NCBI GenBank assembly: GCA_029564595.1
Contig: JAKQPS010000160.1
Span: 1-64,000 of the forward strand
Source: a bacterium
GTDB taxonomy: Bacteria; UBP15; UBA6099
Direction: 5' to 3'
DNA: 64,000 nt
In this document: positions 1 through 64,000 of the stretch, one piece after another
How positions within the stretch are numbered: position 1 is the stretch's first letter
Layout: each line of letters starts with the position of its first letter
Notes under the pieces: model-generated
The model's database searches: none
Told to the model about the DNA's origin: nothing
The model's input: only the letters and a program-made list of their open reading frames with translations
Position numbers and translations under genes: made by a program

Positions 1-66
1 TTCAAGGTATATTACTCTCTGCTCAAGCTCTTCGTATGTTGGTTTTCTCGCTTCATCGCTATCCAT
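1..66 (-). CDS. N-terminal fragment of a probable sensor protein (runs off the left edge)
   Basis: An ATG on the minus strand at 66-64 opens a frame that stays open to the window edge, giving 22 residues. The peptide is charged and contains Tyr-Glu-Glu-Leu-Glu-Gln-Arg-Val followed by Leu-Glu. Short leaders of this kind, a coiled coil before the first PAS domain, are common in PAS-containing sensor kinases, so a sensor protein is an inference from a very short piece. No clear ribosome binding site precedes the ATG. It could equally be another coiled-coil protein. Confidence 0.4.
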   Translation of the reverse strand, partial: MDSDEARKPTYEELEQRVIYLE

Positions 67-514
67 TAAAATAAAACATATCACGCGCAGGCAATTTTAA
101 AAAGCCTTTTTATGTTTTTTTTCAAAGAGCTAAATGCTTACAAATCTTGAATCGCGGCAGCTTATATCACTATTAGAGATTATTTGTGTGTTTAGTCGAC
201 ATTCTTCGACAGAGGCGGAGGTTCTATTATCGCATGGTAATTCACTGACTAGTTCAACATAACATGCAATAGATAACGGATTGTGATAGTCGTCTTTCTG
301 GACAGAGATTACAGCGATAGTATCGGCGTTCAGAAGCATAATGTGAAAAGGTTTTCCATATATGCATATCCCTACAACCCAAAATGAAAACGCATGTAAA
401 GCAATGTGACGAGTGTTTATTTCATTAGAGGAGCATGGTATAATAGAATACTGATTCTGGGCGCATTAGAAAAGTCGCCGCATAGCGCGCGAATCATTTG
501 CGCAGGAGACGATT
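67..514. other. A+T-rich non-coding stretch with a weak small ORF
   Basis: About 450 bases between the left-edge gene and the plus-strand gene at 515. A 69-codon minus-strand ORF (130-339) has no ribosome binding site and no recognisable domain, so I do not count it as a gene. The only convincing element is the extended -10 promoter near 439-444. I see no RNA gene or repeat here. Confidence 0.5.
416..444 (+). promoter_or_regulatory. Extended -10 promoter for the 515-2119 gene
   Basis: TGGTATAAT (436-444) is an extended -10 element. The hexamer 17 bases upstream (416-421, TTTATT) is a poor -35, as expected for an extended -10 promoter. It lies about 70 bases before the start codon at 515. Confidence 0.45.
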
Positions 515-2119
515 ATGCAGATTCATTCAACTATAATGCGATTGAAAATCCCGCGCTGTTTTATCGAAATTAAGAATAAATTAAAAACACTGACGATTTT
601 ATCGTTTTCTTATGGCCTTTCGATTTGTATCGCTTTTTTTATGGCTTTTTGCGACATACCCAACTCGGCGGCAGCAGTAGATATGAAAGCAGTTTCAGCT
701 TTGGAGATTACCAGAGAGTCGCTAGCAAATACGGATTTAGAGTTTTTCGACGATGTGATTGTGAAGGTTTACAGCCCTTCGTTGGTTCTTTTGGCGGAAG
801 GAAAGATGGAGCAAAGCAAAACGTTTTCCATTAAAGTTCCCGGATTGGACGACTATGAATGGTTATACGTGGAAATCGGCGAACAAGAGAGTCATATATA
901 CGGCATATTTAACATTGAAGAAGGCGTGGTTGTGGACTATGTAACATCCACGATTATGGAAGCAATGCTGAAAATGAAAACGCGAATGGAGAACATTACA
1001 TTTGAGGAAATGAAGCATATTTTGCATGAGCTTCATAAAGCGGCTGATGCAGATGAATTATCCAAAGCAAAAAACGACTCGGACGCGATACGAATGCTTT
1101 TTTCGGACGAGGAGTATAGGCTTATGCTCGGCGATATGGCTATCTCTTTTTCGACTCCCGGAAACACATTGGAAGAATATGGAAAGCTCAATGAGACCAT
1201 GAGTCAAGGGATTAGTTTATTCGGCAAGGGCGACGTAGAAGCATTAAAAATGATGCTGACTGTCGACGCTGAAATCGAAATTGATGGTCAAACGGTGACT
1301 GGGGATCAGATATTTGATTCTCTTCGGTCATTAAGGAAGAAATACGAAGTTTTGAAATGGGACGCTTCATGCGAAAGAATAATCGTCAACGAGAATCGCG
1401 CGGAAGTTGAAACATTGGAAAGAATCATTCTGTCAGACAAAACTGAAGGCTCGATAACAAAAAACATAAGAATGGGTTTTGTTAATATCTTTGAAAAAAA
1501 TGAAAATCAATGGAAACTTCAGGAAAGACGAATGAAGAAATGCGAGCCTGCGAGGGCGTTGATTTTTGCGGACGGCTCGTCGGCGGATTGGACGGGCATA
1601 AGGCCTTGTGTTTCGAAATTCACATCAAAGAGCGGGTCAAAAGGGGAAAAGGCTGAACTTAGCTCGATATATCTGGCGTTCGACGACCCCGGCATTTTCT
1701 GGAGATTGGAAAACTCAAACAATTTGTTCAAAGAGAGCTTCGGCGCTTCGTCTGCCGTTCCAATTGATGAAACGGTTCATGTATTATTTGTGTTGACGTT
1801 AACAGACAAAACGGACGATGAGATTGATGAAGGCGTTTATAGTTGGACCGGGGTAGCCACAGGAAAATCTTACTCAATGAACGAGGCAATAACAACTGCT
1901 CCGGATGGGTTCAGAGAAAAAAACACGTATTTGCAGAACAATTTTCATGTGGGATCATCTTATGCAGAGGGAACAATCTCAAAGGAAGAAATAAAAGGCT
2001 TGAAGAAGAACGCTTATTTGAACGCAAGAATTGTCGTGGACAGGGGAGATGGGGAAAATGAAGTATTGTCAGAGGGCGTGCCAATAGAAATCGAATTTCC
2101 TCATGAATTGTTTCAATAA
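515..2119 (+). CDS. Exported hypothetical protein with an NTF2/SnoaL-like region
   Basis: A 534-residue protein starting at an ATG six bases after an AGGAG ribosome binding site. The N-terminus is basic and is followed by one hydrophobic stretch (about residues 28-50) ending in a small-residue run, which fits a signal peptide or membrane anchor. Residues roughly 225-345 alternate helix and strand and read like an NTF2/SnoaL-type fold: a count-down of charged helices, then paired strands on an Arg/Glu-rich ground. The rest is unrecognised. It stands alone before the hxs promoter and is less G+C-rich than the genes to its right. No function can be assigned, and the fold call is only an impression. 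Confidence 0.6.
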   Translation: MQIHSTIMRLKIPRCFIEIKNKLKTLTILSFSYGLSICIAFFMAFCDIPNSAAAVDMKAVSALEITRESLANTDLEFFDDVIVKVYSPSLVLLAEGKMEQSKTFSIKVPGLDDYEWLYVEIGEQESHIYGIFNIEEGVVVDYVTSTIMEAMLKMKTRMENITFEEMKHILHELHKAADADELSKAKNDSDAIRMLFSDEEYRLMLGDMAISFSTPGNTLEEYGKLNETMSQGISLFGKGDVEALKMMLTVDAEIEIDGQTVTGDQIFDSLRSLRKKYEVLKWDASCERIIVNENRAEVETLERIILSDKTEGSITKNIRMGFVNIFEKNENQWKLQERRMKKCEPARALIFADGSSADWTGIRPCVSKFTSKSGSKGEKAELSSIYLAFDDPGIFWRLENSNNLFKESFGASSAVPIDETVHVLFVLTLTDKTDDEIDEGVYSWTGVATGKSYSMNEAITTAPDGFREKNTYLQNNFHVGSSYAEGTISKEEIKGLKKNAYLNARIVVDRGDGENEVLSEGVPIEIEFPHELFQ

Positions 2120-2127
2120 ACTGTTTA

Positions 2128-2155
2128 TTGACATATACATATTATTAAATATACT
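2128..2155 (+). promoter_or_regulatory. Sigma70-type promoter of the hxs operon
   Basis: TTGACA (2128-2133) and TATACT (2150-2155) are separated by 16 bases in an A+T-rich gap between genes. This is one of the two best promoter matches in the window. It sits about 40 bases before the first hxs start codon at 2193 and no gene intervenes, so it most likely drives the whole maturase-precursor operon. Confidence 0.7.
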
Positions 2156-2192
2156 TAACTTAGAAGACAAAAATAATATATAGGGTGCGCGT

Positions 2193-2753
2193 ATGTCTAA
2201 ATTATTTACAGAAATTTCTTTTGACACAAAGCTTTTTTCTGCTGACGCTTTACTTGGGGCTTGTCATAAATTTTTGGCAAAGTGTTTTGTCAAATTAGAA
2301 CATAGCGGAGACGGCAAGAGAATATTGGTTCGCCTTACAGCGAGAGAGGGGGTTTCTGTTGATGGGATTGAAGAGGAATTTCGGGCCGAAGCCCTCAATT
2401 ATGCTGTGAAGCAAAAAATCAGCAAAGGTTCCGCAAAAATAAGAGACCAGATTTTTCATATCGTGTTCAACCCGGAGAGATTGAACGCGCTTGGCGGTCA
2501 GCTTCAGACGGAACTTGAAACAAAAGTCGACCCGGATTCAGTCAAACTCAGCGCTCGACTTGAAAAGCTTCTTGAGGAGATCGAAAGCGAGGAGTCGTTG
2601 GATTACGAGGACGACCCGCTTGGAATTGCCGTTCCGTGGGAAGAGAAACATGGAATGCCCGGCGATCTGTTGCATCCCGTGGATCAATTGAAGAGGCAGG
2701 CTGAAAGCAATCTTATAAACATAGAAACGGTGAAGGAAATTGTCGACTGTTGA
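2193..2753 (+). CDS. hxsD: HxsD-like protein, long form (His-Xaa-Ser system)
   Basis: A 186-residue protein, first gene of the operon. The first ~95 residues follow the HxsD pattern: an aromatic 'FDTKLFS' strand, a helix, a beta strand pair, then a Leu-Asn-Tyr motif followed by basic residues and a terminal helix (about residues 68-95). NCBI families name this motif LLNDYxLRE in HxsD of the His-Xaa-Ser system, whose biochemical role is unknown. The C-terminal ~90 residues are acidic and Pro-rich and are not part of the usual short HxsD. The start is the ATG at 2193 with TAGGGTG upstream. Its 3' end overlaps the next small gene. Identification rests on motif and on the adjacent hxsB and repeat proteins. 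Confidence 0.6.
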   Translation: MSKLFTEISFDTKLFSADALLGACHKFLAKCFVKLEHSGDGKRILVRLTAREGVSVDGIEEEFRAEALNYAVKQKISKGSAKIRDQIFHIVFNPERLNALGGQLQTELETKVDPDSVKLSARLEKLLEEIESEESLDYEDDPLGIAVPWEEKHGMPGDLLHPVDQLKRQAESNLINIETVKEIVDC

Positions 2754-2949
2754 ATTTGACAAAAAGATATTTAGATTGAAGGCCGTGAAGTCCGCCGTGA
2801 AAGATTACAAGGATTTTGCCGATTTCGACGTGACCGAGAAAAAAGACCGAATCGTCGTGAAGGTTGAAAATGTCGACTATGAACCGGAGGACGTTTTTTT
2901 GGGTGAATTCGGCAATTACGTGATACATAAGATGAGCGTGAGACAATGA
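2740..2949 (+). CDS. Second, minimal HxsD-like protein
   Basis: A 69-residue protein starting at a TTG inside the end of the previous gene and ending in a 4-base overlap with hxsB. It has the same plan as the start of HxsD: Val-Glu-Phe-Asp, a helix, two strands, then 'GEFGNYVIHKMSVRQ', which aligns with the Asn-Tyr region of the HxsD signature and stops there. So the operon has two HxsD-type proteins, one with a long tail and one cut to the core. A precursor-binding role, like the small RRE or PqqD chaperones of other radical SAM systems, is inference. The TTG start is the only one available before the conserved region. Confidence 0.6.
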   Translation: MSTVEFDKKIFRLKAVKSAVKDYKDFADFDVTEKKDRIVVKVENVDYEPEDVFLGEFGNYVIHKMSVRQ

Positions 2950-4454
2950 GCGCGATAGATATAAAAAAAGTCAAAATCTCGAATTTTAGCGGAATGATAC
3001 CGTTCAGCTTCAGAAAACTAGGCGACACGTATATCGTTGTAAACGAATATGGGAATTACGTTTTTTTAACAGAAGAAGAATTCGTCAGTCTAGTAGAAAA
3101 CGGGCCTTCGGCATTGAGCAGGCCGGCGATAAAAGAGCTTACGGCGCAGAACATGCTGTTCACAAAAGAAACTGCGGCCAGAGCCGCCGAGCGGCTTAGG
3201 GCGAGGTTCGCGGACGCGGCGCGAGCGACGAACCTTCATATCATAGTGCCCACACTCAGATGCAATCTGCGTTGCGTTTACTGTCAGGCGGCCGCCGCAA
3301 GCGGAGACGATTATGAAACGGATATGGACATAGACACCGCGCGCGCGGTGGTCGATACCATATTCGATGCTCCCACGAAGCTGTTAAGCATCGAATTTCA
3401 AGGCGGCGAGCCTCTTCTAAACTGGGACACAGTGAAGTTTATTATCGAATACGCCGTCGAGCTTAACAAGACGAAAAAGAGAGAGCTGCGATTCAACGTT
3501 GTGTCCAACCATCTGCTGATGGACGACGAGAAACTGGATTTCCTGCTGGAACACAATGTGGTTATGTGCATGTCTCTGGACGGTCCGGCCTATGTGCATG
3601 ACAAGAACAGGGGGATCACTCACGACCGCGCGGTTGAGATGTACAAGAAGGTCTACCGCAGATATAAAGAAGTCGGAGCGGAAAGGTTGCCTTCTCTGAT
3701 AGGAACTCTATCAAAGCATTCCATGCCGTACCACAAAGAAATCGTGGACGAATATCGTTCGCTAAACGCGGGGTCGATTTTTGTGCGACCAGCGACGACG
3801 CTGGGCTACGCAGGCCGGAACTGGGATAAAATAGGTCTCTCTGCTGAAGAGTTTCTCGATTTTTACGAGAGGATGCTGGATTACATAATCGAGTTGAATT
3901 TAAAGGGAGAGAACTTCACTGAAACGTACGCAATATACGCGCTGTGTAAAATCGTCGCGGGTTTTGAGCCGGGATATGTGGACATGAAGTCGCCGTGCGG
4001 CGCTTCCATCGGGCAACTGGCTTACAATTACAATGGAGATGTGTACACATGCGACGAGGGCCGAATGCTGGGACATCAGGGAGATCACACTTTCAGGGTG
4101 GGCAAATGCGGCGAGTCGAGTTTTGAGGACTTAATAATGCACAGAGCGACGAAGGCTTGCGCGATCGCTTCCACTCTGGACACCACTCCGGGGTGTTCAG
4201 AGTGCGCCTACAAGCCGTATTGCGGGATATGTCCAGTCCTTAACTATTACGAGACCGGCGAGTTGTCTCCCAACGTTTTTACCACAAGGAGGCACACGGT
4301 GAACGAAGGGATCATCGATATACTCTTTAAAAGGCTGATGATTCCCGAAGTGGGAGACATATTTATTAAGTGGGCAAAAAACTATATGGATTCGAGCAAA
4401 AGAGATATTGAAAGCTCCAATAATCCGGAATGGGACAAGGCCGAGAAAGAATAG
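2946..4454 (+). CDS. hxsB: HxsB-like radical SAM/SPASM peptide maturase
   Basis: A 502-residue radical SAM enzyme. Residues 1-95 form a small N-terminal domain typical of HxsB-type maturases. The CX3CX2C cluster motif is at Cys106, Cys110 and Cys113, followed by a GGEP motif. The C-terminal third has a SPASM-type set of cysteines (CGAS...CDEG, then GCSECAYKPYCGICP) that would hold auxiliary iron-sulfur clusters. Related enzymes install C-C or thioether cross-links in ribosomal peptides. Here the obvious substrates are the three His-rich proteins encoded immediately downstream. It starts at an ATG overlapping the previous stop by four bases, so it is translationally coupled. The family match is good; the reaction is not known. 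Confidence 0.75.
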   Translation: MSAIDIKKVKISNFSGMIPFSFRKLGDTYIVVNEYGNYVFLTEEEFVSLVENGPSALSRPAIKELTAQNMLFTKETAARAAERLRARFADAARATNLHIIVPTLRCNLRCVYCQAAAASGDDYETDMDIDTARAVVDTIFDAPTKLLSIEFQGGEPLLNWDTVKFIIEYAVELNKTKKRELRFNVVSNHLLMDDEKLDFLLEHNVVMCMSLDGPAYVHDKNRGITHDRAVEMYKKVYRRYKEVGAERLPSLIGTLSKHSMPYHKEIVDEYRSLNAGSIFVRPATTLGYAGRNWDKIGLSAEEFLDFYERMLDYIIELNLKGENFTETYAIYALCKIVAGFEPGYVDMKSPCGASIGQLAYNYNGDVYTCDEGRMLGHQGDHTFRVGKCGESSFEDLIMHRATKACAIASTLDTTPGCSECAYKPYCGICPVLNYYETGELSPNVFTTRRHTVNEGIIDILFKRLMIPEVGDIFIKWAKNYMDSSKRDIESSNNPEWDKAEKE

Positions 4455-4564
4455 GCTTTGTTGAAAGCGCGCAGCGAGACAACAACGGAGCCGCGGTTGA
4501 GCCGACAATACGGAACGGGTTCGACCCTAACGCCGTCAAAAGTTCCGGAAATCGAAGGTGGGAT

Positions 4565-5377
4565 ATGGATAAACCAGCGAAGAAAACGCCGACCTCCGCC
4601 GCGCTCTCGAACAAGAAGGGCGCGCTTCCTTCCGTGGTAAACGATACTCTGGATTATTTCTCGCGGGAAGAAGCCAAGATATCCAGCAAAGGAGTGATGA
4701 CAGGCGCGTTGACTGTGGTCGCGCTAGGTCTTTTGGCGTCTCCCGTCACTCCTGTCCACCATGTGAGCTATCACGCAAATTTCAGCAATCACACAAACCA
4801 ATCCGCAGTCGACACACTCTCCAGCGTGGCGACGGTAGATCAACACACGAACACCAGCGCTCACGCCAACGCGGCCGCGGCAACCGGACATTATAGTTTA
4901 GCGAATCACGCCAATAAACCGGTCGTCAATGCGCACAACAACGTCAGCAACCATACAAACGCCAACGTGGTCGGACATGCGAACACTCCCGCGACTAATG
5001 TGACGGTGAAAGCAGCGGTGGACGCTCCAGTGACGAAGGGCAGTTTTCACAACAGCGGAGCTCAGGGCAAACACACCGCTTGGAACGCGCACGCGAACGC
5101 GACGGCGGTTCACGCGAGCACGGCGGCCACCACGACGCACATGAACACAACGGGACTCAACAAACACAACAGCGTCAATACTCATGCGAACGGAGCCGGA
5201 GTCAATTCGCACTCCAGCGTGAACGCGCACGCCAACTGGCCGGTGGTCAACACTCACTTCAGCGTCAATAATCATGCAAGCGCCGCAGGCGTTAGCGCGC
5301 ACACGAACGTCACGGGTGTTAACAACCACGCTCACGCGGCGACCCATACCAGCCACAGTTCGCACGCGTCTTGGTAA
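4565..5377 (+). CDS. hxsA: His-x-Asn/Ser repeat protein 1 (HxsA-like precursor)
   Basis: A 270-residue precursor starting at an ATG preceded by GAAGGTGGGAT, the same leader seen before both paralogues. Residues 1-35 are polar. Residues about 35-60 contain REEAKIS followed by a Gly/Ala/Val/Leu hydrophobic segment, possibly a leader or membrane anchor. The rest is Ala/Asn/Thr/Val with 28 histidines, nearly all in H-x-N or H-x-S. Their spacing alternates 6 and 9 residues (94, 100, 109, 115, 124, 130; then 201, 207, 216, 222, 231, 237, 246). A conserved block FHNSGAQGKH (161-170) splits two repeat tracts, and the protein ends in SHSSHASW. It has only one Cys-free low-complexity surface and no enzyme motif. 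HxsA-like identity follows from the repeats and the neighbouring hxsB and hxsD. Confidence 0.75.
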   Translation: MDKPAKKTPTSAALSNKKGALPSVVNDTLDYFSREEAKISSKGVMTGALTVVALGLLASPVTPVHHVSYHANFSNHTNQSAVDTLSSVATVDQHTNTSAHANAAAATGHYSLANHANKPVVNAHNNVSNHTNANVVGHANTPATNVTVKAAVDAPVTKGSFHNSGAQGKHTAWNAHANATAVHASTAATTTHMNTTGLNKHNSVNTHANGAGVNSHSSVNAHANWPVVNTHFSVNNHASAAGVSAHTNVTGVNNHAHAATHTSHSSHASW

Positions 5378-7060
5378 TGAACGAGCCTTATACTCTGGCC
5401 GCAGGCCGAGAGGTGGAACAAATGGAAACAAGTAAAACGGCGAGGATCGGAGGAAAAAGAATTCTTCCCGAGATAAAGAGCAGTGTAGAGGCTTATTTTT
5501 TGAGGGAAGAAGCCAAGGTGAGCACAAAAGGGATAGCTGCCGGAGCCGCAGCCTTGATCGCTCTCGGCATGATAGCGGATCCTTCTCTGGGATGGCACAC
5601 AGCCGCTCACTCCAGCATCCATGTCCACTCAAATCAAGGCTCGGTCAATGCGCACACAAGCGCGGGCGGGGCCAACACGCATTTTAACTCCTCATCGCAT
5701 GTAAATCTGGCCGCGGTCAACGTTCATTCGAACATCAATACTCATGCCAACGCCGGATTGGTTAACACGCATTCAAACGTAAACAGCCATACCAACCAAG
5801 CGGCTGCGACAGGACACTCCAACGCCGGCCACACCAACGTGGCGGCCCTTCATTCCAACGAAACCGTAACAAGAGGCGGATTCCACAACAGCGGCGCGCA
5901 GGGCAAACACAGCGCGTACAACGCGCATTCAAACGCCAGCGAATCTTCGCATGTGAATTCGGCGGGAACGAACACCCACACCAGCGTGGCGGTCATGTCG
6001 AGGCATGTTTCAGTCGCCAATCACGCCAACACAGGGGCCGTTAACTCCCATACGAGCGCGTCGGCGCATTCCAGCTCCGCGGCGCAGAACCAGCACGCCC
6101 ACGCCGCCTCTCACGCCAGCCGGGCAGCTTACTCCGGGCACAGAAATCTGGGCGCAGTCAACATGCACAGCCAGTCTTCGAGCCACGTTAATCACGCTTC
6201 GCATGCTTCGTGGTGAAGCGCGCCGATGACAACCGCAAGGGTTGGCAGAATCACACGGGAGAAGGTGGAACATGAAAAAAAGCGACCGGCTTTCCAAACA
6301 AGTTGAAAGAGCGTTGTCTCTTCCCCGAGCGGTTGCGGACGCGCTATCGTACATCACGGCGGAAGAAGCAAAAATCACTTCGTCAGCCGTGATGAAGGGG
6401 GGGCTTGCGCTGGTCGCGCTAGGAATGATGTCCTACCCGGAAATAGCGAAGTCGTCTCATGAAAGTCTGCATGTGAGCTGGAGTAACCACGCCAACAGAG
6501 CCGCTGAGTCATACCACATCAACGTCCCGGTCATAAACCAGCATGTCAACGCAACCACTCATTCCAATAGAGCGGCAACCTCGGCTCATTCAAACGTTAA
6601 CACACATGCCAACACTGCGGTGGTTAACGCGCATAACAACGCAAACGTTCACGCCAACACTGCGGCGGTGAATGCCCATGCAAGCAAGCCCGCGATAAAT
6701 GTGGCGCCGGTCCACGCGAATTCCGCTTTGACAATAGGCGGCTTGCATAACAGCGCCGCGCAGGGAAAACACACGGCATGGAACACGCACGCCAGCCAAG
6801 CCACAAGCGCTCACACCAACACAGCCGCTTCTACGACTCACAACAACGCGGCCGCGACAACCATTCACTCTAATGTGAACACCCATGCCAGCGCCAATGC
6901 GTTGAACACGCACAGAAGCATGAACACTCCAGTGGCTTCTCCATTGCTCAACAGGCATGCTCAGATACAAACCCATTCAAGCGCGGCCGCCACAAATGTT
7001 CATGCAAACATTGAGGCAATAAACGTGCACAGCAACGCGAACACGCACGGAGCGCATAAC
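4844..7060 (+). repeat. 45-bp-period coding repeats in the three precursor genes
   Basis: Within each hxsA-like gene the DNA repeats with a 45-base period that encodes 15 residues holding two histidines, spaced 6 and 9. The consensus peptide is roughly V-N-x-H-x-N-x-N-x-H-A-N-x-A-A. The repeats are degenerate at the DNA level (different Ala, Asn and Thr codons), so they are old. They are not CRISPR or satellite repeats. Confidence 0.8.
5422..6216 (+). CDS. hxsA: His-x-Asn/Ser repeat protein 2 (HxsA-like precursor)
   Basis: A 264-residue paralogue of the preceding gene. The start chosen is the ATG after GAGGTGGAACAA, matching the leaders of the other two copies; an upstream in-frame start at 5371 would add 17 unmatched residues. 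The N-terminus has LREEAKVS and a Gly/Ala-rich hydrophobic segment (about 36-53). Thirty-one histidines follow, again on the 6/9 lattice (78, 87, 93, 102, 108, 117, 123, 132; later 186, 195, 201, 210, 216, 225). The central block FHNSGAQGKH is at 154-163 and the end is HASHASW. It lies in the same operon, 45 bases after the first copy's stop. Confidence 0.75.
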   Translation: METSKTARIGGKRILPEIKSSVEAYFLREEAKVSTKGIAAGAAALIALGMIADPSLGWHTAAHSSIHVHSNQGSVNAHTSAGGANTHFNSSSHVNLAAVNVHSNINTHANAGLVNTHSNVNSHTNQAAATGHSNAGHTNVAALHSNETVTRGGFHNSGAQGKHSAYNAHSNASESSHVNSAGTNTHTSVAVMSRHVSVANHANTGAVNSHTSASAHSSSAAQNQHAHAASHASRAAYSGHRNLGAVNMHSQSSSHVNHASHASW

Positions 7061-7078
7061 TCGCACGGTTCTTGGTGA
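6272..7078 (+). CDS. hxsA: His-x-Asn/Ser repeat protein 3 (HxsA-like precursor)
   Basis: A 268-residue third paralogue, with the leader GAAGGTGGAAC before its ATG. It has AEEAKIT and a hydrophobic segment at about 40-55, then 27 histidines on the 6/9 lattice (91, 97, 106, 112, 121, 127, 136; 190, 199, 205, 214, 229, 235, 244). The lattice position 220 is Pro instead of His. The central block reads LHNSAAQGKH (158-167) and the end is HNSHGSW. It diverges most from the other two, which suggests the copies are under selection for the pattern and not recent duplicates. Function unknown; likely substrate of the surrounding radical SAM enzymes. Confidence 0.75.
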   Translation: MKKSDRLSKQVERALSLPRAVADALSYITAEEAKITSSAVMKGGLALVALGMMSYPEIAKSSHESLHVSWSNHANRAAESYHINVPVINQHVNATTHSNRAATSAHSNVNTHANTAVVNAHNNANVHANTAAVNAHASKPAINVAPVHANSALTIGGLHNSAAQGKHTAWNTHASQATSAHTNTAASTTHNNAAATTIHSNVNTHASANALNTHRSMNTPVASPLLNRHAQIQTHSSAAATNVHANIEAINVHSNANTHGAHNSHGSW

Positions 7079-7237
7079 CGCGCGGGCGGATCGAAAATTA
7101 GGAAAGCGCCCAAAAATAACGCTAAAAGGAAAATATCCGATTTCACACAAGGGGACAAATAAAGGCGGGCTGAAGCGGTAGTTTCGAACCAGCGTGAATG
7201 CCTTTTTCCTGTTTTCGGAAGACAAGGGACAGCGACA

Positions 7238-8188
7238 ATGGGGAGTTTCGGCTACTTTCAGATAACGCGGCGGTGCGATCAACATTGCCTGATTTGCTCA
7301 AACCCAGAGAACGACAACTCAATATCCCTTGAGCATGGAATCGCATATCTTGACTCCCTGATATCAGACGGCGGCTATGAGGGAGTAATCATAACGGGCG
7401 GAGAGCCGACGCTGTCGGAATATCTTCCAGAATACCTAATGCATTGCGCTGACAAAGGTTTTTCCAGCGTTCTTATAACAAACGGTCAGAACTTGGCCTC
7501 CGCGGCTTTTGCGAAGAAACTCAAAGCCGCGGGGCTTGAGAAGGTTGTTCTTTCACTCTACTCGTGCGATCCGATAATTCAGGGCAGATTGACCGGGAAC
7601 CCTGATTCGCTTAGCAACGTGAACAAAGCGGCGGCGAACTTGGAGAAACTCAGCGGAATAACGCTAAGCGTCACGATAACCATGAACAAGCTTAACGCCG
7701 ACCATCTCAGCCGCAATGTGGAGCACATCGTTAAGCGCATGCCGAGCGTCAACCATGTGGTTTTTAACAACTTGGACCCTCTGATGAACAGGGCCGCTCA
7801 ACACCCGGAAACTCTGCACAGGCTTAACGACATCGACATAGAGTTGACTAGGGCGGTTGACATGCTGCGAAGCAACAAAATGACATATCGAATAGAGAGA
7901 GTTCCCCTTTGCTATATGGGCGGATACGAACACAACTCGACTGAAACCCGACGAATAGTGAAAAACGAAAAAGTGAGAATTCTTTTTCTGGACGAAAAAG
8001 GAGAGGTGGACCAAGCGCAGGGCGATTTCCTGTACGGGAAAGCCGAATGCTGCAAGGTCTGCTATCTTAACGATATCTGCATGGGCCTGTATTCGATGAA
8101 TGATTGCTATATGTCCGAAGAGCTTTTTCCCGTGTTTCACACAACCAAGGAAGAAGTCGCCGAGAAAGTTGTTTCGAACGCGCCGTGA
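7238..8188 (+). CDS. HxsC-like radical SAM enzyme
   Basis: A 316-residue radical SAM protein that begins almost directly with its cluster motif (Cys13, Cys17, Cys20) and has a GGEP motif at about residues 54-57. After Cys20 comes SNPEND, similar in placement to the Pro/Asn-rich segment after the cluster in HxsC proteins. A C-terminal CCKVCYLNDIC could hold an auxiliary cluster. It follows the third precursor after 159 bases with no visible terminator and has an AAGGGA site before its ATG. In known Hxs loci two radical SAM proteins, HxsB and HxsC, accompany HxsA, so this is the best HxsC candidate. The 8231 gene is the alternative. Confidence 0.6.
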   Translation: MGSFGYFQITRRCDQHCLICSNPENDNSISLEHGIAYLDSLISDGGYEGVIITGGEPTLSEYLPEYLMHCADKGFSSVLITNGQNLASAAFAKKLKAAGLEKVVLSLYSCDPIIQGRLTGNPDSLSNVNKAAANLEKLSGITLSVTITMNKLNADHLSRNVEHIVKRMPSVNHVVFNNLDPLMNRAAQHPETLHRLNDIDIELTRAVDMLRSNKMTYRIERVPLCYMGGYEHNSTETRRIVKNEKVRILFLDEKGEVDQAQGDFLYGKAECCKVCYLNDICMGLYSMNDCYMSEELFPVFHTTKEEVAEKVVSNAP

Positions 8189-8230
8189 TGCGGTTCCGCA
8201 CGGCGCTCCCGCAGCCTACTGGAGAAGGAA

Positions 8231-9157
8231 ATGGACAACAGGCTTGACCTTAAAGTGGGATATAACTGCAACAATTACTGCAAGCATTGCGTCATAGGAG
8301 ACAAGCGCTTTTTCATTCCCGACAGGACGACAAGGCAGCTGAAGGACGTGCTTGACGAGGAAAAAGACAACTATCATGAAGTGGTTTTCACCGGCGGGGA
8401 ATTCACGATAAGGAAGGATTGTTTCGAGCTTTTAGACTATGCGGCTTCGCTCGGATATAAAATACTGATACAGACTAACGCAAGAAGATTCGCATACAGC
8501 GCTTTTTGCGATGAGTTCTTAGCCGCCGGGCAAGGGAAGATATTAACCGTGACCGGGGCGCTTCTATCGGCGAACTCCGACTGTCACAACTATCTCACCG
8601 GGGCTGACAGCTATCGGCAGACGGTCAAAGGACTGTGCAATCTCAAGGCGCGCGGTCAGCAGGTGTCGATTAACACCGTGGTAACCAAGGTCAATTACAG
8701 AACATTCCCGGATCTGGCAAGGTTTCTTATAAGAATCGGCGTTGATGTTTATCAATATGCGTTCGTCCACGTGTTGGGAAGCGCAGACAAAAACATCTTG
8801 TCTATCCTTCCCAAAAAATCCTTGGTGGTTCCTTTTATCAAAATGGGCATTGAAATAGGAAAAGCGGCTGGCGTTCCCGTTTATGTCGAGGCGATACCTT
8901 TCTGTCTGATGCAGGGCTACGAAAGAAACATTGCCGAGAACTATATTCCGCAGGTTAAGCTTAACGATGTAACTAACACAGTGGCGGATTTCGATTACGT
9001 GAGAAAAACATACGAAAAGGAAAAGGCTCCTTCCTGCAGAAAATGCGCATGCTTCAGCGTTTGCGAAGGCCCGTGGATACAGTATCCGCGGACCTACGGC
9101 TGGAAGGAGTTTGAGCCGATAGCGCCAGCGCCTGTCAAAATGGACGCCAGATTATAA
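8231..9157 (+). CDS. Radical SAM enzyme with a twitch-like C-terminus
   Basis: A 308-residue protein with CX3CX2C at Cys13, Cys17 and Cys20 and a TGGEF motif at about 55-59. The end has CRKCACFSVCEGP followed by a Tyr-rich segment and Glu-Phe-x-Pro-Ile. That Cys-x2-Cys-x5-Cys-x-Gly arrangement is common in radical SAM proteins with one auxiliary cluster. It starts 42 bases after the previous stop, preceded by GGAGAAGG. By position it belongs to the precursor operon. Its substrate is not known; modification of the repeat proteins is inference. Confidence 0.65.
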   Translation: MDNRLDLKVGYNCNNYCKHCVIGDKRFFIPDRTTRQLKDVLDEEKDNYHEVVFTGGEFTIRKDCFELLDYAASLGYKILIQTNARRFAYSAFCDEFLAAGQGKILTVTGALLSANSDCHNYLTGADSYRQTVKGLCNLKARGQQVSINTVVTKVNYRTFPDLARFLIRIGVDVYQYAFVHVLGSADKNILSILPKKSLVVPFIKMGIEIGKAAGVPVYVEAIPFCLMQGYERNIAENYIPQVKLNDVTNTVADFDYVRKTYEKEKAPSCRKCACFSVCEGPWIQYPRTYGWKEFEPIAPAPVKMDARL

Positions 9158-9189
9158 CGGACCGAAGAACGGAGTTGGAGATATTGTGG

Positions 9190-10209
9190 ATGAGCGAGAA
9201 TAAAACAGAAAGCGCAAGCGGGATTTCCTCTCCGACGAAGCCCCCGCTTTTCGGATGGTATAAACCGCAGTATTTGTATGACATCTGCGAAGCGAGAGGC
9301 GGCATTGGGCAACTCTTTCTGTATTACTCGGTCTTGGCGGGCCTTAAGCCCGCGCTCGATGAGTGGATCCCGACCGAAAGGTTGCCTAGATATCTCAAGG
9401 TTTGCGAAAAATATGGACTTCTGACAGAGATTGAATCGATTTTCTACAATGAGGCTTCGGACGAAGTGAGAGATTCCATAGGCGGAGAGTTCCTCACGAC
9501 CACTGTGGCCTGCGGAGCGCCCGCCGGGTCGGGCTACTCGGGGCGCGCTCACATATATGTCTCAAAATCAGAGGAGGCTCTTGACAGAATCAAACGGACG
9601 GGATGGTATCCTATTTCCGTAAATAGAAGGATTGTCACCAAGCCGCAGATAGATTACATGTGGTTCGGCGAGCATCTTGGATACCCGAAATGTTGCATCG
9701 ACTATTTCTCCAGAGTGAACAACCATTCGTTATATCCCAACACGCTTCTGCTCCCTTTCAAGAACACCAAATCGAAGCCCAACTACCTGTGCAACTCTCT
9801 TGTGAAAGACGCGTATTGTTATCTTTATCATATTCCCTGCGGGTTCGACTGTCGCGCCACGGCTGAACTCTCCGCCGAACTGAGGGCATTTATCCAGAAA
9901 CACGATCGCGGCTACGCCGATTACATAGACAGGCACATGAAGCTCAACTTTATCGTTTTCAGAGAGAGAGACATCTACGCGTTCGACGGGGTCCCCGAAG
10001 GAAACGTTCTCAAATACAACGTAACGGCTTTTGTGGACAGCTATCTTTATCCCGGAGAACTGCTTAATGTTTTTGCCCACAACGACACTCTGGCGATCCA
10101 CGAGGATAAAATCTTTGTAATGAGCGGCGGAAAGATAACCAACACAATACATAAAACGGAGAGGGCGGAATGGTTCTTTATTTCGTTTGCAGATGATAAT
10201 ACCATTTGA
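9190..10209 (+). CDS. DUF483-like protein of the radical SAM operon
   Basis: A 339-residue protein. The ATG at 9190 has GGAG nine bases before it, so I prefer it to the TTG at 9175. The middle carries LGYPKCCIDYF, the hallmark of the DUF483 family (known mainly from archaea and scattered bacteria), with further Cys residues nearby. No radical SAM motif is present. DUF483 has no assigned function. The paired cysteines next to a conserved Pro suggest metal or cluster binding, which is inference. It overlaps the next gene's start, so the two are coupled. Its place between maturase genes argues for a role in the same modification pathway. Confidence 0.55.
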   Translation: MSENKTESASGISSPTKPPLFGWYKPQYLYDICEARGGIGQLFLYYSVLAGLKPALDEWIPTERLPRYLKVCEKYGLLTEIESIFYNEASDEVRDSIGGEFLTTTVACGAPAGSGYSGRAHIYVSKSEEALDRIKRTGWYPISVNRRIVTKPQIDYMWFGEHLGYPKCCIDYFSRVNNHSLYPNTLLLPFKNTKSKPNYLCNSLVKDAYCYLYHIPCGFDCRATAELSAELRAFIQKHDRGYADYIDRHMKLNFIVFRERDIYAFDGVPEGNVLKYNVTAFVDSYLYPGELLNVFAHNDTLAIHEDKIFVMSGGKITNTIHKTERAEWFFISFADDNTI

Positions 10210-11443
10210 CGAAAACTTGGCGAAAACGTTGTCGGTCAACTATGGCCTGTACTCGCACAGGGAGTATAACGACTATTCATTCGATGTTTCGAACGACATG
10301 ACCCTGATCTCTCAGATCACACTGATGGCGTATAACGATCCCGATCGATTCAAATCTCTCAAAGGGTTCCTTGCCGGCTATGCGAAAGGCGCGGACTCCG
10401 ACCAGTTTCTTTCGAGCGCGGCATACTGCCGATACGCGGACAGAGAATTTGAAGAGGGCATGAAACTGACAGCTTCCCTGCTCGAATGCCGTCCGACAGA
10501 CTTGGACGCTTGGCTGGACGTATGTTTCTTCCTGTCGCACATTTCCGACGGATACCGCACTTATCTCAATATGAGATTCCATCTTTATCATTTTATTCAC
10601 TTCTACTTGAAATATGACTTCCGGGAAGTGAACAAAGAGTCTATCGGCATTTTAGACAGTCTCGTAAGGAGCGCGGCGGAGAGCGACCCCGAAATTCGAG
10701 AAGGATACGACAGCAAAGCGGCTTTTGACACGGAATATCTGATCCTCAACGGCGCCTGCAATAACAATTGCGAAATATGCCCCACGCCATTCAGCCTCAG
10801 GGATTATGACTTCAAGGAACGCATAATTAGAAACGGTTCTCTGCCTTTGTCAAAATACATATTCATAAAAGCGCGCAAAAAGAAGATCAAGACTTTTGTG
10901 CTTAAGGGAGGAGAACCGACTTTTCATCCGGATTACTTGAAAATCGTGAGGATTCTGGCGGCGGCTAGGAAAGACATTTCTATTCGCGTAAGGTCCAACG
11001 CCAGAGCGTTTTGCGACGAGAGACGTCTGAACAAGCATGTCGATGCCAATGTTTCAAATATGACGATCGAAGCCGGAGTCTATTCGGAGGACCCGGAAAA
11101 ACACGACGCCATAGCGCGGGCGAGAGGAAGCCACGCTCAAACTGTCGCCGGGATTAAAAACGTTCTCTCCTCTGGAATGAAAGCTTCGGCCAGAATCACG
11201 CTTTGCGACTCAAACATCGGAGACTTGCCGAGAACTCTCGATTTTATTCTTGAAACGTTCGGCTCGCGGCCGGGTTTTGTGGAAGCGGCGGTTCTGCTTC
11301 CGCCCCCAAGCGGGGAAAACCTCTCAAAATACTATCCGGACGCAGTGAAACGGCTCCGCGATGCCGCCATGAGCATGATCGCGGAACGCCAGCATAGCGA
11401 ATGCGTTGTGACTATGCCGAACTCAGTTCTGGCCCTTGACTGA
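10193..11443 (+). CDS. Radical SAM enzyme with a 180-residue N-terminal helical domain
   Basis: A 416-residue protein starting inside the previous gene's end (ATG 10193; a TTG at 10187 would add two residues). Residues 1-180 look helical and repeat-like (TPR-type in feel) and carry no cluster motif. CX3CX2C is at Cys189, Cys193 and Cys196, followed by a KGGEP motif. There is no C-terminal Cys cluster, unlike its neighbours, so it may use only the SAM cluster. The helical domain could bind the long repeat proteins, but this is inference from domain order. Confidence 0.65.
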   Translation: MIIPFDENLAKTLSVNYGLYSHREYNDYSFDVSNDMTLISQITLMAYNDPDRFKSLKGFLAGYAKGADSDQFLSSAAYCRYADREFEEGMKLTASLLECRPTDLDAWLDVCFFLSHISDGYRTYLNMRFHLYHFIHFYLKYDFREVNKESIGILDSLVRSAAESDPEIREGYDSKAAFDTEYLILNGACNNNCEICPTPFSLRDYDFKERIIRNGSLPLSKYIFIKARKKKIKTFVLKGGEPTFHPDYLKIVRILAAARKDISIRVRSNARAFCDERRLNKHVDANVSNMTIEAGVYSEDPEKHDAIARARGSHAQTVAGIKNVLSSGMKASARITLCDSNIGDLPRTLDFILETFGSRPGFVEAAVLLPPPSGENLSKYYPDAVKRLRDAAMSMIAERQHSECVVTMPNSVLALD

Positions 11444-11482
11444 GCGGCTGCCGCGAAGAGAATCGAACTCCTCTAACTTGCG

Positions 11483-13012
11483 ATGAACGAATATAATTCA
11501 GAGAACAAAAAGTATTGGGTTAGGCTTACGCGCGTTTGCAACAACAACTGTGTGTTCTGCCTAGACGCAGACGAGCAGGACGGAAGCTTTGAGATGACGG
11601 AAAGCATCCTTGCGCTGTTGCGGGCAGGCCGCGCGAGGGGGTTTGATCATGCCGTTCTGTCCGGCGGCGAACCCTCTCTTCACCCTGATTTTTTCGCGAT
11701 AGTATCTGAAACGAAAAAAATGGGCTACAAGAGGACTCAGACAATCACCAACGGGCGGATGTTCAGCTATGCCGGCTTTGCCGAAAGAGCCGTCGCCGCT
11801 GGGCTGGATGAAGCGACATTCTCTCTACATTCCGGATCCCCAGCCGATTTCGAGGCTCTTACAAGAACCCCCGGAAGCTATGACGAGGCTTTGAAAGGTT
11901 TTATGAGAGCGGCAAAGCTTTCCGGTCTTGCGGTGTCGGTCGATATCTTATTGACGGCGCGCACAATACCCGGTCTGACAGGTTGGATAAACGAATTGTC
12001 TAGCTTGGGGGCGTCTGAGTTCGACATACTGTATCCGATTCCTTTCGGCGAGGCTTGGAAGCATAAAAATGAAGTTTTTTTCAACCTTGATGAGCGAGCA
12101 AAGGATATTGTAGAAGCGTTCGAGTTCTGCGAAGAACGAGGCTTCAAAGCGTGGTCGAACAGGATACCGGCGAGAGTGTTCGAGGGGGCGGAGAGGTTTA
12201 TTCAATCGCCGTTGAAACTCAGAGTCGAGGTCGAGGCCAAGAGAGATATGTTCGAAGCTTTGGCGAACAGAGGAATGGAACCGCCTTGCCGCGGAGAAAG
12301 ATGCGCTCTTTGCCATGTGTCAGAGTTCTGTCGGTCATTGCGGCGGTTCTCGGCGGCAATCGCTTCGAAGAAGATGCCATCTTTACTAGTGACACAAGGC
12401 AATATAGAGCGGTTAGACGAAAATTTCCCCGGGTCGCCGAAAACGATTGTTATCGGCGGCTTCGACCTTTTAAAAAGCGAGAACGTGAAACGCCGTTTGT
12501 CAAAAAGGGAAATACGAGTCGAGGCGCTTCTTGACAAGCCTCTTGAAAATCATCAGGGCGTTCCTGACTTCGTTTCAGCGGTTTATTTAGAAATCAACAA
12601 GGCCACAGCAAGCGACCTGTCACATTTAAAAAGCCCTTTTCTCGACAAGGTCGAACTGAAAACAGTTTTAAGAGGGCGCGCGACGCTTGAGGAAGCAGCG
12701 AAAAAAGACGTTCCGATAGCCGGTTTCATGCAAGAGTTCTTAAAAGGCGGGGGCGCGGAAATAGAGATATTTAATGTTCCACGATGTCTGACCGGACGCT
12801 CGGAGATGCGTGTTTTCGAAGCTGTGCCGGCGAATGTGTTCAAGAACAGCGAAGAAATCGATTTGGACGAATACGTCGGCTGCTATATGGCAAACTGGAT
12901 GAGCGTAAAGAGCGCTAGATGCGCAGGATGCAGTCATTACGCCGACTGTCCGGGGATTCACATAAACCATGTGAGAGCTTTCGGCTTTTCAAATATTCCG
13001 TTCGGAATATGA
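11483..13012 (+). CDS. Radical SAM enzyme with a duplicated C-terminal cysteine region
   Basis: A 509-residue protein with CX3CX2C at Cys19, Cys23 and Cys26 and an SGGEP motif at about 62-66. One twitch-like cluster sits near residues 272-283 (CRGERCALCHVSEFC). A further ~200 residues end in a second similar set (CAGCSHYADCPG). The second half looks like a degenerate copy of the barrel's end without a SAM cluster motif, so the protein may be a fused pair. It is the last plus-strand gene of the precursor operon and converges on a broken radical SAM gene. Confidence 0.65.
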   Translation: MNEYNSENKKYWVRLTRVCNNNCVFCLDADEQDGSFEMTESILALLRAGRARGFDHAVLSGGEPSLHPDFFAIVSETKKMGYKRTQTITNGRMFSYAGFAERAVAAGLDEATFSLHSGSPADFEALTRTPGSYDEALKGFMRAAKLSGLAVSVDILLTARTIPGLTGWINELSSLGASEFDILYPIPFGEAWKHKNEVFFNLDERAKDIVEAFEFCEERGFKAWSNRIPARVFEGAERFIQSPLKLRVEVEAKRDMFEALANRGMEPPCRGERCALCHVSEFCRSLRRFSAAIASKKMPSLLVTQGNIERLDENFPGSPKTIVIGGFDLLKSENVKRRLSKREIRVEALLDKPLENHQGVPDFVSAVYLEINKATASDLSHLKSPFLDKVELKTVLRGRATLEEAAKKDVPIAGFMQEFLKGGGAEIEIFNVPRCLTGRSEMRVFEAVPANVFKNSEEIDLDEYVGCYMANWMSVKSARCAGCSHYADCPGIHINHVRAFGFSNIPFGI

Positions 13013-13062
13013 CAGCGCTTTCAAAAAACCGTGGAACGGCGAACCCGACCTTGTCTTGCGGA

Positions 13063-14537
13063 TTATGTGGAAATGATGATTTTGTCGCGCGGGCGCTTTG
13101 TGATTGAAATAAGTTCCTCTTGATTGTAGAAAAATTTAGAAAGAACGGCTTTTTCAAAACCGTCGCAGAGCATCTCTATGGAATCTTCGCCGACGCTCAA
13201 TTTGCCCAAGTTCTGCAATGTTTCGATTTCGTGTCTGAAAACCGACTCGATATCGAGACCGAAGACGGTTTTGAATAGAGAACGCGATACATTGCCGGTT
13301 TTGTAAAAGGCTTTCAGAACGAAGTCTCTCATGCGATCTATAGGCTCGCGCCGGGAGAATCGATAAAAAGTGTCCCTGAATCTGAAGCCCGGATCCAGCG
13401 GGTTCGGAACTTGTCCGAGCGCAGCTGAGCCGCCCGGACCTAAGTTGAGAGTATCAGCAGAGTTTTCCATGAACGACCTTGCCCCGACTCCCAACCCGAT
13501 CATCGAGTTTCTCATGTCTGGATGCCACTCAGTAGGCTGGTTGCCGATTAGACAGACGAAATCCTTTCTAACGAACAACTGGCAATTGAGAAATGGATTT
13601 GAAGAGAGATTAGTGTATCCGGCGCGCGAGGCTGCGTCGATTGTCGCCTAAAGATACCTGACCGAGAAATCTTCCGAGTTTTCCGCAATGTAGTTTTTTC
13701 TTGCTTCTTCTACGTATCGGGAGTTCTCAAGCCTGAAGAAATAAACGTTGATGGTTGCGGGGCCTAACTGAGAAGCTTTTTCAAAGGAATCCCGGAAGGC
13801 GTCGACGCTGTCTCCCGGCAAGCCCGCGATCAGATCAAAATTTAACGCGTCCACTCCTAGAGAGCGAAGCCGATCCATTATCCGTGAAAGACACTCGATG
13901 TTTGAGTAGTCTCTGTCGGCATAGCTCAGAGCCGAAGGGTTTAAAGATTGAACTCCGACACTCATTCTGCTTATGCCCGCGGAGACCGCAATCGCAAGTT
14001 GTTCGTCCGTGACTTGAGTGGGCTTTATTTCCAGTGTCAGCGACCCTCCGGTGGCAAAACTAGAATTCGAGTTTATCTCCGAGAAAAGTTTTTTCAGAAG
14101 CTTCCCGGACAACAAAGTCGGCGACCCTCCTCTGATTTGCATTGTCTGAAAATGGAAATCTTTGAAAGCCCCGGAGAAAAATGAAGCCTCCTTTGCCAGA
14201 TACCCGACATGTTTTCCTAGTTCCGATTCGCTCTCAATTATCCGGGAGTTATACATGCAATAGAGGCATTCGCGCTTCTCGCAATACGGCACGTGAACAT
14301 ACAGAGATAAAAAAGGCTCGTTTTATCAGACAGAAATCCGCGCCAATGCTTGAGAGCCTCGTCAGGGGAGATATAACCGTGTATCCCGGTCGAAATATAA
14401 ATATAAGGACTAAATAGATTATACTCTTTGGTCAACAGTTCATAAAATTCGATTCTTTTGCGAGCGTTGCGATAATCCATAATATCTTCCACGTATAGCG
14501 CGGACGATTTCAAAGCCTGCGATCGCGGGCCATCCAA
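13063..14537 (-). pseudogene. Broken HemN-like radical SAM gene (frameshift plus in-frame amber)
   Basis: Three adjoining minus-strand segments form one HemN/HemW-like protein of about 490 residues. The first (14537 to ~14310) runs into the wrong frame at an A6 run (14309-14314); adding one base there joins it to the segment that contains the cluster motif and RGGSPT and SVGVQS motifs. That segment ends at TAG (13650-13648), but the same frame continues without break through a HemN-type C-terminal part to 13063. A CAG-to-TAG change would explain the amber. The cluster motif reads C-EKRE-C-LY-C, CX4CX2C, one residue longer than the usual HemN CX3CX2C. TAG is a normal stop elsewhere, so decay is likelier than recoding. 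A sequencing error in the A6 run is possible. Confidence 0.7.
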
Positions 14538-14766
14538 TTCAAGAAAATTCTATAGCTAACATTATAATTGAATTGATTTGATCCCGACCTAATAGATGAA
14601 TATTTTTCGAGTTGTTGATAAAACCGCTAAATGCGGCTGGAGTCGCCTGATTGTTTATCGAAACAATTCCGGATTTTCGCTTGTTTCCCTTACTTCTGCC
14701 AGCGACGAAAAAAACCTTCGGCAAACAACTCCGGGGCGCGCGCTTCCAGAAGCTCTTGCCTTCTCT

Positions 14767-16170
14767 CTAGAAGGTTTTTCTTTTGCTGTTCACTCCGAGC
14801 ATTGTAAAAATCTGATAAAGAGAAAAGAGAGCCGTAATGAGCCATTTGGGGTTGTTTTTCAACACGTAGCGAACTAGGTTTATAACCGTTCGCGGGTTCG
14901 TCATATATTTTCTTCTGAATGAATGGACGCATCCGTCTATTTCAGCCTTTGTAAGTTCTGTGAGGGGTCGGGATCGTGCTTTCTGTAAATCATAAAGAGG
15001 CGAGCCTTTCAGGATTCCCAGAGAGTACACGGCGATGAAATCTGGGCGCGATTCGAATGCGAAGTCCACGGACCGAGCCACGGAGTCCCTAGTCTCGCCC
15101 GGCAAACCCACGATGAATTCCACAAAAGTCAGCATGCCTTGTTTTTTCGCCGCTACGATTTTCTCTTTCAGCAGCAGCGGCTCTTCGGGCTTCCTGTTTA
15201 TGCTTTTAAGTATTTCCGGGTCTGCGGATTGAATGCCGAAATGAACGGTGTCGCACCCGGCGCGGCGAAGAAGGCGCATCCTTGCCTCAGCGTCCCGGCG
15301 AGGCAGGGACGGGTGCATGTTGCAGACCCATCCGACCGGATATTTTCTGTCTATCATGCCTAGGCAAAATTCCTCGGTCCAATCTCCGTTGACGCCGAAT
15401 ATGTCGTCCCGGAATGCGATGTACCGGGCTTTGCAATCCGACACAAGCATCGATATTTCCTCAAGGACATTCGCCGGGGACCTGTGCCTGATTTGCCTGC
15501 CCCACATCGTCGTGGAACTGCAATACGCGCAGTTCATCGGGCATCCGCGGGAAGCGACAACGGAGAAGTACGGACGGCGCATATTGATGTTGCCGAGAGC
15601 GAAATACTTCCCGGCGGCGCTCCGGGAGCGGGTCGGAAACGGTATGGAGTCAAGGTCTTCCACCGGCGCGCGCGGCGGCGTCTCTATTACTGAACCTCCC
15701 TCGATATATGATATTCCCGGCGTTGAATCTCTGCCGCGTTTCCCTTCAATGACATCCAGCATGTCCAGCGCCGTTCTTTCACCTTCTCCATTGCAGACCA
15801 TGTCGCAACCGGCCTTTAGTATCGGCTCAGCTTCGAACGGAGGGCCTCCCGCTATTATTGGAACCGAAGTTCTCCCTCGGACGGTTTCGATTATTCTTGC
15901 GGCTTTCTTCTCGAGGTCCGGGTCGGTGCAGAGATATATCCCCAGAGCGTCGTAGCCTCCTCTGTCTATAATCTCCGCAAGCCCGTCGGCGCTGAACGGA
16001 ACAATTCGTTCATCCAGTATGTCCGCTTCGATGTTCCTTTCGAGTTTGAACACAGAAGCAAGGTACATAAGGCCGAGCGGTTCGCCTCGGGACATCCTGA
16101 GGAGATGCTTCTCTTTTCCAGAGCCAAGCTTTTCTTCCACGAGGAAATTTACCAGCAGAATTCTTCTCAT
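14767..16170 (-). CDS. Radical SAM protein with a B12-binding-type N-terminal domain
   Basis: A 467-residue protein. Residues 1-170 form the Rossmann-like domain typical of B12-dependent radical SAM enzymes (ILLVN start, GLMYLAS helix, GGPPF and GEGE segments), although I see no D-x-H-x-x-G cobalamin signature. CX3CX2C is at Cys210, Cys214 and Cys217, and FGIQSADPEIL and VGLPGET motifs follow in the barrel. Family members methylate or rearrange unactivated carbons on lipids, antibiotics or peptides. It could add to the precursor modification or belong to the glycan region. It reads towards the broken HemN-like gene and diverges from neuB. Confidence 0.7.
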   Translation of the reverse strand: MRRILLVNFLVEEKLGSGKEKHLLRMSRGEPLGLMYLASVFKLERNIEADILDERIVPFSADGLAEIIDRGGYDALGIYLCTDPDLEKKAARIIETVRGRTSVPIIAGGPPFEAEPILKAGCDMVCNGEGERTALDMLDVIEGKRGRDSTPGISYIEGGSVIETPPRAPVEDLDSIPFPTRSRSAAGKYFALGNINMRRPYFSVVASRGCPMNCAYCSSTTMWGRQIRHRSPANVLEEISMLVSDCKARYIAFRDDIFGVNGDWTEEFCLGMIDRKYPVGWVCNMHPSLPRRDAEARMRLLRRAGCDTVHFGIQSADPEILKSINRKPEEPLLLKEKIVAAKKQGMLTFVEFIVGLPGETRDSVARSVDFAFESRPDFIAVYSLGILKGSPLYDLQKARSRPLTELTKAEIDGCVHSFRRKYMTNPRTVINLVRYVLKNNPKWLITALFSLYQIFTMLGVNSKRKTF

Positions 16171-16243
16171 CGAACGTTGTCAACCCGCGCTCTTCGCGTC
16201 ATATTTCCTTCAACCCCGACTATATCGCAAGCCCTGTTTTTGC

Positions 16244-16257
16244 GCCCCGATCGGGGC
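16244..16257. promoter_or_regulatory. 14-bp perfect palindrome, possible operator
   Basis: GCCCCGATCGGGGC is a perfect inverted repeat 74 bases upstream of the B12-type radical SAM start on the minus strand. No run of T follows on either strand, so it is not a standard terminator. A protein-binding site is possible but unproven. Confidence 0.3.
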
Positions 16258-16612
16258 AGGATAGAGTAATAACCGTTTTTCGCCGCATATCCTATCCTAA
16301 TCTAAACTTCGACGCGCAACAACATCAGAAGAAATGTTCCGAAAACCCCGGCTGTTCGACGGATTTTATCGATATTATAATCTTGCCTCACAGCATCGAG
16401 TTCGCTCTGAACAATCGCTCCCGAATCCTAACGACGGATTCAGGATGAATCAAGGAAAGGACGCGAGGAGCGATGTCGCGAGCGTTATTGGCGGCATTGA
16501 ATTAGTTTTTGAAATAGCGCTGAGGGTTAGGGTTATGTGCGCGCAACAACAGCACAGAGGAGCAGGGGATGCGCGTTGTATTCAGGATGTTTGATTAGGG
16601 AGTTGCGGCAAT

Positions 16613-16641
16613 TTGACAAAACCGAAAAAGTTGCTTATAAA
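16613..16641 (+). promoter_or_regulatory. Sigma70-type promoter of the neuB operon
   Basis: TTGACA (16613-16618) and TATAAA (16636-16641) with a 17-base spacer, about 45 bases before the neuB start. AAGGAGA lies at 16677-16683 directly ahead of the ATG. This is a near-consensus promoter. Confidence 0.75.
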
Positions 16642-16687
16642 TGGCGTGAAAAATATGTTTATATAAAAGCTTTTTTAAGGAGAGAAA

Positions 16688-17749
16688 ATGTCTGACGATA
16701 GGCGAGTATCGATCGGCGGCGTGAATGTCAGCGACGAGTCCGGTTGTTATGTGATTGCGGAGATAGGGCATAACCATCAGGGGAATCTTGAGAGCGCAAA
16801 GGAATTGTTTCGAGCCGCGAAGGAATGCGGAGCGCACGCGGTAAAGCTGCAGAAGCGCGACAATCGCACGTTATACACCAAGGCCACATACGACGCGCCT
16901 TACGACAACGATAATAGTTATGGAGCCACTTACGGCGCGCATAGAGAGGCTTTGGAGTTCGGCGCAAGCGAGTACCGGGAGTTGAAGAGCTATGCCGAGC
17001 AATTGGGCGTGGCGATGTTTGCGACGGTTTTTGATTTTGCCAGCGTGGATTTCATGGAGCAGTTCGACCCTCCGGCGTACAAAATTGCGTCCGGCGATCT
17101 GAAAAACACGCCCTTGCTGAAATATGCGGCGAAAACTGGAAAGCCGATTTTGCTCAGCACCGGGGGCGGGGACATGGAAGACGTGTTGCGCGCGCGAGAC
17201 GCGGTTGAGCCGATAAATCCGCAGTTGTGCATTCTTCAATGCACGGCTAACTACCCCTCAACAGCGGACGAAATGAACCTCCGGGTGATAGAAACGTTTC
17301 GGGAATTGTTTCCCAAGAACGTGATAGGACTTTCGGATCATCAAAGCGGAATATCAATGGCGCTGGTGGCGTATGTGATGGGAGCCAGAATCATAGAAAA
17401 GCATTTCACGTTGAACCGGGCCTCGAAGGGCTCGGATCATAAGTTTTCGCTGGAGCCGATAGGTTTGCGAAAGCTTGTCCGCGATTTGGAGCGCGCTCGC
17501 GTCGCAATGGGCGACGGTGAAAAGAAAAGACTTCAGTGCGAGCAGAAACCGTTGCTCAAGATGGAGAAGCAGTTGGTGGCCGCTCGGGACATTCCGTCCG
17601 GCAGCGTTTTGACGGCGGAAAATGTGGCTATAAAGTCGCCCGGCGGCGGACTGCCTCCGCACGAGTTAGACAATGTTATAGGCAAAACGACGGTTAGGGC
17701 TTTGAAAGAAGACGAAAGCATTTCGTTTCAGGACTTAGCGCGCCAATGA
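16688..17749 (+). CDS. neuB: NeuB-family sialic-acid-type synthase
   Basis: A 353-residue protein that would condense phosphoenolpyruvate with a sugar (or sugar phosphate) to a 3-deoxy-2-keto acid of the sialic acid type. Family motifs are present: EIGHNHQGN near residue 25, VKLQKR, IASGDL, LLSTGG, QCTANYPS, LSDHQSG and EKHFTL. A C-terminal SAF (antifreeze-like) domain follows from about 290, so the length and layout are normal. It is the first gene after a strong promoter and overlaps the next gene by four bases. A NeuA-like activating enzyme lies at 26485-27234. Which sugar it uses cannot be told from sequence alone. Confidence 0.85.
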   Translation: MSDDRRVSIGGVNVSDESGCYVIAEIGHNHQGNLESAKELFRAAKECGAHAVKLQKRDNRTLYTKATYDAPYDNDNSYGATYGAHREALEFGASEYRELKSYAEQLGVAMFATVFDFASVDFMEQFDPPAYKIASGDLKNTPLLKYAAKTGKPILLSTGGGDMEDVLRARDAVEPINPQLCILQCTANYPSTADEMNLRVIETFRELFPKNVIGLSDHQSGISMALVAYVMGARIIEKHFTLNRASKGSDHKFSLEPIGLRKLVRDLERARVAMGDGEKKRLQCEQKPLLKMEKQLVAARDIPSGSVLTAENVAIKSPGGGLPPHELDNVIGKTTVRALKEDESISFQDLARQ

Positions 17750-18267
17750 AGATTCCCTCGGAAATCATGCCGGACACAGTTGAAAGAATCCGCGCGTTGA
17801 AACTTATGGCGTTTGATTTCGACGGCGTTTTTACCGACAACATGGTGTATGTTTCGCAGGATGGAAGTGAAACTGTCCGATGCAGCAGGGGAGACGGTTT
17901 AGGGTTGCAGACGCTGAGGGCGCTCGGGATGGAGCTAATAATAATTTCCACTGAAACAAATCCGGTTGTGTCGGCGCGGGCCGCCAAACTCGGCATAAAA
18001 TGTGTTCAGAGTTGCGGCGACAAGAGGGCCGCGCTGGAGAAGGCAGCCAAGGAAATCGGCGCGGAACTGGCTCAGGCCGGGTTCATGGGCAACGATATAA
18101 ACGATCTGAAATGTCTCGAAGCGGCGGGGCTGCCGATTGTGGTGAGCGACGCGCATCCAGATGTTCTTGAGGTTGCGGCGTATCGGACAAGGGCGCGAGG
18201 CGGTGAAGGCGCGGTGCGCGAAGTTTGCGATCTGATAGCCGCCATAAAGCAGAACAAGACTGCGTGA
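17746..18267 (+). CDS. KdsC-like HAD phosphatase
   Basis: A 173-residue cap-less HAD-superfamily phosphatase. Motif I is FDFDGVFTDN (near residue 25), the STE motif II follows, and GNDINDL is the Mg-binding motif. Proteins of this size and form (KdsC, and the phosphatase halves in neu clusters) remove the phosphate from 2-keto-3-deoxy sugar acid phosphates such as KDO-8-P or Neu5Ac-9-P. It overlaps neuB by four bases, so it probably acts on the NeuB product, which implies that NeuB makes a phosphorylated acid. Confidence 0.8.
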   Translation: MKIPSEIMPDTVERIRALKLMAFDFDGVFTDNMVYVSQDGSETVRCSRGDGLGLQTLRALGMELIIISTETNPVVSARAAKLGIKCVQSCGDKRAALEKAAKEIGAELAQAGFMGNDINDLKCLEAAGLPIVVSDAHPDVLEVAAYRTRARGGEGAVREVCDLIAAIKQNKTA

Positions 18268-18273
18268 GGGATA

Positions 18274-19089
18274 ATGTCTGAGAATCTTTTTTCGGTGAAA
18301 GACAAAGTGGTGGTAGTCACCGGCGGGCTGGGACAACTGGGCCGACAGTTCGTCGTGTCTCTAAACAAACGCGGAGCCAAGGTGGCTGTTTTCGACGCGG
18401 TCGCGCGCGGCGAAGACATGAAGCGAGTCGAATCGCAATGCGATCAAGAAAATCTATTATTTGCGGCTGTGGATGTGACCCGGAAGGATTCAATTCTGGA
18501 GGGGCTGAGCAAGGTTGTGGAAAAATGGGGTCCGCCGCACGGCCTTATTAACAACGCAGCTCTCGACTCGCCTCCGAACTCGCCCGCCGAAGAAAACGGA
18601 CCGTTTGAAACCTATCCAGAGGATTCTTGGGACAAGGTGATGCGGGTCAATGTTAAAGGCGTTTTTCTTTGTTGTCAGGCGGCCGGAGGGCTGATGGCGG
18701 AAGCCGGAAGGGGTTCCATAGTCAATATCTGTTCGATATACGGACTGGTCTCTCCCGATCAAAGGATATATAAATACCGTGAATCGGGAGGAGGCCGTTT
18801 TTTCAAGCCTGTCGCTTATTCGGTCTCTAAATCCTCTTTGCTGAACATGACGCGCTATCTCGCCACGTACTGGGCGGAATCTAATGTTAGGGTCAACACA
18901 GTAACATTCGGAGGCGTGTTCAACAATCAGGACGAGAAGTTTCTTGAAGGGTATCGCGCGCGAGTTCCTCTCGGAAGAATGGCGAACGAAGATGAATATA
19001 ACGGAGCGATAATATTTTTGCTGTCGGAAGCGTCGTCGTATATGACAGGCTCGAATTTGGTGATAGACGGCGGATGGACGGCATGGTGA
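18274..19089 (+). CDS. Short-chain dehydrogenase/reductase
   Basis: A 271-residue classical SDR: cofactor motif TGGLGQLG near residue 15, the NNAA motif, and the YSVSK catalytic Tyr-x3-Lys. It would oxidise or reduce a sugar hydroxyl or keto group with NAD(P). It sits six bases after the phosphatase gene and its TGA overlaps the ATG of the aldehyde dehydrogenase. In this operon it likely acts on the nonulosonate-type sugar or its precursor. Confidence 0.8.
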   Translation: MSENLFSVKDKVVVVTGGLGQLGRQFVVSLNKRGAKVAVFDAVARGEDMKRVESQCDQENLLFAAVDVTRKDSILEGLSKVVEKWGPPHGLINNAALDSPPNSPAEENGPFETYPEDSWDKVMRVNVKGVFLCCQAAGGLMAEAGRGSIVNICSIYGLVSPDQRIYKYRESGGGRFFKPVAYSVSKSSLLNMTRYLATYWAESNVRVNTVTFGGVFNNQDEKFLEGYRARVPLGRMANEDEYNGAIIFLLSEASSYMTGSNLVIDGGWTAW

Positions 19090-20570
19090 TGAGCGATATG
19101 AAAAAATTTAAAATGCCGGAAGAGACGCTTAATCTGATAGGCGGGGTAGACACTGCGGCGATGTCCGGCGAGGCGTTCGACAAGCTTGACCCGTCAAATG
19201 GAAAAGTATTGTGCCGCGTGGCGCGTTCTCGCGGAGAAGACGCAAGGAAGGCGATTGAATGCGCCGTCGCAGCGCAACCCGCATGGGCGGCTTTGCCTTC
19301 TGTTCAGCGAGGGGATATTCTACGCAATATTGCCTCCGAGATGAAAAAACGCAGGGCGGATATCGCGGCGGCGGTGGCGCTAGAGACAGGGAAATCTTTT
19401 AAGGACGCCGAAGGCGAAACTGACGGAGCGATCTCTCTGGGTTTCTTTTTCGCGGGAGAGGGGCAAAGGCTGTATGGACGCACAATGCCCAGCGCGACGC
19501 CGAACAAGCACGCGGCCACTGTCCGCAGCCCGATCGGGGTGGCGGGCTTGATTATCGCCGCCAACACTCCCATTGCCAATATCGCATGGAAAGTGTTTCC
19601 GGCTCTTATTTGCGGCAATGCCGCGGTGGTGAAGGCCGCTGAAGACACTCCGGTCACAGCATGGCTTTTCGGAAAAATCGCGCATGAGGCGGGATTGTCT
19701 TCCGGGACTCTCAATATAATTCATGGGTTCGGCGAAGAGGCCGGAACTCCCATTGTGGATGATCCGGGCGTGGGAGTGATAAGTTTCACAGGCTCCGCAG
19801 AGGTCGGACGCAAGATTGCGCAGGCGGCGGGCAAGCGCCTCGCCAGAGTGTCTCTTGAGCTGGGCGGTAAAAATCCTTTAGTGGTTTGCGACGACGCCGA
19901 CTTGGAAAACGCCGTGAAATGGGCGGCTCTTTCCGCTTTCAGCAACGCTGGGCAACGGTGCGCTTCCGCAAGCAGACTTATCGTTTTCGACTCGGTTTAC
20001 GACAAGTTCAGGGATATGCTGGCCGAGAAGACGAAGTCTCTGAAGGTCGGTTCCGGCGACGACGACGATCTTGGCCCGGTGATAAATGAAAAACAACTGA
20101 ACCGGATGCTTGCCGCGATAGAAGACGCGCGCGCGCGCGGCGCGACGGTTCTCGCGGGGGGGCGCAGGCTGGACGACCCCGCGCTCAAAACCGGATTTTA
20201 CCTTGCTCCCACTTTAATTGAAAACGCCGGGCCTGATGATGAGATTTCCACTGTCGAGTTATTCGGCCCTATTACATGTCTATACCGCGCCAAGGATTTT
20301 GATGCCGCGGTAGCTCTTGCAAACAAATCTTTATACGGGCTTACCGCTTGCGTGCATACCGGCAATTTGCACAGGGCAATCAGCTTTGCCCAAAGAGTTC
20401 AGGCGGGAATGGTGGTTGTGAACGCCGGCACGTATGGCAGCGAGCCGCACATGCCTTTCGGCGGATTTAAATGCTCAGGCAATGGCTCTCGCGAACCGGG
20501 GACCGAAGCGCTTGATGTTTATTCGGAACTTAAGAATGTTTGCATCAACATAAATCCCGAACTGGCATAA
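19089..20570 (+). CDS. NAD(P)-dependent aldehyde dehydrogenase
   Basis: A 493-residue ALDH-superfamily enzyme. The catalytic Cys is in GQRCASAS, the general-base Glu in ELGGKNP, and FTGSAEVGR is the cofactor loop. I place the start at the ATG that overlaps the SDR stop (TGATG); an in-frame ATG at 19074 would add five residues. Paired with the SDR it could take a sugar alcohol or aldehyde to the acid. The substrate is unknown. Confidence 0.8.
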   Translation: MSDMKKFKMPEETLNLIGGVDTAAMSGEAFDKLDPSNGKVLCRVARSRGEDARKAIECAVAAQPAWAALPSVQRGDILRNIASEMKKRRADIAAAVALETGKSFKDAEGETDGAISLGFFFAGEGQRLYGRTMPSATPNKHAATVRSPIGVAGLIIAANTPIANIAWKVFPALICGNAAVVKAAEDTPVTAWLFGKIAHEAGLSSGTLNIIHGFGEEAGTPIVDDPGVGVISFTGSAEVGRKIAQAAGKRLARVSLELGGKNPLVVCDDADLENAVKWAALSAFSNAGQRCASASRLIVFDSVYDKFRDMLAEKTKSLKVGSGDDDDLGPVINEKQLNRMLAAIEDARARGATVLAGGRRLDDPALKTGFYLAPTLIENAGPDDEISTVELFGPITCLYRAKDFDAAVALANKSLYGLTACVHTGNLHRAISFAQRVQAGMVVVNAGTYGSEPHMPFGGFKCSGNGSREPGTEALDVYSELKNVCININPELA

Positions 20571-20837
20571 ATGCGAGCGGCATTGTCGCCGGCTTCCTGT
20601 TATCGGCATAGCGCGGGGTCCGTCCGGCGCGGGTATAAATAGAATAAAGCATTATATGGAAGACTATCTTGACGGGTTTTCTCCGCCGGGAATTCTTTTC
20701 GTCGTCTTTTATGGATAAAATATGCTTCAGTTGACAGCGCGATTATGAGATCAGGGCGTCAGCCGACTGAAATTGCGAGTTTCTCCGCGCTTTTTTCGAA
20801 TAGCGCGAAATATTGAAGACAAAGGAAAATTTAAGAC

Positions 20838-22772
20838 ATGGCGGAAATAAAAATTATCCCTGTTGAAGAGTTCAGACGCTTGCAGGAATCTGTTGATGAC
20901 AAGCACGAGCGGCTCGGATTGATCGCCGACATGTGCAGGGCGAACGCGCTTGCTTCCGTTAAGAGGGCCGGTTCAGGGCATCTTGGCTCAAGCTTCAGCT
21001 CTCTTGATATAGTGACATATCTTTATTATTGCGAAATGAACACTGTCAAACTCGGAATGGATCATCCGGACCGGGACATCTATTTTTCATCCAAAGGACA
21101 CGATGTGCCCGGCCAATACGCGATTCTGCACTCGTTAGGCGTTCTCTCAGGGGACAAGTTGATGCGATTGAGAAGAATCGACGGGAACTGCGGGCATCCG
21201 GATATCGGCACACCGGGGATTGAGGCGAACACCGGCTCTCTGGGCATGGGCATTTCAAAAGCAAAAGGGTTTTCAATCGCAAAACGGTTGCAGGGACGTG
21301 GCGGAGACATTTATGTCCTGACCGGCGACGGAGAGCTTCAAGAGGGACAGATATACGAATCTCTGCTTTCCGCCGCTCATCAGAATATAAACAACATACG
21401 CATGATAATCGACCACAACAAGGTTCAGACTGATAAATTGGTGAGCGAGATTTCATATCTGGGTTCTCTCGAAGAAAGAATCTCTTCTTTCGGCTGGAAT
21501 GTGGAACGTTGCGACGGACACGACTTCAAGTCGCTGGAAAAAGCTTTGGCCCGCCTGAATGCATCGACTGATAAGCCCGGTTGCTTGATAGCCGACACGA
21601 TCAAGGGCCGCGGCGTGTCATTTATGGAGCACCCGCAATCTCTCAAAGAGGGAGACGGTCTTTATCGCTGGCACTCCGGCGCTCCTGACGACGAATCGTT
21701 CTCCGCGGGCTACGAGGAGATTGTCAGGCGCGTCAACGGGCGTCTTGCCGCGCTTGGACTGGAGCCGGTTCGCGCTCTGCCGGTCGAGCCGGAAAATAAG
21801 TCTTCGAGCGGCGTCACTCGGGAATACGTGGCTAACGCTTTTGGAGAGACTCTGGTGGAGGTCGCGAGAAAACGAGAAGACATAGTTGTTCTTGACGCCG
21901 ATCTCGCCGCTGACTGCCGCTTGCGCGGATTCGAAAAAGAGTTTCCACAGCGCTTCATAGAGAACGGCATAGCAGAGCAGGACATGGTGTCGACCGCCGG
22001 CGGGCTGGCCCTTCAGGGCATGTTGCCGGTCGTCAATTCATTCGCGGCCTTCCTCGCTTCTCGCGCCAACGAACAGATTTACAACAACGCTTGCGAGAGG
22101 TCGAGAATCGTGTACGTTTGCCACTATTCCGGACTGATCCCGGCAGGCCCCGGACAGTCGCATCAAAGCGTGCGCGACATCTCTTTGATTGCGGCGACGC
22201 CCGGCTTCGTGGTGGTTCAACCCTGCAACGCCGTGGAGGCGCGCATACTGACTGAATACTGCTTGAATCAATCAAAGGAGAACTGCGTCATAAGGCTGAT
22301 TATCGGGCCTTCGCCGCGAGAGATATCTCTTCCATCCGGCTATCGAGCTGAACTTGGCAAAGGCGCGGTTCTGGCTGACGGCGGCGACGCTGTTTTGTTT
22401 GCTTATGGCCCGGTCATGCTTCATGAAGCTCTGCTGGCGCAAGAGATTCTTGAAAGCGAATCATTCCGCCTTCGGGTGGTCAACATGCCTTGGCTCAATC
22501 GCATTGATAATGAATGGCTTAGAGATGTCGTTGGAGACTGCTCTGCGGTTTATGCCGTCGAGGATCACGCTCCGCAGGGGGGATTAGGGGATCGACTGGC
22601 GAGAGATTTGGCTGAATCGTCGATGTTGGCAGGACGCAACTTCGATGTGTTCGGCGTTGAAGGTCTGCCTGCTTGGGGAGTTCCCGCCGAGGTTCTTCGA
22701 CATCATGGCCTCGACGGTGAAAGCTTGGCGAAAAAGATATTGAACGGCCCTAAAAACAGCGCCGCTCTATGA
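20838..22772 (+). CDS. Transketolase
   Basis: A 644-residue single-chain transketolase. The thiamine diphosphate site reads GDGELQEG and then DHNKVQTD, GSGHLGSS lies near residue 42, and the pyrimidine domain has NGIAEQDM and SFAAFLASRANEQ. It moves two-carbon units between sugar phosphates. Being placed 267 bases after the ALDH gene in a sugar locus, and not with pentose-phosphate genes, it resembles transketolases in surface-glycan clusters that make branched or long-chain sugars. Whether it shares the neuB transcript is unclear. Confidence 0.8.
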   Translation: MAEIKIIPVEEFRRLQESVDDKHERLGLIADMCRANALASVKRAGSGHLGSSFSSLDIVTYLYYCEMNTVKLGMDHPDRDIYFSSKGHDVPGQYAILHSLGVLSGDKLMRLRRIDGNCGHPDIGTPGIEANTGSLGMGISKAKGFSIAKRLQGRGGDIYVLTGDGELQEGQIYESLLSAAHQNINNIRMIIDHNKVQTDKLVSEISYLGSLEERISSFGWNVERCDGHDFKSLEKALARLNASTDKPGCLIADTIKGRGVSFMEHPQSLKEGDGLYRWHSGAPDDESFSAGYEEIVRRVNGRLAALGLEPVRALPVEPENKSSSGVTREYVANAFGETLVEVARKREDIVVLDADLAADCRLRGFEKEFPQRFIENGIAEQDMVSTAGGLALQGMLPVVNSFAAFLASRANEQIYNNACERSRIVYVCHYSGLIPAGPGQSHQSVRDISLIAATPGFVVVQPCNAVEARILTEYCLNQSKENCVIRLIIGPSPREISLPSGYRAELGKGAVLADGGDAVLFAYGPVMLHEALLAQEILESESFRLRVVNMPWLNRIDNEWLRDVVGDCSAVYAVEDHAPQGGLGDRLARDLAESSMLAGRNFDVFGVEGLPAWGVPAEVLRHHGLDGESLAKKILNGPKNSAAL

Positions 22773-22869
22773 TTGCAAGCGAGAGGCCGCCTTCTTCGGA
22801 TTGAGCGCGCATGTCAGGGCGGATTAAGTTGGAACGACGTTTTGCGCAACCTTAAGGGAGCGTCCGACT

Positions 22870-25347
22870 ATGAGTGGAATCTTGGCTTTCATCGAGAACA
22901 ACATGTACATCCGGAACTTCGTAACGTCCGGGGCTTTTGACAAGCTGATGCAGAGCGAGGATTTCAAAATATGTCTTTCGGAAATTACCGAAGAAATGAA
23001 AGGCATGATTCCGAAGGAGAAAATCGCGGCTGAGTTCACGCGCAATTCGAGCAACATTAAGCTTGTCTTCAAGTTCAACAAACTCTGCGTAAGGGCGCTT
23101 AGAAAAAAGTCAGCCACATTCGACATTAAAGCAAGAACAGGCTGGCCGTTCGGCCGGTACGGAATAGCAAACCGCGTCGCTTCTTCGCAGCCCTTTTTCG
23201 ATCTCGTGACAAAAAAGATAGCCCCGCGCATGTTTAAACCCAATCCAAGCGTTGAGAAGATTGTCGCCGAACACAAACCGGACCTTGTCATATTCCCTTA
23301 CACCGGCGTGGAATCAACGGGGATAGAGTTGATCCGGCTGTCAAAGAAATACAACTTCAAAACATATTTTCTCGTCAACGGCTGGGACAACTTGTCCAGC
23401 AAAGGCATTCTGCCGATGACCCCTGATTTTCTGGGGATATGGGGGCCGCAGAGCGTGGCGGACGCGGTGAACATACATGGCATGCAAAGCCATCGCGTGG
23501 TTTTGCTTGGATGCGCAAGATATGAGGATTATTTCAAGCCGGAGAATTCCAAGAATGAAATATTTCCGCATAAGTATATTCTTTTTGCCGGCTCCACAGT
23601 TCCGAACGACGAGATAACGGCTCTCAAGTTATTTGATGAAGCGTTGGAAGAGGCTGGCGCAAACGGCGTTAAAGTGGTCTACAGGCCGCACCCGTGGCGG
23701 GAAAAACGAAATTGTCCGGACATGTTTGAGCCTGAATCTTTTAAGCATGTGATAATCGATCCGCAAGTGGCGGACGCTTACTTCGGAGAGAAAAGCAAGG
23801 GAACGGAATCTTCGGCGAGTCAGAACTTTCCCGCTCTCGCTTACTACCCCAGCCTTGTCAACCACACTTTGTTCTTGGTCTCTCCTATGTCGTCGATGAC
23901 GCTCGAAGCCGCGCTGTTCGATGTCCCGTGCATGATTCTAGCTCATGATGACGGTTGTCACAGGATCCCCGGAAGCCTGCAGGCGAAATTTAAACATTTT
24001 CAAGGCGGAGATGAAGTTCCGGGCTGGTTTTACGTCAGAGACTTGGACGAGATCAAGCCGATGTTTAAAAAGATGCTGGCTATGTTGCGCAATGACAGCC
24101 CGGGCAACCGCGCATTTCGTCCCGTCCTGTCGGAAGCGATGAGAAAATACATTTTTTGCGACAACCGCTCATACGCTGAACGGCTTGAAGAGTCGGTGAA
24201 AACGATTCTATGCTCGAATCTGGAAGGGAGACCCGGCGTTCCCCCATCGTCAATAGCGGCGTCTCGCCCCGGCTCAGAAGCGAGGAAACTTTCGACCTCC
24301 GGCGAGGCCGGCTCGGCTTTGCGCATGATTCATTCAGGGGTTTTCAATGAGGAATCAAGCTGGGGCGCTGAGGGTTTTCTTTGCGAGGCGTTCCGCGAGG
24401 CGGGATTGGAAACCCGGACTCTGGACTATCGCGGCAACAGACACAGGATATATAAAAGCTTGATAAAAGCCCCCATGTTCGATGCGTTCTTTCTTCAGAG
24501 GGGCGACTTTTTTCCGCTTCAGATCGTTCGTTCTATGAAAGCTCCGAAACTGTTCTGGGACAGCGAACTGCCATATCAGGATTGGGACCATGAGCATCTC
24601 ATAAAAGGCAATTCTTTCGACCACTATTTCTTCTATACCGAAAGCACGATTGATTATTATGTTGAGAAATGCGGACTGGACAGAGCGAAGAGTTCCGTTC
24701 TCGGCGGGGCGTTCGAGCCTTCGATACACCGGCCGCTTGAAAATATTCAAAAGGACATAGATGTGCTTTTTGTGGGTTCATCGACTCAGCGCAGAAGAGC
24801 GGTTTTCGCCGAATTGGAAAAGAGAAATCGCGGTTTTAAATTGGTAGTCACCAGCGCGCACAAAGAAGAAATGATTGAACTTATCAATCGGGCCCGCATC
24901 GTGCTTAACGTCCACGCGACGGATTTCGCGACAGTTGAAACCCGCGTTTACGAGGTTCTCGGATGCGGCTCTTTTCTGCTGACGGAAAAGTTGCCTCCGG
25001 ACAATCCATTCACGGACAAGGACTTCGCGCAATTCGACGATGTCGACGACCTTGTGAAAAAAATAGAGCATTATCTTAACAACTCCATAGAGATGGAAGA
25101 GATGGCCGCGCATGGCCGCGAGACGGCTCTCGCCGGGCACACTTATTATCACCGCGCGCTTTATGTCGCTGAAATCGTCAATAGGTTGGTTGTTGAAAAA
25201 AAAGCGGAAGCGTCCGGCAACTTGCAGACTGACTTCAGGACGCTGGTTTTTGCGGCGACTGAGCCTGTTCTTCGATTTGGTTGGAGCGCCAAACAGCGGA
25301 CGCGCGCCGCCGCCAAAAAACTCAAGAAGTCCATCTCTCGCAAATGA
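22870..25347 (+). CDS. Two-domain glycosyltransferase with a CgeB-like C-terminal domain
   Basis: An 825-residue protein. The first ~440 residues are a GT-B-like module (FPYTGVESTG, then YRPHPWREKRN and SPMSSMTLEAALFD) similar in feel to CDP-glycerol-type or surface-glycan transferases. From about 480 a second module follows, with DVLFVGSSTQRR, a middle helix region and VETRVYEVLGCGSFLLTE, matching CgeB/Glyco_trans_1_2 proteins. Two different transferases in one chain suggest two sequential additions. It ends in a basic tail. It converges on a methyltransferase gene. Confidence 0.65.
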   Translation: MSGILAFIENNMYIRNFVTSGAFDKLMQSEDFKICLSEITEEMKGMIPKEKIAAEFTRNSSNIKLVFKFNKLCVRALRKKSATFDIKARTGWPFGRYGIANRVASSQPFFDLVTKKIAPRMFKPNPSVEKIVAEHKPDLVIFPYTGVESTGIELIRLSKKYNFKTYFLVNGWDNLSSKGILPMTPDFLGIWGPQSVADAVNIHGMQSHRVVLLGCARYEDYFKPENSKNEIFPHKYILFAGSTVPNDEITALKLFDEALEEAGANGVKVVYRPHPWREKRNCPDMFEPESFKHVIIDPQVADAYFGEKSKGTESSASQNFPALAYYPSLVNHTLFLVSPMSSMTLEAALFDVPCMILAHDDGCHRIPGSLQAKFKHFQGGDEVPGWFYVRDLDEIKPMFKKMLAMLRNDSPGNRAFRPVLSEAMRKYIFCDNRSYAERLEESVKTILCSNLEGRPGVPPSSIAASRPGSEARKLSTSGEAGSALRMIHSGVFNEESSWGAEGFLCEAFREAGLETRTLDYRGNRHRIYKSLIKAPMFDAFFLQRGDFFPLQIVRSMKAPKLFWDSELPYQDWDHEHLIKGNSFDHYFFYTESTIDYYVEKCGLDRAKSSVLGGAFEPSIHRPLENIQKDIDVLFVGSSTQRRRAVFAELEKRNRGFKLVVTSAHKEEMIELINRARIVLNVHATDFATVETRVYEVLGCGSFLLTEKLPPDNPFTDKDFAQFDDVDDLVKKIEHYLNNSIEMEEMAAHGRETALAGHTYYHRALYVAEIVNRLVVEKKAEASGNLQTDFRTLVFAATEPVLRFGWSAKQRTRAAAKKLKKSISRK

Positions 25348-25411
25348 GTTTCGTTTTCGGAGATTCGCATTCCGACATATATTTAAGAGACGTTTGACTT
25401 CCCGTCGAAAA

Positions 25412-26302
25412 TCATCCAGAAGTCGTGAATCCGCGCGCGCCGCCCTGCTTTTTTGTGCCTGACCAGCAAAAGCATGTCAGATATTGAAAAGTCGGTTCTA
25501 ACGGTTTTCCTGTTTTTATAAGATGTTTAAATTGCTTCAGGGGCGCGGGTTTTTTCCACGGCAGAGATTGCGGGTCGTGCTTGCGCGAATACTCGGTCGT
25601 GAGGGCCGATGACTCGTCGAATCCGGCCAGAAGCTTTTCATAGTCTGCGTCCTCGTGAAAAAAATCCTTCAGAATCGACAACAGGTTTTTAGCCTTTTTC
25701 ATGGTTAATTCAGTGTCGTCGTCGTCGAGCGAGATGTCGAAAGTCAAAACAAGGCGTCCGCCGGGTTTTAAGACTCTTCGCATTTCTTCGATTATTTCGC
25801 CCGCGTTGTCGCAATGTTCGATCACGGAGATGCAGAACACGGCGTCAAATGACTCGGCGTCCGCTCTAATTTTTGAAATGTCTTCTTGATGGTATTTAAC
25901 GTTAGGCGACGCGGGAGCTTTAAGGTTTTGCGCCGAAGCTATCGACTTGGCATCCATGTCGCAGCACTTCACGGACACTCCGTCATTTATTCCGGCTATC
26001 CAATGTGGAAAGAAAGTGACTCCCGATCCCGCGTCCATGATTCTTGCTTCGGATGATGCGCGCGATTGCTTCACAACTTCTGAAAGTTTGTTGAGAACAT
26101 AAATGTATTCCCACTTTCTGGACCATCCGGCGAGCGGGTCGGCGACCCATGTCGAAGCGTAATACTCAAGATCATTCTTGTTGTTGCGGAAAAACTGATT
26201 GTTGAAATCTTTCAATTCCAAGAATATTGCGCTTGAATCTATTTTTTTATAAACATCCAGCGCCGGAAATCCGTCGCCGACCAACTCTGGAACAAAGCTC
26301 AT
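25412..26302 (-). CDS. SAM-dependent methyltransferase
   Basis: A 296-residue class I methyltransferase. The SAM motif is RIMDAGSGVTFFP, followed by CDMDAKS and VFCISVIEHC, then RVLKPGGRLVLTFD. I start at the ATG with GGGAG upstream (26302), since the ORF's earlier ATG lacks a ribosome binding site. It converges with the glycosyltransferase and is probably part of the glycan locus, where sugar O- or N-methylation is common. Confidence 0.75.
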   Translation of the reverse strand: MSFVPELVGDGFPALDVYKKIDSSAIFLELKDFNNQFFRNNKNDLEYYASTWVADPLAGWSRKWEYIYVLNKLSEVVKQSRASSEARIMDAGSGVTFFPHWIAGINDGVSVKCCDMDAKSIASAQNLKAPASPNVKYHQEDISKIRADAESFDAVFCISVIEHCDNAGEIIEEMRRVLKPGGRLVLTFDISLDDDDTELTMKKAKNLLSILKDFFHEDADYEKLLAGFDESSALTTEYSRKHDPQSLPWKKPAPLKQFKHLIKTGKPLEPTFQYLTCFCWSGTKKQGGARGFTTSG

Positions 26303-26484
26303 GAATAATCTCCCGAAAAGTTGAAACCGAACGCACAATAAGCCGGTTGACGCTCATTGTAACACAATGAATCTTGAAAATGAACCCGGCAGATCGATAG
26401 ACTCGGCGAAAATCTCCGATGCGTTTTTATATAAATAGCGCAGGTTCAAACGATATGCGGAGAGTTTGTTTGAGATATAGCAGG

Positions 26485-27234
26485 TTAGCGTCGTCGCTTG
26501 CGCGCGTCGAACGCTTCCATGTCCACTTTGGGAAGCTCGGCGGTTCCTTTTTCGACCATGTGTTCCATCAGAAACCACTCGGCCTCATAGTCGATTGAAA
26601 ACCCTTCATTGCCTTGCGTGAAGAACGGGGCGAGTGTATTCCCCTCGCGAGTATTGGTATCCCAAACAACGCGAGTCCAAGCAATTTCGAGGGAGCTGTT
26701 TTGAGAGTAGACTTTAGGGAGCGCCTGATATTGGCCGGCGTGCCAAGCCACTTCGAGATTCGACTGGTCCAGAAGCGGGCGCATGGTTTCCCCTTCGACG
26801 ATCCACATTTTTCCGGGATGCTGGCGGCAAAGCTCCACAGCGCGCAGAGAATCGACGCCTGAAAGACTCAAGAATTGGTCCATCGCGCGGCGGATAGTCT
26901 CCGGACGCCTGAACGGGCTTGTCGGCCTGAGTATGCTGAAAATGTCATATTTTTCGTCTATGTTGGAAAGAGCGTGCTTGATCCATTCTATGTCAGGCGA
27001 TGTGGAAGTCGCGAGTTCCGCAGGCCGGAGAAAAGGAGTCTCCGCCCCGTAGTGAGCCGCTATTTCCCGCGTCGCTTCGGAATCTGTTGAAACGATGACG
27101 CGGTCAAACACGCCGCTCTGCCGCGTCGCGGCTATGGTGTAAGCGATCATCGGGTGTCCGGCGAGGAGGCGAATATTCTTGCCCGGCACACGCTCCGAGC
27201 CTCCCCTTGCGGGTATCAACGCGATTTTTCTCAT
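26485..27234 (-). CDS. neuA: Acylneuraminate cytidylyltransferase (CMP-sugar synthetase)
   Basis: A 249-residue NeuA-family protein that activates a 3-deoxy-2-keto sugar acid with CTP. The nucleotide motif IPARGGSERVPGKNI is at the N-terminus, and VIVSTDSEATREIA and LRPTSPFRR follow. The start at 27234 is the ATG preceded by AAGGCAAGG; the longer ORF adds 27 residues with no family match. It is the logical partner of NeuB, though it lies 9 kb away on the other strand. It follows the ketopantoate-reductase-like gene in the same direction. Confidence 0.85.
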   Translation of the reverse strand: MRKIALIPARGGSERVPGKNIRLLAGHPMIAYTIAATRQSGVFDRVIVSTDSEATREIAAHYGAETPFLRPAELATSTSPDIEWIKHALSNIDEKYDIFSILRPTSPFRRPETIRRAMDQFLSLSGVDSLRAVELCRQHPGKMWIVEGETMRPLLDQSNLEVAWHAGQYQALPKVYSQNSSLEIAWTRVVWDTNTREGNTLAPFFTQGNEGFSIDYEAEWFLMEHMVEKGTAELPKVDMEAFDARKRRR

Positions 27235-27277
27235 GCCGCCTTGCCTTCTCTCTTCTTTCATGGCGTTCTGTGGTTTC

Positions 27278-28225
27278 CTATTCCTGATTTTTGTTTCTGC
27301 GAGACAAAACCTCAATCAATGCAATCGCTTCTTTAAATGTAGGACAGTCAATGCCATGTCTTGAAGCCGCTCGGACTACTGCCCCGGCGATGGCGTCCAG
27401 TTCAGAGGGCTGTCCGGTGGCGACGTCGCGTTGCAAAGAAGTTCCAAGAGAGGCGGGCAGCGAGTCGATCTTAGCCATCTCAGCGGCCAAGTCGATATTC
27501 GCGCCTTCCGCAACGGCGACCGCAGCGCTTTCTCTGAGGCATCCATCGAGAAGCCGCCTCCACTCAGGGTTGGCGCGGACTTCTCCTATAGGGCGTCCGC
27601 TGGCGGCTGTGGCGCAAGCCAGCGCGCTCAGCCTCGTCAGTTTGCCCCATATAACATCCGATTCCTTTTGAACGACTTTTGCAACTATTTCCGCGTCGTT
27701 CAGTATCCGCGCCACGGAGTCTAACCGCACCGCGTCGATATCGCCGTTCGATGCGAGTTCGATCCTCGCTGATTCAGTGGTGTGCAGAACGTGGCACATG
27801 GAAATTCTTTTAAGTTCTACGTTGCCGATTGTCGCTGCGGCCACACGCCGGCCATACCGTTCTCTGAGCAGTTCCATGTGTTCCAGCCCGTTGAGAAGGG
27901 GCACGATTATCGAATTCGAGACAAGCTCCGGCTCCACTCTGTTCAGCGCGTTTCGCAGAAATGGAGCTTTGACCGCTATGAATAAAACGTCTGGCCGCTC
28001 GTCTAAAAATGCGGCAGTTTTCGGACGCGCCACGAAATCGCCGAGGGAAGCGCTCTGAATCCGTATTCCATTCTCTGAAATAACCGCGGATTCATCTTCG
28101 GTCGCCACGCAAATCGACCGCTCTCCGGCGCGCCACAACAGTCCTGCCACGAAACCGCCCACTGCTCCGGGGCCAAGCGTCGCGACAGTCAATCCGGATT
28201 TTTGCGCTCGATTCTTTTCCAGCAT
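27278..28225 (-). CDS. Ketopantoate reductase-family oxidoreductase
   Basis: A 315-residue PanE/ApbA-family NADPH enzyme, with the Rossmann motif LGPGAVGGF close to the start and VPLLNGLEHMELL in the middle. True PanE reduces 2-dehydropantoate. In a sugar-acid locus, next to a dehydratase that yields 2-keto-3-deoxy acids, reduction of a different 2-keto acid is equally likely. I start at Met 28225, which has only a weak ribosome binding site, because the longer frame overlaps the dehydratase end without family support. Confidence 0.65.
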   Translation of the reverse strand: MLEKNRAQKSGLTVATLGPGAVGGFVAGLLWRAGERSICVATEDESAVISENGIRIQSASLGDFVARPKTAAFLDERPDVLFIAVKAPFLRNALNRVEPELVSNSIIVPLLNGLEHMELLRERYGRRVAAATIGNVELKRISMCHVLHTTESARIELASNGDIDAVRLDSVARILNDAEIVAKVVQKESDVIWGKLTRLSALACATAASGRPIGEVRANPEWRRLLDGCLRESAAVAVAEGANIDLAAEMAKIDSLPASLGTSLQRDVATGQPSELDAIAGAVVRAASRHGIDCPTFKEAIALIEVLSRRNKNQE

Positions 28226-28259
28226 TTGTTCTCGTGTCTTTTGCAGCCGCGCAAAAAAA

Positions 28260-29438
28260 TCAACCTTTAGGCCAAGGATGCGCGCGCAACACATCTTCGT
28301 TTATGTCCGCGCCCCAACCGGGAGCGGTCGGCAGCTTCATATGACCGTTTTCTATCTCTGGAACAGCCGTCACAAGCTCGTCTTTCCACGGCACATCGTC
28401 CACATCCGTCTCGAATATCCGCAGGTTTGGAACAATCGCGCAGAAGTGCGCCCCGATCATGGTTGCAAGATGTCCGTAGTAGTTGTGCGGGGCGACGTTT
28501 ATCTCATGTATTTCCGCCAGATCGCTGATCTTCTTCGACTGAGAAAGCCCATTCCAAATGACATCCACGCTCGCCGTGTCCATAGCATGGCAAGTGAAGA
28601 ATGGCAGAAACTGGCGCGTTGTGTAAAGGTTTTCTCCGGAGCAGATAGGCATCGAACATTTGTCTTTCACCATGCGGAGCGCCAGCGGGTCGAATATGTC
28701 CGTCTCCAGCCAGAAAAGGTCGTGCTGTTCGATGGCCTTGGCGACGCGGACGCATCCTTCGGGCTTGAAGTTGAAGTTCAGGTCGAGGCATATGTCTATG
28801 TCAGGCCCCGCGCCTTTGCGGAACGCGGAGATAAGTTTTTCTATGGCGGTCAGAATCTCGCGCGACGCCGTCTGATCGGTTGTGCCGAGTCCGCCGCCGA
28901 AGCCGGGCATGTAAACGCTAGGATTCTCGCTGGGAACCACAATATTTGTTTTGAGCGCGGTGAAACCTCGTTCCGCCACTTCGCTGCCCAATTCCGCAAC
29001 GTCTTCGTAACTGCGTAACGGTTTATTGCCGGTTACTTTCCAAGCGCGCGCGCGCGTCGTTCCGCAATGAGACCAGTACAACCGAAGACTGTCTCGCAGC
29101 GGCCCCCCGAAAAGCTCGTAAACCGGAACTCCGAGTGCTTTAGCTTTTATATCCAAAAGGGCGTTCTCAATGCCTCCGAGCGCTTTTTGAATGAGGCCGT
29201 ACGGCGTCTGTCTCGTCTGTCTGTAGAGGTCCTGATATATCCGCTCAACGGGTCGGGGGTCTCTGCCTAGCAACAATGGTTCGAGATCCCGCACAATGCC
29301 TTCCATGCCTCTCTGCGAGCCGTGAGAGTCCGTCGTCTCCGACCAACCCGTTATATCCTCGTCCGTCTCGATTTTGATGAAAGACCACGGTCTCCATCCA
29401 GCGTCGCAATGCAAGGTTTCAATTTTAGTTATTTTCAT
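28260..29438 (-). CDS. Enolase-superfamily sugar-acid dehydratase (mandelate racemase family)
   Basis: A 392-residue protein with the two-domain enolase-superfamily layout. Metal ligands are seen in DICLDLN, LETD and SGEN, and NVAPHNYYGH carries the catalytic His expected in acid-sugar dehydratases such as galactonate dehydratase. It would dehydrate an aldonic acid to a 2-keto-3-deoxy acid. It is the first gene of a minus-strand run with the ketopantoate-reductase-like gene and neuA. The exact sugar is unknown. Confidence 0.75.
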   Translation of the reverse strand: MKITKIETLHCDAGWRPWSFIKIETDEDITGWSETTDSHGSQRGMEGIVRDLEPLLLGRDPRPVERIYQDLYRQTRQTPYGLIQKALGGIENALLDIKAKALGVPVYELFGGPLRDSLRLYWSHCGTTRARAWKVTGNKPLRSYEDVAELGSEVAERGFTALKTNIVVPSENPSVYMPGFGGGLGTTDQTASREILTAIEKLISAFRKGAGPDIDICLDLNFNFKPEGCVRVAKAIEQHDLFWLETDIFDPLALRMVKDKCSMPICSGENLYTTRQFLPFFTCHAMDTASVDVIWNGLSQSKKISDLAEIHEINVAPHNYYGHLATMIGAHFCAIVPNLRIFETDVDDVPWKDELVTAVPEIENGHMKLPTAPGWGADINEDVLRAHPWPKG

Positions 29439-29632
29439 GATTCAACCATCTTTCGTCAGGCGCTGTCGCCCTAGCGGTTCAGGGCCGCGTTTCCGCGCCG
29501 TTCAGCACATTATGCGCTCGCTGCGGAACAAGTGTCAAACACGCGGACTATGAATCGAGTGTTAGCCGGCTCCGCAAGAGAATCGGAACAGACTTAGGCG
29601 TTCGCGATAACAGGCGTTCGAAAGGACAAACG

Positions 29633-29657
29633 AAAAAAGCCCGCATAAGCGGGCTTT
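29633..29657 (-). terminator. Rho-independent terminator after tRNA-fMet
   Basis: On the minus strand a GCCCGC/GCGGGC hairpin with a TTAT loop, extended by A-T pairs, is followed by a T6 run. It begins just past the tRNA 3' end. Confidence 0.85.
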
Positions 29658-29664
29658 CAGCGTA

Positions 29665-29738
<74 letters not shown>

Positions 29739-29940
29739 AAGTGATTATAGGGCCGCCGGTGATGAATGTAAAGGTCTTCAGGGAATTGCCCGGCAAGCGC
29801 GCCCTTGATGAATTCAAAGGTCATTTACTGTTGTCGCATTATTGTGAACTGTACAGAGCGCAGATGTGTTTATGGCGGCGCGGCAGATGTGTGTTATAAT
29901 AAATGTGAAAAGTTGCGCGTCAGGCGGAAACAGGTGTTTC

Positions 29941-30159
29941 ATGAAAAGAACATTCACTGTCATAGTTGAGAAAGACCCGGAGAGCGGATGGCTTGTGGGC
30001 GAAGTAGTGGAGCTGACCGGATGCTACACGCAAGCGCCGGACTTGCCGACGCTCGAAACCAATCTTAAAGAAGCAATAGCCGTATATCTTGAAACATCCG
30101 ATTCAGATGAACCCCTGTCCGACTTTGTCGGCGCTCTCCGCATTGAGGTTCCGGCGTGA
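29941..30159 (+). CDS. hicB: HicB-family antitoxin
   Basis: A 72-residue HicB-like protein: FTVIVEKDPESGWLVGEV, then PGCYTQA-type TGCYTQAPDL and a helix. I start at the ATG 29941, which has CAGGTG upstream, and not at earlier in-frame starts. HicB normally neutralises HicA, an mRNA interferase. Here the adjoining hicA frame is broken, so the antitoxin is orphaned. HicB-like proteins can also repress their own promoter. Confidence 0.75.
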   Translation: MKRTFTVIVEKDPESGWLVGEVVELTGCYTQAPDLPTLETNLKEAIAVYLETSDSDEPLSDFVGALRIEVPA

Positions 30160-30308
30160 CAAAACTTCGCCTCGCGACTTACAAGGAGTTGCGCACAGTG
30201 GCGGAAGCCGTCTGATGAAGACATTTTACTTCTCAGGAAGTCGCCTGCGTTATAAAGAAGCACGGTTTTATTCTTGTGTCACAAAAGGGTAGTCATCGCA
30301 TTGTTTAA
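30156..30308 (+). pseudogene. Decayed hicA toxin remnant
   Basis: A GTG overlapping the hicB stop opens a frame reading VTKLRLATYKELRTVAEAV, then two TGA codons in a row. The same frame resumes as TSQEVACVIKKHGF and LVSQKGSHRIV, the recognisable HicA core with its Gly-Ser-His, and stops before the rest of the toxin. So the toxin is broken at both ends. It runs slightly into the end of the convergent methyltransferase. Confidence 0.65.
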
Positions 30309-30994
30309 GCTCTTCTTGCGACCACGCCGTATCCGCATGTCACGTATCGTTCTTTGTCATGCTTGTCGAGTTTGGCGATGACCTTCGGCAGAAAATTGCC
30401 AAAAAACCAAACAACGAACATCTTTAATGGTTTTCTGAGAACTTTTATTAAGAAGCTGTCGACAGGCGGAAAAAAGAATCTGTGGAAGAGTCCAATTCTG
30501 TGCGATAGGAATATGAAATAGCCGCCTAAAGGCTCGATTTTATCGATAGTGAATCCGGCTTTGCAGAGCAAGTGTTCCAATCCGTATTTCGTGTATCTGA
30601 AATAATCGTGAGGAGGCTGATGCAGATACCATTCTTGTGGCGCTGTAAGCAAAAGCAAGCCTTCTTTTTTCAGTATCCTGAGCATCTCTTTCAGCACAGC
30701 TTCAGGTTCTGAAATATGTTCAAGAACTTGGGTGCAGCAGATAGCGTCAAACGATTCATCTTTAAATGCGCACTTCTCAAGAGAACCGATCACATCCAGT
30801 CCGCTGTAATCCCAGTCCTCTTGTCCCACAGCCAAATCGTATGTAATGTAATGTAGCCTGTTGTCGTGGTTTTGGAAATCAGGGTCTCCGGCGCCGGCGT
30901 CCAGAACAAGCGCGCCGTCCTTAATCAAGGCGCTTTCACGCGAAATGAAGGTATTGATATAGTCTCTGGAAAAGTCAATAAAACTATTCGACAT
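30305..30994 (-). CDS. SAM-dependent methyltransferase (Methyltransf_11-like)
   Basis: A 229-residue protein with LVLDAGAGDPDF as SAM motif I, ICCTQVLEHI, and MLRILKKEGLLLLT. A late stretch is basic and hydrophobic. Such proteins methylate small metabolites, sugars or quinones. It is alone in orientation and not clearly tied to a pathway. Confidence 0.7.
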   Translation of the reverse strand: MSNSFIDFSRDYINTFISRESALIKDGALVLDAGAGDPDFQNHDNRLHYITYDLAVGQEDWDYSGLDVIGSLEKCAFKDESFDAICCTQVLEHISEPEAVLKEMLRILKKEGLLLLTAPQEWYLHQPPHDYFRYTKYGLEHLLCKAGFTIDKIEPLGGYFIFLSHRIGLFHRFFFPPVDSFLIKVLRKPLKMFVVWFFGNFLPKVIAKLDKHDKERYVTCGYGVVARRA

Positions 30995-31182
30995 AGAATA
31001 CCAATATCATATTTGAAGGTATATGTACAGACGGGAAACGTCGCGGCACTACGGGCAACGACGTCGATTCCAGCCGTCGCTGTTGTTTTGCGAAGCAGGC
31101 GTTATGACGGACGAAAAGGCGCTTGACGCCCGCGTGTAGGCGCTCTGAGAAGTTGATTATGGATTCCGATGAAACGCGCCGG

Positions 31183-31644
31183 TTAATCTTCCGGGAGGGG
31201 GCCGATGAAGGGGAGGGCGGAGGAGATGGAGCGGACGAGCCTTTTTGATTTCTCTCGGATCGGCAGAGCTGATGTGGCGTCGTGGAAAGAGCTTTTCATG
31301 CTGGGAGCTGATTTGGCTATGATTGTCATCATGACGATTCCGGCGAAGCAGGCGAAGAGGGCCGCTATCAGAAGCGCCGTGAAGTTGCTGTTGAGGATTA
31401 TCGACATCGCGATGTAGCAAAGGACGAATCCGCCGAAGGCTCCTACGTATAGGGCGCGCGCCCGGATTTCTGTTTCCAGAGACGTTATCCCGACGGGTTT
31501 TCCTTTGTTTGAAATTACCGGGCGTTTATACGCTCCGGTTTGCGGTTTGCCGCCGTCGTCCGGGGATACCTTTGCGCCGCAGCCTGTGCAAAAGGTCTTT
31601 TCTTTCTTTGGGTCGAGTATTTTACCGCATTTTTCGCATTGCAT
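31183..31644 (-). CDS. Zinc-ribbon membrane protein
   Basis: A 153-residue protein: an N-terminal zinc ribbon (CEKCGK near residue 3 and CTGCGA near 20), a polar linker, then two membrane segments at about residues 68-88 and 90-110, and a polar tail. Proteins of this shape are common and uncharacterised. It is divergent from the histidine kinase gene. Confidence 0.6.
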   Translation of the reverse strand: MQCEKCGKILDPKKEKTFCTGCGAKVSPDDGGKPQTGAYKRPVISNKGKPVGITSLETEIRARALYVGAFGGFVLCYIAMSIILNSNFTALLIAALFACFAGIVMMTIIAKSAPSMKSSFHDATSALPIREKSKRLVRSISSALPFIGPLPED

Positions 31645-31848
31645 GTCGGACGATCTCCTGAGCGCAAATCCTCGCTAGCGCGATTTTCAGTATATGACGC
31701 GGAAAAGAATAAAGCAATCAGTGGGTTTTCGTTTGCAACCGAACCGGAAGGCCGGCAGCGGGCCGGGTTGACCGGCAAGACGGGCGGGTGTGATAATTCA
31801 ATAGAGCGGCTCAAATGCGGACGTTGTTTGACGCCGAGCGGAGGCGCG

Positions 31849-32979
31849 GTGGGCGAAAAGAGGCGGCAGCGGGGAAAAGAGGCGCTGAGAGAGCGCGTAA
31901 AGGAGTTATCCTGTCTGTATGGGATAGCTCGCATTGTGGCGCGGGAGGATGTTTCTTTTGACGAGACATTGCAGGGGATAGCGGAGTTGCTGCCTCCCGC
32001 TTGGCAGAATCCCGAGAAGACATCGGCGAGAATAACTCTGGACGGGCGTTGTTATGAGACGCCGGGATTCGGATTGGCGACTGAAGTTTTGAAAGCGGAT
32101 GTGGCATTGCGCGGGGCGAGACGGGGCGCGGTGGAGGTGGGGTGTTCGGGCGCTTGCGAAGATAGCGAAGCAACGTTTCTCGAAGAGGAAAAAAGCCTCA
32201 TTGAGGCGGTGGCCGGAGAGGTCGCTTTTTTTGTCGAACGGCGAGAGGCCGAGAGGGACAGAGAAAGACTTAACGAGCAATTGCGGCACGCAGACAGGTT
32301 GGCGACGCTCGGCATACTGTCGGCGGGGGTCGCGCATGAGCTTAATGAGCCGTTGGGCAACATACTTGGCTATGCGCAGTTGGCGAAGAAGTGTCCCGGA
32401 CTACCTGAACAGGCGGGAAAGGATATAGACAGAATAGAAGCGGCGTCTCTTCGCGCGAGAGAAATCATAAAAAATCTGTTGTTGTTCGCGCGGCAGAAAA
32501 CTCCGGTCAGAAGGAAGGCGAACCTGAACGACATAGTGAGCGAGGGTATGTGCTTTTTCGAGGCGAGATGTGAACGGAGCGGAGTTGAGATAACGAGGGA
32601 ACTGGAGGAAGGGCTGCCGGATGTAGTTGCGGACGCGGATCAGTTGAATCAGGCGCTTGTGAATCTTGTGGTGAACGCTCTTCAGGCGATGCCATCGGGA
32701 GGGCGGTTGACTCTGCGGACGAAAAGCGGGGACGGGTCTGCGGCTCTCTGTGTGGAGGACACCGGATGCGGGATGAGCGAGGAAGTGGTTAAAAAGCTGT
32801 TCATCCCGTTTTTCACCACGAAAGACATCGGGCAGGGCACAGGTCTGGGTCTGCCGGTCGCGCACGGGATCGTGGCGGCGCACGGAGGATGGATCAGGGT
32901 GGATAGCGAAGTTGGCAAAGGCTCGACGTTCGAGATACGACTGCCCGTCTCGCGGGAGAACTCGGAGGAGAAGAAATGA
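31849..32979 (+). CDS. Sensor histidine kinase, NtrB-like
   Basis: A 376-residue kinase starting at a GTG four bases after GGAGG. The longer frame (to 31540) would cross the divergent zinc-ribbon gene and lacks support. A GAF-like sensor region (about 20-130) precedes the phosphoacceptor box (AGVAHELNEPLGNI). The ATP-binding part has NLVVNALQAM, DTGCGM and GTGLGLPV. There is no membrane segment, so it senses a cytoplasmic signal. It overlaps the sigma54 activator gene by four bases, so the two form a two-component pair. The target is probably the sigma54 promoter at 34506-34521. Confidence 0.8.
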   Translation: MGEKRRQRGKEALRERVKELSCLYGIARIVAREDVSFDETLQGIAELLPPAWQNPEKTSARITLDGRCYETPGFGLATEVLKADVALRGARRGAVEVGCSGACEDSEATFLEEEKSLIEAVAGEVAFFVERREAERDRERLNEQLRHADRLATLGILSAGVAHELNEPLGNILGYAQLAKKCPGLPEQAGKDIDRIEAASLRAREIIKNLLLFARQKTPVRRKANLNDIVSEGMCFFEARCERSGVEITRELEEGLPDVVADADQLNQALVNLVVNALQAMPSGGRLTLRTKSGDGSAALCVEDTGCGMSEEVVKKLFIPFFTTKDIGQGTGLGLPVAHGIVAAHGGWIRVDSEVGKGSTFEIRLPVSRENSEEKK

Positions 32980-34331
32980 CGACGCCGCGCTCCGAAAGGG
33001 CAGCGATACTGGTCGTGGACGATTCAGCAGACACGCTGGAGTTGCTCCGACGCAATCTGACTTCCGAGGGATATGTCGTGTTCACGGCTCCGGGGGTCGC
33101 TGAAGCGACAAAGGTTCTCGAATCGGCAAAAATCGATTTGGTGATAACGGACTACAAGATGCCGAAGTCGGACGGGCTGGATCTGGTGCGGCATGTGAGA
33201 GAGAACTTCCGGGACGCCGAAGTTATGATGATAACGGGGTATCCGACGGTCGAGGGGGCGGTGAAGGCGGTCAAGATCGGGGCAGAGGAGTATTTGGCGA
33301 AACCGTTCACGGACAAAGAGTTGTTTTCGGCAGTGAGCCGCGCGTTGGACAAGCTGAGGGAGAAGAGGCGGGAACGCGAGGCGGCGGCGGTTCCTGCGGC
33401 GGCTCAGCACGGGCTGATAGGATGTTCCGCCGCGATAAAAAAGATTCTCGCAGAAGCCGGCAAGGCCGCGCCATCGTCGGCCACTGTTTTAATAACGGGC
33501 GAGAGCGGCACAGGCAAAGAACTGGTTGCCCGCGCGATACATTACAACAGTCCGAGGGCGTCGGCCCCGTTCGTGCCGGTGAACTGCGGAGGAATTCCGG
33601 AAGGGTTGTTGGAGAGCGAATTGTTCGGCCACGTGAAAGGGGCGTTCACAGGGGCGGGAGCAGCGCGCGCGGGCTTTTTCCACGCCGCCGAGCAAGGCAG
33701 CCTGTTTCTCGACGAGGTGAGCGAGACGAGCGCGTCGATGCAGGTCAAACTGCTTCGCGCGCTACAGGAAAAAGAGGTGCGCATGGTCGGCTCGACGCGG
33801 ACTCGCAAAGTGGACGTGAGATTCCTTGCAGCCACGAACAAAGACCTTCCAGCCCTTGTGGCGGGAGGAGCGTTCCGAGAAGACCTTTATTACCGGCTGA
33901 ACGTTATAACGATTAACATACCGCCTTTGCGGGAGCGGACGGAGGATGTGCCTTTGCTGACTAACCGATTTGCGGAGAGGTTCGCCCGCGAGTTAGGCAA
34001 AAATCCGCCGGAGTTCTCGCAAGAGGCTATGCGGGTGATGAAGCATTACTACTGGCCGGGAAACGTCAGGGAGCTTGAAAATCTGACGCAAAGGCTGATT
34101 GTGATGTCGGACGGCAAGGACATAGACGTGCCCGACCTGCCGGCGCCCATGAGGTATTCCGCGATGCAGACTTTGGGTTCCAATATGACACTCGCCGAAA
34201 TGGAATATGAGCATATACGAAATGTGCTGGCGGCGGCGGGGGACAACATCACGCGCGCCGCTGAAATTCTGGATATCGACAGAAAGACGCTGAGGGCGAA
34301 ATTGAAGTTTCGAGGCAGTCGGAAAGACTGA
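32976..34331 (+). CDS. NtrC-family sigma54-dependent response regulator
   Basis: A 451-residue regulator: a receiver domain with the phosphoacceptor Asp59, an AAA+ domain with GESGTGKE (Walker A), the intact GAFTGA loop that contacts sigma54, and FLDEVSE (Walker B), and a C-terminal Fis-type helix-turn-helix. All key residues are present, so it should be active. It ends 230 bases before a gene with a matching -24/-12 promoter and upstream palindromes. Confidence 0.85.
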   Translation: MTTPRSERAAILVVDDSADTLELLRRNLTSEGYVVFTAPGVAEATKVLESAKIDLVITDYKMPKSDGLDLVRHVRENFRDAEVMMITGYPTVEGAVKAVKIGAEEYLAKPFTDKELFSAVSRALDKLREKRREREAAAVPAAAQHGLIGCSAAIKKILAEAGKAAPSSATVLITGESGTGKELVARAIHYNSPRASAPFVPVNCGGIPEGLLESELFGHVKGAFTGAGAARAGFFHAAEQGSLFLDEVSETSASMQVKLLRALQEKEVRMVGSTRTRKVDVRFLAATNKDLPALVAGGAFREDLYYRLNVITINIPPLRERTEDVPLLTNRFAERFARELGKNPPEFSQEAMRVMKHYYWPGNVRELENLTQRLIVMSDGKDIDVPDLPAPMRYSAMQTLGSNMTLAEMEYEHIRNVLAAAGDNITRAAEILDIDRKTLRAKLKFRGSRKD

Positions 34332-34340
34332 CCGAGGCGA

Positions 34341-34351
34341 GGAAATATTCC
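34341..34351. promoter_or_regulatory. Candidate enhancer-binding site 1
   Basis: GGAAATATTCC is an 11-base palindrome. Its right half begins a direct repeat, ATTCCCCGG, found at 34347-34355 and again at 34365-34373, 18 bases apart. It lies about 155 bases upstream of the sigma54 promoter, a typical distance for an activator site. Confidence 0.4.
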
Positions 34352-34397
34352 CCGGCGGCCAATAATTCCCCGGTTTTGGACCGTTTTTCATTGAAAC

Positions 34398-34412
34398 ATT
34401 CCGCGCTGGAAT
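34398..34412. promoter_or_regulatory. Candidate enhancer-binding site 2
   Basis: ATTCC-GCGCT-GGAAT is a 15-base inverted repeat about 95 bases before the -24 element. It shares the GGAA/TTCC half-sites with the site at 34341, which supports one regulator binding both. Confidence 0.45.
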
Positions 34413-34505
34413 CCCAGAGAGCAAAACAATATCTTCAATAAATATATCTTTAATGATGCTGATTTTTATATTCATCGTTTAAGCGTCAAGTTGATGATGG
34501 TGATT

Positions 34506-34521
34506 CGGCAGGAACTTTGCG
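34506..34521 (+). promoter_or_regulatory. Sigma54 (-24/-12) promoter
   Basis: CGGCAGGAACTTTGCG matches the TGGCACG-N4-TTGCW consensus, with the GG at 34507 and the GC at 34519 exactly ten bases between. It is 40 bases before the start codon at 34561 and directly downstream of the sigma54 activator gene. Confidence 0.65.
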
Positions 34522-34560
34522 CTGTAATCATGCAACACAAAAAAAGCGGGAGGGCGCGAC

Positions 34561-34857
34561 ATGGCTGGAAAGACATGTGTCGGAATCTGTGAGAACTGCG
34601 CGAATGCCGCCGGTTGTGTTTTTCTAGGAAGCGAGAAGCGTCCTGTCTATTATTGCGAGGAGTTCAGGCTGGAGCTTTTCGAATCATCCGCAAAAACGCA
34701 ATACAAAAAGAGGAGTAGCGCCGCCGGAAAAAAAGCAGACGGTCAAGTTGCGGGCGACCTTGCGCAGGGTTTGTGTTGTGATTGTGAAAACCGCTCTTTC
34801 TGCGTGCTCAGGGAGTCATCGGAAGGCGGAGTCTGGCGTTGCGAGGAGTATAGATAA
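34561..34857 (+). CDS. Small protein with two cysteine repeats
   Basis: A 98-residue protein after a GGGAGGG site. It contains two copies of C-x2-C-x5-C followed about a dozen residues later by C-E-E-[FY]-R, one at each end, with a basic, Lys/Ala-rich linker between. This looks like two small metal or iron-sulfur sites. It is the first gene under the sigma54 promoter and abuts the NuoE-like gene (TAA then ATG). I know no named family. A dedicated assembly or electron-shuttle role is inference. Confidence 0.65.
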   Translation: MAGKTCVGICENCANAAGCVFLGSEKRPVYYCEEFRLELFESSAKTQYKKRSSAAGKKADGQVAGDLAQGLCCDCENRSFCVLRESSEGGVWRCEEYR

Positions 34858-35748
34858 ATGAAACAGGAAACGACTGCGGAGATGCAAAAGGGGCGCGAAG
34901 CGACGGAAATGATCGACGAAGAGGTATTGGAGAGAATAATTGGGAAACATGCGGAAAAACTGGGGGGGCTGATCGCCACGTTGGAAGAGATACAGCGGCA
35001 TTGTGGGTATCTGCCTGAAGAGGCGTTGAGGATGGTGGCGGCGAAGACGGGATCCTCGCTTGTGGACGTTTACGCGGTAGCGACATTTTATAGTTATTTC
35101 AGTCTTAAGCCGAGGGGAAAGCATTTAATAACAGTGTGCCTCGGAACGGCATGTCACGTTAGGGGAGCCGCCAGAGTAGTGGATGAATTCGAGCGGCAGC
35201 TCGGGATTGAGCCGGGTGAAACAACACCGGACAAAGAGTTCACGTTGGAGACGGTGAACTGTCTTGGGGCGTGCGCGCTCGGACCTGTGGTGGTTGTGGA
35301 CGGTCGCTATCATTCGAAAGTTGGGAAATCAAAGGTAAAAGAGCTAATAGAAGGCGCGATATCGGGCGATCGCGCCGATATCGACATCGACGACGGCAGG
35401 ATTTTTCCATTGGATGTCAATTGTCCGAGATGCAATAGAAGTTTGATGGACGCCAAAAATGAGATAGACGGATATCCGAGCGTCAGAGCTATTGTGGCAG
35501 GAGCGCGCGGGCACGGTCTTCTGCGATTGTCTTCTCTATACGGAAGTCGCGTGACGGCGTGCGAAGCGGACATCTTGGACGGAGAGGAAACAAAGATGTT
35601 GTGTCCGCATTGCCATGAAAGTCTGGTGGTGGAACAGGATTGTATAGAGTGCGGAGCGGCGATGGCGGCGATGATGATAAAGGGCGGCGGCAAAGCTTTA
35701 GTGTGTTCGCGACGGGGTTGCGGCGGTCATATGTTGGATTTGGGTTAA
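34858..35748 (+). CDS. NuoE-like 2Fe-2S subunit with a zinc-ribbon tail
   Basis: A 296-residue protein. Residues about 25-175 are a NuoE/HndA-type thioredoxin-fold subunit with the [2Fe-2S] cysteines in CLGTACH and NCLGACA. The remaining ~120 residues contain CPRC, CPHC, CIECG and CSRRGC, which should bind metal and are not in standard NuoE. It forms the start of an NADH-oxidising module with the next gene. It is translationally coupled to the small Cys protein. Confidence 0.8.
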   Translation: MKQETTAEMQKGREATEMIDEEVLERIIGKHAEKLGGLIATLEEIQRHCGYLPEEALRMVAAKTGSSLVDVYAVATFYSYFSLKPRGKHLITVCLGTACHVRGAARVVDEFERQLGIEPGETTPDKEFTLETVNCLGACALGPVVVVDGRYHSKVGKSKVKELIEGAISGDRADIDIDDGRIFPLDVNCPRCNRSLMDAKNEIDGYPSVRAIVAGARGHGLLRLSSLYGSRVTACEADILDGEETKMLCPHCHESLVVEQDCIECGAAMAAMMIKGGGKALVCSRRGCGGHMLDLG

Positions 35749-35806
35749 GCGATTCGATCAAAGAAAAGTTCTGCGAATCTGAGGATTGGTTTGCGCGAGG
35801 TGAGAC

Positions 35807-38800
35807 ATGGCGCGGTTTAACTCGACAGAAGAATTAAGGCAAATGCGGAGAATACTTTACGACCACACCGACCACGAAAGGCCGAGAGTTGTCGTATGCG
35901 CGGGCACGGCTTGCCATTCGAGCGGCTCGAACGACATAATTCGAGTTGCCAAACGACATATTCTGGAAAATGGGCTGGCGGACAAGGTGTCGGTTAGGGT
36001 AACCGGGTGCCACGGTTTTTGCGAGATGGGGCCGTTTATATTGACCGAGCCTCAGAGCGCTTTTTACGCGCAGGTGAAGCTTGGAGACGTGCCGAGGATA
36101 ATTGACGCGCTTCTTGCCGGGCAATATGTGGAAGAGCTTCTTTACGCGGATTCGGCGACAGGCGAGAGATACCACAGAAGGGAAGACATCCCTTTTTTCA
36201 AGAACCAGAAGCGCTCAATTCTGTCACAGAATCAAAAGATGGACCCGATAAGGATACATGATTATATCGCGCAAGGCGGATACGAGGCTCTGGAAAAGGC
36301 GCTGGCTTTCGGTCAGCCTGAGAAGGTGGTAGAAGAGGTAAAAATGTCGGGTTTGCGAGGCAGAGGCGGGGCTGGATTTCCCACCGGTTTGAAATGGGAA
36401 TTTCTTGCCGCCCGGACAGGGGATGAAGGCAAGTTCCTTATCTGCAATGCCGACGAGGGAGACCCCGGAGCTTATATGGACCGGAGCGTGCTTGAAGGCA
36501 ATCCGCACAGCGTGATCGAAGGAATGATTATCGGGGGATATGGAACGGGAGCATCAGAAGGAGTCGTCTATGTCAGGAATGAGTATCCTCTAGCGATAAA
36601 GAACCTCACAGTGGCGCTTCGCCAAGCCCGCGAACACGGGCTTCTCGGCGAAAACATCCTCGGTTCAGGTTTTTCTTTCGATATTTCGATTGTGAAAGGG
36701 GCCGGAGCGTTCGTATGCGGAGAAGAGACGGCGCTTATTAGGTCTATCGAGGGAAAGATGGGCGAGCCTCGCCAGAGACCTCCTTTTCCGATTCAAAGAG
36801 GCGTTAACGGAAAGCCGACCGTCATCAACAACGTAGAGACATGGGCCAATATCCCGCTGGTTTTCTTGATGGGCGCGAAAGAATACGCAAAGGTCGGCGC
36901 AGAGAACAACTCCGGCACGAAGATATTCAGCTTGGTCGGCAAAATCAGAAACACCGGGCTGGTCGAAGTTCCGATGGGAACGACGATAAAACAAATAGTT
37001 TACGACATAGGCGGCGGCTCGCCCGGAAAGGCGAGGATAAAGGCGGTTCAGACGGGCGGTCCCTCGGGCGGATGCATTCCCGCGGATCAGTTCGATCTCC
37101 CCGTTGACTACGACAGCCTTAGCAGGGCCGGCTCCATCATGGGTTCCGGCGGAATGATTGTAATGGACGAGAACACCTGCATTGTTGACGTCGCAAGATA
37201 CTTTATGGATTTCCTAAAAAAAGAGTCTTGTGGGAAATGTTTTACCTGCCGCAAAGGCACTCAGCGCATGTATGAGCTTCTTGACGATATCGCGTCTGGG
37301 AGAGGAACGCTCGAACACATTAGTTTGCTTGAAGAACTGGCCTTGGTGGTAAAAGACACAACCATGTGCGGGCTGGGGCAGACCGCCTCAAATCCGGTTT
37401 TAAGCTCGCTAAGACATTTCAGGCGGGAGTACGAGCGGCATGTGGTTGACAAAAAGTGCGACGCGTTCGTGTGCCGTGGACTAGTTGGAGCTCCATGTCA
37501 GAGCGCCTGCCCGCTAGACACACAGCCGTGGCGTTACATTGCGCTTCTCGAAAAAGGCAATCTAGAGGAGGCTTATTCCGTAATCAGAGAAACCAACCCG
37601 TTGCCTTCCGTGTGCGCGCGAGTGTGCGACCGTAAATGCGAGCAGAGGTGCCAGATGGGGGTCGGCGGGGGGGAGCCTGTCGCAATCCGCGCTCTCAAAC
37701 GTTTTGTTACGGATCGTTTCGACCCGGCGGCGCACAAGCCTGAAAGAAAACAAATAGCAAAGAACAAAATCGGAAAAGTGGCTGTAATCGGAGCGGGGCC
37801 TGCGGGGCTTTCCGCCGCTCACAATCTTTCTCTGCTCGGCCACAAAGTCGCTATATTTGAGGCGGGCCGCGCGCTGGGCGGCATGCTCACAAGCTGCATC
37901 CCGGCTTATCGCCTGCCGCGCGACATTCTATACAGGGAAATGAACGCGCTGATCGACGATAATGTTTCGGTCGAGTTCGGAAAAAAGCTCGGCAAAGATT
38001 TGACGATAGACAACTTATTCTCAAAGGGGCATAAAGCTGTTTTCCTCGCTATGGGCGCGGATAAAAGCCAGCGCCTATCGTTAGAAGGCGAAACGCTTCA
38101 AGGCGTTTACACCTCTATGGAGTTTTTGAAGGCGTTTAATTTAAGAGGCGAAGAATTAGCAGGCGGCCATGTTGGAATCATTGGCGGCGGCAATTCGGCG
38201 GTGGACGCCGCAAGAGTGGCCATGCGGCAGGAAAACGTCGAAAGCGTCACGCTCATTTATCGTCGAACAGACCAAGAGATGCCTGCTTATGCTGAAGAAG
38301 TGGAAGCAGCTCTTGAGGAAGGAATTCAACTCAAGACGCTCGTGTCTCCTGTTAAAATACGATACATCGACACAGCTGAAAAAGAAGGAGTAAAGGTTCA
38401 TAAAGGCGTGACGGCGGTGAAGATACACTCGCATGGTGGGCGTCTGGTCGGGATTGAGTGCGTTAAGAACCAGTCCGGCGAAATGGACTCCAGCGGGCGG
38501 CGCAAGCCTGTGCCTGTTCCCGGTTCGGAATTTAAAATATCTCTGAACACTCTCATTGTCGCCATCGGCGAAAGCCCGGACAGCGCGTGTCTTGCCGAAA
38601 TGGGGCTGAAGCTGGACAAGAGCGGAAGGGTGGAGGTTGACGCGAGGACATTGGCGACAAGTCGCGAAGGCGTTTTCGCTGGCGGCGACCTTGTGACCGG
38701 TCCCTACACTGTCGTAGACGCGCTTGCCGCTGGGAAAAAGGCCGCGAAGATAATTGACAGATATTTGAGAGGCGAAGAGATGATTGAGCCTCGCGCGCCA

Positions 38801-39046
38801 ATGCTTCCTGATGTTTATATCGAACCCTCGGAGATCGACCCCTCTGACTTTGAAAACGCGGAGAGGGCGGAGCCGGAGCTTATTCCAGCCGAAGCCAGAA
38901 GGAAGAATTTTCGCGAAGTAGAGAATGCGCTAAGTTTGGAACAGGCGACCGCCGAAGCGAGAAGATGTCTTCGTTGCGATCTTGAATTCACACGGGGCGC
39001 GAGAAAGGAAGCCGAAACGGAAGGCGCAAAGGATGTTCATATATGA
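35807..39046 (+). CDS. NuoF-GltD fusion oxidoreductase
   Basis: A 1079-residue protein. Residues 1-110 are a thioredoxin-like [2Fe-2S] segment (CAGTACHSSG, GCHGFCEMGP). From about 140 to 540 is the NuoF core: GLRGRGGAGFPTG, CNADEGDPGAY and the [4Fe-4S] motif SCGKCFTCRKGT. From about 550 to the end is a glutamate-synthase small-subunit (GltD/NfnB-like) half with its own 4Fe-4S cysteines, VAVIGAGPAGLSAA (FAD) and IIGGGNSAVDAA (NAD(P)H). One chain thus joins an FMN-NADH module to an FAD-NAD(P)H module. This is the frame seen in electron-bifurcating systems. Its 3' end overlaps the next gene by four bases. Confidence 0.85.
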   Translation: MARFNSTEELRQMRRILYDHTDHERPRVVVCAGTACHSSGSNDIIRVAKRHILENGLADKVSVRVTGCHGFCEMGPFILTEPQSAFYAQVKLGDVPRIIDALLAGQYVEELLYADSATGERYHRREDIPFFKNQKRSILSQNQKMDPIRIHDYIAQGGYEALEKALAFGQPEKVVEEVKMSGLRGRGGAGFPTGLKWEFLAARTGDEGKFLICNADEGDPGAYMDRSVLEGNPHSVIEGMIIGGYGTGASEGVVYVRNEYPLAIKNLTVALRQAREHGLLGENILGSGFSFDISIVKGAGAFVCGEETALIRSIEGKMGEPRQRPPFPIQRGVNGKPTVINNVETWANIPLVFLMGAKEYAKVGAENNSGTKIFSLVGKIRNTGLVEVPMGTTIKQIVYDIGGGSPGKARIKAVQTGGPSGGCIPADQFDLPVDYDSLSRAGSIMGSGGMIVMDENTCIVDVARYFMDFLKKESCGKCFTCRKGTQRMYELLDDIASGRGTLEHISLLEELALVVKDTTMCGLGQTASNPVLSSLRHFRREYERHVVDKKCDAFVCRGLVGAPCQSACPLDTQPWRYIALLEKGNLEEAYSVIRETNPLPSVCARVCDRKCEQRCQMGVGGGEPVAIRALKRFVTDRFDPAAHKPERKQIAKNKIGKVAVIGAGPAGLSAAHNLSLLGHKVAIFEAGRALGGMLTSCIPAYRLPRDILYREMNALIDDNVSVEFGKKLGKDLTIDNLFSKGHKAVFLAMGADKSQRLSLEGETLQGVYTSMEFLKAFNLRGEELAGGHVGIIGGGNSAVDAARVAMRQENVESVTLIYRRTDQEMPAYAEEVEAALEEGIQLKTLVSPVKIRYIDTAEKEGVKVHKGVTAVKIHSHGGRLVGIECVKNQSGEMDSSGRRKPVPVPGSEFKISLNTLIVAIGESPDSACLAEMGLKLDKSGRVEVDARTLATSREGVFAGGDLVTGPYTVVDALAAGKKAAKIIDRYLRGEEMIEPRAPMLPDVYIEPSEIDPSDFENAERAEPELIPAEARRKNFREVENALSLEQATAEARRCLRCDLEFTRGARKEAETEGAKDVHI

Positions 39047-39717
39047 TTAAACTCAAATTGAACGGATTGGAAGTATCGGTCGAAGAAGGCTCCACGCTGC
39101 TTGAAGCCGCTCAGTTCTATGGATTTCCCATTCCTACGCTATGCCATATGGAGGGGCTTTCTCCGTATGGAGCGTGCCGTCTTTGCGTTGTTGAGATAGG
39201 AGAGGGGCCGCGTTCTAAACTGGTTACATCCTGCACATATCCGGCGGAAGAAGGGCTTGTGGTCAGGACAGCCTCCGAGCGCGTTGTTCGCGCAAGAAAG
39301 ATGATTATCGAATTGCATTTGGCGTCATGCCCGCAATCGAAAACAATTCAGGATCTCGCTTCCGCGCTAGGAGTAAGGCAGCAACGCTTTAAACAGGAAT
39401 ACGAGGATTGCGTGCTATGTGGCCGCTGCGTGCGGATGTGCAATGAGCAGATGATGGCGGGGGCCATAGGGTTTTACGGTAGAGGGGAAAAGCGAGCAAT
39501 AGGGACGCCTTTCGACGCAAAGTCGGAGGTCTGCCGTCTGTGCGGAGGATGCATGCACGTGTGTCCGGCATGTCAGTTGAGATGCACGTATACTGAGCCT
39601 GAAAAGGCGGTTTGCGGCGGATGCGCCAACATCGAGCCGCCGTGTTTGGAAAAGGAACAGTTCGACGACATGATGTGCTACATGAAGCCATGTGTCGCCT
39701 GCGAGATAGAAAAATGA
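39043..39717 (+). CDS. NuoG-like iron-sulfur subunit
   Basis: A 224-residue electron-transfer subunit. A plant-type [2Fe-2S] domain (CHMEGLSPYGACRLC, then CTYPAEEG) is followed by ferredoxin cysteines (CVLCGRCVRMC and CRLCGGCMHVC) and a further CGGC...CYMKPCVAC tail. It resembles the N-terminal third of NuoG or HndD without the catalytic H-cluster or molybdopterin domain. So it passes electrons between NuoF and another partner, likely the FMN protein downstream. Confidence 0.75.
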   Translation: MIKLKLNGLEVSVEEGSTLLEAAQFYGFPIPTLCHMEGLSPYGACRLCVVEIGEGPRSKLVTSCTYPAEEGLVVRTASERVVRARKMIIELHLASCPQSKTIQDLASALGVRQQRFKQEYEDCVLCGRCVRMCNEQMMAGAIGFYGRGEKRAIGTPFDAKSEVCRLCGGCMHVCPACQLRCTYTEPEKAVCGGCANIEPPCLEKEQFDDMMCYMKPCVACEIEK

Positions 39718-39743
39718 CAACAGAGTAAAAGGAGAACGGGAAT

Positions 39744-41330
39744 ATGTCGACAACATTTTCAAAGGTGAACGCGTCCGCGGCGACGCTGACGAAGAACCGA
39801 ACGGAGGAATCGATATCCCCCGCGAGCGGGATGTGCGTCACGTGCGTGGACGGATGCGTGGGGATGTGCGAGATCGGCAAGTCCGCGTACAGAGGCCACG
39901 AGGTGATTTACCCTCAGCCTTTCGGCGTAATCACCACCGCGGCGCAGAAGGCATATCCGGTAGACTACTCCCATTTCAACATAATGGGCACGGCGGTTGG
40001 AGCGCACGGGGTGGCGGCGGACAGCGACAAAGCGATATTCCTGGCGGTCAGTCTGGAAGTGGCTTTCGGGAGCGACAAGAAAATCAAATTCAAGTATCCA
40101 TGGCTGATATCCGGCATTGGCTCGACCGACATAGCGAAAAACAACTGGGAAGGTCTCGCGATAGGATCTGCCCTAGCGGGAACAGGATTGACAATCGGCG
40201 AAAACGTGGTCGGCATGGACACGGAGGCCGTTTTCAAGAAAGGCAGAACCGCGGACACCGTGGACTTGAAACGGCGCGTGAAACTATTCAAAGACCACCA
40301 GAGGAACGGGTACGGCGCGATAATCGTGCAGGCAAATGTGGAAGACACGATGCTCGGCGCGCAGGAATACGCGATAGATAAGCTAGGGGTAGAATGTGTT
40401 GAGTTGAAATGGGGTCAGGGCGCGAAGGACATCGGAGGAGAAGTGAAGATATCCAGCCTTGAGAAAGCGCAGCTTCTTCATTCGCGCGGTTACATCGTGC
40501 TGCCTGATCCGACTGACCCGGCGGTGATAAGGGATTTTGAAAAGAAGGCGTTCAAGGAGTTCGAGAGGCACTCCAGAGTCGGCATGGTGACGGAGGAGTC
40601 TTTTGCTGCGAGGGTGGCGCAATTGAGAAAGGCCGGAGCTAAATACGTGTTTCTTAAGACAGGCGCGTATCGGCCTGCGGACCTCGCGCGCGCGGTGGTT
40701 TTCTCGTCCCGGCATAAAATTGATCTGCTCACTGTCGACGGAGCGGGAGGGGGCACGGGCATGAGCCCGTGGCGCATGATGAACGAATGGGGCATGCCGC
40801 CTGTAAACCTGCATTCACTTCTGTATCAATATGTAAAACGCTTGGCCGACAGGGGCGAATATGTGCCTGCGGTCGCTGTTAACGGCGGTTTTGCGTTCGA
40901 AGATCAAATATACAAAGGGCTGGCGCTGGGAGCTCCTTTTGTTAAGATGGTCGGAATGGCTCGCGCTCCTATCGCCGCCGCCATGGTCGGAAAAACAATA
41001 GGCCGCGCCATCGCCGAAAGGCAGATACCGGTTTATATTGAGCGCTTCGGACACACTAAAGACGAGATATTCGTTACCGCTTGCAGCCTCCGCGAAGAGC
41101 TTGGCAAGGATGAGTTCAACAAAATCCCGACGGGCGCTATCGGCCTTTACACATATTATGAAAGGCTGGCGCAGGGGCTTCGGCAGCTTATGGCGGGCAA
41201 TAGGAAATTTGGACTGGAATATATTTCGCGCGACGACATCGCGGCTCTGACGCGGGAGTGTTCCGACGTCAGCGGCATTCAATACATTATGGATGCTGAC
41301 GCGGAGGAAGTAGAAAAACTATTATCTTGA
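39744..41330 (+). CDS. FMN-binding glutamate-synthase-family protein
   Basis: A 528-residue protein whose C-terminal part is the glutamate-synthase FMN barrel (TVDGAGGGTGMSPW, and LKTGAYRPADLARAV nearby). The N-terminus has a Cys cluster (MCVTCVDGCVGMC). There is no glutamine amidotransferase domain, so it is not ordinary GltB. With the GltD half of the fused subunit it could form glutamate from 2-oxoglutarate and ammonia, or reduce another substrate. A terminator follows after the stop. Confidence 0.75.
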   Translation: MSTTFSKVNASAATLTKNRTEESISPASGMCVTCVDGCVGMCEIGKSAYRGHEVIYPQPFGVITTAAQKAYPVDYSHFNIMGTAVGAHGVAADSDKAIFLAVSLEVAFGSDKKIKFKYPWLISGIGSTDIAKNNWEGLAIGSALAGTGLTIGENVVGMDTEAVFKKGRTADTVDLKRRVKLFKDHQRNGYGAIIVQANVEDTMLGAQEYAIDKLGVECVELKWGQGAKDIGGEVKISSLEKAQLLHSRGYIVLPDPTDPAVIRDFEKKAFKEFERHSRVGMVTEESFAARVAQLRKAGAKYVFLKTGAYRPADLARAVVFSSRHKIDLLTVDGAGGGTGMSPWRMMNEWGMPPVNLHSLLYQYVKRLADRGEYVPAVAVNGGFAFEDQIYKGLALGAPFVKMVGMARAPIAAAMVGKTIGRAIAERQIPVYIERFGHTKDEIFVTACSLREELGKDEFNKIPTGAIGLYTYYERLAQGLRQLMAGNRKFGLEYISRDDIAALTRECSDVSGIQYIMDADAEEVEKLLS

Positions 41331-41353
41331 ACTGAGAACAAAAGATAAAACTG

Positions 41354-41377
41354 AACCCGCCGAAGAGGCGGGTTTTT
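41354..41377 (+). terminator. Rho-independent terminator of the Nuo/Glt operon
   Basis: CCCGCC and GGCGGG form a stem with a GAAGA loop, flanked by AA and followed by T5. It lies 24 bases after the last stop of the operon. Confidence 0.85.
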
Positions 41378-41539
41378 GTTTGAGTGGCATTTTCTGACTC
41401 TTGGCTAGTCCTGAAAGATTGACAACCGCCGCTCTGATATTAAAATGTTATGCCTGTGAAGCCGTACTGTTGCTTATTCATAGCGGAGCTAGTTGGTAGA
41501 AATCGGCCCGCCTTTTGAAAAGTCGCAATGTTTTTTTCC

Positions 41540-41612
41540 GCCCCCATAGCTCAGGCGGATAGAGCGCCGGATTCCTAATCCGGGTGCAGAGGTTCGAGTC
41601 CTCTTGGGGGCA
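41540..41612 (+). tRNA. tRNA-Arg (CCU)
   Basis: A 73-base cloverleaf with a 7-bp acceptor stem (GCCCCCA/TGGGGGC) and anticodon CCT in loop TTCCTAA. CCA is not encoded. Confidence 0.9.
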
Positions 41613-41700
41613 TCATCACGCAAGAAGGGATTGTCGGCACGATCTGACGGCTTAGGTTTTAAACGTCAATCCTGTTAACGCAACGCCGGCGCTCTCAAGA

Positions 41701-43683
41701 TCACATAAGCTGTCGAGTTGACAAGACATCCGCAATCATGGAAATAAGAGCGGCGTTTTCAAAAGGTTTCTGCAGGAAGCCGAGAGCGCCGTCGTTTATG
41801 ACTCTGCTCGCGCTTCTGTCTATGCTGTATCCGGAACAGACGATGACTTTGACGTCCGGGTTGATGGCGCGAAGAAGCCTGAAGGTTTCTACGCCGTCGA
41901 CCTCAGGCATCATCATGTCAAGTATGACCAAGTCGATTTCATGTCGGCGTTTTCTATAAAGCTCCAGCGCGCGCGCCGCGCCTGAGGCCGGAATCGGATT
42001 GAGGCCGTTGATAGCGAGTATCTCGGCTGTTATCTCCAGAAAATCCTTGTCGTCATCCACAACAAGTATCGTTCCAGCGACTTTCGGCGGAGAGTCTTCG
42101 CGCGAAGCCGCGGGAGCCGCTGGAGACGAGTCATTTGTCGCCGGAAAATAGATGTCAACCCGTGTGCCTTTCCCCGGCGCGCTGTTTATGGACATGAAGC
42201 CGTTGTGCCGTTGCACTATGCCAAGAGTGATAGGCATACCGAGACCGGTTCCTTTTCCGCGTTCCTTTGTGGTGAAAAAAGGCTCGAAGATCCGATTGAT
42301 TACATCCGCCGGCATTCCCTTTCCGGTGTCGATTACTGATATGCGGCAGTAGTCTCCGGGGGACGAGTTGGGGATTGCGGCGCAATCTTTGTCATTCAGC
42401 GAAACATCCTCCGCCAGTATGGTTATGACGCCGTTTTCCGACATTGAATCGCAAGCGTTTATGCTAACGTTAAGAAGAGACTGAATGGCTTGGTTAATGT
42501 CCAGAGACATAGTGGCTGAGCTTTTTGCGGTTTCGGAGCAGATGTTGATATTATTCGAAACGGTGCGCTTGAGCAGGTCGAGCAGTTCGGACACAATCGC
42601 GTCGGCGGAAGTTGAGCGGACATCCAGTTTTTCCTTGCGCGCGAATGTTAGCAGGTTCATGGTCATGTCTTTTGCGCGCGCCGCGACTTTTTTGATTCTA
42701 TCCATGTGTTTGAAGTTCGGGTCTGACTCGCCCAGACTGTCCAGAACGAGGCTTGTCGTGGCGATAACGATGGCGAGAATATTGTTAAACTCGTGCGCTA
42801 TGCCTCCGGCCAGTTTTCCTATGGCGTCCATCTTCTGGGATTGAATGAGCTGATCCTGAGTTCTTAAAAGTTCCGCAGTCCGTTCGGCGACCAATTCTTC
42901 GAGTTTTTCGCGGTGTTTTTCCAATTCGATTTCAGCAAGTTTCTTCTCCGTGATATCGCGCGCGATGGCGATAAGATATTTGTTGCCGTCGGGGTCGTGG
43001 AAGAGGGCCTTTTCCGCGACCTGCCATCTTTCCCGGCCGTCGATCTCGGTGAGTTTTTCCTCATTGACGTTAGGTTCGCCGGTCGCGAACACATTCTCTT
43101 CGACTGCTCTAAAAACGTCCGCCTCTTCTTTGCGAATAAAATCGTAATCGGTTTTTCCTATCATCTCTTCGACGGGCAGTTGAAACATGTCGCCGATTAT
43201 TTTGTTGATGAGAACCCACTTGTGTTCGCTGTCTTTAACGGCGAGCGGATAGGGAATAGCGTCTATGACGCTCTGAAGAAAATCCCTCGTTTTCTTCAAC
43301 TCGGACGTCCGGGTTTCCACCAGCTTTTCCAGTCGGATGTTTTGTTGTTCTTTTATGTTCCAATTCGTGACATCGGCCAGCGTTATGATGGCCCGTTCGC
43401 TCGACAAGGGGGTTACCGAGTGGAGCAGGTTTCGGCTGTCTCTGACGTCTTCAAAAACTATTTTGCGACCAGATTCAAGACATTCTTTCAATATCGCTTT
43501 TCTGCGTTCTGACACTTCCGGGATCATGAACTTCTCAAAGTGGTTTTCGATCAACTCTTCGGCGGTTCTATTCAAATTCAGGCATGCCGCATTATTGCAG
43601 AACTCGATAGTCCCGTTTTTGCTTATTATGAGAGTCGGGACGTCGATGTTGTTCAGAATGGCTAACTCAGTCGAGTTCTTCAT
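41701..43683 (-). CDS. PAS-PAS hybrid histidine kinase with receiver domain
   Basis: A 660-residue protein: two PAS domains (about 10-130 and 135-270), a HisKA box (GGIAHEFNNILAIV), an ATPase domain (GKGTGLGMP) and a C-terminal receiver (VVDDDKDF, LVILDMMMPEVDG). There is no transmembrane segment, so it senses an internal signal. No response regulator or regulated gene sits next to it. The start ATG has GGAGAA before it. It is an orphan hybrid kinase that may phosphorylate its own receiver or a distant partner. Confidence 0.8.
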   Translation of the reverse strand: MKNSTELAILNNIDVPTLIISKNGTIEFCNNAACLNLNRTAEELIENHFEKFMIPEVSERRKAILKECLESGRKIVFEDVRDSRNLLHSVTPLSSERAIITLADVTNWNIKEQQNIRLEKLVETRTSELKKTRDFLQSVIDAIPYPLAVKDSEHKWVLINKIIGDMFQLPVEEMIGKTDYDFIRKEEADVFRAVEENVFATGEPNVNEEKLTEIDGRERWQVAEKALFHDPDGNKYLIAIARDITEKKLAEIELEKHREKLEELVAERTAELLRTQDQLIQSQKMDAIGKLAGGIAHEFNNILAIVIATTSLVLDSLGESDPNFKHMDRIKKVAARAKDMTMNLLTFARKEKLDVRSTSADAIVSELLDLLKRTVSNNINICSETAKSSATMSLDINQAIQSLLNVSINACDSMSENGVITILAEDVSLNDKDCAAIPNSSPGDYCRISVIDTGKGMPADVINRIFEPFFTTKERGKGTGLGMPITLGIVQRHNGFMSINSAPGKGTRVDIYFPATNDSSPAAPAASREDSPPKVAGTILVVDDDKDFLEITAEILAINGLNPIPASGAARALELYRKRRHEIDLVILDMMMPEVDGVETFRLLRAINPDVKVIVCSGYSIDRSASRVINDGALGFLQKPFENAALISMIADVLSTRQLM

Positions 43684-43819
43684 TTATTCTCCGCGAGCCG
43701 CGTTGCCCGGAATGTCAATCATCGCGCGACTAACTCGTCTTTTTCAGAACGACAATATAAATGGCTTTAAAGCAAAATGCAAACGCCGCCGCGGACGCGA
43801 AACCGAATATGCGCAGTTT

Positions 43820-44266
43820 TCATTTTGACGAAAGCTCTGAAGAGCAGTTCGGGCACTTGATCGCGCGAACTGATATGGTCGAGACGCAAAACGGACATTC
43901 CATTGTTGTCGGAGCTTCGGCTGGAGCGGGTTGTGGCTGTTTCTTAAGCCGGTTCACCTGTTTGACTATCAAGAAAATGACGAACGCGACTATTGCGAAG
44001 TCGATGACGGTTGATATGAAAACGCCGTAGTTTATGGTGGGAGCCCCGGCGGCCTGCGCCTCCGCCAGAGACGCGTAAGTAGCTCCGTTAAGCGCCACGA
44101 AAAGGTTGGCGAAATCCATGCCGCCGGTCAACTTGCCAATCGGGGGCATGACGATGTCGTTGACCAGAGAGGTCACGATTTTTCCGAAGGCTGCGCCGAT
44201 AATCACGCCGATGGCCATATCCAGCACGTTGCCTCGCAATGCAAATTCCTTGAATTCCTTGAGCAT
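43820..44266 (-). CDS. mscL: MscL large-conductance mechanosensitive channel with a zinc ribbon
   Basis: A 148-residue MscL. The first helix starts [18 protein letters not shown], then the pore segment, a periplasmic loop and TM2 (about 80-105). The C-terminus carries two cysteine pairs (CPFC and CPNC) forming a zinc ribbon after a Pro/Ala-rich linker. Most MscL proteins lack this, so the tail may sense or organise something. AGGAGG precedes the start. It protects against hypo-osmotic shock. Confidence 0.85.
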
Positions 44267-44476
44267 AGCGGCCTCCTAATTCGAGTATTTGCGGATTATA
44301 TTACAACTATTATGAATAAGGCGCAATATCTTTGAATCGGGCGATTATGCGAGCGCCGCTTAAGATAATCCATGTTGAACATGCTGTCAGTTTCGGGAAA
44401 GCGGTTAAGCTTAGCCTATGGTTTAGCGGAAGGAACCGGGTTAAAATAGGTGTCATGCTATTTGGAGGAAGGGGCG

Positions 44477-45475
44477 ATGATTAGATTCGTCAAGGGCGCG
44501 CTTATCGGGTTGCTGGTTGCGCTGGGCGCGACAGTTTTCATGTTGGCTTACGTAAATTCTCCTGCGAACGGAAACGACGGGCCGAGAACGTTTGCGATTC
44601 AGAGAGGGGACAACGCGACGGCGGTGGCAATGAGACTGCGCGAGCAGGGTTTCATCAGAAGCCCGTCATATTTTCTTCTGGCGGCGACGCTGGGCGATCA
44701 GACGCGCTCTTTTATGCCGGGAAGGTATACAATATCCGGCTCGATGAGCGCGAGAGACATACTTGCAAGGCTCGCCTACGGAAAACCGGAGGAGTCGGTC
44801 GACAGAGTGACTTTTCCTGAAGGGATGACCGCCGAAGAAGCGGCGTTGAGGCTTGAGGAATTCGGATTGTGCGACGCGGACGAATTCATGTCAGTAGTGG
44901 AAGACCCGGAGGCGCACGGAATAGACACGCGCGGGATTGAGCCGCCGACGCTTGAGGGATTCCTTTTCCCGGACACGTATTTCATCGATGAAATGACGAC
45001 ATGCAAATCGATGGCAAAGAGGATGACGACGGAGTTTTTCAAAAAGTTCGGGTCTGCCGAGTCGGCGCGCGCGTCGGAGCTTGGGATGTCGCCGTTAGAT
45101 GTTGTGACGCTGGCGTCGCTGGTGGAGAAAGAGGCGCGATTGTCGTCCGAGCGCGGGTTGATATCCGGCGTGATTCACAATAGGCTGAAAGCGAAGATGT
45201 TGCTGCAGATTGACGCGACGGTGCAGTACGCGCTCCCGGAGCGCAAGGAGAGGCTGCTTTATAAAGACCTAGAAGTTGACTCCCCGTATAACACATACAA
45301 GAGGGCTGGGCTTCCTCCGGGGCCGATATGCAATCCGGGGACGGCCGCCATCCGCGCCGCGCTCTATCCCGAGAAATCGGACTATCTATATTACGTGGCC
45401 AGAGGCGATGGCGGACATGTGTTCAACCGCACGTTCGACGAGCATGTGCGCTCGAAGCGGGGAGCCGGAAGGTGA
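44477..45475 (+). CDS. mltG: Endolytic murein transglycosylase MltG
   Basis: A 332-residue MltG/YceG protein. It has an N-terminal membrane anchor (about 8-28), then a LysM-like region (QRGDNATAVA) and the catalytic domain with SLVEKEARLSSERGLIS (carrying the catalytic Glu) and IDATVQYALP. I start at the ATG with GGAGG eight bases upstream; a GTG 27 bases earlier is weaker. MltG cuts glycan strands at a set length. The next gene starts 46 bases after the stop. Confidence 0.85.
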   Translation: MIRFVKGALIGLLVALGATVFMLAYVNSPANGNDGPRTFAIQRGDNATAVAMRLREQGFIRSPSYFLLAATLGDQTRSFMPGRYTISGSMSARDILARLAYGKPEESVDRVTFPEGMTAEEAALRLEEFGLCDADEFMSVVEDPEAHGIDTRGIEPPTLEGFLFPDTYFIDEMTTCKSMAKRMTTEFFKKFGSAESARASELGMSPLDVVTLASLVEKEARLSSERGLISGVIHNRLKAKMLLQIDATVQYALPERKERLLYKDLEVDSPYNTYKRAGLPPGPICNPGTAAIRAALYPEKSDYLYYVARGDGGHVFNRTFDEHVRSKRGAGR

Positions 45476-45521
45476 GCCTTGGCGAGTTGGCCGCGATCGT
45501 AATTTTGCCGGAAGGCGGGCT

Positions 45522-46616
45522 ATGAACGGAATCGGCAGGGAAATATGGCTGCGCTCGGTGGACGTTCCTTTTCACAGGTCGTTCAGGTCTTTCGGCGTTC
45601 CCGTGCTTGCTCCTTTTCACATATCTTTCGCAGTCACATATCGCTGTCTGAACCTGTGCCAGACATGCCAGAGCTTCAAAAAATCGCGGATGCGCGAACT
45701 GACTCTCAATGAATACGCGAGCGTGTTCGACAAGATGACATTCTCGCCGTTCTGCGCGACGTTCACCGGAGGGGAGCCGTTTCTCAGGCAGGATTTCGGC
45801 AAGATAGCGGCTCTGGCGTGCAAGAAGCTGAAGCCGGCGATTGTGATGTTCGAGACATGCGGAGATCATCCCGAACGGGTTCGCCGCGTGGTCAGCGCGC
45901 TGGCCGGACACTACTCCGACATTCTTTTCATCGTGTGGATATCAATGGATGGAACCGGGGAAGCGCTGGATTCGATGCGGGGCGGGGTTCCGGGGTCTTT
46001 CGAGTCGGCGCTGAAGACATACCGGCTGTTGCGCGGCTCCCCGGCGACAAATCTTCTGGTGGGGTTCAACGCGGTGGTGTCGCGTTACAACGCGGCGCTC
46101 GCGCCCAAGCTGCTGGACGACCTCTTCATGCTGTATCCCGACCTTGTGTCGCTGGACGCGGCGGGAGGCGCGGAGTCGCTGGGCGTCGCCGGAGTGGATG
46201 TTTCCCCGACTGCCGAGGAATTCGCAACGGCGGTCGAGGCGTATCTCGAAAAGCTCAACGCCCTTAGGGGTAGAGGCGAGATAAGGTTTATGAAACGGCT
46301 TCTGGCGCGGCGGGCCGAAACGGCGCTGGAAAGCCTGAGGACAAATGACAGGGCGGGCAACTGTTTCGCGGCTCACGCCTATCTTTATATTGATCCGAGA
46401 GGCTCTGTGTGCGACTGCCCGGTGGCTGCGCGAGAAATGGGCGATCTGAGGGAAAACGACTATTCGCTTGAGCGCGTGTTGAAATCCGCGACCGCGCGAC
46501 AGGTTCGCAAGCAGGTCAATTCCGGGGTGTGCGCGTGCGCGATGTCGGCCCCGTCGATGGCGAATATGTTCATGTCTCCGGGCGGGTACGTCAACCTCGC
46601 CGGAGCTAGCGTGTAG
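45522..46616 (+). CDS. Radical SAM protein of unknown function between mltG and folP
   Basis: A 364-residue protein with CX3CX2C at Cys42, Cys46 and Cys49, a TGGEP motif at about 82-86, and a few C-terminal cysteines (VCDCP and CAC). The start at 45522 is in frame with and downstream of a much longer ORF that overlaps mltG. It resembles SPASM-type peptide or cofactor maturases but no precursor is nearby. TAG is its stop. Function unknown. Confidence 0.6.
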   Translation: MNGIGREIWLRSVDVPFHRSFRSFGVPVLAPFHISFAVTYRCLNLCQTCQSFKKSRMRELTLNEYASVFDKMTFSPFCATFTGGEPFLRQDFGKIAALACKKLKPAIVMFETCGDHPERVRRVVSALAGHYSDILFIVWISMDGTGEALDSMRGGVPGSFESALKTYRLLRGSPATNLLVGFNAVVSRYNAALAPKLLDDLFMLYPDLVSLDAAGGAESLGVAGVDVSPTAEEFATAVEAYLEKLNALRGRGEIRFMKRLLARRAETALESLRTNDRAGNCFAAHAYLYIDPRGSVCDCPVAAREMGDLRENDYSLERVLKSATARQVRKQVNSGVCACAMSAPSMANMFMSPGGYVNLAGASV

Positions 46617-46626
46617 AGGAGCGGGG

Positions 46627-47856
46627 ATGGAAATATTCGAGATAAATCCCAGAACCCCGGAAGACGCGGCGGTGGAGCTGTTGCGGCTCGGAGCGCAGGG
46701 AGAGGGCGCGGCGGGGTCGCGCCTTCTGTTTCAGGCGCTTCTGGTCAGAGGGGCGTCCCCGGCTGACGCGCTCGCGCTTAAAGAGGAGATGTCGGCTGCG
46801 GGCGGAGACGCCACTCTGCCGTTGTCCGTTTATCAGGGGGGCGGAGACGGCGCGGTCGACGTGATTCTGACGGGGGCTTTGGACTCGCATCGCCGTTGCG
46901 CAACGGCAATAGCTTCGCGCTCCCGCGCTCTCGAATCCGTGGCGGCTTCAATGAACCGGCTGATTTCGCGGCTCGACGGCTCCGCGCCGACGCCGCCGGC
47001 GCTTTGGCCGGACGGGCCTATGCCCTTCGGCTCCCGCACTTACGTAATGGGAATAATCAACGCGACGCCGGATTCGTTCTACGACGGAGGCCGGAACATC
47101 GATGTCGGCGCGGCTATCAAGACCGTCGCCGATATGGCGGACGCCGGAGTCGATATAGTGGATGTCGGCGGGGAGTCAACGCGACCGGGTTCGGCTCCTG
47201 TGGGCGAAGAGGAGGAAATCCGCCGCGTTCTTCCTCTCATAAAGGAGATACGCGCTTCGTTCCCGGCGTTGAGAATATCGATTGACACATACCGCGCGAG
47301 AACTGCCGATGCCGCGCTCGCAGCCGGCGCGGGAATGATAAACGACATCTCCGCAATGAGAATCGACCCGGACATCGCGAGGGTGGCGGCGGAGTTCGGC
47401 GCTCCGCTATGCCTGATGCACATGCGGGGCGAGCCGCGCAACATGCAACTGAATCCTTCATATCCCGGCGACGTGTGTTTCGAGATTAACACGTTTTTCT
47501 CCGAACGCATACGCGCCGCTTTGGATGCCGGGGTGAAAGAGAGCCAGATAGTCATCGATCCCGGAATAGGTTTCGGAAAAACGGCGGAGCATAATCTTGA
47601 AATATTAAACCGTCTGGACGAGTTCAGGCCGCACGGCAGGCCGATACTCATAGGGGCGTCGAGGAAGAGTTTCATAGGAGCGGCTCTGGACCTGCCGGTG
47701 GAGGAAAGGCTGGAAGGCTCTCTGGCTGCCGCGGCGCTCTCCGTGGCGCGCGGCGCAGACATTGTTCGCGTCCACGATGTCCGCGCGACTGTCCGCGCGG
47801 TTAGGCTGGCGGACGCCGTCGTCAGAAAAAAAAGGATGCTGGAACGCAATGATTGA
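46627..47856 (+). CDS. folP: Dihydropteroate synthase with an N-terminal extension
   Basis: A 409-residue FolP. The catalytic barrel starts at about residue 140 (VMGIINATPDSFYDGG) and runs through DVGGESTRPG and LIGASRKSF. The first ~135 residues have no part in usual FolP and show no motif I know. The enzyme joins p-aminobenzoate to dihydropterin pyrophosphate. The next small gene overlaps its end by eight bases. Confidence 0.85.
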   Translation: MEIFEINPRTPEDAAVELLRLGAQGEGAAGSRLLFQALLVRGASPADALALKEEMSAAGGDATLPLSVYQGGGDGAVDVILTGALDSHRRCATAIASRSRALESVAASMNRLISRLDGSAPTPPALWPDGPMPFGSRTYVMGIINATPDSFYDGGRNIDVGAAIKTVADMADAGVDIVDVGGESTRPGSAPVGEEEEIRRVLPLIKEIRASFPALRISIDTYRARTADAALAAGAGMINDISAMRIDPDIARVAAEFGAPLCLMHMRGEPRNMQLNPSYPGDVCFEINTFFSERIRAALDAGVKESQIVIDPGIGFGKTAEHNLEILNRLDEFRPHGRPILIGASRKSFIGAALDLPVEERLEGSLAAAALSVARGADIVRVHDVRATVRAVRLADAVVRKKRMLERND

Positions 47857-48079
47857 GATTGACGCTCAGGGCCTGAAAGCGGGCGAGTTCGCTGAAATTC
47901 TCTGCGACCGCTGCGGCAACGCTCCTCTGGCTTACTATTGCCCGGCATGCGATTACAAAGTGTGCGGCGACTGCGTGCTCAGGGCGTTCCGGAAACGCCG
48001 GGATGGCTCTCTTGTCTGCAAACGATGCGGACACACCGACCGAAATCTCGACACTTTCATCGGCCCCGATAAACCGTAA
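47849..48079 (+). CDS. Small zinc-binding protein
   Basis: A 76-residue protein with four Cys-x2-Cys pairs (CDRC, CPAC, CGDC and CKRC) in a treble-clef or ribbon pattern. It starts inside the end of folP (ATG at 47849), so it is coupled to it. I know no family name. Confidence 0.6.
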   Translation: MIEIDAQGLKAGEFAEILCDRCGNAPLAYYCPACDYKVCGDCVLRAFRKRRDGSLVCKRCGHTDRNLDTFIGPDKP

Positions 48080-48156
48080 CCATCGCAGGCGAATCATCCT
48101 ATGTTTTTCAATTGAATGATAGCATGAAGAGGAACCCGACGTAGAGCGGCGGGGGG

Positions 48157-49191
48157 CTATTCCCCGCCGAGGCAGCCGCACGCCGCCGAGATGTCCGCGC
48201 CCCGGCTCTGGCGGACAAGGGCGTCAATGTTGTTGTTTAGCAATACGCGACGAAATCTGTCCACCCTGTCGCCGGGAGGCGTCCTGTATTTTGCTCCCGG
48301 AAACTCGTTGAACGGTATCAGATTTATCTTGCACGGGATGTCCGCCACAAGCGCGGCCAGCGCGCGAGCGTCGGACTCCGCGTCGTTCACTCCGTCCAGC
48401 ATCACATATTCGAAAGTGATTCTCTCGCGCGGTCTAAGCGGATGCCTGCGGCACGCGGCCATAAGATCCGGCAGAGGATTCTTCTTGTTGACAGGCATTA
48501 TCTGAGATCGGATCTCGTTGTCCGGCGAGTTGAGAGACACCGCCAGCTTAGCGAGTCCGAGCCGCCCGAAGTCGCCCATCTTCCTAATTATTCCGGATGT
48601 CGAAACAGTGATTCTGCGGTAAGACATGCCCATGCCGGATTCGCCGGTGATGACTTTGAGGGCCTGCGCCACAGAATCGAAATTCATCAGCGGCTCGCCC
48701 ATCCCCATCATCACGATGTTGGTCAGGGCGTCATCCGGCCTGAGCGCGCGGCGCGCGAGTATTATCTGATCGAGTATCTCGCCCGCAGTCAGATTGCGTA
48801 TTAGCCCACGCCGTCCGGTCAGGCAGAACCCGCACGCCAGCGCGCATCCGCATTGGCTGGACACGCACAGCGTTCGCAAACCGTCCGCCGGAATCAGCAC
48901 GCTCTCTATCTTGGCTCCGTCGTAAAGGTTGAAAATGAACTTCCTAGAACCGTCGGAGGATTTGATTTCTTTGTCGAGCGTCAGCGCGTCCACATTGTGA
49001 GTCTGCCCCAGCTTTTCGCGCAATCCCTTGGACAAGTCGGTCATTTCGTCGAATGACCCCGCAAGCCCGCGCCATAGCCAACGCTCTATCTGTTTTGCCC
49101 TGAATGCCGGTTCGCCGCATGACTTAACCGCTTCTCTCAGGTCTTCAGGCGTCAGATTCTTTATCGATTCTTTATTCTCCATGTTTGCCAT
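48157..49191 (-). CDS. rlmN: RlmN, dual-specificity rRNA/tRNA adenine-C2 methyltransferase
   Basis: A 344-residue radical SAM enzyme with the cluster motif CALACGFC and GMGEP, and a C-terminal CGCLGGE holding the methyl-carrying cysteine. It methylates A2503 in 23S rRNA and A37 of some tRNAs. An alternative start lies at 49182. It diverges from thiE with a short shared upstream region. Confidence 0.9.
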   Translation of the reverse strand: MANMENKESIKNLTPEDLREAVKSCGEPAFRAKQIERWLWRGLAGSFDEMTDLSKGLREKLGQTHNVDALTLDKEIKSSDGSRKFIFNLYDGAKIESVLIPADGLRTLCVSSQCGCALACGFCLTGRRGLIRNLTAGEILDQIILARRALRPDDALTNIVMMGMGEPLMNFDSVAQALKVITGESGMGMSYRRITVSTSGIIRKMGDFGRLGLAKLAVSLNSPDNEIRSQIMPVNKKNPLPDLMAACRRHPLRPRERITFEYVMLDGVNDAESDARALAALVADIPCKINLIPFNEFPGAKYRTPPGDRVDRFRRVLLNNNIDALVRQSRGADISAACGCLGGE

Positions 49192-49238
49192 CCCGGTGTA
49201 GAATTATAGCGGACGAATCGACGGCGGGGAACAGCGGC

Positions 49239-49886
49239 GTGACAGAGAAGAAAATCAAGCCTGCGGAAACAAGCCTGTATTTCATAACAGACGACAGGCG
49301 CAGCTTGGGGCGGAGCGCGGAGGAAACCCTCGCGGCGGCCGTCGCCGGAGGCGTAAAGCTCGCGCAGTTCCGCCCATCGGGATTGTCCGACGCCGAGTTT
49401 TTGCGCTCAGCCCGCGCGCTTGCCGCCATCGCAGCGTCCGCCGGATGCGCTCTGTTGTTGAACGACCGGGCCGACATCGCGTTCGCCGCAGGCGCCGCCG
49501 GAGTCCATCTCGGACGAAACGATGTTCCGATACCCGACGCTCGCCGCATCCTAGGCGCTCGCGCCATAATCGGCTACTCCGCTCATGACCCCGCCGAAGC
49601 TGCCGCCGCGCAGAGGGACGGCGCGGACTTCATCACTTACTCGCCGATATTCCCGACCACATCCCACTCTCTTCCCCGCCCGGCCGTCGGCGCGCGCGGG
49701 TTGCGCGACATTATAGACTCTGCCCGTCTGACTATCCCCGTATTCGCCCTCGGCGGCGTCGGACTCGAACAGATACCCGAACTCAAAGCCGCAGGCGTCC
49801 GCCGCGCCGCCGTCGTCACCGCCATCACCGAACAGCCCGACATGGCCCTTGCCGCCTCCCGCCTTATAGCCGCACTGGAAGGTTAG
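49239..49886 (+). CDS. thiE: Thiamine-phosphate synthase
   Basis: A 215-residue ThiE TIM barrel with LNDRADIAFAAGAAGVHLG, YSPIFPTTSH and FALGGVG. I start at the GTG at 49239 (GGGGA eight bases before) because earlier in-frame starts overlap rlmN. The usual basic residue after QxR reads Pro-Ser here (QFRPSG), a small departure. It joins the thiazole and pyrimidine parts of thiamine. No riboswitch is seen. Confidence 0.8.
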   Translation: MTEKKIKPAETSLYFITDDRRSLGRSAEETLAAAVAGGVKLAQFRPSGLSDAEFLRSARALAAIAASAGCALLLNDRADIAFAAGAAGVHLGRNDVPIPDARRILGARAIIGYSAHDPAEAAAAQRDGADFITYSPIFPTTSHSLPRPAVGARGLRDIIDSARLTIPVFALGGVGLEQIPELKAAGVRRAAVVTAITEQPDMALAASRLIAALEG

Positions 49887-49965
49887 CCACAGTCTTTTTT
49901 GTGTCTTATCGACGTCGTTTTGTTTTTCAATCACAGATTCTGTTTTATTGTTATTGATCGTAATA

Positions 49966-49971
49966 TATAAT
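49966..49971 (+). promoter_or_regulatory. -10 element ahead of the NotI-like gene
   Basis: A perfect TATAAT sits 39 bases before the start codon at 50010. The -35 region at the 17-base distance reads TTTTAT, which is weak. Expression may need an activator. Confidence 0.35.
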
Positions 49972-50009
49972 GAATTAAACAAAGTCGATTTTAAGGATAT
50001 CGGTGGCAT

Positions 50010-50897
50010 ATGACGCAACAAATACAACCGCTGGCTGAAGTGTTCGGTTTTCTTGTTTCCGACCTGAGCAAAAAAGCTGATCGCTATAGAGCGAACAGAC
50101 TGTGCCCATTCAACAATAAAGTTCCGAGTTGCACTAAAGACAAGGCAAAAAGTCCTTTGGGAGTTTGTAGTATTTATCACAAAGAGAAGCCGACTATAAC
50201 ATGTCCCGTTCGATTTAGAGAGGAATGGATAATCGCGGACGATGCGGCGTCATTTTTTTTCAATGAATCAACAAGCTGGAGTTCGCTGACAGAAGTGCGG
50301 TTAAATGATATTAATGGCAAGTCTGCTGGAAACATTGATATGGTTCTAGTCGCTTATGATGATGATGGAAAAGTAAAGGATTTCGGCGCGCTTGAAGTTC
50401 AAGCCGTATATATATCCGGCAATGTTCGGGAGCCTTTTGAGAGATACATGAGAAATCCGAAGGATCAAGCATCAGCGGATTCGGCGGGAGACTCGTATTA
50501 TCCCCGTCCGGATTTTCTCTCTTCATCAAGAAAAAGGCTTGCGCCGCAGCTTCTGTTTAAGGGTGGTATTCTTCATAGCTGGAATAAAAAAATTGCTGTG
50601 GCGATAGACAAGAGTTTTTTTTCGATGTTGCCGAACATAACACAAGTTTCAAAGTCCGAAGCCGAAATAGCATGGTTCATATACGATCTTGTGCTGACAA
50701 GAGAGAAGGGGGAAGAACAAGAGAGGTATCATCTGAAAAAAGTGGATGAAGTATACACTCGCTTTGAGCCTGCGCTAATTTCAATAACCTCTCCGAACCC
50801 CGGAAACATAGAAGATTTTATCAAATTATTGCAAGACAAACTAGAGGAACAGATAGAGACACCTCCGGTCAATAAAACCATTGAAAGGCCATTCTGA
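50010..50897 (+). CDS. NotI-family restriction endonuclease
   Basis: A 295-residue protein matching the NotI family. The N-terminus has the four-cysteine metal site (Cys32, Cys41, Cys53, Cys65, in RLCPFNNK, SCTKDK, GVCS and TCP). The PD-type catalytic residues are Asp110 and Glu129-x-Gln131 (ALEVQ), as in NotI where Glu-x-Gln replaces Glu-x-Lys. NotI itself cuts an eight-base GC site. Recognition here is unknown. It overlaps nothing but runs straight into the methylase gene, so the two form a type II pair. Confidence 0.8.
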   Translation: MTQQIQPLAEVFGFLVSDLSKKADRYRANRLCPFNNKVPSCTKDKAKSPLGVCSIYHKEKPTITCPVRFREEWIIADDAASFFFNESTSWSSLTEVRLNDINGKSAGNIDMVLVAYDDDGKVKDFGALEVQAVYISGNVREPFERYMRNPKDQASADSAGDSYYPRPDFLSSSRKRLAPQLLFKGGILHSWNKKIAVAIDKSFFSMLPNITQVSKSEAEIAWFIYDLVLTREKGEEQERYHLKKVDEVYTRFEPALISITSPNPGNIEDFIKLLQDKLEEQIETPPVNKTIERPF

Positions 50898-50904
50898 GGT
50901 GAGC

Positions 50905-51810
50905 GTGAAACGCGGGCAGGGAATATTATTTCCTGAGTTTGAGGAATGTTTGGAAATGCCGATCAAACCGGTCAACGTTTCATCTGTGCCGCAAAGAAGT
51001 CCTTTCAGATATCCCGGCGGCAAGACATGGTTTGTTCCTGTGTTTCGAGAATGGATGAACGAAAACGCGACAAATATAACCACTCTTGTAGAGCCGTTTG
51101 CAGGAGGCGGAATTATCAGCCTTACCGCATTGTTTGAGGATTTTGTTCAGAATGTGGTGATGGTGGAAATCGATGAAGATGTGGCTGCCGTATGGCTTAG
51201 TATTGTCAACGGGGACGCGGAATGGCTTGCCGACCGAATTATCTCATTCGATCTTACAAAAGAAAATGCTGTGAAGGAACTTGCCAGAAAACCAAAAAGC
51301 TCCAAAGAAAGAGCTTTCCAAACCATTCTTAAAAATCGCACGATACACGGGGGAATCCTTGCGGACGGCTCAGGGTTTATTAAACATGGCGAGAACGGAA
51401 AAGGCATTCGCTCAAGATGGTATCCGAATACTATAGCCAAGAGATTGTTAGACCTGTCCGATATTGCTCATAGAATCGACTTTAGAAACGAAGACGGATT
51501 ATCGATAATCAAAGAACATGTTTCAAACGATTCCACAGTTTTCTTCATAGATCCGCCATATACCGCAGGAGGAAAAAGGGCGGGAAGACGTTTGTATAAA
51601 CATTTCGATATAGATCATGAATATCTGTTTGAACTTTGCGGAGATATTCGGGGGGATTTTTTGATGACCTATGATAACTCCGAGGAAGTCAAAGAGTTTG
51701 CCTCAAAAATGAATTTTCAAACGAGGCTGATTCCTATGAATAATACACATCATGCAACGGTGTTTGAAATGGTGATTGGAAAAGACCTTTCATGGATGGA
51801 TAGTGTTTGA
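50905..51810 (+). CDS. D12-class DNA adenine methylase
   Basis: About 301 residues of a D12-class N6-adenine methyltransferase: PFRYPGGK and EPFAGGG for SAM binding and DPPY for catalysis. Starts at TTG 50881, GTG 50899 and GTG 50905 are possible; the last has GAGG five bases before it. It should protect the site cut by the adjacent NotI-like nuclease. A Dam-like adenine methylase next to a NotI-family enzyme is not the classic NotI pairing, which uses a cytosine methylase. Confidence 0.8.
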   Translation: MKRGQGILFPEFEECLEMPIKPVNVSSVPQRSPFRYPGGKTWFVPVFREWMNENATNITTLVEPFAGGGIISLTALFEDFVQNVVMVEIDEDVAAVWLSIVNGDAEWLADRIISFDLTKENAVKELARKPKSSKERAFQTILKNRTIHGGILADGSGFIKHGENGKGIRSRWYPNTIAKRLLDLSDIAHRIDFRNEDGLSIIKEHVSNDSTVFFIDPPYTAGGKRAGRRLYKHFDIDHEYLFELCGDIRGDFLMTYDNSEEVKEFASKMNFQTRLIPMNNTHHATVFEMVIGKDLSWMDSV

Positions 51811-51957
51811 TGCAGCCCAAATTCAAAACGATAATGTCTCAATAAAACTTGTTCGCGCCTAGAATACTGTCTGATTGTATTGCTCGTGGAATGATTGCAC
51901 GGTTTGTAGAAGAAATAATGGCTCTGAATCGGCATTGCCCATGATCATAAATTGTCT

Positions 51958-51987
51958 GTGACGCGTCACTTCTTTTTCTGTTATAAT
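51958..51987 (+). promoter_or_regulatory. Promoter with an overlapping palindromic operator
   Basis: A perfect 12-base palindrome GTGACGCGTCAC (51958-51969) lies where a -35 would be, and TATAAT (51982-51987) follows. The acyl-CoA synthetase starts at 52036. A repressor bound at the palindrome would block this promoter. Fatty-acid regulators bind such sites, but which one is inference. Confidence 0.45.
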
Positions 51988-52035
51988 CAAAACACATCAT
52001 TCGGTATCTGCGAAAAATCGGTTGTCGCTGTAAAC

Positions 52036-53838
52036 ATGAAACGGGGCGGATTCATGCACAAGAGCGTCTATCATTTATTTTTGTCGAACGCGGGCCGGAT
52101 GGGAGACAGGATTTTTCTGCGCCATAAGAGGGACGGGCGTTGGAAGGGGGTTACATGGGACGAGCATGCCGCGGCGGCGGAGGCCGTCGGTTTGGCCCTC
52201 GTCAGGCTGGGCGTGGAAGCGGGGCGTCGCGTCGGCGTTGTTTCCGGCAGCCGCATCGAATGGGTCTTCGCCGACATGGGCATCATATCCGTCGGCTGCG
52301 CCACCACCGCCGGTTACCCGTCATCTCCCGCGCGCGATATAGCGTACATCCTCGCTCACTCCGAATGCCCGGCGGTGTTCGTTGAGAATGCAGCGCAGAT
52401 GCGGAAAATCATCTCCGAACTGCCCAATCTGCCGGACATCAGAAAGATAATCGTGTTTGACCCCGAAGGCGCGCCGGAACACCCGATGGCGGTGTCGTTC
52501 GAGGATTTTCTGGACTTCGGGCGGGAGGCGGACGAAGCGTCCGCCGCAGAACGCCTCCGCAGAATCGACGCTCTCAAACCGGACGACACTGTCACAATCA
52601 TATATACCTCCGGAACGACCGGCCCGCCGAAAGGAGCGATGCTTTCGCACGCCAACTGCGTGTTCATCGCCGAGACTTGCTCGGAACTCGAATTCGTGAA
52701 AGAGAGCGACGAATCGCTGTCGTTTCTGCCTCTGGCGCACGCGCTCGAACGCGTTGTTTTCTACGCGTCGATGGCGGCGGGCGGCGTCGTAAATTTCGCT
52801 GAAAGCATCGAGAAGCTCGGCGACAACATGAAAGAGACAAGGCCGACAGTGCTGGTCGGCGTGCCAAGAGTCTATGAGAAAATTCACGAGCGCGTGATGG
52901 CTAACGTCGCGGAGTCTTCGCGATTCAAACAGAAGATGTTCTACTGGGCGGTGGGTGTCGGCCGCCGGGCGTTCAACCTGACCAGTCGGGGCGGGCGGCT
53001 GCCGGCGGGGATGGCGCTAAAACTAGCGGTCGCGGACGCGCTTGTTTTCAAAAAAATCAAGGCGGCGGCGGGCGGGCGCATCCGCTGGCTTGGCAGCGGC
53101 GGCGCTCCTCTCGCTCCTGAGTTACAGTATTTCTTCTGCTCCGTCGGCATGCCTCTCATTCAGGCTTACGGCCTCACCGAGACTGCAGCTCCCGCGATAA
53201 TCACTCCCGTCGACGCCATCCGCATCGGAACCGTCGGCAAACGCATCGACGGCGTGGACGTGGAAATCGCTTCCGACGGCGAAGTCATCATCCGGGGGCC
53301 GAGCGTGTTCAAGGGATACTTCAAAAACGAGGAAGCCACCCGCGAGGCGTTTGACCGCGACTGGTTCAAATCCGGCGACCTCGGCTCGTTCGACTCCGAA
53401 GGCTATCTGTCCATCACCGGCAGAAAAAAAGACCTGCTCATCACCGCCGGAGGAAAAAACATATCTCCTCAGAATCTGGAGCATCACTTCAGCGGCATAC
53501 CTTTGGTCAGTCAGGTAGTCGTCTGCGGAGATGGTCGCAAATATCTCACCGCGCTTTTTACTCTGGCCGAGGAAGACCTGCGGCGATTCGCCGCCGAACG
53601 CGGGCTGAAAGAAGAGGTTGGAACTCCGCTTGCGCGCCGCCCGGAGGTCGATGAATTTATCGCGCGCGGCGTGGAAGAGAAAAACAAGGAACTGCCGCCT
53701 TACGAGACCGTGAAGAAATTTAAAATCATCCCCGGAGAATTCACCATCGAATCGGGCGAAATGACTCCGACCATGAAAATTAAACGCAACGTGATATTCG
53801 CAAGATACAGCGCGGAGATAGAAAGCATGTACGATTGA
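52036..53838 (+). CDS. Long-chain acyl-CoA synthetase (AMP-binding)
   Basis: A ~600-residue FadD/ACSL-type enzyme. The AMP motif is IIYTSGTTGPPKGAMLSH, then QAYGLTETAA, KSGDLG and the C-terminal GRKKDLLITAGGKNI. It activates fatty acids as acyl-AMP and then acyl-CoA. The ORF opens at 51952 but that would lie before the -10 element, so I use the Met at 52036 (an alternative is 52054). It is not obviously part of the defence genes around it. Confidence 0.85.
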   Translation: MKRGGFMHKSVYHLFLSNAGRMGDRIFLRHKRDGRWKGVTWDEHAAAAEAVGLALVRLGVEAGRRVGVVSGSRIEWVFADMGIISVGCATTAGYPSSPARDIAYILAHSECPAVFVENAAQMRKIISELPNLPDIRKIIVFDPEGAPEHPMAVSFEDFLDFGREADEASAAERLRRIDALKPDDTVTIIYTSGTTGPPKGAMLSHANCVFIAETCSELEFVKESDESLSFLPLAHALERVVFYASMAAGGVVNFAESIEKLGDNMKETRPTVLVGVPRVYEKIHERVMANVAESSRFKQKMFYWAVGVGRRAFNLTSRGGRLPAGMALKLAVADALVFKKIKAAAGGRIRWLGSGGAPLAPELQYFFCSVGMPLIQAYGLTETAAPAIITPVDAIRIGTVGKRIDGVDVEIASDGEVIIRGPSVFKGYFKNEEATREAFDRDWFKSGDLGSFDSEGYLSITGRKKDLLITAGGKNISPQNLEHHFSGIPLVSQVVVCGDGRKYLTALFTLAEEDLRRFAAERGLKEEVGTPLARRPEVDEFIARGVEEKNKELPPYETVKKFKIIPGEFTIESGEMTPTMKIKRNVIFARYSAEIESMYD

Positions 53839-53912
53839 GGCTGAATCCGCAGACCCGGCCTGACAACCAGAGTTGGGAGAATTGTTGTAAGAGGTCCGCG
53901 CGCTGTTGAGGC

Positions 53913-55670
53913 TCAACCGACTGCGTCCGCCGAGTCCAGCAACGCCTGCTTCATCGACCTCAGAGTCCCCGACACTTCGTTCGCTAGGTTTTCCAGAGGC
54001 ACGATTCGCGACTCCTTCTCCGTCCGCAGCTTGAACTCCGCGCCGCCCGCCTTAAGCGACCTGTCAGATATGATTATCCGCATCGGGATGCCGCGCAGAT
54101 CGCAGTCGGCGAACTTGACGCCCGGAGACGCGTCGCGGTCGTCGAAAAGCGTCTCGACTCCCGCCTCGTTCAAAACTTCGTAATATTTCTCCGTCAGAGC
54201 CTTCGTCTCCGCGTTTTTAGAAACCGCCGTTATCAGCGCCTCGAACGGGGCTACGCTCACGGGCAGCGCAAGCCCGAACTCGTCGTTGTATTTCTCCGCC
54301 AGACACGCCAGCAGTCGCCCGACGCCTATCCCGTAAGAACCCATTATCACAGGCTTCATCTCTCCGTCTTCGTCCACGAACTGCGCGCCGAGCGCGTTCG
54401 AATACTTCGTGCCAAGCTGGAAGATGTTGCCGACCTCGACCCCGTTCGCCACACGTAGCGCCGCGCCGCATTCGGGACATCCCGCCCCTTCGTAAACTAT
54501 CGCTATCTGCGCCGTCATGTCTGGCTCATAGTCGCGCCCGCAGTTCGAGTTGAGAAGATGGAAATCCTTCTCGTTCGCCCCGCAAACAAGGTTGGCCGAG
54601 CGCGCCACTAGCTCGTCCACTACAACCAGCGCCGCGCCCTTCTTTATCCCCACCGGAGACGCGAACCCGGCCACTGCGCCGACTGCCACAATTTCCTCTT
54701 CGTGCGCCGGGCGCAACGTCGCCGCTTTTGTCAGGTTCTTCAACCCGGTGAAATTCACGTCCATGTCCCCGCGCACTATTGCGAACACAAGTTTTTCCGG
54801 CGTGTCAGGCCCGAACCCAGCCATGAAAAACACAGCCTTCGCGATTTTTGTTTTTTCAACTCCGAGGAATCCCGCCACGCTTTCGATGGATGTCACGCCC
54901 GGAGTGGAGACCTTTTCGAGCGGCTGCAGTTCCCCGCCGTCAATCGGTTCGACCCTGAACTTTGCCACCTCCGCGTTCGCCACGTAACCGCACGCGTCGC
55001 AGATTGCCAGAGTGTCCTCCCCGATGGGGGTTACGTACATATATTCGTGCGCCACGCTGCCGCCCATTAGCCCGACATCGCTTTTTACAACCGTCACCGG
55101 CAGCCCCGCGCGCGCGAACATCCTCAGATACGCCTTGTAGTGCGCCTCGTACTGTTTCAGCATCCCAGCCTCGTCCCGGTCCAGCGAGTACGAGTCTTTC
55201 ATCACGAACTCGCGGGTGCGGATCAGTCCCCCGCGCGGCCTCACCTCGTCCCGGAACTTCGTCTGCAACTGATACACTAGGCAGGGAAGCTGCCGGTAAG
55301 ACTTTATTTCGGTGGCCGCCAGCGACGCCACCACTTCCTCGTGCGTGAGCGCCAGCGCCATATCCCTGTCCCACCTGTCGCGGAACCGCAGCAACACCTC
55401 GTCTATCGCGTCCCAGCGGCCAGTCCGCTTCCAGATGTCCGCCGGATGAACCACCGGCATCGTCAGCTCTTGGCCGCCTATCCGGTTCATCTCCTCGCGC
55501 AGAATGTTCTCTATCTTTTTGAGCGACCTGTGGGCAAGCGGCAGATAAGAAAATATTCCCGCCGCCAGCATCCTCGCATAGCCGCCCCGAAGCAGCGCCT
55601 CGTGGGACTTCAATTCGACATCCGCAGGAGCCTCCCGCAGCGTTTCTCCAAACAGTTTTGACACTCTCAT
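53913..55670 (-). CDS. proS: Prolyl-tRNA synthetase
   Basis: A 585-residue class II synthetase with the large editing insertion (about 220-400) of the bacterial type, including THEEVVASLA and GSYGIGVGR motifs. I start at the ATG with AAGGAAGG upstream (55670); the ORF's 31 extra residues have no family match. It is a housekeeping gene and the last one before the tRNA-Gly boundary. Confidence 0.9.
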   Translation of the reverse strand: MRVSKLFGETLREAPADVELKSHEALLRGGYARMLAAGIFSYLPLAHRSLKKIENILREEMNRIGGQELTMPVVHPADIWKRTGRWDAIDEVLLRFRDRWDRDMALALTHEEVVASLAATEIKSYRQLPCLVYQLQTKFRDEVRPRGGLIRTREFVMKDSYSLDRDEAGMLKQYEAHYKAYLRMFARAGLPVTVVKSDVGLMGGSVAHEYMYVTPIGEDTLAICDACGYVANAEVAKFRVEPIDGGELQPLEKVSTPGVTSIESVAGFLGVEKTKIAKAVFFMAGFGPDTPEKLVFAIVRGDMDVNFTGLKNLTKAATLRPAHEEEIVAVGAVAGFASPVGIKKGAALVVVDELVARSANLVCGANEKDFHLLNSNCGRDYEPDMTAQIAIVYEGAGCPECGAALRVANGVEVGNIFQLGTKYSNALGAQFVDEDGEMKPVIMGSYGIGVGRLLACLAEKYNDEFGLALPVSVAPFEALITAVSKNAETKALTEKYYEVLNEAGVETLFDDRDASPGVKFADCDLRGIPMRIIISDRSLKAGGAEFKLRTEKESRIVPLENLANEVSGTLRSMKQALLDSADAVG

Positions 55671-55836
55671 GGCATTGCCTTCCTTTATTGAACTCGCGTC
55701 CGCCGCCCGCCCGCCGGAGTCTTCCCATATGCGACCTGTCAGCCGCGCGTAATGATACCACAACCCCCGCCCTGTCTCAAGCCGCGCCGCTCCCTTGACT
55801 TGCCGCTCCTGTGGTGTAAAATAATCATGCAGTCGC

Positions 55837-55909
55837 GCGGGAATAGCTCAGTTGGTAGAGCATCAGCTTCCCAAGCTGAGGGCCGCGGGTTCGAGTCCCG
55901 TTTCCCGCT
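55837..55909 (+). tRNA. tRNA-Gly (CCC)
   Basis: A 73-base cloverleaf with acceptor stem GCGGGAA/TTCCCGC and anticodon CCC in loop TTCCCAA. CCA is not encoded. Base composition drops sharply right after it, as often seen where mobile islands insert at tRNA genes. Confidence 0.9.
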
Positions 55910-56099
55910 TCTTCATAAAGCGCAAATATAAACTTCTTATTTGTGTTTTTTATTGGTTTTGATACTCCGATGCCAAAATTATAAAAAGTCGTATTTACCC
56001 GTATATACCCCTGTGTTGCGGTTGAAATGTGTATCCAATGTATATCCAGACCTGTTAGAAAATCGACTTCGAATGATTGCTAAGTTGAATAATTACGTC

Positions 56100-56126
56100 G
56101 TCACATTTGTCACACATGTCACACGA
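56100..56126 (+). repeat. Three GTCACA-NNN tandem repeats
   Basis: GTCACA at 56100, 56109 and 56118, nine bases apart. A binding site for a regulator or recombinase is possible. Confidence 0.4.
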
Positions 56127-56283
56127 TTTCTTACCACTAGGAATTATCGTTTACGCTGACGTTGGCCAGTCCGGAGCGCTGTTTAAGAATTATTTGAAGT
56201 ATCCTGATAGAGCAGTTGCGTTGTGCCGCGTGTATATAGATAGAATGTTCGGGAACAGAAGTGGGCTGATATCAGTGAATTGA
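56116..56283 (+). CDS. Small ORF of unknown function at the island edge
   Basis: An ATG to TGA frame of 55 codons reading MSHDFLPLGIIVYADVGQSG and then a basic, Tyr/Arg-rich part. No ribosome binding site is clear and no family is recognised. It could be a fragment of an older gene. Confidence 0.25.
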   Translation: MSHDFLPLGIIVYADVGQSGALFKNYLKYPDRAVALCRVYIDRMFGNRSGLISVN

Positions 56284-56425
56284 TTTGTGTGAGAAGCAAA
56301 AACAATCTAAATATTTTTGCTTATGTAATATTTGAAATTTTGGCATTTAAGATATAGGATGTTACCACTTTGGCGTTATTGATATAGAGTCAGTTCAATT
56401 TCTGCTCTTTTGCTTTATTTTTGTT

Positions 56426-56453
56426 TTGCACATTGAAGCGAGATAAGTATAAA
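56426..56453 (+). promoter_or_regulatory. Promoter of the peroxiredoxin gene
   Basis: TTGCAC (56426-56431) and TATAAA (56448-56453) with a 16-base spacer, 32 bases before the start codon. AAGGAG sits ahead of the ATG. Confidence 0.55.
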
Positions 56454-56484
56454 ATATGTGACATAATGACAAAGGAGTATTTTT

Positions 56485-56973
56485 ATGAATATTGGAGAAA
56501 GACTTCCCGCATTCTGCTTGCCTGACCAGACAGGAACGAAGAAGTCGTTTAAAGACCTTGCGGGGAAGAATGGCTTGATTCTATATGTATACCCGAAAGA
56601 CAATACTTCTGGATGTGCTAAAGAAGCTGAGGAGTTTAACAGCTTGTTGGATGCGTTTAAGAAAAAAAGCATTGGTGTTGTAGGCATTTCGAAAGACTCC
56701 GTGAAGTCGCATCAGAATTTTGCAGAGAAGTACGACTTGGGATTTCCACTATTGACTGACACGGACTTGAAGCTGCTTAAAGCCATAGGAGCATTCGGCG
56801 AAAAGAAGATGTACGGCAAGCCTGTTATGGGGACAATAAGAAGCACTTTCGTTTTCAATTCTAAAGGCGAGGCAGTCAAAATATATGCAAATGTGAAAGC
56901 CGCAGGTCATGCTGAGAATGTTTTGAGCGATTTGGACAATAAAAACAAGCTGACGTGTAAGCGTAATGGTTAA
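56485..56973 (+). CDS. bcp: Bcp/PrxQ-type peroxiredoxin
   Basis: A 162-residue AhpC/TSA-family thiol peroxidase. The peroxidatic Cys44 is in NTSGCAKEAEEF. The usual resolving Cys five residues later is Glu49, so it probably works as a 1-Cys enzyme or uses the C-terminal Cys (TCKRNG). It lies in the A+T-rich island directly ahead of zorA, with a separate promoter. Its link to defence is not known. Confidence 0.8.
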   Translation: MNIGERLPAFCLPDQTGTKKSFKDLAGKNGLILYVYPKDNTSGCAKEAEEFNSLLDAFKKKSIGVVGISKDSVKSHQNFAEKYDLGFPLLTDTDLKLLKAIGAFGEKKMYGKPVMGTIRSTFVFNSKGEAVKIYANVKAAGHAENVLSDLDNKNKLTCKRNG

Positions 56974-57040
56974 ATAATTGAGCGTAAAGCTTTTCACTTA
57001 TGTGCGAAACATTCGCGCATCTATTCGAATGTGAGGTAAC

Positions 57041-58915
57041 ATGGATTTCTTCATAAGCATGTTTAAGTGGCCGGAAGAATTGATCAGTGAAGTTATATAT
57101 ATATCAATCATTGTTCTTTTTTTCGTTCCTCTAATACATGAGATCGTGCAATATATGATTTCTAGGGGATACCTTAAAAGCGTGTTTGGGTACTTTGAAT
57201 CATTGCCTTTTAGTATTATTAGTGATAAAACGCAAATTGCATCAATTGCAGACGCTTTCCCCAAAGGAACAACTTTTAATCACGCATGGAATGAATTTTA
57301 TGAAACACTTTTAATAAGGGATAATGAAGTTTTTAATACAATAGACGCTCAAGTTTTCTTCAATCAAGATATTTTGAAGCGTAATTGGGGATTTATTACG
57401 CCACGTCTTGTAGCGAATCTGCCTGGACTTCTTGTTTCACTAGGTATACTAGGAACTTTTATGGGATTAGTTTCTGGATTAAGTGGATTGAATCCTGAGG
57501 CTGATTCAACGGAATTAGCAAAAGGTGTTGGAATTTTAATAGATGGTATTGGAACCGCTTACTATACCTCAATATGGGGCATATTGGCATCGTTTTTATT
57601 TTTGATCATTGAAAGAATATTAACTGACAAATTTTCAAATAATATTAACCACCTTGTAGAATCAATAGATAAATATTTTCAGAAAAAAACTGTCCAAGAT
57701 ATACAATTAGAAATGCTTGAACATCAAAAGAATTTGACTGGAACTCTTCAATCTTTTTCAACAGATTTATCTGATGTGGTTACAAAGGCATTCACTGAGA
57801 CAATGAAGAATACAGTTGTGCCACCAATAACAAGAATGGCATATGCTTTTGAGAATAGTAGAAAAGAAACGATGAAAATGCAAACAGAAGGAGTAGGCTC
57901 GTTAATTGATGGGTTTATGGAAAAAATGAATCAGGCTTTGGGAGACAGATTCTCAGAACTATCAAGTTCGACAGAAAACGTGATAACTAAAAATATGGAG
58001 TTTTCAAAGCATCTAGAACCGATTTTGCAAAGTCTTTCAAAATCATTAGAATCTCAGCAGATAATAGCACAATCATTTAATAATTCTTTTTTGGAATCAA
58101 AGAATATGAATGATTATATGTACCAAAACCTCGAAAATATGGTAGCATCTATGAATCAACTAAAAGCAACTATAGATAATTTGAACATCGCAAACGATGA
58201 AACAAGAGTATTGCAAGATTCGCATAATAAGTTTCAGGATAGATATGAGAGGAATCTTGACCGGTTAACACAGGCAAGCACAGGCATTTCTGAAAATTTC
58301 AAAATGCAGCAAGAGGCTTTTTCAGGGATGTTAAACAATATAAGCGGTAAATTTGATGCTTTAAGTAGTGTCATTAGCGATATGACAACATGGAATGGCA
58401 CTGTTAGAGAAGATTTAAAAGATTTAACATTATCACTTAAAGAATCTGCATCTAATCAAACAAGTATGATAGGCTCATACAATGAATCCGTTAAAAATAT
58501 ACATGGAGCAATCAATTCTTTAAAAGACATTCAGGAAGTCATAAAATCGTATTCTGAGAAAATTGCAAGTTCATCAATTACATTTGCTAATGCCACTGAA
58601 AAGCAATATGAATCGGCAATATTATTGTCTGAAACACAAAATAAGCTTATAGAAACAACAAATAATGTGAAGAACTCGATTGTAACGATGGAAAATGGAT
58701 GGAGAGAATACGCCAATACTTTTAAAAGCGTAAATGAACAATTAACAAATAATATGGGGCGTTTTACGAAAGAAGTTAAAGATTCAGTCATACAAAATCT
58801 GGTCGCTTTCGATGAACACTTGAGCGATGCGACAAAAAGATTAGGAAATGTCGTTGCTGAGTTGGTAGAAGTTATTGACGGATTGGAGGGAGCATTAGCA
58901 AATATAAAAAGTTAA
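57041..58915 (+). CDS. zorA: ZorA, membrane motor subunit of Zorya
   Basis: A 624-residue MotA/TolQ/ExbB-family protein. It has a first membrane segment at about 17-39, then NLPGLLVSLGILGTFMGLV (about 126-145) and SIWGILASFLFLI, followed by ~420 residues of coiled coil rich in Asn/Ser/Glu. This long tail is characteristic of ZorA, which with ZorB forms an ion-driven complex that projects into the cytoplasm and senses phage attack. A GAGGT site precedes the ATG. It is the first gene of zorABCD. Confidence 0.85.
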   Translation: MDFFISMFKWPEELISEVIYISIIVLFFVPLIHEIVQYMISRGYLKSVFGYFESLPFSIISDKTQIASIADAFPKGTTFNHAWNEFYETLLIRDNEVFNTIDAQVFFNQDILKRNWGFITPRLVANLPGLLVSLGILGTFMGLVSGLSGLNPEADSTELAKGVGILIDGIGTAYYTSIWGILASFLFLIIERILTDKFSNNINHLVESIDKYFQKKTVQDIQLEMLEHQKNLTGTLQSFSTDLSDVVTKAFTETMKNTVVPPITRMAYAFENSRKETMKMQTEGVGSLIDGFMEKMNQALGDRFSELSSSTENVITKNMEFSKHLEPILQSLSKSLESQQIIAQSFNNSFLESKNMNDYMYQNLENMVASMNQLKATIDNLNIANDETRVLQDSHNKFQDRYERNLDRLTQASTGISENFKMQQEAFSGMLNNISGKFDALSSVISDMTTWNGTVREDLKDLTLSLKESASNQTSMIGSYNESVKNIHGAINSLKDIQEVIKSYSEKIASSSITFANATEKQYESAILLSETQNKLIETTNNVKNSIVTMENGWREYANTFKSVNEQLTNNMGRFTKEVKDSVIQNLVAFDEHLSDATKRLGNVVAELVEVIDGLEGALANIKS

Positions 58916-58932
58916 CAAAAATATGAGTTAAT

Positions 58933-59676
58933 ATGAAAAGTGAAGAAAACAACTCATTTTGGATATCTTATAGTGATCTTGCAACAGGTCTTTTATTGTT
59001 GTTTGTATTGATTATTGTAATGATGTTGTTATCTCACAAAAAAGAAATAGAAGCTTTACAAGGAATAAGAAAAGCGTTAATTGTTCAGTTAAAACAGGCT
59101 TTCGATAAAGAACACTTAGAAGTGGATATCGATCCCAAGACTGGGGCTATCGCGCTTAGAACGGAAGTGCTTTTTGATGAAGATAAGTATGAATTGAAAG
59201 AACTTGGTAAAGTTTACTTAAGAAATTTTATTGTTCCATATTACTCAACACTGCTTAATAGTGATTGGTGTAAAGCATTAGACAATGAAAATGAGAAGCC
59301 TTGTGATAGCTACATAAAATATATCATTATTGAAGGACATGCAAATCAAAAAGGTGATTATCAATATAATCTTGATTTGTCTGGTAAAAGAGCATCTGAA
59401 GTGGCAAAATTCATATTATCATATGATATGAATTTAGAAGCTAGTTTGAAAAATAAACTAAAGACAAGATTAGCTTTAACAGGAAGGAGTTATGCAGAAC
59501 CGAAATATTATAATGCTGATGTTCCTAAAGGCTATGATATTAATGCAGCATGTGAAAGTCAAAATCTACCATCAATTTATGTGGATTGTGAAAAAAGCAA
59601 ACGAGTAGAGTTTAAATTTTTATTGGTAGAAGAAGATGAAATTGAAAAAAGCAAAATAGAACTTTTAGGATATTGA
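58933..59676 (+). CDS. zorB: ZorB, peptidoglycan-binding partner of ZorA
   Basis: A 247-residue MotB/OmpA-type protein. One membrane helix at about 14-36 contains a conserved Asp near its start (SYSDLATG), the ion-carrying residue of this family. The C-terminal part is an OmpA-like domain (IIEGHANQKGDYQYNLDLS, RASEVAKFIL). It begins 17 bases after zorA ends. Confidence 0.85.
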   Translation: MKSEENNSFWISYSDLATGLLLLFVLIIVMMLLSHKKEIEALQGIRKALIVQLKQAFDKEHLEVDIDPKTGAIALRTEVLFDEDKYELKELGKVYLRNFIVPYYSTLLNSDWCKALDNENEKPCDSYIKYIIIEGHANQKGDYQYNLDLSGKRASEVAKFILSYDMNLEASLKNKLKTRLALTGRSYAEPKYYNADVPKGYDINAACESQNLPSIYVDCEKSKRVEFKFLLVEEDEIEKSKIELLGY

Positions 59677-59682
59677 TTAATT

Positions 59683-60951
59683 ATGAGTATAGACTGGAAT
59701 TCAAATATAGATTGTAAGCCACGACGACTCAAAATTGCGATTGAAGAAATAGAAAAAAAGTTTTATGATATTGAGAACTCAAATCCAACAAAAGATATGT
59801 TCGAAAGGATGAAATATGATGTTTTTAACAAAGTTAAAAATGCTAGTTCTGAAGAAATACTAAATGATAGGCTATTATCTAAGAGAGAAGCAAAAGTAGC
59901 TGTTTGGATATGTCGCAAAATTACCAATAAAGATAATAGAAGCATAAATTGGCAAGAAAAGGCTTTTTTGCACATATCAGCAAGAAAAAGACAACTAAGT
60001 GCTGCATTTTTATTTGATGCTTATCAAGATATTTATTGGAACGAATATTTAAGAAAACATTTACAGGAAAGAATCATGGATGTAGAAAAGCTGTCAATAG
60101 TTAAAAATAAAGAATATTTTGAAGTAATATTTCGGCAGAATCCTATTTCTCAGACATCAAGATTGTGTTCGTATAAAAACATAAGAATAAGAGATGTTGA
60201 CGAATATTTTAATATATTAAACGAAAAGCCATTGTCTAATGCTATAAAGAAGGAATTGATAATTAATTCAAGTAAGGCATGGCTACAAAATCTTGTACAA
60301 TCAGAACTAGATTACATATATGAACACTTAGAAGGAAAAGAACTTAGAATGTTTTTTACAAAATTTGTAAGGGAACTTGATATATTATCATATTCACCAG
60401 ACCAAATAGATCGTAATCACTTATTTTGTTATGCATTTAGTAACATTGTAAAACATGAAGGCGACCCCAAAAAGAGAGAATCAAAATGGAGCGACGTACC
60501 TAAAGATATTGTAGATTTAGTAAAATGGTGGACGACTCAGCATGAGATTGATCAATTTTTTTCAAAATTGGATGCAGACCCTTACAGAAAAGATTTTTGG
60601 AGAAAAACAGCAAAACACATAACAGATTTAAGACATTATAGACATCCTAATGCTTTTGCAATGAGAATTGGGGATTACTATTTCGTAGAGTTTGGCGATG
60701 TTGGAAATGCACTTTACATATACAATACAGTTACTTTCAACAAATTAACAAAAAACATAAATGAAGCAAGCTTGATAAGTGAAAGCACTTTAAAAGAAAA
60801 CAATGCTTCTTACTGGAGCAGAAAAGTTAGATTATCAAAAACAGAAATCAATCAATATGGAGCACGTGCCTACCATCATGATAGTAAAAGTGAAGTTTGG
60901 CAAAATCATGTAAAAAATATAATTTGGAATGTTGCAAATGTCGATATTTGA
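59683..60951 (+). CDS. zorC: ZorC, EH-signature protein of type I Zorya
   Basis: A 422-residue protein. The last third fits the EH-signature family of Zorya and related systems (RKDFWRKTAKHI, FAMRIGDYYFVEFGDVGNA, with the Glu and later His in YHHDSK). ZorC is a DNA-associated component. It follows zorB by six bases. The start has no strong ribosome binding site. Confidence 0.75.
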   Translation: MSIDWNSNIDCKPRRLKIAIEEIEKKFYDIENSNPTKDMFERMKYDVFNKVKNASSEEILNDRLLSKREAKVAVWICRKITNKDNRSINWQEKAFLHISARKRQLSAAFLFDAYQDIYWNEYLRKHLQERIMDVEKLSIVKNKEYFEVIFRQNPISQTSRLCSYKNIRIRDVDEYFNILNEKPLSNAIKKELIINSSKAWLQNLVQSELDYIYEHLEGKELRMFFTKFVRELDILSYSPDQIDRNHLFCYAFSNIVKHEGDPKKRESKWSDVPKDIVDLVKWWTTQHEIDQFFSKLDADPYRKDFWRKTAKHITDLRHYRHPNAFAMRIGDYYFVEFGDVGNALYIYNTVTFNKLTKNINEASLISESTLKENNASYWSRKVRLSKTEINQYGARAYHHDSKSEVWQNHVKNIIWNVANVDI

Positions 60952-63900
60952 TAAAAAGGAACGCGTAATTTGGAATATGTCATTCAATGAAGATGGCATA
61001 TCAATGAATTTAACAATTAATACAATTCGTGTATCATTGCCATTAGATATAAAAACAAAACACTATATTGAATATTATAATAAAAATATGTTGATGTATA
61101 TAAATAAAATAGAAGCTATAGATTCATTCAGCGATATATTTAATGCTAACAGAAGTGAGATCAACATACCTTATGAATATATATATGAAGGGCTTGAGAA
61201 GCTTAACTACGAACAGCAATATGAATCCGATGAAAATGATTCTGCAGAAATTGTAAATATTTTGAATGATATTGCTGATATACCACCGATATATCCATTA
61301 AAGATTAAAATAAAAACTAACGGCACGTTTAAAGATAAGCAATTCAGCATGATGGCTGAACTTTATGAGCCGCCTAGTATTAGGGTACTAACTGAACCTG
61401 TTGGAGCGTCTATTAAACTAAATAATGGCAATATTGTATTATTACAAAAGGAACAATATTATTTATTGAAAGACATGAAAGCAATTATGCCAGATGATGA
61501 AATTGGAAAAATGAGATATTGGGGAGTATTACGAGAAAAGGCAATAAGAGCTAAAGCTGAATTAGATCCCTATTTGAAAAATGAAATACTGTTAACTATC
61601 GACAAAATTAAACCAATAATAAAACCGTTAAATGATGGAAGAGCTATGATTGATATTGATATACAATCAGATAAAACGCACGAGCTAAACATTAAATTTA
61701 ATAAATTTGATAAGGTACAGGATAAATATAATCTTGATTCTGGCAATAACACTGAAAGAATAAGAATTATACCAACAGATAATGCAAGAGAAGCACTTAA
61801 TAATATTAAAAGAAGACCAATACTACAAAAGAATGAATTTGCAAAATTCTTAGCAAACCCAGAAGCAATATTTCCAGAAAAAGGTTTTGATCTTTCAGAA
61901 TACAGCGATCGTGTCATCGAGATAGGAGAATATAAATACTCGTCTATTCGATTTCTCGTATCAGATGCTAATAAAATGGAATGGTTAGACTGGGACGAAA
62001 GTATTGAAAAAGTACCACCACTGATAATACAACTTGATGGAGATAGCGAACCAATTGAAATTGATATATCGAATGATGAAATATGGGAGAATATTAAAGA
62101 TAAAGTAAGACAAGCAGCAATAGAAGGTAGTGATTATGTTGAAATAATACCGAAACATTTTGTACCTATTAATCAATTGCCCGAAGAACTTGTTTCAGCG
62201 ATTGATAAATACAATAATGAAAACAATAAAGATAAGAGAAAAATATATTCATTGATTATTAAGAATAACGTTTATTCACTTGAATGTGGAGACCAGACAT
62301 TAATTAAATGTGAGGAATGTCAAATATTTACTACACCACCTACTAGTATAGCTAATGGCGTGAAATTGTATCAGCATCAGCTTGAAGGCTATTCGAGAAT
62401 GTATTGGATTACACAGAATATAACTGACCCATTAAAAGGCTTTTTATTGGCTGATGACATGGGGTTAGGAAAGACATTACAGGTTATATGTGTATTAGCA
62501 AAAAATATATCACAGGGTATTGAGGGTAAACATCTTTTAGTCGCGCCAATATCGTTACTAGAGAATTGGAATAGTGAAATAACGAGATATTACCCCGGAG
62601 TATTTTCTACATATTGGCTACCAGGAAAGCATTTTAACCCTGATATGATTAAAAATAATACAATAGTAATGACATCTTATGAAACTTTGAGAGAACGGCA
62701 ACTTGAATTAGGAAAAATACCATGGCAAACAATGATTATTGATGAAGCACAGAAAACAAAGAATGTAAATACTCGTATTTCTAATGCAATAAAAGCTATG
62801 AAAGCAAAAAATAAATTTGCCCTTACAGGAACGCCAATAGAAAACTCATTTTCAGAATTGTGGAATATTCTTGATTTTGTTCAGCCTGGATATTTAGGGT
62901 CATTAAAAGAATTTCATAAAAAGTATATATTGCCATGGAAAAATGCATCAAACGAACAAAAAGTGGTATTATCATCTTCGCTTCAAAATGATATAAAACC
63001 ATTGTTTTTAAGAAGAAATAAAGTAGATGTTCTTAATGACCTTCCAAAAAAACATTTACAAACAGTAAGAGTAGGAATGGGAGAACTACAGAAGCAATAT
63101 TATCATGAAGAAATCATAAAATACAACCGAGATATTAACACAAATATGATAGGAACAATATTACGACTGATTGCCATATGCAGTCATCCAGCATTAATTT
63201 ATGAAACAATGAATGATTTCAAAAAATGGATTGAAGATTGTCCAAAAATGAAATTAACGATCGATATACTTAAACAAATAAAGAAAAAAGACGAAAAAGC
63301 TTTGATATTTACTCGTTTTAGAAAATTGCAGATGATGATGAAAATTATAATAGAAAACATATTTGGTATTAATGCTTATGTTATAAATGGTCAGACTCCT
63401 CCTAATAAGCGACAAGAAATAGTTGATACATTTTCTAACACACCCAATTTTAATGTTTTAATATTAGGACCTAGAGCTGCAGGATTTGGGTTGAATATAG
63501 TAGCTGCAAACCATGTTGTATTTTACACAAGAGAATGGAATCCTGCTGTAGAATCGCAAGCAATTGACAGGACATATAGGATTGGGCAAAAAAAAGACGT
63601 ATACGTATATTATCCATTTGTATCAGATAGTTCATTTATAACTGTTGAGGAAAAGATTCACCAACTATTACAGCAAAAAATGGAACTACAAACTTCTATT
63701 GGAATAATGCCTCAATCAGATATTACTTTGACATCAAATGATTTTATAGAAATACTTAAAAAAGAGCATCATGAGGATGATGCTCGTATTTTAAATATTA
63801 GCGATATTGACAAACTAGGGTGGGAATATTTGGAGAGAACTGGGAAGGTAATATTTGAGCGTAAAGGATATAAAGTTAATTTTACACCTAAGACGGGTGA

Positions 63901-64000
63901 CGCAGGTATAGATCTTGTGTGTAGGAATTTGGATAGCAAAACAGGCGTTTTAGTTCAATCAAAACATAGGACTGATAGCAGTGGAAGAAGCATAGGTAAC
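60938..64000 (+). CDS. zorD: ZorD, Snf2 helicase with a Mrr-like nuclease (3' end missing)
   Basis: The frame opens at an ATG inside the end of zorC and stays open to the window end (1021 codons), so its stop lies beyond. Walker A is DDMGLGKT (506-513) and the DEAQ box is at 602-605, followed by LTGTPIEN, IFTRFR and an RIGQKKD motif VI (Snf2 type). Near the end is an Mrr-type nuclease start: GDAGIDLV with Asp992 and VQSK with Gln1007-x-Lys1009. A helicase plus Mrr-like nuclease is the type I ZorD layout. The C-terminus is not visible. Confidence 0.85.
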   Translation, partial: MSIFDKKERVIWNMSFNEDGISMNLTINTIRVSLPLDIKTKHYIEYYNKNMLMYINKIEAIDSFSDIFNANRSEINIPYEYIYEGLEKLNYEQQYESDENDSAEIVNILNDIADIPPIYPLKIKIKTNGTFKDKQFSMMAELYEPPSIRVLTEPVGASIKLNNGNIVLLQKEQYYLLKDMKAIMPDDEIGKMRYWGVLREKAIRAKAELDPYLKNEILLTIDKIKPIIKPLNDGRAMIDIDIQSDKTHELNIKFNKFDKVQDKYNLDSGNNTERIRIIPTDNAREALNNIKRRPILQKNEFAKFLANPEAIFPEKGFDLSEYSDRVIEIGEYKYSSIRFLVSDANKMEWLDWDESIEKVPPLIIQLDGDSEPIEIDISNDEIWENIKDKVRQAAIEGSDYVEIIPKHFVPINQLPEELVSAIDKYNNENNKDKRKIYSLIIKNNVYSLECGDQTLIKCEECQIFTTPPTSIANGVKLYQHQLEGYSRMYWITQNITDPLKGFLLADDMGLGKTLQVICVLAKNISQGIEGKHLLVAPISLLENWNSEITRYYPGVFSTYWLPGKHFNPDMIKNNTIVMTSYETLRERQLELGKIPWQTMIIDEAQKTKNVNTRISNAIKAMKAKNKFALTGTPIENSFSELWNILDFVQPGYLGSLKEFHKKYILPWKNASNEQKVVLSSSLQNDIKPLFLRRNKVDVLNDLPKKHLQTVRVGMGELQKQYYHEEIIKYNRDINTNMIGTILRLIAICSHPALIYETMNDFKKWIEDCPKMKLTIDILKQIKKKDEKALIFTRFRKLQMMMKIIIENIFGINAYVINGQTPPNKRQEIVDTFSNTPNFNVLILGPRAAGFGLNIVAANHVVFYTREWNPAVESQAIDRTYRIGQKKDVYVYYPFVSDSSFITVEEKIHQLLQQKMELQTSIGIMPQSDITLTSNDFIEILKKEHHEDDARILNISDIDKLGWEYLERTGKVIFERKGYKVNFTPKTGDAGIDLVCRNLDSKTGVLVQSKHRTDSSGRSIGN

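Follow-up and report, generated by a model that had tools for sequence, protein, structure and literature searches.

Described Hxs systems and the locus in the window

The described Hxs system comprises HxsA, HxsB, HxsC and HxsD (TIGR03976, TIGR03977, TIGR03978), and the canonical loci that we examined (Nostoc plasmid p057_G, Sphingobium and Adhaeribacter) follow the order hxsA-D-B-C with a short precursor. NCBIfam further names HxsA3, HxsA4, HxsC4 and HxsD_rel (NF038309, NF038313, NF038332 and NF038315), whose annotators were thus already aware of departures from the classical A-B-C-D set; the literature searched yielded no product of any Hxs system. The formation of His rings by radical SAM (rSAM) enzymes, which an initial annotation of the DNA analyzed here had taken as established chemistry, is indeed known for the triceptide enzymes HaaB, YhhB and ScaB, which link His C2 to the Cβ of the residue at i+2 in short peptides through His-Ala or His-Arg bonds (PMC11002830).

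The 64,000-nucleotide stretch of DNA under study (the window), from an uncultured bacterium, harbors at positions 2193-13012 a cluster of 11 genes, all on the + strand, encoding HxsB, HxsD_rel, a diverged HxsD, three H-x-N/S repeat precursors (A1-A3), four further rSAM proteins (rS1-rS4) and a DUF483-like protein with four Cys. The initial annotation had described an Hxs-type locus with extra maturases at this position, and this description is borne out, with 11 of 11 genes present and both HxsB and HxsD_rel above their curated cut-offs. As in the described Hxs system, an HxsD-type gene lies directly upstream of hxsB, the rSAM partners are HxsC-like and the putative substrates carry His-x-Ser repeats. 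In contrast with the canonical loci, the window encodes three precursors of ~270 aa presenting H-x-N besides H-x-S, a second HxsD-type protein, the DUF483-like protein and four diverged HxsC-like rSAM proteins, with canonical HxsC absent. Among the NCBIfam variants, HxsC4 matches rS2 over its full length, but rS2 scores far under the HxsC4 cut-off and A1-A3 far under those of HxsA3 and HxsA4, whereas the long cores with 6/9 His spacing and the DUF483-rS3 pair fall outside those models. Judged by sequence, the locus is a predicted variant of the Hxs family beyond the HxsA3, HxsA4 and HxsC4 names of NCBI. The first elements of the operon are as follows.

2128..2155, + strand: sigma-70-like promoter TTGACA-16-TATACT (11/12 consensus, top of 22 candidates in the region)
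2193..2753, + strand: HxsD-like protein, 186 aa (TIGR03976 30.4 bits, below the cut-off of 50)
2740..2949, + strand: HxsD_rel, 69 aa (NF038315 71 bits, cut-off 41)
2946..4454, + strand: HxsB, radical SAM/SPASM maturase (TIGR03978 475.8 bits, cut-off 370; CxxxCxxC at residue 106)

The single promoter proposed earlier corresponds to one sigma-70-like site, the hexamers and spacing of which are unchanged in two congeneric genomes (G004 and G006); as a consensus match, it supports the proposal but falls short of proof. With starts placed at 4565, 5422 and 6272 on the basis of orthology and Shine-Dalgarno-like sequences, the precursor genes do not overlap, which corrects the earlier description of short gaps or overlaps throughout. 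No protease or exporter gene was found inside the operon, and an Rfam search returned no RNA element.

Besides its own model, HxsB matches those of PapB, GrrM/OscB and YhhB, and weakly the Pfam SPASM domain (15.3 bits). Hundreds of HxsB genes are carried by plasmids alone. The HxsD-like protein, with a 53% orthologue in G002 (54% for HxsD_rel), combines an N-terminal HxsD-like domain with a C-terminal extension bearing a conserved DPLGI motif. AlphaFold2 predicts an α/β domain at residues 1-78 with moderate confidence, and the Foldseek matches of this model are weak (best E 0.03); the predicted domain is compatible with a ferredoxin-like or KH-like α/β fold.

Three putative precursors with a conserved His register

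4565..5377, + strand: precursor A1, 270 aa, core 206 (24 H-x-S/N in the core; own clade)
5422..6216, + strand: precursor A2, 264 aa, core 206 (25 H-x-S/N; weak HxsA3 match of 20 bits; own clade)
6272..7078, + strand: precursor A3, 268 aa, core 206 (24 H-x-S/N; own clade)

The three precursors have core motifs in common and share an N-terminal leader, in which the motif Y(F/I)..EEAK is followed by a hydrophobic helix. Asn, Ala, Val, Thr and Ser abound in their cores, each precursor contains 27-31 His, and their short relatives are (HGS)n arrays. The best HxsA3 score is 20 bits against a cut-off of 65. The H-x-S/N repeats are far above chance, with 24-25 units per precursor, where shuffled cores average 6.6-9.9 and reach at most 13-17. 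Adjacent His spacings are likewise divisible by 3 in 20/27, 20/30 and 22/26 cases (P<=0.0002 each against shuffles), and these shuffles rule out a chance origin of the repeats. The His spacing alternates between 6 and 9, the core measures 205-207 residues across the 12 operon copies compared, and the spacing is closely similar in two further precursor trios.

Comparison between families reveals that His residues are 90-96% identical, whereas identity at other core positions drops to 30-46%. The +2 position is Asn or Ser in 93-97% of cases, with an identity of merely 41-54% due to N/S interchange, a pattern expected if a His followed by a small polar residue at i+2 were required. This strong His(i)/Asn-or-Ser(i+2) constraint upholds the earlier treatment of H-x-N and H-x-S repeats as units, and the sequence comparison indicates that A1, A2 and A3 are ancient, separately conserved paralogues. 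AlphaFold2, run with 9 sequences, returned no fold for the precursor (mean pLDDT 31), and we therefore claim neither a solenoid nor a triple helix.

Diverged HxsC-like enzymes and the DUF483-like protein

7238..8188, + strand: rS1, diverged HxsC-like rSAM protein with C-terminal CxxCx5C (HxsC model 89.6 bits, cut-off 267.9)
8231..9157, + strand: rS2, rSAM protein closest to HxsC4 across its entire length (NF038332 105.2 bits, cut-off 500)
9190..10209, + strand: DUF483-like protein with YPxCC...PCxxxC (PF04467 18.3 bits, gathering score 25)
10187..11443, + strand: rS3, rSAM domain after an N-terminal domain of ~180 residues (PF04055 47 bits; HxsC model 79.2 bits)
11483..13012, + strand: rS4, rSAM protein with two C-terminal-type CxxCx5C motifs (PF04055 70.7 bits; HxsC4 model 96.8 bits, cut-off 500)

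The former division of these enzymes into one HxsC-like protein and three other rSAM proteins is not sustained, as rS1-rS4 all match the HxsC and HxsC4 models far below their cut-offs (TIGR03977, cut-off 267.9: rS2 93.2, rS1 89.6, rS3 79.2 and rS4 66.8 bits; NF038332, cut-off 500: rS2 105.2 and rS4 96.8 bits). Clustering of rSAM proteins places all four outside canonical HxsC. Each of the four Hxs loci compared within the phylum has an orthologue of rS1, which belongs to a clade of 4; rS2 falls in a clade of 5 that includes a protein of G031, from another phylum; and both are present also in loci with a single HxsA4. rS3 has a 39% orthologue in G002, and rS4 has an orthologue in G003 but is absent from the operon of G002. 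The CxxxCxxC motif is kept in every rSAM protein, as are C-terminal Cys motifs in HxsB, rS1, rS2 and rS4. Since the HxsC, HxsC4, HxsA3 and DUF483 cut-offs are not reached, catalytic equivalence to those families is uncertain. HxsC4-like rSAM proteins were found at other sites of the genome too.

The DUF483-like protein aligns with PF04467 around YPxCC and PCxxxC. The match in the window is below the Pfam gathering score, but relatives in other loci score at or near the threshold (25.1 bits for the homologue in the Hxs locus of G031), and YPxCC and PCxxxC, with the four Cys that possibly form a metal or Fe-S site, are invariant in 7/7 homologues. In a survey of 386 genomes, DUF483-like proteins were confined to genomes encoding HxsB (5/5), a link that we did not find in the literature searched; plasmid searches for DUF483 and HxsC4-like proteins gave nothing useful. 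Within the phylum, the DUF483-like protein and rS3 have so far been seen alongside long 6/9 cores only.

Conservation in other genomes and surface-fiber-like neighbors

The order D-Drel-B-A1-A2-A3-rS1-rS2-DUF483-rS3 is retained in another family of the phylum, and synteny in G004, G006 and G002 rules out misassembly. Four genomes, representing two families, have the precursors next to extra rSAM genes; the locus thereby withstands the refuting condition set in the initial annotation, in which the two would never be neighbors in related genomes. Sequence comparison indicates that the gene set is conserved across the small candidate phylum of the host. Sister loci in the phylum encode HxsA4 above cut-off. 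The Hxs locus of G031 contains HxsB, DUF483 and HxsC4-like genes, together with genes for a B12-type rSAM protein and a SAM methyltransferase, and a search of this locus for a His-rich H-x-S/N repeat precursor found none.

Precursor trios lacking the enzymes (G004:C6 and G005:C13) lie directly downstream of a gene for a tail-fiber-like surface protein, relatives of which flank other Hxs loci, and a fiber-like protein gene is also directly upstream of HxsA4. One copy of the fiber protein (G000:C45) has neither an HxsC-like rSAM gene nor a precursor nearby. The adjacency of precursor trios and HxsA4 to these tail-fiber-like secreted proteins lends new genomic support to the surface role suggested initially, and the operon may serve to make a surface material held together by chemical cross-links.

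Proposed modification of the precursors

The leading reading, which we hold to be about as likely as not, is an expanded Hxs operon whose long HxsA-type substrates are processed by several rSAM enzymes that connect His(i) with Asn/Ser(i+2). HxsD-type proteins would bind the shared leader, and HxsB and the HxsC-like enzymes would then travel along the core, joining each His side chain to the β-carbon of the Asn or Ser at i+2, so that three-residue rings would follow one another along the chain. A step specific to long 6/9 cores would fall to the DUF483-like protein and rS3, and the core would be exported via the hydrophobic leader segment, ending at the cell surface, possibly with the tail-fiber-like proteins. 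Of the proposals in the initial annotation, ring formation, successive action of the maturases on one substrate and a surface layer are conjectural. The proposed chemistry resembles that of triceptides in pairing an aromatic residue at i with a second residue at i+2, in the SPASM rSAM maturase and in the use of His as ring partner (PMC11002830); in sequence, HxsB presents CxxxCxxC at residue 106 with TIGR03978 and PapB-type matches, and the precursors a conserved His(i)-x-Asn/Ser(i+2). Known triceptides are short, whereas here ~25 His-x-Asn/Ser units occupy each 206-residue core.

The composition of the cores, the B12-type rSAM and methyltransferase genes of G031 and a literature search that found no Hxs chemistry would also suit other reactions (epimerization to D-residues, methylation or His oxidation, leading for instance to a proteusin-like D/L helix), with His-x-Asn/Ser as a recognition motif. 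The window operon, however, encodes neither a B12-rSAM protein nor a methyltransferase, HxsB also fits cyclophane- and thioether-forming SPASM models, and the tight i,i+2 pairing fits a side-chain bond better than epimerization; we regard such chemistry as rather unlikely. It is also unlikely that paralogous Hxs modules have accumulated in the operon instead of forming one pathway, with redundant or private enzymes, each extra rSAM protein serving its own precursor or acting elsewhere. The presence of three precursors alongside four extra rSAM proteins, the absence of rS4 in G002, the enzyme-free trios and the HxsC4-like proteins elsewhere in the genome are consistent with such an arrangement, but the rSAM proteins represent different subfamilies and not precursor-matched copies, rS1 and rS2 also accompany a single HxsA4, and leader and core motifs are common to A1-A3.

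The abundance of His in the precursors and the four invariant Cys of the DUF483-like protein could alternatively point to His-rich metal-binding proteins, with a metal site installed or tuned by the rSAM and DUF483 proteins. Yet metal-binding His-rich tracts need no fixed 6/9 register, strict +2 Asn/Ser or invariant core length, and the short relatives are (HGS)n arrays, making metal binding very improbable.

If His(i)-Asn/Ser(i+2) linkage turned each core into a chain of rings, the precursors would rank among the most heavily rSAM-modified proteins, possibly as a structural material. With ~25 nearly regular units per precursor and a conservation pattern pointing to His and the i+2 Asn/Ser as the putative modified pair, the locus makes the Hxs problem tractable; furthermore, its enzyme modules change with the type of substrate, DUF483 and rS3 accompanying long cores, and it provides a genomic link to surface fibers. 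An extension that we deem distinctly doubtful holds that A1-A3 are equal-length chains assembled in register into one heteromeric, densely ring-linked fiber, which five rSAM enzymes would modify and which would be displayed alongside the tail-fiber-like surface protein; if true, this would be a structural protein of a new kind, cross-linked by enzymes, and not a small RiPP.

Genes flanking the operon

515..2119, + strand: g1, protein of 534 aa, probably secreted, carrying a DUF4440 (NTF2-like) domain (PF14534 27.2 bits, cut-off 25.2)
13063..14490, - strand: HemN/HemZ-like rSAM gene, convergent with the operon and interrupted here by a frame change and an in-frame TAG

Whether the HemN/HemZ-like gene belongs with the operon is uncertain; an intact 472-aa copy occupies the same place in G004, and a 28% homologue lies within the Hxs locus of G031. 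On the opposite flank, g1 recurs in the corresponding position of G004 and G006 as a copy of 83-85% identity. Its homologues number 1-3 per genome, and two of the three in G002 adjoin the Hxs operon of that genome.

Organization and family assignment of the Hxs operon

All 11 genes of the operon lie on the + strand (2193 to 13012), with successive intergenic distances of -14, -4, 110, 44, 55, 159, 42, about 32, -23 and 39 (negative values denoting overlaps). Precursor gene starts were placed at 4565 (A1), 5422 (A2) and 6272 (A3) from orthology and Shine-Dalgarno-like sequences, and the DUF483-like start at 9190 from reading the sequence. The top promoter-like match in the region, TTGACA-16-TATACT (2128-2155), is retained in two congeneric genomes.

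Matches of operon genes to NCBIfam and Pfam models, in bits (cut-offs in brackets; HxsC, TIGR03977; HxsC4, NF038332)
HxsB: NCBIfam 475.8 (370), above
HxsD_rel: NCBIfam 71 (41), above
Longer HxsD-like gene: 30.4 (50), below
rS1: HxsC 89.6 (267.9), HxsC4 54.9 (500), both below
rS2: HxsC 93.2 (267.9), HxsC4 105.2 (500), both below
rS3: HxsC 79.2 (267.9), HxsC4 39.2 (500), both below
rS4: HxsC 66.8 (267.9), HxsC4 96.8 (500), both below
DUF483-like gene: Pfam DUF483 18.3 (gathering score 25), below

The initial annotation proposed one HxsC-like enzyme and three more radical SAM (rSAM) proteins. The additional rSAM proteins are borne out, but a single HxsC-like enzyme is not: rS1-rS4 all match both the HxsC and HxsC4 models below cut-off, and the operon thus encodes four diverged HxsC/HxsC4-like rSAM proteins and no canonical HxsC. 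The HxsD-like protein (2193-2753) carries a C-terminal extension with a (Y/F)E(D/E)DPLGI(A/S)xP motif, a possible docking element, kept in genomes G002 and G003.

Conservation across the phylum

The window corresponds to contig C99 in a genome of 4.4 Mb. HxsB scores over its cut-off in 5 of the 7 genomes sampled from this phylum, one of which matches bacterium ADurb.Bin236 (G004; L010 is its contig C2), versus 2 of 379 other genomes. The full gene set is present in two genomes of the same genus, G004 and G006 (the latter copy spread over two contigs), and G002, from another family of the order, retains D1-Drel-B-A1-A2-A3-rS1-rS2-DUF483-rS3 in unchanged order, without rS4. Simpler loci (G002:C205 and G003:C2) combine HxsB, rS1 and rS2 orthologues and one or two additional rSAM genes with a single short precursor, scoring over the HxsA4 cut-off (68.8 and 71.5 bits, respectively, vs 55).

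In a quick rSAM-domain tree, with several forks open and some long branches, rS1 (4 loci), rS2 (5 loci, including one outside this phylum), rS3 (2) and rS4 (2) each occupy one side of a branch, and canonical HxsC lies apart from them. HxsB, rS1 and rS2 appear to be the common core of these loci. DUF483 and rS3 seem to accompany long precursors in this phylum, because they occur in all four long-precursor operons and in neither HxsA4 locus.

The locus is real and strongly conserved, and represents a new form of the Hxs family, whose variation is in part already covered by NCBIfam names. The literature searched contained no mention of the long 6/9-spaced precursor trio, of the DUF483-rS3 module or of the fibre linkage.

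Precursor sequences and predicted modification

A1, A2 and A3 form three clades spanning the family split (SH-aLRT 84, 89 and 99), indicating that the trio is old and retained. Across the 12 sequences compared, the core measures 205-207 residues from first His to C-terminal Trp, and 22 of the 43 invariant alignment columns are His. Spacings between His are mostly 6 or 9, those between adjacent His being divisible by 3 in 20 of 27, 20 of 30 and 22 of 26 cases in A1, A2 and A3 (P<=0.0002). By eye, the alignment shows the run 9,9,6,9,6,9,6,9 repeated in both core halves, around a conserved centre, [KR]Gx(2)HN[SN]xxQGKHxA(W/Y); with a single exception, the precursors terminate in HxxHxSHxSW or a near variant. 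Between window and G002 cores, His positions are 90-96% identical and the +2 residue is N or S in 93-97%, yet +2 identity is only 41-54%, with remaining positions 30-46% identical. The leaders have in common a Y(F/I)..EEAK motif and a segment of hydrophobic residues. AlphaFold2 predicted no fold for the unmodified precursor (pLDDT 31).

Bonds from His C2 to Cbeta(i+2) are formed by the rSAM enzymes HaaB and YhhB (His-Ala, His-Arg) and ScaB (His-Ala), and MscB links Phe to Ser Cbeta (PMC11002830). This His geometry, with Asn/Ser as acceptor, fits the data best: rSAM enzymes would bond His(i) to Cbeta of Asn/Ser(i+2) along the cores, and several, perhaps all four, HxsC-like enzymes may act on one chain. 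Export through the hydrophobic leader would probably follow; the product may then be located at the surface and, more speculatively, might assemble in register.

DUF483-like proteins

Seven DUF483-like homologues share YPxCC and PCxxxC, and these proteins may assist rSAM enzymes by binding a metal or a cluster. A profile built from the very sequences counted detected the family in 5 of 386 genomes, each of which also has HxsB (chance 3e-10 when phylogeny is ignored). Since four of these genomes are related to one another and the profile is self-derived, independent support comes from G031, of a different phylum, whose HxsB locus (L055 and L032, G031:C80) contains two DUF483-type proteins, rS2-like, HemN-like and B12-type rSAMs and a methyltransferase, with about seven rSAM-type genes in total and no recognisable H-x-S/N precursor.

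Elsewhere, a DUF483-like gene is flanked by two multi-domain rSAM genes (L050:6196-10626 in G000:C147; L073 in G006:C104; L074 in G002:C6). This conserved trio (rSAM-methyltransferase fusion, short DUF483-like protein, double-rSAM protein) has no HxsB nearby and is possibly a second peptide-modification system.

Orphan precursor trios and fibre-like proteins

Precursor profile matches were confined to five of 386 genomes, all from this phylum and always as trios. A1-A2-A3 also occur without maturases in G004:C6 (L094:10605-16340) and G005:C13 (L095:12926-18720); no HxsB was found in G005, which is 67% complete. Both orphan trios lie directly 3' of, and on the same strand as, a gene for a large secreted protein (1053 aa in G004) with tail-fibre-type repeats (GDGSGLTG/KTGDTMTG).

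Positions of fibre-like homologues
G003:C2: directly 5' of HxsA4
G002:C205: 5' of HxsB
G004:C2: ~5 kb 5' of the operon
G000:C147 and G002:C10: adjoining HxsC4-like rSAM genes

The copy in G000:C45 has no such Hxs-type neighbour within the stretch read; one more copy is on G006:C449. Chance adjacency is unlikely, because each genome has few fibre-like copies, and this guilt by association is the best hint of a surface role.

Genomic neighbourhood

Several other genes lie near the operon.
515-2119: DUF4440-domain protein, apparently secreted
13063-14490 (-): HemN/HemZ-like rSAM gene, broken by a frame change and an in-frame TAG and oriented convergently to the operon
14767-16170 (-): B12-binding-domain rSAM gene adjoining the broken gene, HpnJ/BchE-like scores below cut-offs
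16688-27315: downstream NeuB-like synthase, KdsC-like phosphatase, transketolase-like and CMP-sugar-synthetase-like ORFs

DUF4440-domain homologues repeatedly adjoin Hxs loci, with two copies beside the G002 operon and another on G000:C147. The HemN/HemZ-like gene is intact in G004 (L023:17909-19327) and has a 28% homologue within the G031 Hxs locus; the B12-binding-domain gene has no close copy beside the G004 operon. Judged by eye, the downstream ORFs look like a nonulosonic-acid/surface-glycan region. As a further oddity of the lineage, bacterium ADurb.Bin236 (G004/L010) is reported to encode SepCysS together with a SepRS that is unusual and carries a serine-editing domain (PMC5424206).
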